A stretch of 38,300 bases of DNA from a bacterium (GTDB lineage: Bacteria; UBP14; UBA6098; B30-G16), in the NCBI GenBank assembly GCA_021161555.1, contig JAGHAI010000163.1, positions 1 to 38,300 of the forward strand, in the 5' to 3' direction. This document shows, piece by piece, positions 1 through 38,300 of the stretch. How positions within the stretch are numbered: position 1 is the stretch's first letter; every line of letters begins with the position of its first letter. The notes under the pieces were generated by a model that was given only the letters and a program-made list of their open reading frames with translations, was not told where the DNA came from and did not search any database. A program made the position numbers and the translations under genes.

Positions 1-751
1 TATTTTTAATTACGATAGATAGATTCGCGCCGTTTTCCTCAAGTTCTGCTTTTCCTGTAACGGGATAAGCTCTTCTGGACAGTTTCGGGTCAAAATCGTA
101 TATAGCAATATCCTCTAAATACAACTTTATGGGGAAAGGTATCAAGAAGAAAGGCCTTTCAAGTAAAAGTTCACCTCTGGACAATCTTTCTTCGCGCAAA
201 TACGATGGGAAAATATCCCCTTCCTTCAATGGTATCTCGTTAGGCATATTAATATCGATGTTTATTTTCCCATTACCACCACGAGAGATAATAATTTCTC
301 CGTTACCAAATATATCTTTTTCCTCTATTTTCTTCCTTTTTTTCTCCAATCTGACGACTTTGTACTTCAGAACCAATTCATCTCTTACAATCGTGAAACC
401 TGAACCTCTTTTATTAAATTTCAACGCAAATTCATATATTATCTCGTATGTCCTCATACCTACCAAATCTCCCTTAAAAAGTTGTGCGGCTCTAAATTCC
501 CTATCAAAAACAACTTTTATGGACAAATTCTTTGATGCCCCAATATTTATATTCCGCAGATATTCAACACCTCCATGCATAGATATCGCATTCCCCAATC
601 CTGTGGATACGATGTCTTTGAGAAACCTGAATATTGATATAAAATTAGACTTACCCGAAGCATTAGCACCTATCAGAACATTAAAATTACCAAGTTCTAC
701 ATCAAGCTCTTTAAAAGTTTTGAAGTTTTTAACCTTAATTGCTTTTATCAT
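1..751 (-). CDS. AAA family / SMC-RecF-like ATPase, N-terminal part (3' end beyond window)
   Basis: Reverse-strand frame from ATG at 751 is open to position 1: MIKAIKVKNFKTFKELDVELGNFNVLIGANASGKSNFISIFRFLKDIVSTG..., with Walker A GANASGKSN. Not in the ORF track because it is truncated; the track's 129..827 + ORF is its antisense. Confidence 0.85.
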   Translation of the reverse strand, partial: MIKAIKVKNFKTFKELDVELGNFNVLIGANASGKSNFISIFRFLKDIVSTGLGNAISMHGGVEYLRNINIGASKNLSIKVVFDREFRAAQLFKGDLVGMRTYEIIYEFALKFNKRGSGFTIVRDELVLKYKVVRLEKKRKKIEEKDIFGNGEIIISRGGNGKINIDINMPNEIPLKEGDIFPSYLREERLSRGELLLERPFFLIPFPIKLYLEDIAIYDFDPKLSRRAYPVTGKAELEENGANLSIVIKN

Positions 752-835
752 TTCCCGAACCTCTTTAATAATTATTACATCTCACACAAACGAATTCTTT
801 AGACACAAAATACGAAAACTCTTTTAGAAACCGCC

Positions 836-1246
836 TTACCGCGTCACATCATCTACCAGGTGACGAAAGCCGTCCTTATCGACTTCCCATATATCTTCTG
901 TGGGGTCATTGTCGATGTTGCCGCGAATTTCAATCCTGAAATTACTTTCATCGGCGGAAATGACCTTTGCCTTATACCGCTGACCGATGCGCGGAACAAA
1001 TTTCAACTCGCTCAAATTTGAAGCATAACGACCATTGATGGCAAAATATTCCTCTTCCTTGTTCATAAGAAGCTGAGCATACTGCTTCGCTTCGGCCTGT
1101 TTTGCCGCCTTTGTTTGAGAATACGGCTCTTCAAAGACTTTTTCCTCCACCTTCTTCGCCGCTTTCTTCTCTGGCGGAGCAATAAAGTTCACATAAATAA
1201 TATAGCCGACGATGATTATGATGACTATTATGATGATGTTCTTCAT
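836..1246 (-). CDS. Membrane-anchored protein with type IV pilin-like C-terminal region
   Basis: ORF 836..1282; ATG at 1246 is preceded by AGGAGAGTG (SD). N-terminal hydrophobic helix MKNIIIIVIIIIVGYIIYVNF; C-terminal 'AQLLMNKEEEYFAINGRYASNLSELKF...IEIRGNIDNDPTEDIWEVDKDG' resembles pilin C-terminal regions. Confidence 0.6.
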   Translation of the reverse strand: MKNIIIIVIIIIVGYIIYVNFIAPPEKKAAKKVEEKVFEEPYSQTKAAKQAEAKQYAQLLMNKEEEYFAINGRYASNLSELKFVPRIGQRYKAKVISADESNFRIEIRGNIDNDPTEDIWEVDKDGFRHLVDDVTR

Positions 1247-1360
1247 TTCCACACTCTCCTGTTGTGATTTTGAGCGGCGCAAAAAATTGAAAATCTTTTT
1301 ATTTCATAATTAAATAAAAAAATCTTCTTCAACAAGCAAATTATGTCGCACAAATAAAAA

Positions 1361-1378
1361 CCCCGACGGATGCCGGGG
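1361..1378 (-). terminator. Rho-independent terminator after the RAM-domain gene
   Basis: Minus strand CCCCGGCATCCGTCGGGG followed by TTTTTATTTG. Confidence 0.75.
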
Positions 1379-1408
1379 CTAAACCTGAACGAAATGGCAT
1401 TTTATCCA

Positions 1409-1651
1409 TTAACCTTCGCCATCAAAAGCGATACAGGTCACAGTTCTTGTAATTCCTGGAATATGTCGGATTGAACCGATAATTTCGTTTCTCAGCTCGT
1501 CGATTGTATCCGCTTCCACATAGCACACCACATCGTGCAATCCTGTGACGACACGCGCATTTACCACACCAGGCAGTTTCCTCAATTCTGCCACAACATT
1601 AAGTTCCTCACCTGTGGCAACATTGATCAGCATATACGCTCCGGGCTTCAT
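1409..1651 (-). CDS. Lrp/AsnC ligand-binding (RAM) domain protein, stand-alone
   Basis: 80 aa, AYMLINVATGEELNVVAELRKLPGVVNARVVTGLHDVVCYVEADTIDELRNEIIGSIRHIPGITRTVTCIAF; typical stand-alone RAM domain. SD GGGAGG upstream. Confidence 0.85.
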   Translation of the reverse strand: MKPGAYMLINVATGEELNVVAELRKLPGVVNARVVTGLHDVVCYVEADTIDELRNEIIGSIRHIPGITRTVTCIAFDGEG

Positions 1652-1681
1652 ATTTATCCTCCCTTTTTGATTTCCGATGAT

Positions 1682-1710
1682 AATTTACACAACAACAAAA
1701 TAAATGTCAA
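1682..1710 (-). promoter_or_regulatory. Sigma70-like promoter for the RAM-domain gene
   Basis: Minus strand TTGACA (1705-1710), 17-bp spacer, TAAATT (1682-1687); gene start at 1651. Confidence 0.6.
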
Positions 1711-1730
1711 ATCTTTTTCTCAAAAAAGCG

Positions 1731-4700
1731 CTAATCACCCGATGCACCAGCAGGACTGTATATAGCAGAAGTGCGTAAAATACAATTTTCGAGGCTCATC
1801 ACCCAATATCCATATCCCGGCTGGAGCGTATTTGAGATGAAATACGCAGATGCAGTTGCATCATATCCGAACAGTGCGCCGGGCAACATAGCATCCGAAG
1901 GGACTGTGGTCTGCTCATCCCAATAGACAGTCTGCGAAGGAGCGCCAATCATACTCCAGCCAGCAGGCAGTTCTATTTCATAGTTGAGAAGCGGTTCGCC
2001 TGTCAAATCATAGCTGTGGTCGCCAAGCATCAACACCCAATAACCCCTGCCAGGATAAAGCACAGGAACAGGAACATAACTGGACGAAAGCGGGTCGTAG
2101 TAATACGCCGGCGGAAGAGCATCGGGAATGACATCGCCAAGGACAAAACTATCCGCATCAAACGGAATCGATATCATATTCCATCCGCTCTTCAAATGAA
2201 TCGTGAACTGGAACGGCGAAAGGTTGTGATAATATATGTACACCGTATCCCCCGCCGATACATATAGATAAGAAACTTCCTTCATATCAAGAGTATCCCC
2301 CACAAAACAGCCGCTCCAAACGCGATTGACATCCCAGACGAGCATTCCATCGTCATCTATAACAAGCGGGAAGACCATAAGTGTATCGTCGTAATATCTC
2401 AAATCTCTGGCGAGCTGATAGCCATTGTCAGACAGGAAATATATGTTTCCTTCGCCGGGGAAAGTGGGCGGGTCAAGCATATCGACGACGGGGTCGTAGT
2501 CGTTCGTCGCAAGAGGATGAACTCCGAAATAAGCAGAATCAGCCCTGCTCTCATCGGGGAGAACGAGAACTATCATAGCAGACCAGTATGGAGTAATCTG
2601 GTCTCCGACCAGAAGAATGCCGTCGCTTGTATATGGATATGGAAATCCGGAATTGACGCTCACATCCGAAAATGCCAACTGCGTAATAGCACCGTCCATC
2701 GCGTCGCCATCAATCTGATATTGTATATTTACAATCTCTCCCGAAAGAGGCAGCGGTTCAAAGCCGTGAGCGTGCACGGTGATATGGTCTTCGCCAATCG
2801 ACGATACATCGACGGTCCAGGTTCCCGGCAGCACAGCGCCAGCAGAAGCACCTGTCGGCATCGCCACATCGGGGTCGCTGTATATAGTGAAATTCAGCGA
2901 TGTGATGTCATTATCGTAAAGCTCTCCAACGGAAACGGGTATGTTCACAAGTGAACCTGCAGAGCCGTAGGAAGCGGAGGGAAGCGAAATTTCAAGATGA
3001 TTTTCGGGTTCGAGCGGCGTTATGTGAAGAATTACTTCAACCTGCTGAACGGGATTTTCCGGGTCGGTGGTGTATATGTTCACATATCCAACATAATCTC
3101 CAGGTTCCATATCGGCGTGTACGGTGAGGGTGAGTTCCTGCGTAGTTGCGGGGAACAAAAATTCGGATGTGGGCGAAGCATCAATCCAATCGGGCAGACC
3201 GGAAATGGAGAAATAGCCCGTTCCTTCGCCGAGATTTTGAACATTAACGATAGCCTGCGTCTCCAATCCCTGCTCGAGAGTGAACTCATAACTCGCCGGG
3301 GAAACCATAATCGAAGGAACGCCACCAGGCATACCGACAATCATTCTTCCATAGGAGACGGGGACGAGTTCTTCCGATGTCGCCATCCACCTGAAAATGG
3401 GTCCTGTGGAATTCTCACACAAAAGCATCACGGCAGATGAATCGCCGGGCAAAACTCCGAAATGCGCATCGTCGCCGAGCGGAATGGAAAATTCGAGATA
3501 AGCAGAAATTCCATCCACCCGCCAGACGGATGTAGCCTCCGAAAATTCCACAGGTGTGCCAGGAACAGCCACGCCGCCTATGCTCGCAACAGGCTGGAAA
3601 TATGCCCTGACACTATCACCATAACGGAAGAATATTCTGCCCTCGTCGGAAGGCATAACATCCCAGAAGCCCGAATTATCGTCGTCGAACCAGAGGGAAA
3701 ATTCCTCATCATCAGCGGCGAAATCGGAAAATTGAATATATCCATAAAGCCTGCTCGCCGTGTTGACGAACCCGAGTGTATATCCATAAGGAATTTGTAG
3801 CGTCGTGGCAAGGTCCCACGCGGCATCGTCATCATATCCATCCACAATAACAGGCTCACTCGACCAGGCAGAATAAATCCTTTCGGATTCAGAATTGCAC
3901 ATACCCGCATCCGTGTTGGAATAGGCGCTCACAAAATCTGGAACATCATAAACAGCCTTAACGCGATAATATTTCGTCACTCCGCAGGATACAAGCCCGT
4001 CATTATATGTATTAACATCGCTTGTTCCAATCATAGTTGGCTCTTCATCGGGGTCGTCGCCACGATAGACACGATATCCCACAAGATGCACAGGGAAACC
4101 GAGTTCAATCGCCAGGGGAATGTCCCAGGTCAGCGGTATGGAACCCACAAAATCAGAATGCGCTTCGAGATTTCTCGGCGCAAAAACGCTGTCCGTCAAC
4201 TTATACACTCGCACTGGAAAACCGAGATATGTGGTGTCCTGTCCATCTGTGATGCCGACGGTGACATCGTAATGTCCTTCCGTCGGCGGAGGAGACCACG
4301 ACAAATTGCCATCGGCAAAAAGGTTCATCCCCGATGGTCCTTCCGAGAGGAAAAACCAGAATGAATCCTCGTCGGCATCTGCACCGGTGAAAATATATGT
4401 ATAATCGATGCCGGGAATGGCAACGGAATCGGGAATTCCACAGGTGAAATATGGCGCATCATTGACGGAAACAACATCTATAGCCACCGTATCGGCAATC
4501 AGATATCCTTCGTGTTCAGCATAGATAATCACATAGGTGCTTCCCCACCAGTTTTCCTGAAGGTGAACCCACAACTGGCTGCTGTCTTCCTCGCCTGGAA
4601 GATAATACAAATCCAGTCCGTCGCCGCCTTCGGCAAAGAGATTCAGCCCCGCAGGAAGAAATACATCCGCCATATCGACGAGCATAAAGTCAGGCGCATC

Positions 4701-6701
4701 TTCATAAGTATCTACATCGGATACAGGAGAAAGCACACCCATCGTCGTGCAGTATATCAACGCTCCAAGCGGCGAACGATTGCCGACATTATCATAAGCA
4801 AAAACAGCAAAGTAATACGACCGCGCAGGTTCAAGACCATCTATCCACGCATACTCCGTCTCTCCTGGTGCATTTGGTATCATCGCAAGCGGATAGACTG
4901 TGGTTTCGTCCAGGTCATCCTCGTGGAACAACACCGTATCGTATCGCACCTCATAACTGCTGGCATAACCGACATATCCATCATCTCCGGGAGCGAGCCA
5001 GGAAATCTGTACTCCACCAGGGCGAAAATCCTCACAGTCCAGAATATTTATCATCGCAGGCGGCGTGGTATCCGCACAGAATGTAGTGATGAAGTCCACA
5101 ACCGCAAACGGAGAAGGATTTTCTTCCTCGTCATAGGCATATCCCGCAACCCAGTAATGTGTGGAATAGTCCAATCCTGTCAAAACAAAGTTTTGCTCTG
5201 TTCCCGCCAGCGCCGGGTCGGGAACATCATCTACGAGAATGCCTGTGGCAAAATTCGTTTCCGTCAGTTCGTAATCGGCATATCTGAACTCGTATCTATC
5301 CGCAGTTCCCACATTTCCGTCGTCGCCGGGAGCGAGCCAGGAAATAGTCGCTTCATCGCAACCAGTGTCAGAAACTTCCAGGACAAATGCACCTGGCGGC
5401 GTGGTATCGGGCGGTGTCGGCAGCGTCACACTGACGACATTGGAAAGCCCGCTCCAGTTTGGAACCTCATCGGCAATCTTCATCGCAAAGTAATATGTCT
5501 CGCCGGAGGTCAATCCGTTCACCCAGACGGTCTGATGAGTGCCAGAAGTATCCACCGCAGGAAGCCCGCCAACAGGGGTGCATAGCCCCCAGTTCAAATC
5601 GGTTATGACAACCGTGCTGTATCTGATGTCGATTTGCGAAGGAATCCCCACGAGCCAATCGTCGCCCGTGAGCGTCCAGGAAAGAAGAACATCTGTAAAA
5701 GTGACGGAATCCACATCAAGGTCGGTAATATCGGACGGCGGAGTCGTATCTGGCGGAACAAATGTGTCTATTTCAAAAGCAGAACAGACATCCATTATTC
5801 CGTGGTCATCGTGGTCCCAGATTCTTATGAGACACTGGTTGGAAACAGTGTCAGGCGCGATGAAATCATAGGTTCCCGCAGCACCTGTCGCATAATTGCT
5901 GTCAATCAATGTCCAGTCGATGCCCAAATTTGCGGAAAAATATATGTCAATCGTCGTCACGCCTGTCGCCGTCCAGGCTATTTCAATCGTATCGCCGACG
6001 ATAAAATGTTCGCCGCCTACGGGGAATGTCAAATCGAGCGACGGCGCAGGAACCACTTCAAAAAAGTTGTCGCTTATATCAAATGTGGCGGGGTCATCGG
6101 AATTTTCCACCCGGACGAGATATTGGTCAGATTCTACACTTGGCGCAACCCAGAGATAAGTCCCCGCAGCAGCGGAAACACCATCAGCGATGGAATTCCA
6201 CGAGCCACCGCCATCAGTGGAATAGTCAATGTTCACATCTACAATGCTGGTGGAAGCAGTCCACTGAATGTTGATGTTATCGCCAAATTCAAAAGTTTCG
6301 CCGCCGTTGGGATAGAGGACAGTTATAACCCCAAAGCCCGGGACGAGAGTCACCACGCCGATGTTCTGCGTGGGAATTGACAAATCGACTTCCACGAGGA
6401 CAAGCAGGGTTTCACCGTTGCAGGTATTTTCCAGTCTGATTGCAACAGTATCTCCATCGTCGAGCCCGAACGATGAAATTTCAACCCACCAGTTGCTTCC
6501 AGCAAAACCACAGCCATCTGAATCCCGCGTGACAGTGTCATCGGCGGAAGGATAAGGATATGCGATAAATTCCCCGCAGCCAGGAGGAATAGCGGAAAAA
6601 TCGGAATTCTGCGCACTGCCCGCAATTGTATGGGGTGTCCCCTGTGCAAATAAAGAACCCACTAAAAACAATAGACCAAACAGCACCGTCGCTCTACTCA
6701 T
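1731..6701 (-). CDS. Giant secreted multidomain protein (1656 aa)
   Basis: Signal peptide MSRATVLFGLLFLVGSLFAQG. Two 'PNGGE...W..S' Ig-like domains, three DTTPP FN3 repeats, Ig/cadherin-like domain, FN3, CBM9-like, ASH/BACON-like, cohesin-like and duplicated GWNMIS modules. SD ATGGAGG upstream of ATG. Confidence 0.85.
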   Translation of the reverse strand: MSRATVLFGLLFLVGSLFAQGTPHTIAGSAQNSDFSAIPPGCGEFIAYPYPSADDTVTRDSDGCGFAGSNWWVEISSFGLDDGDTVAIRLENTCNGETLLVLVEVDLSIPTQNIGVVTLVPGFGVITVLYPNGGETFEFGDNINIQWTASTSIVDVNIDYSTDGGGSWNSIADGVSAAAGTYLWVAPSVESDQYLVRVENSDDPATFDISDNFFEVVPAPSLDLTFPVGGEHFIVGDTIEIAWTATGVTTIDIYFSANLGIDWTLIDSNYATGAAGTYDFIAPDTVSNQCLIRIWDHDDHGIMDVCSAFEIDTFVPPDTTPPSDITDLDVDSVTFTDVLLSWTLTGDDWLVGIPSQIDIRYSTVVITDLNWGLCTPVGGLPAVDTSGTHQTVWVNGLTSGETYYFAMKIADEVPNWSGLSNVVSVTLPTPPDTTPPGAFVLEVSDTGCDEATISWLAPGDDGNVGTADRYEFRYADYELTETNFATGILVDDVPDPALAGTEQNFVLTGLDYSTHYWVAGYAYDEEENPSPFAVVDFITTFCADTTPPAMINILDCEDFRPGGVQISWLAPGDDGYVGYASSYEVRYDTVLFHEDDLDETTVYPLAMIPNAPGETEYAWIDGLEPARSYYFAVFAYDNVGNRSPLGALIYCTTMGVLSPVSDVDTYEDAPDFMLVDMADVFLPAGLNLFAEGGDGLDLYYLPGEEDSSQLWVHLQENWWGSTYVIIYAEHEGYLIADTVAIDVVSVNDAPYFTCGIPDSVAIPGIDYTYIFTGADADEDSFWFFLSEGPSGMNLFADGNLSWSPPPTEGHYDVTVGITDGQDTTYLGFPVRVYKLTDSVFAPRNLEAHSDFVGSIPLTWDIPLAIELGFPVHLVGYRVYRGDDPDEEPTMIGTSDVNTYNDGLVSCGVTKYYRVKAVYDVPDFVSAYSNTDAGMCNSESERIYSAWSSEPVIVDGYDDDAAWDLATTLQIPYGYTLGFVNTASRLYGYIQFSDFAADDEEFSLWFDDDNSGFWDVMPSDEGRIFFRYGDSVRAYFQPVASIGGVAVPGTPVEFSEATSVWRVDGISAYLEFSIPLGDDAHFGVLPGDSSAVMLLCENSTGPIFRWMATSEELVPVSYGRMIVGMPGGVPSIMVSPASYEFTLEQGLETQAIVNVQNLGEGTGYFSISGLPDWIDASPTSEFLFPATTQELTLTVHADMEPGDYVGYVNIYTTDPENPVQQVEVILHITPLEPENHLEISLPSASYGSAGSLVNIPVSVGELYDNDITSLNFTIYSDPDVAMPTGASAGAVLPGTWTVDVSSIGEDHITVHAHGFEPLPLSGEIVNIQYQIDGDAMDGAITQLAFSDVSVNSGFPYPYTSDGILLVGDQITPYWSAMIVLVLPDESRADSAYFGVHPLATNDYDPVVDMLDPPTFPGEGNIYFLSDNGYQLARDLRYYDDTLMVFPLVIDDDGMLVWDVNRVWSGCFVGDTLDMKEVSYLYVSAGDTVYIYYHNLSPFQFTIHLKSGWNMISIPFDADSFVLGDVIPDALPPAYYYDPLSSSYVPVPVLYPGRGYWVLMLGDHSYDLTGEPLLNYEIELPAGWSMIGAPSQTVYWDEQTTVPSDAMLPGALFGYDATASAYFISNTLQPGYGYWVMSLENCILRTSAIYSPAGASGD
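1778..2215 (-). repeat. Duplicated 'GWNMIS' C-terminal module (two half-repeats), copy in the 1656-aa protein
   Basis: SGWNMISIPF...YYYDPLSSSYVPV..LYPGRGYWVLML...LTGEPLLNYEIELPAGWSMIGAP...GALFGYDATASAYFISNTLQPGYGYWVMSLENCIL. Confidence 0.7.
2600..2998 (-). other. Cohesin-like domain in the 1656-aa protein
   Basis: LEISLPSASYGSAGSLVNIPVSVGELYDNDITSLNFTIYSDPDVAMPTG...GEIVNIQYQIDGDAMDGAITQLAFSDVSVN: cohesin-like strand pattern. Confidence 0.5.
4735..5765 (-). repeat. Three tandem FN3-like repeats in the 1656-aa protein
   Basis: Each begins DTTPP: DTTPPSDITDLDV..., DTTPPGAFVLEV..., DTTPPAMINILD...; shared W..(P)GDD..VG....(E/D)(F/V/I)RY. Confidence 0.75.
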
Positions 6702-6817
6702 CGCAAAACCTCCATATTTTTTCCTTACTACAAAATAATAGATTTTACTTCATATCCATCGCCCCAAAAAATTTAAAAACTTGCAAGCTCGTTATTTTCG
6801 GGAAAAATCATATTAAA

Positions 6818-6850
6818 AAGCCCCGAGGAATTAAAAAGTCCTCAGGGCTT
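6818..6850 (-). terminator. Rho-independent terminator of the 2148-aa gene
   Basis: Minus strand AAGCCCTGAGGA-CTTTTTAA-TTCCTCGGGGCTT then TTTAAT; ~12-bp stem just after the stop at 6865. Confidence 0.75.
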
Positions 6851-6864
6851 TTAATCACTTATGT

Positions 6865-9800
6865 TTATTTGACAATCACCATTCTTCTGACAGCGGAGAA
6901 ATTCCTTGCGGTCATTCGGCAGAAATATAGCCCCGAACCAATTGTGCGTCCGCTATCGTCAGCGCCGTTCCACACAAAGTCATAATATCCCGCAGAAAGC
7001 CTTCCATCCACGAGCGTCTTCACAAGATGCCCCGAAACATCATATACAGAAATGTTCACATCGCTTTCTTTGGGAAGCGCAAACTCAATCTTCGTGGACG
7101 CATTGAACGGATTTGGAACATTCTGTTTAAGCGCAAAATGAGCAGGAATCGCACGAGACGCAAGTTTATAGGTTCCCGCAGAGAGCGTCATTTCGTCCGC
7201 AGCGGGATTTCCGTCGATGGTCAAATGCACATTATCAGGAATGTCGAACTTCACAACGGCATCTTCTTCGATGACGAGCGTCCACTTTGCATCGGGATTT
7301 ATTTCGCCGAACAGTTTCCAGTCTCCCTTTGAGATGTATGCGCCCGCTGGCTTTTGTCTCATCATCGTCGGAGGAACAGGAACCATCTTTTCCGCTCCAA
7401 CGCCAATCTCCAGTTCTTCTCCACCGACCAGAATTTTGCCTGTCCACAAAGGTTCCTCGGAAAATGTTTTCTTCCCCGAACCGCTTTCTCCTGGCAGGTA
7501 GAGGACACAGGGTTCGAGTGCTGCAACGAAATATCCCTGGCCGGGAATGAGTTCATCGCGCAGCACATATTCAGATGTAGAACCGTCATAATACCAGGCA
7601 TATTCAGGAGAGCCGAAAAGCGCGCCTTCGGGGTCAACATCGGGAACCGTAAAGTCAACATTATCGTAAACCGTGCCGATGAGATTCCAGCCCGAAACGA
7701 GATTGAGTTCGAGGTTGCTCACAGGAGTTCCCCAGAGCGTTATGTCCTTTGCGGTCAGGAAGAGAACTACATAGCCAACACCTGGCGAAATCACGCTTGC
7801 AGGCGCCCAGGTCTGCATATCAGTATCATAATACCAGCAACCGAAATTATCGGGGAAAATGTCATCTACGAGATAACTGTCGAGCTGAAGCGGGAGAGAA
7901 ATCATCGTATATCCCGCATCGAAGTGATATGTGAACGGCTGTGCCCCCGACAGACGATAGACAATCTCTATATCCTGCTCTGCGTCGTAGTAGTATATGG
8001 ATACAGTCTTCATATCGACTACATCGTCGCCGCAGTATAGATAAATGCTGCCGAGGTCGGTCAGGTCAACGCCGTCGTCGAATGTCCATTCCATTTTGCC
8101 AGCAGAGTCGCCAGTTTCAATATACCAGTGGATTTCATCCGCATCTGCGTCGCGAATATCCACGGAAAGCGCAGGATGTTCCGCATCCCACAGGGAAATA
8201 TCGCTCCACACATCGAACCAAGCTCCCAACAGTGAATCATTTTCCTCATCGAGCCCTTCATCAAAGGCATTCGTCCCATCGGGGTCAACGCCAATCTCAA
8301 TTTCATCAACTCTTTCGCCAAAGACCTGAAATTCAAGATTCAGGCGCCAGGTATCTTCACAACTCGTGATTCGCAATTGCCCGGGATAAGTATAGACATC
8401 GGTGACATAGGCATCGTAATTGTATGAAACTCCGCTAATTCCCAGCGTCGTCATAGTTCCAACCACCACATCATCGTTTATATCGAAGTGAACCATAGCA
8501 ATGACGCCATCGCCGAGAATTGGGTCTTCGGACTGAACTGTGAATGTGAGGCTTCCTGGACCTGCGGAAAGGTCACCAAGCTCGCCCATAAGAACATCCA
8601 CATCGGTGGGCTGTGCTATCGACGGGTCAACAGAAACGGTCATCTGAAGCTGGGTGATGTTCATCTCTTCAAGGCTGGCAACAGTGATAGGCACAATAAT
8701 TTCAGAACCCTTACAACCTTCCACCGCTTCCTCGGGGAAGGAAAGACTTAATATTCTCTCCTCCGGCTCGTTTACAATCATATGGCAGGGAACATATACC
8801 AGAGGATTTGTCGGGTCATTTGTGCGAATCGATAGGTAAGCATAATAGTCGCCTGCGGTGAGGTCAGTTGCGTCAAACACAACCGAAACTTCCTGACAGG
8901 CATCCACGGCGAGAACCCCAGCAGTGGGATTTTCCGAAAGCCAGGCAACATCTGCGCAGGGTTTGAGATTCCATATTTCGTTGACGAGAAGTTCCACGCC
9001 GTCAACTATGCCATCCTCGTCAGTATCATTCAAATTGGACATCCTGAAGGAATTGACAATTATGCCATCTTCCGCATCGTGAACAATTGCCGCATTGATT
9101 GGATAGGGATACAGGTCGAAGGATGCGAGAACAGAATATTCGCCTGGATTGAGATTATCGCCGTAATCATCGAAGTCGCCTTCAATCCTCTCCACAGACG
9201 ACGGAACTTCCATCGGCGTATGGAAGAACGGATGAGTTGGAATGTCCCAGGTCAACGCACAGCCTCTGTCTCCAAGGTCTTCGCCCCGAGCAAGTCCAAG
9301 AGCGGCAATTGTGCTGTCATCCGCCTCATCGAGGTCGGGGGTCTGGATGAGTATTGCAATGCCATTATCGTATGCCGCACGAACCGCCGACCAGATTTCA
9401 GGTGCGGAAACATCATCCGCAGACACAATCACCAGCTTGTATCCGCCACCGGCAACGGCGCTGAGAAAGTCAACGGCATCGGTATAGGAATCGTAAGCAT
9501 ATCCGAGAATTGCCAGCGCCTGCGGAACGAGGGATTCGTCATCCACATAAGCCACAATATCGGCGGATGTCGTTCTCATCAACCCACCAGCAAATGGATC
9601 TGGCGAACAGGATTCTGTGATGTCGTAGCTCAAATATCCTTCGCCGCAATTGCAGAGCTGAAGTATCATCGAACGGATTTCGCCTTCGCGAAGTGTCATT
9701 TCGAGTTCCGTCGGGTCAAGGCACAAAGCACCAGGATTTGCGCCAATTTCAAGATAAAGCTGCCCGAAGGATTCGGGGTCTTCGGGGTCGCTTCCCGTCG

Positions 9801-12800
9801 GTTGAATTAAATCCCAATCGTAGCTGTCCACATCGTAAACGGCAAGCCTAAAACCAATCCAGCTGCCGAGCCCGGGAAGGTTTATGTCTTCCAGCTCATC
9901 GCCGATTGGAATTGCGAGTTCGTAGGACACAAATCCCGCTTCATCGGAAGCAGCTCCCATCAAACCTTCATAGGTCCCGCGAACATCGCGGGTAATTCCA
10001 TCGGGATAAATTCCCCAGATGCCCTGATAGGTCGTTTCAATCCCACCTTCCACTGCCTTAACACGATATTCACCTTCATCGCTTGGGCTGCCGCTGGGCC
10101 ATCTATTGTTATTATTATCGTCGATGCTGACCATAAGCATATCGTTGGCCGTAAGCGCATCGTCGGCAATGTTTTCAACACCAATGTATAGATATCCATT
10201 GGTATGCTTGAAGTGCACCTTTATCGAATCATTGCCCATAACATAGGTCATAGCATCAGCCCATTCGCCGGCATTGATAACGCCATCAATTATCGGCGCA
10301 GCGGAGAAGGAGAAATTGGAATACCAGCTCGTAAGTTCACCCTCGATGCTGAACGCATTGTCTATGTTGGATTGAGCGCTCGTGCCGACTTCATAAACCG
10401 CGACAACATAATAGTAATAAATTTGATATGCATCTACATCGAGGTCGATGAAGTTGGGGACATAGGTTTCTCCAATCATAGTCCAATCGCCAATTTCAGG
10501 GTCGGGGTTTGTCGCACGCCAGACTTCGTATCCGACAAATGTCGTCGGCATCGTGTGGAAAACATCGAAAGCGGCGGGCGCAGTCCAAACAAGAGGTATC
10601 ATCCCCACATATCCGCCTTCCGCATCGAGGTCCACTGGCGCAAAAACGGCGTGAGATATCGGATATACCCACAATGTATATTCCAGCTCCGCCTCATCGA
10701 AGCCATCGGAGACGGATATAACGACATCGTAGGTCTCGAGAGTATCGATTTCAGGCACCTCCCATACAATCGTTCCATCGTCCAAAATGCGCATTCCATC
10801 AGGACCTTCGATGACCTCATATCCGAGGACATCGTCGTCGAGGTCAGTTGCGGGAATTGTTGCCATATATTCGCCCCCGCCGACGGCAAAAGTATCTATG
10901 AATTCTCCAATTTCGGGAACGGAATTCAATATCTGAACGGTGTCGAAGTCGGAAACATATTCCCCCTCTACAAAGCCATCGGAAAGACGAACTTCCACAA
11001 CCCAGGTATCGAAATGAGAAGTGAGGTCAGAACTTATAGTGGCATCGTTCCCGACGAATTCATAATTGCGCCACCACAGATATTGCACCAGGACATCGTC
11101 GCCGTCGGGGTCGTTATAGTCGAGGGCAACGGAAAGGTCATCGTCAGTATATGGATTTTCTGGAACGATGCCAAAATCGGTTATAACTGGCAGCGCATTG
11201 CCAATCGTAATCGTGGCGGATGTGAGAACGGTTTCATCTTCGCCATCCGAAATTGTAACCTGAACAAAGACATCATTTCCTCTGTCAAAATATTCGCCAT
11301 CAATGTGGTCCGTAGTGGGGTCAAGTCCCAGCGGTGAACCATTTACAAACCACTCATAAGTGTAAGTAAGTTCATCTTCATCAGGGTCTCCGGGATTGAT
11401 TATTGCGGCAGTGAGCGTTGACAGTTCCGTAGGTCCGCCCAGAGGAGCAACGAGAATATCCACATAATCAGCATAGGGCGGAGAATTGACAATGGTCACA
11501 GTCGCTGTATTTACAGGAGCTCCATCGCTGTAAGCATCGTGAGGGGTAATTTCGCAGTAAACTTCGTCGCCTTTGTCAAAATAGTCTCCGTCAAGCGTCG
11601 CTGCCGTGGCACCGTCAACCACTTCGTCATTGACATACCACTGATATGTAAATGTCACATCGTCGCCGTCATCGTCGTGCCAGGAAATTACAGAAGCAGT
11701 GAGAACATCGAGCTCCGTTGCAGTTGGTTCAGGCGAAATCGCAACTTCATCCACCACAGGCGGAGTGTTCGTCATATCGGGACCATCGATGTATTCTTCC
11801 ATTCCTATGGCGACATCTCCGCGGTCATCCATCGCAGAAAACCTGAATTGATGCTCACCCCACACAAGAGTGGTGGCATAATAATATGTGGCACCATCAA
11901 TATAGTTAGTGTCGGTGGGATTGACAGGCAACATATTGTAGTTAACCCCGTCAATATCCACAAGAACATACCCTGGTTGATAATTTCTCGCATTCGTATA
12001 TATCACATAATATGTGAAATCAGTCGTCAGCGGATGACCACTCGTGGGTTCGACATATCCATCGGAAAGAACAGGACCACCAATAGTAAATTCAAGTTCC
12101 GCAAATTCGCCGTCCACTTCACCGTCATTCGGGGTAACTCGCAGCGTCCAGATATCGCCAGTGGTCGTCAGGTCGTTTGTCAAAACCTCCGCAGTGCTTA
12201 TGAGTTCCCCGTCTCTATACCACTCATAAGAATAGGTAATGTCGTCTCCATCCACATCGAAGGACGGCGCCGTGATAACTACTCCAATATCTTCAAAGTC
12301 AAACGGATTTTCAGGGAAAATGGCGATTTCCGGCGCTTCTGGCGCCGTATTCTGGATGAAAATGTGGTCGCTTTCCACAGCATCGCCGTAATCCCAGCCA
12401 TCATAAGGCGTAACTTCGCACCAGACCTCGTCGCCTTTGTCAAAGTAATCACCGTTAAGCGTATTTGTGGTCACGCCAACCGAAGAACCGTTGACGAACC
12501 AATTGTATTCGTATGTAATTACATCGCCTTCGCCGTCAGTTGCAGTTCCAGGCGTGCAGGTGATTATCGAAGTTTCTACGGCAGGGTCAGGAGATGCCGA
12601 AAGAGAAGCACTCAGAAGAACAGGCGGATGGTTGAGAACGGAAAATTCAAAAGTATCGCTCCACGCGGGGAGTCCCAGCGCATCTTCGCAGTAGAAATAG
12701 AATATATGGTATCCGCGCGTAATTGTGGCGCCCGTCAGCTGAGCGAAGAAGTCTGCACCATCGATGTAAAAATTATCGCCAGGGTCAACGGCAGAAGCAT

Positions 12801-13311
12801 TGGCGGCTAAAACATCGTCTATGTAAAGTTCAAACACGGATGGCGCACGGTTCCACGGGTCGCTTTCATAGCTGACCTGAAAGTAAAAGTTATCTTCAAC
12901 ATATCCGCTGGTTGGGTCAACATAAGCATCGTATAAAATGGGACGCAGCCCTGCAATTTCCGTCAGAGTGAGAAGCCCGACATCGGTGGAGAAAGAATCG
13001 GAAACTATTCCGTAAATTGTGCCGTCCTCATACCAACAGCTATCCACAGCACTTACTGTTATGCCCGTGCCTGCAGGATAGGTGGACATATCGACAACAT
13101 AATGCCATCTTCCTTCCGTCTCATCGTATAAATCGGTGCTTTCGGGGGTGATATAATAATCGTCTCCGCCAACGGTAATGGTGATGTAAAGGCATTCCTG
13201 GTCGGGGATACCGCCTTCCTGAAGCTGAACAGTTCCGGTAAGAATGTGTGGCTGTCCCCAGACCACAGCAAACAGCATTACCATAAACGCCAAAACCACA
13301 TACCTGCGCAT
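6865..13311 (-). CDS. Giant secreted multidomain protein with FlgD/T9SS-like C-terminal domain (2148 aa)
   Basis: Signal peptide MRRYVVLAFMVMLFAVVWGQ. Tandem PKD/Ig-like repeats, FN3, CBM9-like, ASH/BACON-like with an inserted domain, cohesin-like, GWN module and C-terminal NVPNPFNASTKIEFALP...VSVYD-like...SGLYFCRMTARNFSAVRRMVIVK. Confidence 0.85.
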   Translation of the reverse strand: MRRYVVLAFMVMLFAVVWGQPHILTGTVQLQEGGIPDQECLYITITVGGDDYYITPESTDLYDETEGRWHYVVDMSTYPAGTGITVSAVDSCWYEDGTIYGIVSDSFSTDVGLLTLTEIAGLRPILYDAYVDPTSGYVEDNFYFQVSYESDPWNRAPSVFELYIDDVLAANASAVDPGDNFYIDGADFFAQLTGATITRGYHIFYFYCEDALGLPAWSDTFEFSVLNHPPVLLSASLSASPDPAVETSIITCTPGTATDGEGDVITYEYNWFVNGSSVGVTTNTLNGDYFDKGDEVWCEVTPYDGWDYGDAVESDHIFIQNTAPEAPEIAIFPENPFDFEDIGVVITAPSFDVDGDDITYSYEWYRDGELISTAEVLTNDLTTTGDIWTLRVTPNDGEVDGEFAELEFTIGGPVLSDGYVEPTSGHPLTTDFTYYVIYTNARNYQPGYVLVDIDGVNYNMLPVNPTDTNYIDGATYYYATTLVWGEHQFRFSAMDDRGDVAIGMEEYIDGPDMTNTPPVVDEVAISPEPTATELDVLTASVISWHDDDGDDVTFTYQWYVNDEVVDGATAATLDGDYFDKGDEVYCEITPHDAYSDGAPVNTATVTIVNSPPYADYVDILVAPLGGPTELSTLTAAIINPGDPDEDELTYTYEWFVNGSPLGLDPTTDHIDGEYFDRGNDVFVQVTISDGEDETVLTSATITIGNALPVITDFGIVPENPYTDDDLSVALDYNDPDGDDVLVQYLWWRNYEFVGNDATISSDLTSHFDTWVVEVRLSDGFVEGEYVSDFDTVQILNSVPEIGEFIDTFAVGGGEYMATIPATDLDDDVLGYEVIEGPDGMRILDDGTIVWEVPEIDTLETYDVVISVSDGFDEAELEYTLWVYPISHAVFAPVDLDAEGGYVGMIPLVWTAPAAFDVFHTMPTTFVGYEVWRATNPDPEIGDWTMIGETYVPNFIDLDVDAYQIYYYYVVAVYEVGTSAQSNIDNAFSIEGELTSWYSNFSFSAAPIIDGVINAGEWADAMTYVMGNDSIKVHFKHTNGYLYIGVENIADDALTANDMLMVSIDDNNNNRWPSGSPSDEGEYRVKAVEGGIETTYQGIWGIYPDGITRDVRGTYEGLMGAASDEAGFVSYELAIPIGDELEDINLPGLGSWIGFRLAVYDVDSYDWDLIQPTGSDPEDPESFGQLYLEIGANPGALCLDPTELEMTLREGEIRSMILQLCNCGEGYLSYDITESCSPDPFAGGLMRTTSADIVAYVDDESLVPQALAILGYAYDSYTDAVDFLSAVAGGGYKLVIVSADDVSAPEIWSAVRAAYDNGIAILIQTPDLDEADDSTIAALGLARGEDLGDRGCALTWDIPTHPFFHTPMEVPSSVERIEGDFDDYGDNLNPGEYSVLASFDLYPYPINAAIVHDAEDGIIVNSFRMSNLNDTDEDGIVDGVELLVNEIWNLKPCADVAWLSENPTAGVLAVDACQEVSVVFDATDLTAGDYYAYLSIRTNDPTNPLVYVPCHMIVNEPEERILSLSFPEEAVEGCKGSEIIVPITVASLEEMNITQLQMTVSVDPSIAQPTDVDVLMGELGDLSAGPGSLTFTVQSEDPILGDGVIAMVHFDINDDVVVGTMTTLGISGVSYNYDAYVTDVYTYPGQLRITSCEDTWRLNLEFQVFGERVDEIEIGVDPDGTNAFDEGLDEENDSLLGAWFDVWSDISLWDAEHPALSVDIRDADADEIHWYIETGDSAGKMEWTFDDGVDLTDLGSIYLYCGDDVVDMKTVSIYYYDAEQDIEIVYRLSGAQPFTYHFDAGYTMISLPLQLDSYLVDDIFPDNFGCWYYDTDMQTWAPASVISPGVGYVVLFLTAKDITLWGTPVSNLELNLVSGWNLIGTVYDNVDFTVPDVDPEGALFGSPEYAWYYDGSTSEYVLRDELIPGQGYFVAALEPCVLYLPGESGSGKKTFSEEPLWTGKILVGGEELEIGVGAEKMVPVPPTMMRQKPAGAYISKGDWKLFGEINPDAKWTLVIEEDAVVKFDIPDNVHLTIDGNPAADEMTLSAGTYKLASRAIPAHFALKQNVPNPFNASTKIEFALPKESDVNISVYDVSGHLVKTLVDGRLSAGYYDFVWNGADDSGRTIGSGLYFCRMTARNFSAVRRMVIVK
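7498..7940 (-). repeat. Duplicated 'GWNMIS' C-terminal module, copy in the 2148-aa protein
   Basis: DAGYTMISLPLQ...CWYYDTDMQTWAPASVISPGVGYVVLFL...LNLVSGWNLIGTVYDN...GALFGSPEYAWYYDGSTSEYVLRDELIPGQGYFVAALEPCVLYL. Confidence 0.65.
8362..8758 (-). other. Cohesin-like domain in the 2148-aa protein
   Basis: LSLSFPEEAVEGCKGSEIIVPITVASLEEMNITQLQMTVSVDPSIAQPTDVDV...GVIAMVHFDINDDVVVGTMTTLGISGVSYN; aligns by eye with the 2600..2998 domain. Confidence 0.5.
10920..12640 (-). repeat. Tandem PKD/Ig-like repeat array in the 2148-aa protein
   Basis: Recurring 'D.DGD.(I/V)T(Y/F).Y.W(F/Y)(V/R)(N)G....L.....F..GD.V...VTP.DG' followed by 'N(S/T)(P/A)P', at least five copies. Confidence 0.75.
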
Positions 13312-13478
13312 AACCGCCTCCTTGTTAAATTATTTTCTTTTCGCATTCAAAAACTCGTCTAAAAAGTAAGCGCAAAGACAATCTAAAATCGCACCTCCCG
13401 ATTGAATGACGCAATTTCCAAATCAAGCAAAAAATTCCTCCAATTCACAGTAAGCCAAAGTCAGCCAACCTTTTCCAA

Positions 13479-14138
13479 TTACGGCTGATAGAACACACGC
13501 CTGGTTATAACAGAAGAATCGATTTTCACCTTCACAAAGTAAATTCCAGCTGGCAGATTTTCAGGCTTCCATTTCAAAACAAGACTGCCCGAAGAAAATT
13601 CATCGCAGACCTTTTCAACCATCTGCCCGAGGACATTGAACACCTTCACAGAAACCTTTCCTTCACCCGTAATGTTAATTTCGCATTCGCCGTTGAAAGG
13701 CGCTGGTGTTATCTGAACATCAAAAGATTTTACCTTTCGCGAATCGACACAACCCGCAGAATGAGAGAGAAACACAATGCCCATATCCTGCGATGGACCC
13801 GATAAATCCACAAGCGCAGTATCATATCCGACATAGCTACTACAGGTATTTTCGAAAATCACAACGAAAACATCTCCATCCTGCTCGTTCAAACTGCTAA
13901 TTTCCGCTATCCAGTTTCCACTGCCTTCCACATAGTTCACTGTAGGATAGTCCGCAGGATAAAACAGAGTATCTGGCTTTCCGACAATGAAAACCTTGAA
14001 AGCAAGACAGCTTGCAACAGGATATGTCCCGCCTTCGTTGTAAACAGTGCCATACATCGTATGAGGAGTGCCCTGTGCAAATAAAAGGGCATAAAAAACC
14101 AGAAGGAAAAGGAACATATTTGCAAAAAATCTGTTCAT
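13479..14138 (-). CDS. Small secreted protein: N-terminal 'PHTxxGT' domain plus T9SS-type-A-like sorting domain (219 aa)
   Basis: Signal peptide MNRFFANMFLFLLVFYALLFAQG; QGTPHTMYGTV... domain; C-terminus FDVQITPAPFNGECEINI...VKVFNVLGQMVEKV...LPAGIYFVKVKIDSSVITRRVFYQP. Confidence 0.8.
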   Translation of the reverse strand: MNRFFANMFLFLLVFYALLFAQGTPHTMYGTVYNEGGTYPVASCLAFKVFIVGKPDTLFYPADYPTVNYVEGSGNWIAEISSLNEQDGDVFVVIFENTCSSYVGYDTALVDLSGPSQDMGIVFLSHSAGCVDSRKVKSFDVQITPAPFNGECEINITGEGKVSVKVFNVLGQMVEKVCDEFSSGSLVLKWKPENLPAGIYFVKVKIDSSVITRRVFYQP

Positions 14139-14168
14139 AACATCTCCCGATTGGTGTATTATTTCGCC

Positions 14169-14202
14169 GGGGGGAGAATTTTTCCAACAGGATTCTCCCC
14201 CC
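14169..14202 (-). other. Strong intergenic hairpin without U-tract
   Basis: GGGGGGAGAAT (14169-14179) pairs perfectly with ATTCTCCCCCC (14192-14202); 11-bp stem between the 2683-aa and 219-aa genes. Confidence 0.6.
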
Positions 14203-14220
14203 GTAATTTCTGGCGACAGA

Positions 14221-17200
14221 TTATTTCACGAGAACCATCTTCGAGTTTGCGGAGAATGTTCCCGCCTTGATGCGGCAGAAATACAAACCACCAGGAAGTT
14301 CGTGTCCGTTATCGCTCTTTCCATCCCAGCGGATTGAATACTTTCCAGCGTCGAGCTTTTCGGAAACGAGCGTTGCAACCTTCTTCCCGTTTCCGTCGAA
14401 GATGGAGAGTTCCACATCGCACTTTTCTGCGATATCGAACTTTATTTCGGTTGTCGGATTGAACGGGTTAGGCGATGCGCCGTAGAGCACGAACTTCTGC
14501 GGCTTCACCACATCCGCAAGATGGAACTTCCCGAGATGCTGAGCAAGTCCGTCGTCGAGGGTGACCTTCGTGCGAACGATGTTGTCATCGGTGTAGAGCT
14601 CGAGAACATATTCATCGCCCACATTCCACTCGATATCGCCAACCTGCACCCAGAACTTGCCATCGGAAACGGCGCAGCCTGGGTCTTCATCTGTCAGAAG
14701 AACTTCGCCGTCCTTCGAGATGAGTTTGAAGTGCACCGATTCCCAATCGCCGTCGATATCGCCCACAACCATCTTCGGCATCGGAAGAAGGTCATCCACA
14801 CCTTCGCCAGGACGCATAGTATTGTGGAGAACGCCGCTCTTCGTCGTAGGCCAGCTGCCAGGATTGTCCGCCCAGGCAAGATATGTCTGTCCAGGATAGA
14901 CGGAGAAATTGCCGTAGTATGTATGACTGGATTCGAAGTAAACGAGCATCTGCCATCCGCCGCCGGGAATACGACAGGCGACAGTGGGACAGCCCAGAAC
15001 TCCATCGATGTTTTCCTTAAGCGATATAGCATCGGTAAATCCGAGTGCATCGAGCGGGAGGAAGAACTGGTTCCATCCGTGGACAAACGCCCACACAGGT
15101 GCAGGAAGCAGGTCACCGGCCACAGAGAGCGTGGCATTGCCTGTGCCATACACCAGAAGCGCATCCGCTCCCTCATCGATGCTAAATATGTCAATGCCAG
15201 CGGTATAAATCGCAACCCAGCTGCCACTGCCATATCTCCACATATCGGTAATTCCTGCACCAGCAAGATACGCATCGAGTTCAGAAGGTTCAAGCGGTTC
15301 GGAACCAACTTCAACATCGAAAGGCACAGCCATCTGCGCATAACCGGTGGCGAACTGATAGCTCGTGCGACCAACTCGCTCGGAAATATCACTATTGTTG
15401 CCGTCGTGGTCATAGGCGACTACATAATAATATGTAGGCTGCGTAATCGGGTCAACAGGGAGCGGGTCGTCATACCAGGGGACATCGGTCACATCGAGGA
15501 ATGTGTATGTTCCGATGTCATAGGGGTCGCCCACGCTCTTATACACATAGTACAGAATGTTATTTGCAGGGTCAAGTTCCGGCGCAGAGAATATCGTATC
15601 ATCTCCGCAGATGAATGTATCAACACCATAAGCGACTTCATCCCACCACAGGTGAGCATAACTGCCGACCTGCTGAATTTGAAGGTCGAGAACAGCCGCC
15701 GGCGGAATGTCATCAACTGGCGTAGCAGGACCTGCAATAATTCTGTCGGAAAATATAGTATCGACATTCACGCCCTTAGTCTCGTAGCTGATAATGATGC
15801 TGTATTCATACGAATTAAATGTTCCAAGATTGTCGATGAGATAGAACAATGTATCGCCAATCTCAAACTGGAAGAACGGGAATATCTGCACCCAGTTTGT
15901 ATCAGCAGGGTTGGGGCTCAAATCCATATCGCGCCAGAAGGTATATCCGAGGACATAGAGCGTTGTGGTATCGATGTCCCCACCTTCATACAGGAGGTCG
16001 TTCTTGCTTCTGGTGTAAACAAACCAGAGCGAATCTCCCTGGTCGCATTCGTGGTCATACACATCGAAGTAAATATCCGCATCAGGCTGCGAGAGGACAT
16101 CGAACGGGTCAGAAGTTCCGGGTGAATAGCCCGAAGTGGGCGCATCGGCGTGAAGCAGCAGCCCGAGCATAGGACAGTTCGCCGTCACCATAATAGTATC
16201 GCATCCGTAGGTCAGATAATACGGATAAGCTGGCAGGTCGATGCACAGTGGGTCGCTGTATGTGGAACTGAACTCAATTCCATAGGAGAATGTCTCATTC
16301 GTGTCGCCAGGCGAATGAAGTGCCGTCACGACCACAGGGAAAGGTTCACCCACATACGCCGGAACATCAAGCGGCTCAATTGTGAGATATCCCGTTATTG
16401 CAATAATCGTGAAGTTATAGTAATAAACCGTGACATTGCCAAAGCTGTCCCATGCCCTCAACTGAACATTATATGTTCCGTTCTGGAGGACAATCCTCGG
16501 CAGATAGAACTGCCACAATGTTCCAGGACCTGGATTCATATGCACCCAGCTGAATGTGGTGCTCCAGGAAGTGCCATCCCACCAGTGAGGCATTCCATCG
16601 AATAAGAACTGAATGGCAATTTTCACACTATCGATATCATTGGAACTGCCACAACAACAAGGATTGGTGTCTTCAACAGAAACCCACAGAGTATCCCACC
16701 ATTCATCCAGATGTTCTATCATCTGACCATCATACGGGCGAGTGGCTTCAATATGCTCGGGTCCTGTGTTATCGTATGCAAATGACCAGGTATTGTATAT
16801 CGTCTGGTTCGATGTATTGAATCCGGTTCCCGCCTCATAATTCTGAAGGTCATCCACAGCACGAGCAAATACAGTATAGCAGCCATTTTCCTCGGGCCAC
16901 CAGTAATAATCCCACCATAATGTGTCCACGATGTGAAGGCTGAAACCAGGGAAGAACTCGCCCATCGTGTCAGGAATTGCTACCCCGCCAGTCCACCAGT
17001 CGCTATATACTATATGCGGCTGGAACCACTGCGGCGTCGTCAGAGTGAAATCTCCAACGATGTCATCCCACCATAAAGTATCAGGAATTGTATCACCACA
17101 GGAATCGTATTCCATTTTTGCAATGGCAAGACGAACATCGTCGATAGCTGTAATCGTGTCTATTACATAACCAGCAATGTCATCTCCCATATAATTGGAC

Positions 17201-20200
17201 CACAGAGTATCATTGAAGAATGTGAATACCGGCGGCGTATCTGTCAACGAAGAGTCTGTTATATAACTATGCGGCGCCTGACAGTCGAGGACAAAGTATG
17301 TCGTATCGGTTGGTCCGTCGAAATTGAGAACACTGTCATCCGCAAATGTCCACAGGCGGAAGATATAAGAAGGTGCAGGTGGTGTATAGCCGGAGAACTC
17401 CCACATCTCTCCGCCAATATATGTCATTTCATTCCATATCCAGCTGGGGGAAATAACCCAGGTGTCGGTTCCTGCATTCCACCACCTATCGCGAACAGTG
17501 TCTTCAATTCCAATATACACCTTTCTAATACCGGCAACATTATACACACCATTCAGAGTATCCCACGCGTGAACCCGAATTACGCCATCCCACTGAGAAC
17601 AATTGTAAAATGTATCATTCGGCGGTGCAATAATAACAGCTCTCGGGTCGGCGGAATCGTATATGAAGCGAAGCGTATCGTAATCGCTTCCGTTTCCAGC
17701 TACATCTGAACAGCGAGCAACAACCATATATTCACCGTCGAACATCAGGCTATCCACAATGGGCAGGTCAATTGCAAATGTATCGCCGGCGATGTAGTCG
17801 GTGATAAGCCATATAGGAGCAGTCTGCCAGTCTCCGCCGTTCCAATAATTCTCGTGCGGGTCAATTATCTGGCACTCAACGGAATTTTTAACCACACCGG
17901 AGAAATTATCGGTAGCCAGCACAAACGAACTATCGGGGAATATGCCTGCATTGAACCTGTTCCCTTCAACAGGATAATATACATCGACTACAGGAAGAAT
18001 TACATCAATGCCCAAACCAAATGGCAGGAACTTTGAAATAGTATCAAACTCAGCAGAAATAAATATAGAATCGCCATAAGCATTCGTGTCGGAGAATAGC
18101 CAGGCAACAGGATATGTCTGCGAAGGCCAATCTTTATCGTGGAAATAAAGCGTATCCACGATATATCCCACATATCCTTCGTAAACTGACGATACACCAT
18201 CCCAGTATATCATATACATATTTAGCGAATCCTGGCAGGGATACAGAGTATCGGGACGAAGCACAGGGACATCAAGCCCAACAAGTCCAGCGCCAATATC
18301 AGACCATAGCGGGTCGAAAATTGCAAGCGGCATAGGATAAACATCGAGACTATCAGCAGTGGCTCTGCCTCTACCAGGACAGGAAGAACAAAGATTCATA
18401 TAGGCAACATTTATGATAACAGTATCCCAGCTGTTTATCCAATATCTGCCGGTATATGTGTCCTGATATCCCGATATCGTCGCATCGGTTATGTCGAGTT
18501 CTGGCGGTTCGAGAACGCTCGCATAATCCAGCGTGTCATCGAAATTGACCTGGTCCCATAAGAGTAATAAATTCACCATATCGAAGTCCCAGTTGTCCCA
18601 ATCGACCCATTCGATACCAGATATGAACATATCTTCCATACTTCTGCCGTTGCATGCACCCACATCGAGGGTATCGCCGAGATATTCAAAAGGAACATCG
18701 ACACACCAGAATGTAGTATCGTTGTAATTTATGGCAGTAGCGAAATCCGCCTGGGTGAGTATTTTAAATGTATCCGATGTAGCCTGACACTTAATCAGGG
18801 CGCCATTTCTCACGACAACCTTCATCGAATCGACATCGTCCTCTCCCCAATAGCAAACCCGCACCCACAGGGTAAAGTCCTGTCCTTGAGTTACGAGATT
18901 GGTGTCTTCCTCGGCGGTCGGGTCATCCGGCACAATTTTCACCGGCGCATCAGTAAGTGTGTCAATCCAGGTATCGCGGATAATCACCATAACAGGAGTT
19001 TCCACTTCAACAACGGCATCGTTATCAGTTATCTGCTGACCGATAACCTGCCCCGCAGGACCAGGGTCTGCGGAAACAAGATTAGCACAAAGCGAATCGC
19101 GGAAGTCAAACCAGGATTCAATAACTTCAAAGTAAACCCACACATGCCCGCCAGCTGGTAAAGTGGCTATGGTATATTCATCATAGCCAAAATTCCAGAA
19201 CCCACTACCCAGATACCTTATCTCTGTATTGGGCGAAGAAGACTTAAACCCAATAACAACATTCGTTATATCGAATGTGTTGGGGTTATATATATGAACA
19301 GAACACAAATGTGCTTGCTCCCAATCTGCCTGCCAGACTTCACCAGGAACGAGCTGCTTTGGAAGGTCGGAGAGAACATCGTAAATGTTTATATAAGCCA
19401 CAGTCCCTCGGGGAAGAATTATATCATCGCTGACATTTCCAGCGGAATCAATTGCCCAGAACACCATATAACAATTTCCGGTGGGTTCGTCTATGGCATC
19501 TTCAGAAATCCACTGATCGAGAGTATCCCATTCAAAACCAAGTTCCGTATATGCTCCAACCCAGGCGCTACCATCCCACCATTGAGTATATGAGGAATTA
19601 GTTATATATCCAATTACAGTATCTATTTTTGAGAAATTATCCGTCGCCATAACTTTGATATGATTATCCGCAGGCCAGGGGTCGCCAGAACCCACAGGAG
19701 CAACCATAGAAATAACCGGGTTTGTAATATCAATAGCAAGCGAATGTGGAATTAAAGCGTCAAGCGGACTTGTGGACGCTTCTGCTGCATCGCCGTCATT
19801 GAAGTCGTGGAAATGACTCGTGAATTCCACATCGGCGGTATCCTCCTCAGAGGTATGCTCGTCCCAAAGCCAGAAATCAAACACAGCGGTATCTCCAGGA
19901 GCAATTGCATCTATAGTTGATCCAAAGGACGGGTCAGTAATATCAAGTGGAACATCGGCTCCGCCAATACCAGTAATTTCGCTTGACCAGAACTGGAGGA
20001 AAGATTCATTCTCCCACAAGGAATCAGCAACGGCATAATCACCTGTATCAGAATAAACATAGATATAGTAATCCATACCTCCCCAGGAATTATTCAGCCA
20101 GGGCACCAAATCTGCGGTCGTTCCCCATGCCCAATAATCCCAGCCTATCACACTGAGAGAAGGCGGCATCACAATGCCAATTGAATCGTCGTCATCCATA

Positions 20201-22272
20201 TATGTGACGCCTGCCGCTCCAATAATATTCAAATCTGTCGCCGAACCGACAACTGTAAAGATTTCGTCATCAGTTCCACCGGTGGCACCGTGATTGGTGG
20301 GGTCAGCGGTAATTGGAAGATAATAAGTAGCCGAAACACCGCTTGCGAGAGTGTCGGGGAACACATACGGATTGCTCAAAACAGAAGAACAACCATATAC
20401 ACTGCTGCTGGAAATGTTAAATGTAATATCATAAAGCGGCGCATCGCCGTTGTTGGTCACCTCCACGGCGAGCCAGAAATTTTGCCCTTCGGTGAAAAAC
20501 GGCTCATTATATCCAACGCCCATCGTGTCAGCAACAGCATACACATCGTCCAGTGTGAGGTCGGCAGGAGAATCCACTTCAATCAAAAGGTCATTATCGA
20601 CTAAAGTCCATCCAGCAGTGTGAGGACCCGTCAATGTGACGAATAAGGAATCGTCAGCGGGAGTCGCCACACACATCGGCTCGTTAATGTTAAATACTAT
20701 TATTGCCGTATCGCCAGGAGACATATCGGGAAGCGGGTTCCACACGAGCGGAGCAGGTCCGCCGAAGCAGTCAACTCTGTTCACCCAGAGAGTATCGCTG
20801 TTGTTGGCAATTGTGTGATAAGCAATGACAGTCACGGTAATATTGTGGTTCTGCCCGCGATTTGCATAATAGTCATAAGGAAGACCATCACCCACACGGG
20901 GCAAATCGGACACGATGTCGAAAATTTCCAGACGAGGAATTTGAAGCATAGAATATCCTGCAAGACCATTTGTAGCAGGAATATTCCGCAAATTTGGATT
21001 ATGGACAAACCTTCCCGCAGAATCAGCCCACGCCTTCACAACTGCGCTGTCAGCCATATCTCTAATCCAATCGGCGCAAGTATCCGCCTCGTCAAAATCA
21101 AAAGGAAGCACAAAATCGTGATACTCCTTAAGTGCCAGTATCGACAGAAATGCGTCAAAATATCGAGCAGTTATTGGGAAATATCTTGTTCCTGAATGTG
21201 CGTTATCCGCAAAATCCTTGATGTTATTGAAAAATCCCCAGGGCGTTCCATCATTATCGGGACCGGCATCGATAATGTAGGTATTGAAAACCGTATTGGC
21301 ATTTACTGTGTCGCTGGTGAGCGAATATGCCATTAGAAAGGCAAGTGCTTCATAATTTTCCTGTCCTTCGGTAACATTCTTTTCGCCCATATAATTGTCC
21401 CGGAGATAATCCATTCCACTAGTATGCAGATAAGCAACAGCCTTGTTTAAATAAGATTGATAATAAGTAAAGTCAGGTGCAACATAACCCGTATCCCCCG
21501 TATCTACAAGCGCAACTCTCATAAGCGAAGTAGTCGTTCTAATCGTTCCATATACCTGATTATATTTTGCGAGCAGAGTTACCCACAGAGCCGTCAGATA
21601 AGGGGATGGTGCTCCACCCTGCAAAATGCTGTCAGTTGGGTCATAATATGGGCTCGCCACAATCCCCGCTATGATGGAATCGAGTTCATCCTGATAGAAT
21701 GGGTCGCCGGTGAAAACGAGAAATATCGCGTCCCAGAGCATCCATTCCAGCGAAACCTCACCGGTATCGGTGGGCCAATGGTCAGCAACAATATTTCTGT
21801 TCCAGAACGACGCATCGGGAACAATAAGTCCCGTGGGCAGGTCAAAGTTTCCATTATTAAAGGAAACATCGTGGCTCCACCAGGGCTCAATTCCACCACC
21901 AGCAGCGGGCTCATCGAGTGTATCGCCGGCATCTTCGCGGCTGTGAAAGACATAGTTCACAGCAAGATGCCCGAGGTCAATATTCACGCCCGTCTTGCTT
22001 TCGCCGAGAATTACCACAGCAGTATTGTAGAAGAAGCTACCTTTATAATTTGTAGTTGGATTGTTCAATCTCGGCGCATCCGTTGTAGAACCCCATCCAT
22101 TAACCCACAAAAGACCTGTGCTTTGGTCAACAAGACCAACCGATGCATCAGTGGTCGGCGTGCTGGGGTCTGTGACATATTGGACCGCCTTAATCCCATA
22201 ATCTTCCCAGAATCCACCATAGGCAGCTCCAATAACAAGAGCAACTAACATCACAAAAGCCCACCTTCTCAT
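14221..22272 (-). CDS. Giant secreted protein with helical N-terminal region, Ig-like repeats and FlgD/T9SS-like C-terminal domain (2683 aa)
   Basis: Signal peptide MRRWAFVMLVALVIGAAYGG; repeated 'WW(D/N)G..W' Ig-like units; C-terminus YGASPNPFNPTTEIKFDIAEKCDVELSIFDGNGKKVATLV...LPGGLYFCRIKAGTFSANSKMVLVK. Confidence 0.85.
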   Translation of the reverse strand: MRRWAFVMLVALVIGAAYGGFWEDYGIKAVQYVTDPSTPTTDASVGLVDQSTGLLWVNGWGSTTDAPRLNNPTTNYKGSFFYNTAVVILGESKTGVNIDLGHLAVNYVFHSREDAGDTLDEPAAGGGIEPWWSHDVSFNNGNFDLPTGLIVPDASFWNRNIVADHWPTDTGEVSLEWMLWDAIFLVFTGDPFYQDELDSIIAGIVASPYYDPTDSILQGGAPSPYLTALWVTLLAKYNQVYGTIRTTTSLMRVALVDTGDTGYVAPDFTYYQSYLNKAVAYLHTSGMDYLRDNYMGEKNVTEGQENYEALAFLMAYSLTSDTVNANTVFNTYIIDAGPDNDGTPWGFFNNIKDFADNAHSGTRYFPITARYFDAFLSILALKEYHDFVLPFDFDEADTCADWIRDMADSAVVKAWADSAGRFVHNPNLRNIPATNGLAGYSMLQIPRLEIFDIVSDLPRVGDGLPYDYYANRGQNHNITVTVIAYHTIANNSDTLWVNRVDCFGGPAPLVWNPLPDMSPGDTAIIVFNINEPMCVATPADDSLFVTLTGPHTAGWTLVDNDLLIEVDSPADLTLDDVYAVADTMGVGYNEPFFTEGQNFWLAVEVTNNGDAPLYDITFNISSSSVYGCSSVLSNPYVFPDTLASGVSATYYLPITADPTNHGATGGTDDEIFTVVGSATDLNIIGAAGVTYMDDDDSIGIVMPPSLSVIGWDYWAWGTTADLVPWLNNSWGGMDYYIYVYSDTGDYAVADSLWENESFLQFWSSEITGIGGADVPLDITDPSFGSTIDAIAPGDTAVFDFWLWDEHTSEEDTADVEFTSHFHDFNDGDAAEASTSPLDALIPHSLAIDITNPVISMVAPVGSGDPWPADNHIKVMATDNFSKIDTVIGYITNSSYTQWWDGSAWVGAYTELGFEWDTLDQWISEDAIDEPTGNCYMVFWAIDSAGNVSDDIILPRGTVAYINIYDVLSDLPKQLVPGEVWQADWEQAHLCSVHIYNPNTFDITNVVIGFKSSSPNTEIRYLGSGFWNFGYDEYTIATLPAGGHVWVYFEVIESWFDFRDSLCANLVSADPGPAGQVIGQQITDNDAVVEVETPVMVIIRDTWIDTLTDAPVKIVPDDPTAEEDTNLVTQGQDFTLWVRVCYWGEDDVDSMKVVVRNGALIKCQATSDTFKILTQADFATAINYNDTTFWCVDVPFEYLGDTLDVGACNGRSMEDMFISGIEWVDWDNWDFDMVNLLLLWDQVNFDDTLDYASVLEPPELDITDATISGYQDTYTGRYWINSWDTVIINVAYMNLCSSCPGRGRATADSLDVYPMPLAIFDPLWSDIGAGLVGLDVPVLRPDTLYPCQDSLNMYMIYWDGVSSVYEGYVGYIVDTLYFHDKDWPSQTYPVAWLFSDTNAYGDSIFISAEFDTISKFLPFGLGIDVILPVVDVYYPVEGNRFNAGIFPDSSFVLATDNFSGVVKNSVECQIIDPHENYWNGGDWQTAPIWLITDYIAGDTFAIDLPIVDSLMFDGEYMVVARCSDVAGNGSDYDTLRFIYDSADPRAVIIAPPNDTFYNCSQWDGVIRVHAWDTLNGVYNVAGIRKVYIGIEDTVRDRWWNAGTDTWVISPSWIWNEMTYIGGEMWEFSGYTPPAPSYIFRLWTFADDSVLNFDGPTDTTYFVLDCQAPHSYITDSSLTDTPPVFTFFNDTLWSNYMGDDIAGYVIDTITAIDDVRLAIAKMEYDSCGDTIPDTLWWDDIVGDFTLTTPQWFQPHIVYSDWWTGGVAIPDTMGEFFPGFSLHIVDTLWWDYYWWPEENGCYTVFARAVDDLQNYEAGTGFNTSNQTIYNTWSFAYDNTGPEHIEATRPYDGQMIEHLDEWWDTLWVSVEDTNPCCCGSSNDIDSVKIAIQFLFDGMPHWWDGTSWSTTFSWVHMNPGPGTLWQFYLPRIVLQNGTYNVQLRAWDSFGNVTVYYYNFTIIAITGYLTIEPLDVPAYVGEPFPVVVTALHSPGDTNETFSYGIEFSSTYSDPLCIDLPAYPYYLTYGCDTIMVTANCPMLGLLLHADAPTSGYSPGTSDPFDVLSQPDADIYFDVYDHECDQGDSLWFVYTRSKNDLLYEGGDIDTTTLYVLGYTFWRDMDLSPNPADTNWVQIFPFFQFEIGDTLFYLIDNLGTFNSYEYSIIISYETKGVNVDTIFSDRIIAGPATPVDDIPPAAVLDLQIQQVGSYAHLWWDEVAYGVDTFICGDDTIFSAPELDPANNILYYVYKSVGDPYDIGTYTFLDVTDVPWYDDPLPVDPITQPTYYYVVAYDHDGNNSDISERVGRTSYQFATGYAQMAVPFDVEVGSEPLEPSELDAYLAGAGITDMWRYGSGSWVAIYTAGIDIFSIDEGADALLVYGTGNATLSVAGDLLPAPVWAFVHGWNQFFLPLDALGFTDAISLKENIDGVLGCPTVACRIPGGGWQMLVYFESSHTYYGNFSVYPGQTYLAWADNPGSWPTTKSGVLHNTMRPGEGVDDLLPMPKMVVGDIDGDWESVHFKLISKDGEVLLTDEDPGCAVSDGKFWVQVGDIEWNVGDEYVLELYTDDNIVRTKVTLDDGLAQHLGKFHLADVVKPQKFVLYGASPNPFNPTTEIKFDIAEKCDVELSIFDGNGKKVATLVSEKLDAGKYSIRWDGKSDNGHELPGGLYFCRIKAGTFSANSKMVLVK

Positions 22273-22433
22273 CTGTGCCTCCTTTGTTTGGCTTTGTTTT
22301 CTTAATCAATTTACTGACCACAACACCAAAATCCCACAAACACTGCAACAGCAACTATTCACAACGATAACATCAATTATTTCAATCAATTATATCAACC
22401 GCCTAAACAAATTTGAAAAGATACCTTGTTAAA

Positions 22434-22461
22434 AATATATCAATCTACGAAAAAAAGTCAA
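22434..22461 (-). promoter_or_regulatory. Sigma70-like promoter upstream of the 2683-aa gene
   Basis: Minus strand TTGACT (22456-22461), 16-bp spacer, TATATT (22434-22439); implies a ~150-nt leader. Confidence 0.45.
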
Positions 22462-22490
22462 GTAAAATTTTTAGCACCAAAAATTTAACA

Positions 22491-22826
22491 TCAAAGCCAC
22501 CACTTAAAATAATACACAACACAGGCAATAAAAAGCAACGAAACTATTGTAAAAGAAAAACTCAGCCCAAAAACTACTTTTAAAATTCCGAGGTTCAATT
22601 CCACAGTCTTGATGCCAAAATCCACAGAATAGGTCAAAAAGTCCCTCACAACACCGGTCGGCAACACCATTTTAAGCAACTGCGAAACCAGAGAACCACT
22701 GATGAAACCGACAACCAGCGACAAAAAAAATATCCACCAATTTTTTTTATTCCCCGATAACATAAATTCATTTTTTGCAAACAACTTACCGAAAAAACTC
22801 AACACAGAAACAGAACAACCACTCAA
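22491..22826 (-). CDS. DUF4321-like small membrane protein
   Basis: NKKNWWIFFLSLVVGFISGSLVSQLL...DFGIKTVELNLGILKVVFGLSFSFTIVSLLFIACVVYYFKW resembles DUF4321. Start may be ATG at 22763 rather than TTG at 22826. Confidence 0.6.
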   Translation of the reverse strand: MSGCSVSVLSFFGKLFAKNEFMLSGNKKNWWIFFLSLVVGFISGSLVSQLLKMVLPTGVVRDFLTYSVDFGIKTVELNLGILKVVFGLSFSFTIVSLLFIACVVYYFKWWL

Positions 22827-22843
22827 TTAAAATTTTTGCAACA

Positions 22844-23539
22844 CTATGAATTTCCCGTCAGCCATTCAGCCACAGATTTAAATATCCTTTTTCCATCGTC
22901 GGAACCGAGAATTTCTTCGCTTGCCCTTTCGGGATGAGGCATCATTCCCAGAACATTTCCCCGCTCGTTCGATATGCCAGCTATATTGTTCAAACTTCCA
23001 TTAGGATTTCGAGATAGAATTACATCGCCACTTTCATCGGAATATCGAAAAACCACCTGCCCGTTCGACTCTATCCTCTCAAGATTCTCGTCGTCGCAGA
23101 AAAAATTTCCCTCAAAATGCGCTATTGGAATTTTTAAGACATTTCCATCCCTGATGTTCGATGTAAAGGGGGAGTTCCTGTTCTCAATTGAGATATATGT
23201 CCAATCGCATATAAAGCGCAAAGATTTGTTCGGGAGCATAGCGCCTGGCAAAAGTCCGGCTTCCTGCAAAATCTGAAATCCATTGCATATCCCAAGAACA
23301 ATCCCACCCTTTCCAGCGAAATCGGAAACGGCACGCATAACAGGTGAAAAACGAGCAAATGCACCGGTTCGAAGATAATCCCCATAGGAAAAACCACCAG
23401 GAAGAATCACAAAATCGACATCGCCAAGTTCGCTATCTTCGTGCCACAGATAAGACACATTCAAGCCCGTGTGGGACAACGCCCAATATGTGTCTCTATC
23501 ACAGTTGGAGCCAGGAAAAATAACAACACCCGCGTTCAT
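22844..23539 (-). CDS. purQ: Phosphoribosylformylglycinamidine synthase subunit PurQ (glutamine amidotransferase)
   Basis: [18 protein letters not shown]...[26 protein letters not shown]...[21 protein letters not shown]...[16 protein letters not shown]; class I GATase Cys-His-Glu motifs. Confidence 0.95.
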
Positions 23540-23597
23540 ATAATTCCTTGCAAAAAATTGATTTGTATTTCCCTTCGAATTTCTTAATATTTTAGTA

Positions 23598-23624
23598 ATT
23601 ATAACAAAATCTGTTTAAAGTCAA
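23598..23624 (-). promoter_or_regulatory. Possible purQ promoter
   Basis: Minus strand TTGACT (23619-23624), 15-bp spacer, TATAAT (23598-23603); short spacing lowers confidence. Confidence 0.4.
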
Positions 23625-23745
23625 GTTTTAAATATGATAGATATTGTAAAAATCTTCAATAAAATATAACTTGCAAATGACTTGAATAAATATTTACTTA
23701 TTTTTTCAGGTAGGAAAAACATCACAAAATTTTAGAGGAGGGATT

Positions 23746-26700
23746 ATGCGTCTAAAAACATCAATTCTTATGCTCTTTTCACTTTGGGTCTGCATTTCAT
23801 CGGCGGAAACGATGCTTTCTGCCATCGATGCAGAATACAGGGCAGGGCAAATCACCCTCGACGAGGCGATGCTTTTCAAGGCATATTCCGTTTTTGACCA
23901 CGAGAAACTGCCACCTCGTTTTCGCAGTCTCGAACCACCACGATGTGGAACTCCAGCAATCGTGGAAATCAGGAGAAACTGGGACGAACTTTCGCAATCC
24001 ACGCAAAATGCACTTGCAAGAATTATGGCCCGGCCCACTGGATTGCCTCTGACATACAACACAACGCACTTCAAAATGCACTACACACTCACAGGAAGCG
24101 ATGCCGTGCCAAACGAATCCTATGTCCACACGATGGCGGATAAGTTCGAGGACGCATACACTTTTGAAACGGTGACTCTTGGATATTACACTCCGCCATC
24201 GGACGGAACAGCGGGCGGAGATTCGCGATACGATGTTTACATATTTTCTCTCTCCCCCGGCGTTATGGGATACACATCTCCCGAAGTTGCAGGACCACAG
24301 CCGTGGAACGACGCCACAAGTTATATCGCTATGAGGAACAACTATACGGGATACGGTCCCACGACGGAAATGATCGAAGTCACTTCTGTGCACGAGTTTT
24401 TCCACGCAGTTCAATTCGCCTACGACTACAGCGAACAACCCTGGTATATGGAAGTCTCGTCTGTCTGGATAGAGGATGAGATGTATCCCACCTACGATGA
24501 AGAACAATATTATCTCCCCGTATTTTTCAACAATCCCGAAGTAAGCATAACCACTTACGACGGCTCACACGAATATGGCTCGTATCACTGGAACACATAT
24601 CTTTCAGAGACATACGGCGACAGCATTGTGAAGATGATATGGCTGGAAAACCGATATTCGAGCTGCATATCATCCTTTCAGACTGTTCTTTCGAGCTTCG
24701 GAACGACGAGAAGCGCTGCATTTGGCGAATTCTTTGCCTGGAACTACTTCACCGGCAGCAGAAATCTTCCAGGATTATATCCCGAAGGCGCAGATTACCC
24801 CCTAATTCATATAGAAAGAACTCACACCACCTATCCTGCAAATGGCTCATCCACACACAATCCCGAAAATTTTGCGAGCAATTACATAGTCTTCAACATC
24901 CCAGGTGGCGCGTCGGGACCTTTCACCGTTACATTCGACGGGGAAGACGGAAGAAGCTGGTGGGCGCAGGTTATCATTCCCGGTGCAACAACATATACAT
25001 CGCATCACATCCCGCTGAACTCGTATAATTACGGAGTTGTGAGCATAGATTCTGCCGAGTGGGCGGGACATTCTTCTATAATTCTCGTGGTCGGCAATAT
25101 CTCCACATCCGGCGGCGCTGCAACATATTCCTATCACGCAGACTTTGAGGAAGTGGGTCCTTCTTACAACCCGCCGCGAAATTTAACCGCAGAAAGTGGA
25201 CATTCCGGCTCAGTTCCTCTCGATTGGGACCCACCAATAGGCGGTGGAACCAGCGGAACTGAAGAACTCTATTACGACGACGGAACTCCATCTCCTTATT
25301 ACATTCCTCGGGACCTCGGCGAAATAGGATACCCGGAATATGGGAACATCATATATGAGGGCGTAAAGTTCAACGCCACATCCGACTGCACACTGAAACA
25401 GGTTATAGTTTACTTTGCTGGAACAGGCGCAAATGTTGAATTTAAGGTATCGCAGGACAACAGCGGCGTTCCGGGAACCGATTTGACCGGTTCACCCTTC
25501 AACGCGCCAGTATCCACATCCGGATGGGACACGATAACAGTTCCCGGCGGTGGAATTCCCGTTCCTGCTGGAGATTTCTGGGTGGGATATACCAGAACAT
25601 CGGACGACCTATACTGCACATTTGACGCAGAAACAACTCTCGGGATGCCTTCGCTGTTCATATCAGATTCCGGCTATGCCTTCAACAACACTGGCGGCGA
25701 TTACCTTCTCCGTGCGGTCATCACCACAGGTTCCGGGGGAGGCATAACTGTTACAGGATACAAAATTTACCGCGGCACAACGCCAGGAGGACCTTATTCA
25801 TATATCGGGACAAGCGGAACAGAATCATACAGCGACGGCTCCGTAACGGATGGAACATCCTACTACTATGTCGTCACCGCAACATACAGCGACGCAGGGG
25901 AAAGCGGATATTCCAACGAAGCGATGGCGGTTCCCGGAACTGGTTCTGGCACGGGTGGAGATACTCTTCGCCACGACGACGGTTCTGCTGAATACATCCT
26001 GACGGGAACTTCTCTGGGTGAGAAATACGCCGTCGTATTCGAACCGACTGGTCCCTGTCAACTGTTATCCGTGCGATATTTCGTCGATGGAACACCATAT
26101 TTAAATTATTTCCAGGTCGGTATCCACAGATGGACGGGAACGAGAATTACCGGAAATTACATCGAACCGTTTCCATACTGGGTTGACCCCGACGCAAACG
26201 GATGGACAAATGTTGACCTATCCCCTTATGAAATCTACATTCCCGGCGATTTCGCCGTGGCATATATAGTGAACGATACATCGACGCACATCGGGATTGA
26301 CGATATTGACGACGACTATTCCTGGGTGTATGACCCTTCGTCCGACAACTGGTATGACCTTTCATATACGTTGTTCATTCAAGCTGTCGTTCGTTATCTT
26401 GAGACGGGAGAGACACACACGCTTTATGGAACTGTGAATTTATCTGCGGGCAGTGGTGGTTCGCCGCCGCCGAGCGATTTGTCGGGAAGCATCGTCCGAG
26501 TTGTTGAAACCGGCGACCTGGACACAACGGATACGAGCGGATATTACGAAGTTGACAGCTTGCCGGCAGGTGTTTATACAGTCGAAGCGTGGCATCCGGG
26601 ATACGAATCGCAGCAGCAGACGATAGGAATGACCGACGATGTCGAGCAGAACTTTTCCCTTGTGCCTTTCAATACGCCGCTCAATCCTCTGCGGGCTTTC

Positions 26701-29127
26701 AGCGCCACGAACTATCTCGACGGTGCAGTTCTTCTCCGATGGATGCCACCACTGGGATTTCCTGGAACTGTTGAAGAAATATCTTACTATGACCGTTCAG
26801 CGACAAGCCTCTGGTTCTATCCCGACCTCGGACGGGGCGATATATTCGACACGCGGTTCGAAATCTGGTTCCCCTGCACCGTGCAGACGATAGCATTTGA
26901 ATGCTACGATTCCACCGGTGGATATCCAGATGTTTCGGTTCACTTCTGGCTCGACGACGGCGAAGGATATCCCGACCTCGAAAATGAACTGATAGATTCG
27001 GTAATCATTTCCCCGACGGGGTATCCTTCCTGGGATACGCTCAATATGGAAGGAAGCGGTCTGGTTCTGTGGCCCGGGCAGGTTCTTCATATGGGCGTTC
27101 GTCTTCTCGCTTCACAGCCGTCAATTCTTTCGACGGACACACTCCCGCATTATTCTCCTCCGCTGTGCCGTCTGTATTCTGAATCTGCTGGTTCGTGGCA
27201 AAATCTCGGCGAACTTATGGTGGCGATGATAGTGAAATACTTTGCGGGAACTGCGAGACTCTCTCCCGTTGCGAACCCGCCGGAAGTGGCAAAATTTTAT
27301 GCTTCGATGGAAAATGTTGCGCCAGCGATTAAACTGACAGACCATCCTCTTCGGCGCGCAATGTCTCCGATGGCTGCGGAAGGATTGCAGGAATACTTAA
27401 TATATCGCGCAGATTCAAGAAGCGGACCATATTCCCTGGTGGGAACCGTCGATGATGTGGATTCAATGTATTTTATCGACAGCACAGTGACCAACGAAAA
27501 CATATATTATTACTACGGTGTGGCGTCCTATGACCACGGATATTCCGACCCGAGCGACACCGTTGCCGCTTTTCCGCTTGCGTTCAACGACACCGCCTGG
27601 GTGCTTTTCGTCGATGACGATGCAAGTTGCTACAATTCGGGATTTGACGACGAAGGAATTGCCATAGCACAGATACTTCTCGACATCGGCGTTCCCTTCA
27701 ACGCGATAGACCTCGACCCGCTGTATTACATTTCGGACGATGCACTTTCGGGATATCAAGCTGTGATATGGAACTGCGGTGCGGTATTTTCCAATGGCTG
27801 GACGCTCGCAGACAGCGAGGAAGCGAACATCGGGCGCTATCTCGATAGTGGCGGCAAATTTGCGCTGTTCGCTCAGGATTATCTGTGGGATATATATGCC
27901 GGCGCATCGGTATTTTCCACAGGAACATTTGTTTATGACTATCTCGGGCTGGGAAGCGCAACGCAGGACTACTGGACAATAACCGGCACAAGCACTGGAA
28001 CGCTGGAAGGCTATGGTTTCGCCGATGGGCTTTCGTATTCCGTGGAAAATCCGTTTGAAAACGGAAATTTATACTGGGATAAATTCAATGTATTCTCTGG
28101 CGACACGCTCCTCTACTTCGACTATGGGGATAGTTCGGGCATCATCGGGACACAATACGACGGCGATGGGTTTAAGAGCGTGTTTGTGGCTTCTTCGCCG
28201 TTTGCGATGGTCGATGGAACTGCGCCAAACACGGTGGAAGAGTTTTTCCGCAGAATGCTCTATGATTATTTCGATGTTCATTCCGCGCCGTCGTCGGACA
28301 CGGTTGTGGTCACATATAATTTGTCGGCGGGCTGGCATATGCTCTCCGTTCCCGTGCAGATGAGCGATAACTCCGCCGCCTCAGTATTCCCCGGAAACTA
28401 CGGCGTATATACCTACGACCCCACAGCGGGTTCCTATGTCGCTGTTTCTACTGCTGAGCCTGGCATCGGATATTTTGTCCTGTTCCTGACCGATGTGACC
28501 TTCGATTTGACAGGGGAGCCTGTGGAGACTCTGAATGTAGATTTCAACGGCGGATGGAATATGATTGGCGTTCCGTGGACGGCGTCCGGCACGATTTCGT
28601 TCAGCGAAGCAAGTTATGAACCCGATATGCTTTTGCCGGGAACCTACTACGGCTACGACGCTTCCGCTGCGTCTTATTTCATTCCGTCCACAGCGGAAGT
28701 GAAGAGCGGATATTGGGTCGCGCTTCTCGGCGACTGCACACTTCATTTCCCTGGCAGTTCGCTTATGAAATCGTCTGTTCCCGAAATGACTTCCGACGCG
28801 TATAAATTGATTTCCGAAGGTCCGCCACCGCCGCCGTCAAAGGCGATTCCGAAAGGCATCGAAATATCTTCGCCAAAGCCAAATCCGTTCAACAGCAGTT
28901 GCGAAATTGACATTTATCTACCCGACGAAGAAAAGATTTATGTCGAAGTTAGAGACATCCTCGGGCGGACAATTTCCCTCGAAGAAAGGATACTATCTGG
29001 GGGGCGGCATTCAATAAAGTGGGACGGCAAAAATATTTCTGGTGCTGCTGTGCCTTCGGGAATTTACTTTATCTCGGTGAAATGCGGCGGCAGAAATATA
29101 ACAAAAGATGTTCTTCTAATAAGATAA
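23746..29127 (+). CDS. Secreted MXAN_6640-like metalloprotease, multidomain, with FlgD/T9SS-like C-terminal domain (1793 aa)
   Basis: Signal peptide; zinc motif HEFFHAVQFAYD...WYMEVSSVWIEDEMYP; FN3 domains with insertions; carboxypeptidase-regulatory-like domain; GATase-like domain; GWHMLSVP module; C-terminus SSPKPNPFNSSCEIDIYLP...VPSGIYFISVKCGGRNITKDVLLIR. SD GAGGAGGG before ATG. Confidence 0.85.
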   Translation: MRLKTSILMLFSLWVCISSAETMLSAIDAEYRAGQITLDEAMLFKAYSVFDHEKLPPRFRSLEPPRCGTPAIVEIRRNWDELSQSTQNALARIMARPTGLPLTYNTTHFKMHYTLTGSDAVPNESYVHTMADKFEDAYTFETVTLGYYTPPSDGTAGGDSRYDVYIFSLSPGVMGYTSPEVAGPQPWNDATSYIAMRNNYTGYGPTTEMIEVTSVHEFFHAVQFAYDYSEQPWYMEVSSVWIEDEMYPTYDEEQYYLPVFFNNPEVSITTYDGSHEYGSYHWNTYLSETYGDSIVKMIWLENRYSSCISSFQTVLSSFGTTRSAAFGEFFAWNYFTGSRNLPGLYPEGADYPLIHIERTHTTYPANGSSTHNPENFASNYIVFNIPGGASGPFTVTFDGEDGRSWWAQVIIPGATTYTSHHIPLNSYNYGVVSIDSAEWAGHSSIILVVGNISTSGGAATYSYHADFEEVGPSYNPPRNLTAESGHSGSVPLDWDPPIGGGTSGTEELYYDDGTPSPYYIPRDLGEIGYPEYGNIIYEGVKFNATSDCTLKQVIVYFAGTGANVEFKVSQDNSGVPGTDLTGSPFNAPVSTSGWDTITVPGGGIPVPAGDFWVGYTRTSDDLYCTFDAETTLGMPSLFISDSGYAFNNTGGDYLLRAVITTGSGGGITVTGYKIYRGTTPGGPYSYIGTSGTESYSDGSVTDGTSYYYVVTATYSDAGESGYSNEAMAVPGTGSGTGGDTLRHDDGSAEYILTGTSLGEKYAVVFEPTGPCQLLSVRYFVDGTPYLNYFQVGIHRWTGTRITGNYIEPFPYWVDPDANGWTNVDLSPYEIYIPGDFAVAYIVNDTSTHIGIDDIDDDYSWVYDPSSDNWYDLSYTLFIQAVVRYLETGETHTLYGTVNLSAGSGGSPPPSDLSGSIVRVVETGDLDTTDTSGYYEVDSLPAGVYTVEAWHPGYESQQQTIGMTDDVEQNFSLVPFNTPLNPLRAFSATNYLDGAVLLRWMPPLGFPGTVEEISYYDRSATSLWFYPDLGRGDIFDTRFEIWFPCTVQTIAFECYDSTGGYPDVSVHFWLDDGEGYPDLENELIDSVIISPTGYPSWDTLNMEGSGLVLWPGQVLHMGVRLLASQPSILSTDTLPHYSPPLCRLYSESAGSWQNLGELMVAMIVKYFAGTARLSPVANPPEVAKFYASMENVAPAIKLTDHPLRRAMSPMAAEGLQEYLIYRADSRSGPYSLVGTVDDVDSMYFIDSTVTNENIYYYYGVASYDHGYSDPSDTVAAFPLAFNDTAWVLFVDDDASCYNSGFDDEGIAIAQILLDIGVPFNAIDLDPLYYISDDALSGYQAVIWNCGAVFSNGWTLADSEEANIGRYLDSGGKFALFAQDYLWDIYAGASVFSTGTFVYDYLGLGSATQDYWTITGTSTGTLEGYGFADGLSYSVENPFENGNLYWDKFNVFSGDTLLYFDYGDSSGIIGTQYDGDGFKSVFVASSPFAMVDGTAPNTVEEFFRRMLYDYFDVHSAPSSDTVVVTYNLSAGWHMLSVPVQMSDNSAASVFPGNYGVYTYDPTAGSYVAVSTAEPGIGYFVLFLTDVTFDLTGEPVETLNVDFNGGWNMIGVPWTASGTISFSEASYEPDMLLPGTYYGYDASAASYFIPSTAEVKSGYWVALLGDCTLHFPGSSLMKSSVPEMTSDAYKLISEGPPPPPSKAIPKGIEISSPKPNPFNSSCEIDIYLPDEEKIYVEVRDILGRTISLEERILSGGRHSIKWDGKNISGAAVPSGIYFISVKCGGRNITKDVLLIR
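25170..25935 (+). other. FN3 domain interrupted by an inserted beta-sandwich-like domain (first instance)
   Basis: PPRNLTAESGHSGSVPLDWDPP...[YYDDGTPSPYYIP...LLRAVITTG]...TVTGYKIYRGTTPGGPYSYIGTSGTESYSDGSVTDGTSYYYVVTATYSDAGESGYSNEAMAVP. Confidence 0.55.
26412..26670 (+). other. Carboxypeptidase regulatory-like domain in the metalloprotease
   Basis: HTLYGTVNLSAGSG...SDLSGSIVRVVETGDLDTTDTSGYYEVDSLPAGVYTVEAWHPGYESQQQTIGM. Confidence 0.65.
26682..27585 (+). other. FN3 domain interrupted by an inserted beta-sandwich-like domain (second instance)
   Basis: NPLRAFSATNYLDGAVLLRWMPPLGFPG...[YYDRSATSLWFYPDLGRG...MVAMIVKYF]...LQEYLIYRADSRSGPYSLVGTVDDVDSMYFIDSTVTNENIYYYYGVASYDHGYSDPS. Confidence 0.55.
28310..28755 (+). 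repeat. Duplicated 'GWNMIS' C-terminal module, copy in the metalloprotease
   Basis: YNLSAGWHMLSVPVQM...YTYDPTAGSYVAVSTAEPGIGYFVLFLTDVTFDLTGEPVETLNVDFNGGWNMIGVPW...YYGYDASAASYFIPSTAEVKSGYWVALLGDCTLHF. Confidence 0.7.
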
Positions 29128-29133
29128 GGTTCG

Positions 29134-29155
29134 GGGGCAGATTTACTTCTGCCCC
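29134..29155 (+). other. Post-stop hairpin without U-tract
   Basis: GGGGCAGA (29134-29141)-TTTACT-TCTGCCCC (29148-29155), 6 nt after the stop at 29127. Confidence 0.6.
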
Positions 29156-29171
29156 TCGCATAAATGAATGG

Positions 29172-29199
29172 TTGACAGAAATAGGGCACAACATATAAT
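29172..29199 (+). promoter_or_regulatory. Sigma70-like promoter for yajC
   Basis: TTGACA (29172-29177), 16-bp spacer, TATAAT (29194-29199), upstream of ATG 29235 with AGGAG. Confidence 0.7.
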
Positions 29200-29234
29200 T
29201 TGATGAGTGTTGAAAACAAACCGCAGGAGAATGT

Positions 29235-29546
29235 ATGATAAATCATCTATTTATGGCACAACCTCAGGGACAACAGGGCGGCAATCCGCTCGTTGGATTT
29301 TTACCCTTCATTTTGCTCATCGTGGTCTTTTACTTTTTCATAATCCGTCCGCAGACGAAGAGACAAAGGGAACATCAGGAGATGTTAAATTCTCTGCAGA
29401 AGGGCGATAGGGTTATCACAAATGGTGGGATAATCGGCACTGTGGTCGGCACTGATGAGGAGAAAGTTGTCATCAAAGTTGGCGGCGCGGACGCGGTGAA
29501 ACTCGAAGTAGCCAGGGGATTTATATCACAAAAGTTGAATAAATAA
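29235..29546 (+). CDS. yajC: Preprotein translocase subunit YajC
   Basis: NPLVGFLPFILLIVVFYFFIIRPQTKRQREHQEMLNSLQKGDRVITNGGIIGTVVGTDEEKVVIKV; characteristic YajC. Confidence 0.93.
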   Translation: MINHLFMAQPQGQQGGNPLVGFLPFILLIVVFYFFIIRPQTKRQREHQEMLNSLQKGDRVITNGGIIGTVVGTDEEKVVIKVGGADAVKLEVARGFISQKLNK

Positions 29547-29575
29547 AAAAATGTAAATTATTGGAGGGATTTTGT

Positions 29576-29941
29576 ATGGCAACCATACTGGTCGTAGATG
29601 ACGAAAAAAACATAAGGACACTTTACAAACTTGAACTCGAGAAGGAAGGATATTCCGTTCTTGTTGCGGAAGACGCAGAAATGGCTATGGAAATATTGGA
29701 CAGGGAAAAGGTTGACCTTGTGATACTGGACATAAGAATGCCCGGAATGCACGGGATAGATGCCCTTGAAAAAATGATAGTGAAAAAGCGCGACCTTTCC
29801 GTCCTGATAAACACGGCATACGGAGAATATAAGGACGATTTTCTGACCTGGCTTGCGGAAGATTACATAATAAAATCATCTGACCTGACACAACTGAAGG
29901 AGAAAATCCGCCAGGTACTCGCTAAAAAGGGAAAAATATAA
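29576..29941 (+). CDS. Receiver-domain-only response regulator (CheY/Spo0F-like)
   Basis: MATILVVDDEKNIRTLYKLELEKEGYSVLVAEDAEMAMEILDREKVDLVILDIRMPGMHGIDALEKM...; SD GGAGGG. The track start at 29561 is a TTG inside the SD region. Confidence 0.92.
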   Translation: MATILVVDDEKNIRTLYKLELEKEGYSVLVAEDAEMAMEILDREKVDLVILDIRMPGMHGIDALEKMIVKKRDLSVLINTAYGEYKDDFLTWLAEDYIIKSSDLTQLKEKIRQVLAKKGKI

Positions 29942-30062
29942 ATTTTAACCAGTTGCTAATACTATAATGCAGACATAATAACGATATATCCCCCGTTCTG
30001 CCAATGGGACAAGGCGGAGCTCCTATATCTGACGGAAAAATCAAAATTTTTTTAAAAATACA

Positions 30063-30090
30063 TTGACACAAAACGGGACAGAACTAAAAT
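30063..30090 (+). promoter_or_regulatory. Sigma70-like promoter for the gcvH-like gene
   Basis: TTGACA (30063-30068), 16-bp spacer, TAAAAT (30085-30090); SD AAAGGAGG at ~30117-30124. Confidence 0.7.
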
Positions 30091-30131
30091 GTTGTGGAGA
30101 AAATTGTTAAATCTTCAAAGGAGGAGATGAA

Positions 30132-30545
30132 ATGAAGGTTAGAGACTATGAACATCCCGATGACCTGCTCTACCACAAGGAGTTCTGCTGGGTTAAGCCC
30201 GAAGGTGATGTTGCTACCATTGGTCTTCACGACTTTTATGTTAAGCTTGCCGGAGAGATTTCCTTCATAGATATGCCCGGCGAAGGCGATGAAATTTCCA
30301 AGGACGAAAGAATTGGCACGGTTGAAACAGGGAAATGGGTCGGCAAGTTGATTGCGCCAATTTCCGGCGAAGTTGTCGAGGTCAATGAAGAGGTCGAAGA
30401 TGACCCGGCAATTGTGAACGAAGCCCCTTATGAAAACTGGCTTATAAAAATTAAAATTGCCGACAAAAGCGAACTTGACGAACTAATGAACGCTCAGGAT
30501 GCTGTTCCCTGGCTCGAACAGGAAATCGCAGAACACTCATCGTAA
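30132..30545 (+). CDS. gcvH: Glycine cleavage H protein-like lipoyl carrier
   Basis: WVKPEGDVATIGLHDFYVKLAGEISFIDMPGEGDEISKDERIGTVETGKWVGKLIAPISGEVVEVNEEVEDDPAIVNEAPYENWLIKIKI; lipoyl Lys expected in VETGK. Confidence 0.85.
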   Translation: MKVRDYEHPDDLLYHKEFCWVKPEGDVATIGLHDFYVKLAGEISFIDMPGEGDEISKDERIGTVETGKWVGKLIAPISGEVVEVNEEVEDDPAIVNEAPYENWLIKIKIADKSELDELMNAQDAVPWLEQEIAEHSS

Positions 30546-30569
30546 TAAAAGAAAAACGAAGGCAAAAAA

Positions 30570-30598
30570 GCGTTCCGACATTCAGGAACGCTTTTTTT
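30570..30598 (+). terminator. Rho-independent terminator of the gcvH-like gene
   Basis: GCGTTCC-GACATTCA-GGAACGC followed by TTTTTTT; flanking A-run makes it potentially bidirectional. Confidence 0.9.
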
Positions 30599-30715
30599 AT
30601 TAACAACTCCGCCAGAGCAAACTTTCTCATCCTTTTCCCGTACACTTTTCCTCAATCGTAACACATTGAAATATTTGATGTTATATTATCAAAGCGCATC
30701 TTTACATCATTTTGA

Positions 30716-30744
30716 TTGAAAAAAGGAGATGATATTCTTATATT
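30716..30744 (+). promoter_or_regulatory. Possible promoter of the M14 peptidase gene
   Basis: TTGAAA (30716-30721), 17-bp spacer, TATATT (30739-30744); SD GAGGAGG before ATG 30770. Confidence 0.5.
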
Positions 30745-30769
30745 GAAGTCGATAGATTGAGGAGGTATT

Positions 30770-32245
30770 ATGTCTGTGATAATTCTTACGATAGCAATAA
30801 TTTCTTTGTCCTTCGCTCAGCCGCCCGACATAGACCCGCGATACCACACTATTGATGAAGTTTTTTCCGAAGTGAATGCACTGGCGGATACATACGAAAA
30901 CATCTGCTATGTGGAGACACTCGGGTATTCAGAAACATACTCCATTCCAATCATTGCGGTGAAACTATCTCGATATGCACAATACGATATGGACAGAAGC
31001 GTGGTTTTAATAGACGGCGGACAGCACGCAAACGAACCATCTGGAACGGAGACAATTATGTGGATGCTTCATTATCTGACTTCGCATTATGCCACAGATG
31101 ACGATGTCTTCCGCTGGCTCGATTCACTGCAAATCTGGTTCATTCCAATCGTCAATATGGACGGCAGACAAATTGTGATGAACGAGAGTTCGCCTCACTC
31201 AATTCACTGGCGAAAGACGACCAGGGACAACAACGAAAACGGCGAATTTGACTTCGATTACGACGGCGTTGACCCAAACAGGAACTACGAATATAAATGG
31301 GACGAATGCACCGATACGAACTGGTCTTCTCCGAACTACAAAGGACCATATCCGTGGTCGGAAAATTGTGTCGTTGTGGTGCGCGATTTCATAGAAAGAT
31401 ACCGACCGACGGCGATAATTGACCTGCATTCTCCGGATTCCGTCGGCGGAAACAAGTTGTGGTTCTGCTGGTGGGACGAGGATGCAGGAACATACCACAA
31501 CGAAGGATTTCCTCACTATTACTTCGTCGCATCCGAACTGGCGAACAACACAGAAACGGAAGTTGACGACGAACATTATCAATACAGAGCGGCATACAAC
31601 ACGAAGCCAAAACTTCAATTGTGGTCATACTGGCTGACGAGTTCCTGTTCCATAATTATGGAAATAACGAATCAATGCTTCTGGACGGGGGACACCGTCG
31701 ATACGATTGCCGCCCGCGTCGGAAGGGGGCTTTTCTACATATTCGACAGAATGTTTGAGAAGGGATTGATTGTGAAGGCATACGACGGAACGGATTTTCC
31801 CGCGCAGGCAGAGGTCATCATCGACGGCGTTACGGACACCACTTTCCCGCCAAGATTGTGCAACTATCACGGAAGATACCACCGCTTTCTCGAACCTGGA
31901 ACTTATACTGTTCGTGTGAAATACGGTGACGAAGAAATTGTCTTCGACACGGTTTCAGTGGAATCGGGGCACAACACATACATCGAAGCGCACTTTGCAG
32001 AAATTGCCGAAGAACCATTCGACAGAGACGAGGACGGCATAATAGCCCAGCGCGGCAATTACATATTCGTCGATGCGGAAAACGGCGAATTTAGATTATA
32101 CGATATACTCGGCAATGTCGTCATCGAAGATAGGGTGAGCGAGGACAAAATCATTTCGACGGCAGGATTACCTGCAGGTGTATATCTCGCAAGACTTTCA
32201 TCAAAAAGTGGAAGCGTAGAAAAAAGGATACTAATACTGAAATGA
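30770..32245 (+). CDS. Secreted M14-family zinc carboxypeptidase with C-terminal sorting-like domain
   Basis: Zn ligands HANEPSGTE and DLHS; VDPNRNYEYKWDE; catalytic-Glu-like SCSIIMEITNQCFW; C-terminus EFRLYDILGNVVIEDRV...LPAGVYLARLSSKSGSVEKRILILK. Confidence 0.9.
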   Translation: MSVIILTIAIISLSFAQPPDIDPRYHTIDEVFSEVNALADTYENICYVETLGYSETYSIPIIAVKLSRYAQYDMDRSVVLIDGGQHANEPSGTETIMWMLHYLTSHYATDDDVFRWLDSLQIWFIPIVNMDGRQIVMNESSPHSIHWRKTTRDNNENGEFDFDYDGVDPNRNYEYKWDECTDTNWSSPNYKGPYPWSENCVVVVRDFIERYRPTAIIDLHSPDSVGGNKLWFCWWDEDAGTYHNEGFPHYYFVASELANNTETEVDDEHYQYRAAYNTKPKLQLWSYWLTSSCSIIMEITNQCFWTGDTVDTIAARVGRGLFYIFDRMFEKGLIVKAYDGTDFPAQAEVIIDGVTDTTFPPRLCNYHGRYHRFLEPGTYTVRVKYGDEEIVFDTVSVESGHNTYIEAHFAEIAEEPFDRDEDGIIAQRGNYIFVDAENGEFRLYDILGNVVIEDRVSEDKIISTAGLPAGVYLARLSSKSGSVEKRILILK

Positions 32246-32255
32246 ACCGCCAGAT

Positions 32256-33800
32256 TCATCCCACAATAGCATTTCTTATAAATTTTTCGTTCAACGATGC
32301 CATAGCCACCAGAACTTCTGCACCGGTAAGAATAAACACGAAAATATACACCGCAAACATATACACCGATGAGTTCAAACTCATTTTTTTCAATATCAAT
32401 TCCGCCGCAAAAGGCAGAGCCACCAGAAGAATTGTCGCGAACGCAGGCAACAGCGATTTCAGTCCCAGCGCATTTTTGGGATTTATCGCATCGCGGCGGG
32501 GATGAGCGAGAAAAATCCTGTGCGCATAGAAAATACCCGAAAACAGCGAGCCAAAGATAACGGGAACAATCGGCAAAATTTGCACTGGCTTCTTCAATAT
32601 AATCATCAGAATGATGGCGGAAATGACAAGTGTCGTCGTCCACAGCGCGGATAATGCGGCAGCTCGTCTGATGAATATCTTTCGCCAGTCAACTGGCAGC
32701 GTCGCAGACCAATGAATGTATTTCACATCCAGAAAAGCCAGCCTTATGGAAAAAATTTGCGAATATTGAGAGGCAAGCATCGCCCCCATCGCAAGACCGT
32801 ATCCCACGCCCCGGGAAAAACCCAGCGACATTATGATGGCAAAAATCACGGGGTACACTATTGCAAAGAAAGACCGTGCATCGCGGAATGTTATGGTCAA
32901 ATCCCTGACGACAAACGGGAACTTTTCCGCGCTGATATTTCTAACATCGACAATTCGTCTTCTGCTCTTCGGCGAAAATTTTTCAATGGAAAGATTTTTC
33001 GTCATCTGCCAGCCTACGCGCCACAGCAAATATCCGAGCAGCAGCACAATCACTACGGCGAAGACATCTCCGCAGAAGAGACTCCGAACCCACGCAATCG
33101 GAGAAAACGGCGACATAATTCTTGAGATGTAATTTTTCAAAAACACATCTCCGCTCGAAGCGATTCTGCCCTGCATCTTCGGCACAAACTGGAAAAACAG
33201 GACGAAAATCAGCGCATTTACAATCAATGCCCACCTGCCGAGTTTTTTCGCAACGCTGGTGCTGACAAACCTTATCATCACGGCGGAAGAGAAAAGCGCA
33301 AAGCCAGATATGAAGATAAAATATGCAATAGCACCGAGAAGCGACATCGCCGAAAATTTAACCACGACGAAGGCGACCACAGCGGGTATGAGCATAATAA
33401 ATGGTATCGGCGAAGAGATAAATCCGCTCCACAGAGCGGAAAACACAAGAACGCTGCGGTGTATCGGAAGATATAAGAAATAGTGCATACTGCCGTGTTC
33501 GTCGAAAATATCGACGGCAATGGTAGGGATAATTTGAAACAGAAGAAGCAGCGTTACGAAGAACAACTGCGCCGAGAAGACAAATTCAATGATTTCAGAA
33601 AATTTTCCCAACGAAGCCGAATAAAAGAACAGCGCATAAGAAACCGTCAAAAACCCGATGACGAACAAAATTCCACCCCATATCAAAAAAATTCCCACAA
33701 TGCCGATTTTTCCCCTGCGCCCAATCGACCGGGTGAACAATTTTATTCGCAAAAGAATTATCTGAAAAAATTCCCGCATATCATCTTTGATAAAAAACAA
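32256..33800 (-). CDS. Multi-pass membrane protein, ABC-2 exporter permease-like
   Basis: 514 aa with many predicted TM segments and two-half organisation; ATG at 33779 (MREFFQIILL) is an alternative to the TTG start at 33800. No ATPase gene adjacent. Confidence 0.6.
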   Translation of the reverse strand: MFFIKDDMREFFQIILLRIKLFTRSIGRRGKIGIVGIFLIWGGILFVIGFLTVSYALFFYSASLGKFSEIIEFVFSAQLFFVTLLLLFQIIPTIAVDIFDEHGSMHYFLYLPIHRSVLVFSALWSGFISSPIPFIMLIPAVVAFVVVKFSAMSLLGAIAYFIFISGFALFSSAVMIRFVSTSVAKKLGRWALIVNALIFVLFFQFVPKMQGRIASSGDVFLKNYISRIMSPFSPIAWVRSLFCGDVFAVVIVLLLGYLLWRVGWQMTKNLSIEKFSPKSRRRIVDVRNISAEKFPFVVRDLTITFRDARSFFAIVYPVIFAIIMSLGFSRGVGYGLAMGAMLASQYSQIFSIRLAFLDVKYIHWSATLPVDWRKIFIRRAAALSALWTTTLVISAIILMIILKKPVQILPIVPVIFGSLFSGIFYAHRIFLAHPRRDAINPKNALGLKSLLPAFATILLVALPFAAELILKKMSLNSSVYMFAVYIFVFILTGAEVLVAMASLNEKFIRNAIVG

Positions 33801-33926
33801 TAAATTTCCCCGCCTTCACATTCAAGGATACATAAAATATAATCAGGGGGGATTCCCCGACAAATATAAAAAATTTGCCAGAAATGATGCGTAATTCTAC
33901 CGTAAAGCAGCGTTCGTTCGGCTCAG

Positions 33927-34685
33927 CTATGCCCGCTCGACATCCTTTATAAGTTCATCCAGCTCCCGTTTATACTGCGGATGTGGATGAGGTTTTTTCA
34001 AAAGTTCCCACCGATTTTGATATGCGGCATATTTGCTCGAAGTATTTCCTCTTCTGCCCTTTTCTCGCTCATACTTGTCTTTGAGCGTAATCAAGGTGAG
34101 GTGTTTTATTTTATCATAAGGTATTATGTAAAATGTGAAATGGTCTTCCAGTTCGAGCAGGAAAATACAATAGTCAACCGCCTTGGTGGGGACAGCAAAG
34201 CGATAATAAACGCTCGGCGGATGATTTTGCGGATAATGATAAATCGTCTGAGTGCTGCTTCCAGAAACCGAACACTTGTATCCGTTTATGAATATTTCCA
34301 GCGCTCCGCTTCTTTTCTGTCTTATCAGCACATCGTATTTCAGCGATTCGGCAATACGCTTGACGAGTTTTATGTATCCCACTTTTCTTGCGCTTCGCTT
34401 TTTCCCCTGAGCAACGAGTTGTTTTTTTATCTCGTCGAGGTCGCAACAGGTTTCGAGCATTTCCTTATGCTTTTTTATCCTGCGCTTCCGCTGAATTTCG
34501 CCGTATTTCTTATTGAAGAACGACTTGTATAGCCCTGCGGCATTCTGGCGCGAAAAACCAAAGTATTTCCCAATTTTATCGAGCGTCGCGAGGTCGTTCA
34601 CAAGTTCCATAAACTTGTCAAATCCTCCCTTGTCCTTGTATTTTTCATTAAAGCGCTCAATTTTTTTCTCAAGGCTCATCTTCAT
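33927..34685 (-). CDS. Uncharacterised protein: N-terminal HTH-like region plus possible PD-(D/E)XK nuclease-like domain
   Basis: 252 aa; 'TLDKIGKYFGFSRQNAAGLYKSFF' HTH-like; 'YDVLIRQKRSGALEIFINGYKCSVSG...YYRFAVPTKAVDYCIFLLELEDHFTFYIIPYDKI' nuclease-like strand pattern. Start overlaps the folD stop (ATGA). Confidence 0.55.
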   Translation of the reverse strand: MKMSLEKKIERFNEKYKDKGGFDKFMELVNDLATLDKIGKYFGFSRQNAAGLYKSFFNKKYGEIQRKRRIKKHKEMLETCCDLDEIKKQLVAQGKKRSARKVGYIKLVKRIAESLKYDVLIRQKRSGALEIFINGYKCSVSGSSTQTIYHYPQNHPPSVYYRFAVPTKAVDYCIFLLELEDHFTFYIIPYDKIKHLTLITLKDKYEREKGRRGNTSSKYAAYQNRWELLKKPHPHPQYKRELDELIKDVERA

Positions 34686-35551
34686 AGTCCCGCTCCGTGT
34701 TTTATTTTATTTCTTTTTCTTTCATACGCATTTACGAGATTTTTCAAAAGGAACGCCGTCGTGACAGGACCCACACCGCCTGGAACCGGCGTTGCCGCCG
34801 ACACCTTTTCCGAAATGCTTTCAAAATCCACATCGCCAACCAACTTTCCGTCTATGTAATTAGTCCCGACATCTATGATGATGCTCTTCGGAGATGTCAT
34901 TTCCGCATCGATAAGCCCAGGCTTGCCTGCGGCAACAATCAAAATATCCGCTCTCTTCGAATGCTCACGCAGGTTCTTCGTCCGAGAATGACAGACCGTA
35001 ACCGTGGCATTCGCTGACGAAGATTTGCGAAGCAGAAGCACCGACAGAGGCATACCAACTGTCATACTCCTGCCAACGATGACGATGTCCTTCCCTTCGG
35101 TCTCTATATCATAATGCTTCAGAATTTCCAGCACCGCTCCTGGTGTGGCGGGAATGTAGAGAGGCTTTCCCGACAGCAACCGCCCGAGATTATCCATTCG
35201 CTGGCAGTCAACATCGGCATAGGGGGGAATTAAATTCGTCAGGCGAACGAAATCCAGATGACCGGGGACTGGTGTTTCAATTATAATCCCATCGGGGTCG
35301 AAATTCTTTATCTCATCCTTTATAATCCCTTCTGCATCTTTCTGCGATGTTTTCTCATTTATATTGAGGCACTTGAACATTACGCCGAGCGCTGCGGCTT
35401 TGCGCCCTTTTGCATTCGAATACGCAACGCTGGCAGGGTCGTCGCCGATGACGATGGAAAGAAGACGAGGAGAATCTTCAAAATTCTTTATTTGAACTTC
35501 TATATCCTTAAAAATTCTATTGCGAACTTCTTTTCCGCGCAGAACTCTCAT
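34682..35551 (-). CDS. folD: Bifunctional methylenetetrahydrofolate dehydrogenase/cyclohydrolase FolD
   Basis: SVAYSNAKGRKAAALG...DGIIIETPVPGHLD...PATPGAVLEILKHYDIETEGKDIVIVGRSMTVGMPLSVLLL...ATVTVCHSRTKNL...VDVGTNYIDGKLVGDVDFESIS...ATPVPGGVGPVTTAFLLKN. Confidence 0.96.
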   Translation of the reverse strand: MRVLRGKEVRNRIFKDIEVQIKNFEDSPRLLSIVIGDDPASVAYSNAKGRKAAALGVMFKCLNINEKTSQKDAEGIIKDEIKNFDPDGIIIETPVPGHLDFVRLTNLIPPYADVDCQRMDNLGRLLSGKPLYIPATPGAVLEILKHYDIETEGKDIVIVGRSMTVGMPLSVLLLRKSSSANATVTVCHSRTKNLREHSKRADILIVAAGKPGLIDAEMTSPKSIIIDVGTNYIDGKLVGDVDFESISEKVSAATPVPGGVGPVTTAFLLKNLVNAYERKRNKIKHGAGL

Positions 35552-35582
35552 TTCCCCTTAACCTTCGCAGTATAAAATCATA

Positions 35583-35612
35583 AAAATAAAAGAAATTTAT
35601 CAATTATGTCAA
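35583..35612 (-). promoter_or_regulatory. folD promoter
   Basis: Minus strand TTGACA (35607-35612), 18-bp spacer, TATTTT (35583-35588), upstream of ATG 35551. Confidence 0.5.
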
Positions 35613-35755
35613 GTAAAAAAACATAATTCAACTTAAACTAAGTTAAAATACTAACTAACTCTTAGTGTAAAGACAAACTAAATAAAAAAATGTTCCTCTG
35701 AATGGGTTTTAGAATTTTATGAAATGTGGGAATAAAATCAGAAAGCGCATCGCAA

Positions 35756-36562
35756 CTAATGATTTGCTCCCTGATTTTCAATGTCAACTCTTTCAATGGA
35801 AATGGCTTTCCCTGTATCGGTATGCACTTTGATGAAAACGCCCTGAATTCTCACGCCTTTTTCTGCAGGCTCGAATCTGACCTGAATTGATTTGATTAAA
35901 TGCTCGAGAGCGAGTTCCTTTTTCACGCCTATAACGGAATCGTGCGGTCCGGTCATTCCGCAGTCTGTGATGTATGCGGTTCCGCCAGGTAATATCTTTT
36001 CATCCGCTGTTTGAATGTGAGTATGTGTGCCGATGACAGCAGACACCTTTCCGTCGAGGAAATATCCCATAGCAACCTTTTCGGATGTGGCTTCTCCGTG
36101 AAAGTCAACGATAATTATCGGGGTTTCCCTGCGCAATCTCATCACATGTTCTTCGCCAACCCTGAAAGGGCAGTCCGTCATAGGAAGATATACGCGGCCA
36201 ATGAGGTTCAAAACACCAATTTTCACACCGTCTTCCGTAGTGAAAATTGTAGAACCGTGTCCCTGATTGCCTGGTGGATAATTTGCAGGGCGAACAAGAT
36301 ATTCGAACTTGTCGAGTGCGTTGCCAAGGTCGTCTCGTTTGTTCCAGGTATGATTTCCGAGAGTAATTACATCAACGCCATATCTGTGCAGTTTTTGGGC
36401 AAGATTTTCGGTGATGCCAAAGCCACCTGCGATATTTTCACCATTGGCGATAATAACATCGGGTTGATAGCGTTCCCTGAGCAATGGCATCATCTGATGG
36501 ATTGCATTTCTTCCTGCGCGAGCATAGACATCGCCCAAAAAAAGGATATTGACAGTATCCAC
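35756..36562 (-). CDS. YmdB-family metallophosphoesterase (TIGR00282-type)
   Basis: VNILFLGDVYARAGRNAIHQMMP...DVIIANGENIAGGFGITENLAQKLHRYGVDVITLGNHTWNKRD...NYPPGNQGHG...VDFHGEATSEKVAMGYFLDGKVSAVIGTHTHIQTADEKILPGGTAYITDCGMTGP. Confidence 0.95.
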   Translation of the reverse strand: MDTVNILFLGDVYARAGRNAIHQMMPLLRERYQPDVIIANGENIAGGFGITENLAQKLHRYGVDVITLGNHTWNKRDDLGNALDKFEYLVRPANYPPGNQGHGSTIFTTEDGVKIGVLNLIGRVYLPMTDCPFRVGEEHVMRLRRETPIIIVDFHGEATSEKVAMGYFLDGKVSAVIGTHTHIQTADEKILPGGTAYITDCGMTGPHDSVIGVKKELALEHLIKSIQVRFEPAEKGVRIQGVFIKVHTDTGKAISIERVDIENQGANH

Positions 36563-36591
36563 AGCACTCCTCTCTATCGTGGATGGAAAAA

Positions 36592-36819
36592 TTAAGTTCC
36601 CGTTTCAGTTTCCGCAACAATTTTTCTTATGCCGAGTTCGTCTTCGTGAAGAATCGTATTTATTCTCGCGATGTCCTTGCGTATCTGGCGAATTCTCTTC
36701 GGATTATCAAGCGGTTTTATTGCCGACTGCATCCTCAGGTTGAACCATTCTTCCACGAGCTGGTCCCTGTGGTGTATCAATTCGTCCTTTGTCATAGTTC
36801 TGAGTTCACTGACTTTCAT
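36592..36819 (-). CDS. rpmC: 50S ribosomal protein L29
   Basis: [57 protein letters not shown]; overlaps rplP by 4 nt. Confidence 0.95.
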
Positions 36820-37244
36820 AATGCTCTACTCCCTTCCTGACCGCGAACCAGAAAACGCACCTTGATAGGCAATTTTCTGGCGGCAAGCTGCATAGCACGA
36901 TATGCGACATCTTCGGAAACGCCTGCCACTTCAAACATAACCCGACCAGGCTTGACAACTGCCACCCAGCCTTCGGGATTTCCCTTGCCTTTTCCCATCC
37001 TGGTCTCAGGCGGTCTTTTTGTTATGGGCTTGTGCGGAAAAATATTTATCCATACCTTTCCAACGCGCTTCATATGCCTCGTCATCGCCACTCGCGCAGC
37101 TTCAATCTGTTGAGCGGTTATCCAGGCAGGTTCCATAGCCTTCATTCCATATTCGCCAAAGGAAATTTTGTTCCCCCGCATCGATTTGCCCTTCAACCTG
37201 CCACGCTGCTGCTTTCTATATTTTATTCTACGCGGCATTAACAT
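36816..37244 (-). CDS. rplP: 50S ribosomal protein L16
   Basis: [105 protein letters not shown]. Confidence 0.97.
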
Positions 37245-37350
37245 AGTATTCCTCCCGCATTACTTTACATTCTATTTTTCACTTTCCTACACATATTAAC
37301 ATCCTGGCGGGATGGACTTCACGCTAAAACTCCCGCAATTTTAAAAAATT

Positions 37351-38091
37351 CTATTTTTTCCGCTTTCCACCGCCCTTTCTCGGTCTGCGCTGCCTGGGCG
37401 CCCTTCTCTCCTTCTCCTGCTCCCTGCTCAACGCTTTATCCCAATATTCCCTCATTCCGCCAAGAATGTCTCCCTTATATATCCACACCTTTATCCCGAC
37501 AGTGCCGTATGTGGTGAACGCAGTGGCGGTGGAATAATCGATATCAGCACGCAGTGTGTGCAGAGGCACCTGACCATCCTTATATTCTTCTGCGTGAGCG
37601 ATTTCTGCACCGCCGAGTCGTCCGCTGCAGCGGATTTTTATTCCCTTTGCGCCCATTCGCATCGACGATGTGATGGCGCGCTTCATCGCCCGTCTGTGAC
37701 TGACTCTCCCCTCCAGCTGACGCGCTATCATCTTGGCAACAAGATAAGCATTTAGTTCAGGTTTGCGGACCTCAAGAACATTTAATTGAACATCCTTTTT
37801 CGTGATGAACTCGAGCTCCTTCTTAAATTGCTCGATTTCCACCCCACTTTTTCCAATCACCATTCCCGGTCGGGCGGTATATACATTTATCGTAATGCGT
37901 TTCGGCGAACGAATTATTTCTATATTCGAAACATCGGCATTATCGAAACGCTTGAATGTGTATTCTCGCAATTTAATGTCCTCAAGCAAATTGTCGCGAT
38001 ATTGCTTGCTGCCCAGCGGGGCAAACCACTTGGAATTCCAGCTCCTCGACACGCCAAGCCGAAGCCCTATGGGATTTGTCTTCTGACCCAA
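37351..38091 (-). CDS. rpsC: 30S ribosomal protein S3
   Basis: MGQKTNPIGLRLGVSRSWNSKWFAPL...TARPGMVIGKSGVEIEQFKKEL...QLEGRVSHRRAMKRAI...GAKGIKIRCSGRLGGAEIAHAEEYKDGQVPLHTLRADIDYSTATAFTTYGTVGIKVWIYKGD. Confidence 0.97.
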   Translation of the reverse strand: MGQKTNPIGLRLGVSRSWNSKWFAPLGSKQYRDNLLEDIKLREYTFKRFDNADVSNIEIIRSPKRITINVYTARPGMVIGKSGVEIEQFKKELEFITKKDVQLNVLEVRKPELNAYLVAKMIARQLEGRVSHRRAMKRAITSSMRMGAKGIKIRCSGRLGGAEIAHAEEYKDGQVPLHTLRADIDYSTATAFTTYGTVGIKVWIYKGDILGGMREYWDKALSREQEKERRAPRQRRPRKGGGKRKK

Positions 38092-38190
38092 AATCTCCTC
38101 CTTCTATTTGATATTCAACATTATCGAATAAAAATTCTTTAATCTCAAAAACTGCACTTTGCACATCACGGCGCTATTTCACAGCGCTAA

Positions 38191-38300
38191 TTATTCGACC
38201 TCGTCAAGTTCCATCCAGATGTGTGAAAGCCTGTGCATATATGGCGTTGCCCTTCCGCGCGAAATTGGTCTCCACCGCTTCATTCTCGGTGCTTCGTTAA
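38191..38300 (-). CDS. rplV: 50S ribosomal protein L22, C-terminal part (5' end beyond window)
   Basis: Minus-strand translation ...NEAPRMKRWRPISRGRATPYMHRLSHIWMELDEVE* ending at TAA 38191-38193; typical L22 C-terminus and S10-operon position. Not in the ORF track. Confidence 0.88.
   Translation of the reverse strand, partial: NEAPRMKRWRPISRGRATPYMHRLSHIWMELDEVE

Follow-up and report, generated by a model that had tools for sequence, protein, structure and literature searches.

Probable nesting of an uncurated beta-rich domain within FN3 domains of a large secreted-type bacterial metalloprotease

The metalloprotease and its neighboring ORFs

The window, meaning the whole 38,300-nt stretch of DNA that was analyzed, contains an ORF at 23746..29127 (+) encoding a large secreted-type bacterial protein of 1793 aa. 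From the N-terminus, its domain order is an inferred signal peptide, an MXAN_6640-type metalloprotease, an FN3 domain with an insert (FN3(insert)), a free-standing copy of the insert domain, CarboxypepD_reg, a second FN3(insert), a Rossmann-like region, GWN repeats, and a sorting tail. The putative metalloprotease domain (MXAN_6640_HExxH; 24076..24894 (+), aa 111-383) matched NCBIfam NF045524 at 197.3 bits (cutoff 140) and carries the HExxH motif as HEFFH at aa 216-220. CarboxypepD_reg (26509..26661 (+), aa 922-972) was recognized by Pfam PF13620 at 34.5 bits (cutoff 32.3), and the C-terminal Por_Secre_tail/FlgD_ig domain (28876..29124 (+), aa 1711-1793) by TIGR04183 and PF18962, the former, a T9SS type A sorting domain model, scoring 27.7 bits (cutoff 23). 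The region at aa 1283-1510 (27592-28275 (+)) has a Rossmann-type look (WVLFVDDDAS...SGYQAVIWNCG...GGKFALFAQD) and was without a match in the Pfam scan of the 1793-aa protein. GWN...LVSLPV-like repeats were also seen near the end of the protein, as in the 607-650 aa family described below.

Three giant secreted-type ORFs lie next to each other on the minus strand (1731-6701, 6865-13311, and 14221-22272; 1656, 2148, and 2683 aa), and two of them end in FlgD_ig/T9SS-like tails. A cohesin domain was found above the Pfam cutoff in the second of these (6865-13311 (-)) and at a sub-threshold score in the first (1731-6701 (-)). Downstream of the metalloprotease, the product of the ORF at 30770-32245 (+) is a secreted Peptidase_M14 zinc carboxypeptidase ending in a T9SS-type tail, so that two putative extracellular peptidases stand side by side. 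Two unsplit FN3 domains of the same lineage, at 3891..4181 (-) and 10345..10641 (-) within neighboring ORFs, were used as controls, and both have a short B-C loop.

Split FN3 domains and their inserts

All pieces of the two FN3(insert) modules are encoded on the plus strand, and the FN3 and insert segments quoted in an earlier sequence-only reading do lie where that reading had placed them. In module A, the N-terminal strands (25171..25236, aa 476-497) end in PLDWDPP and are homologous to the N-terminal part of FN3-B and to the unsplit FN3s; they are followed by insert A (25237..25740, aa 498-665; domain core aa 505-661) and by the C-terminal strands, which begin with TVTGYKIYRG (25741..25938, aa 666-731). 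Module B comprises N-terminal strands (26680..26772, aa 979-1009), insert B (26773..27249, aa 1010-1168), a variable linker from insert B to strand C (27250..27381, aa 1169-1212), and C-terminal strands (27382..27579, aa 1213-1278). Some orthologs, as well as split modules from another phylum, have a linker resembling aa 1169-1212. Comparison of the halves by hhalign, profile against profile, gave probabilities of 98.5% for the N halves of FN3-A and FN3-B and 99.2% for the C halves.

The position of the interruption was read from two unsplit paralogous proteases of the same class, L030 (G013, 752 aa, cut by the contig end) and L034 (G011, 846 aa), both of which have the domain order protease, beta domain, unsplit FN3, and free copy. 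BLAST matches of these proteins to the 1793-aa protein break off at aa ∼497 (PLDWDPP) and restart at aa ∼666 (TVTGYKIYRG), leaving a gap of 168 aa with the stop point at PP|IGGG; on the established FN3 fold, this falls after strand B (VPLxW) and before strand C (GYKIYR). When the halves of FN3-A were joined, they matched Pfam fn3 (PF00041) over positions 2-80 of 84 at 25.9 bits (cutoff 25), and the joined halves A of two orthologs scored 26.4 and 24.8 bits against the same cutoff of 25. No Pfam fn3 match was obtained for the C halves alone or for the joined halves B, and one unsplit FN3 of the window was likewise without a match. The Pfam scan of the natural, split sequence of the 1793-aa protein returned neither an FN3 nor a domain at either insert; with a second domain inside the B-C loop, profile searches miss both FN3 copies in the real protein. 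Only the C half of FN3-A gave a match in the PDB (3mpc, an Fn3-like protein, aa 669-723). Taken on sequence evidence, these results support a single split FN3 domain in place of separate pieces, with the insert as a distinct beta-rich domain within its B-C loop.

The sequence-only reading had also proposed that the same type of insert occurs in both FN3s and, at ∼25955..26410, as an independent copy between them, and the free-standing copy was located at 25957..26403 (+) (aa 738-886). With profiles built from aligned orthologs out of the relatives of the genome, hhalign gave 99.85% (E 1e-30) for insert A against insert B, 98.7% (E 5e-16) for insert A against the free copy, and 95% (E 4e-8) for the free copy against insert B, bearing out the proposed kinship of the three. 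Insert B was the best match of profile A1 within its own genome. Chance similarity among the inserts was considered and rejected, as control comparisons of an insert with an FN3 half gave 0.2-0.3%. By these alignments, the three copies of ∼155 aa, two nested and one free, are homologous. Apart from one Cys and one Pro, no invariant catalytic-looking residues were found in the insert domain.

Distribution, history, and possible role of the nested domain

In an HMM survey, all 11 intact orthologs (11/11) carried two modules with the order N half, insert, C half; these orthologs span 1354-1943 aa (the shortest is cut by its contig) and come from four families of the class. A second secreted family of 607-650 aa has one split module and a free copy in 15 members, and the source genome itself carries a member of this family (G000:C55; L077:2539-4380 (+)). 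The proteins of this family (G000:C55; L078-L083, L048) were observed to consist of FN3(insert), a free copy, and then two GWN...LVSLPV repeats. Split modules also occur in proteins of two other phyla, where four loci (L134, L135, L136, and L138) were checked by eye, and the FN3(insert) arrangement has been retained across three or more bacterial phyla. The insert profile matched 34 of 290 genomes, including 17 outside the class; in one other phylum, a profile scan found the domain in 66 of 100 genomes. Free-standing copies were commoner than embedded ones, and a scan of genome contigs gave the sister genome as its sole match.

No Pfam family was matched above its cutoff by members of the insert family. 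Insert A matched choice-of-anchor R (NF041539) over positions 30-139 of 155 at 20.6 bits (E 3e-4; cutoff 30), and it was the only one of 30 insert-family members to match this model, below the cutoff. DUF4082 (PF13313) scored 13.6 bits (E 0.066), under its cutoff of 28.4, and 0 of 49 members matched the Pfam model of Lectin_like (PF18560; cutoff 27 bits). In profile comparisons, all inserts together gave 93% against the choice_anch_R set and 96% against a mixed Lectin_like/DUF4082 set, with far lower values for column-shuffled controls. PDB sequence searches made with the insert profiles yielded no credible match. For the free copy, AlphaFold built a beta-sandwich from few sequences (pLDDT 62), taken as a weak lead; its best Foldseek matches, all low-scoring, include discoidin, CBM32, and APC10-type folds. 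By profile comparison, the insert domain is a remote relative of choice-of-anchor R, DUF4082, and Lectin_like, and these distant relatives, together with the secreted protease context, suggest a ligand-binding role.

Pairwise profile comparison placed inserts A and B and the insert of the 607-650 aa family mutually closest, and the free copies of the 1793-aa protein and of that family closest to each other. A tree built from 44 embedded and 55 free copies (99 in all) required five changes between the two states, against a mean of 33 after shuffling; it left a single clade of embedded copies unrejected (AU p 0.47), and in a class-only tree the topology constrained to one embedded clade scored better. 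By the grouping of clades, the free copy in the window belongs to a separate free-standing clade and is not sister to the two inserts of its own protein, a pattern that fits one old insertion with the module duplicated afterwards. The FN3 tree, with 91 columns and poorly resolved, marginally rejected a single clade of split FN3s (AU p 0.047). One insertion followed by module duplication is the simplest reading of these sequences, and repeated insertion or later loss could also have contributed.

The explanation that we favor, with a probability of roughly 0.7, is that the FN3s host a nested beta-sandwich domain of ∼155 aa in the B-C loop, that this arrangement goes back to one insertion with later duplication, and that the nested domain has a binding role. 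Within it, sequence comparison shows that the FN3 halves belong together, where the insert sits, that the three copies are homologous, and that the layout is conserved. A single old insertion would have entered the B-C loop of an ancestral FN3 that preceded a free-standing copy, and the whole FN3(insert) module would then have been duplicated, twice into the protease and also into the second secreted protein. The FN3 could work like a doubly tethered clamp: at the tip of a chain of secreted domains, it would hold the inner domain out to the side. That inner domain may bind a glycan or a protein of a surface, which would position the HExxH protease on its substrate. The two outcomes named in the sequence-only reading as contrary to it, non-homologous inserts and flanks forming separate domains, were both absent, and its split FN3 with a homologous loop insert was retained; its further idea of an insertion-prone site that was reused fared less well, since the embedded copies group together with the free copy apart.

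That idea, in which the B-C loop is prone to insertion and FN3-A and FN3-B were filled independently by the same domain family, is unlikely. The marginal rejection in the FN3 tree, the existence of unsplit paralogs, and the occurrence of split FN3s in other phyla and other proteins all agree with it, but that tree has few columns, the embedded copies are closer to one another than to any free copy and are compatible with one clade, and no other type of domain was seen in the loop among loci chosen by insert or FN3. A second alternative takes the inserts and the free copy as nothing more than spacers or stalk elements, which would make the secreted chain longer and bind nothing. It is possible, if doubtful: the large secreted proteins of the source genome are chains of beta domains and the scarcity of invariant catalytic-looking residues agrees with it, whereas nesting in a loop and two subfamilies kept across families and phyla are not needed for a spacer, and the distant relatives carry lectin-like names. 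Lastly, the pieces could be separate domains in a row, with the N-terminal strands completing the preceding domain and the C-terminal strands forming an incomplete FN3 or some other domain. The AlphaFold model of module A (pLDDT 44, from four sequences only) did not join the halves with confidence, which fits such a row, but exactly these halves are contiguous in L030 and L034 and Pfam fn3 recognizes them only when joined; the unsplit paralogs lead us to reject this reading as very improbable.

Candidate selenoproteins and comparison with known systems

In another phylum, a scan found many copies of the insert domain with in-frame TGA, and never with TAA or TAG. In total, 22 distinct copies have an in-frame UGA at one site, in five genomes (G298, G363, G369; G311, G324) that represent two families of that phylum (loci L213, L214, L215, L216, L217, L218, and L220-L226, also L209). 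The proteins are mostly ∼290 aa, with a signal peptide, the domain, and a T9SS-type tail, and several are in tandem; each has one or two in-frame UGAs between YDDG and VRFTP, and by eye 18 of the 22 copies show CxxU, UxxC, or UxxU. The GVRFTP codons form a bSECIS-like hairpin 21-30 bases downstream of the UGA with an invariant AGGUU loop. All six stem pairs are present in 18 of the 22 UGA copies and five in the other four, whereas not one of the 56 copies that lack a UGA has all six (mean 2.9). Three stem positions vary with compensation, and a change of GVRFTP to GARFAP alters both sides of the stem; folding z-scores of the 60-base stretches were modest (mean -1.2).

Each of these five genomes has a full tRNA-Sec gene (70-78 bits) and a SelB gene (367-373 bits), and both genes were also present in G357, G301, and G273. 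Neither was found in the genome of the window, where the best tRNA-Sec score was 43 bits and the best SelB score 183 bits for an EF-Tu-like protein, nor in G141, G302, G334, G344, G336, and G328. In searches of the UGA proteins against NCBIfam, the tail alone was recognized, and no such family appears in Table 1 of an inventory from 2026 that covers 119 prokaryotic selenoprotein families (PMC13188914). On these sequence features, the UGA-bearing copies very probably represent an undescribed family of small secreted selenoproteins. If this is confirmed, a secreted family that is not thioredoxin-like would join the known prokaryotic selenoproteins, and a lectin-like sandwich would have been the scaffold on which an extracellular redox center arose. 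One further copy, L227 (G273:C226), was excluded from the count as its UGA lies elsewhere in the domain; this single copy has the in-frame UGA at FNTUSGADVTC in a genome with tRNA-Sec and SelB, and could be a pseudogene or a further selenoprotein, or result from a sequencing error.

The 1793-aa protein shares its N-terminal domain with the MXAN_6640 putative metalloprotease family, but the NF045524 model spans the protease domain only, and in this class the two FN3(insert) modules come in addition. The host domain resembles FN3 (PF00041) in that joined halves A exceed the Pfam cutoff, and it differs from an ordinary FN3 in holding a whole second domain in the B-C loop. That loop is among those diversified by protein engineers in FN3 binders; in these natural proteins it holds a whole domain, and does so across several phyla. 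The guest has a strand pattern similar to those of Lectin_like and DUF4082, yet unlike them its family is uncurated in Pfam, and nesting in FN3 is absent from the choice-of-anchor R family description as far as seen. Because host and guest both score below cutoffs, standard profile scans miss FN3(insert). The result would be an uncurated family of secreted domains and a domain-in-domain design in which the FN3 B-C loop serves as a socket for a whole domain, and the unsplit paralogs L030 and L034 make the insertion directly testable. Literature searches turned up no published case of an FN3 host with this guest domain. In pilus adhesins, a von Willebrand A domain interrupts an Ig-like domain and is likewise doubly tethered in the loop of a beta-sandwich, but both the host fold and the guest fold are different from those of FN3(insert). 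Nested domains as such are known, and the new part is that the host is an FN3 and the guest family is uncurated.
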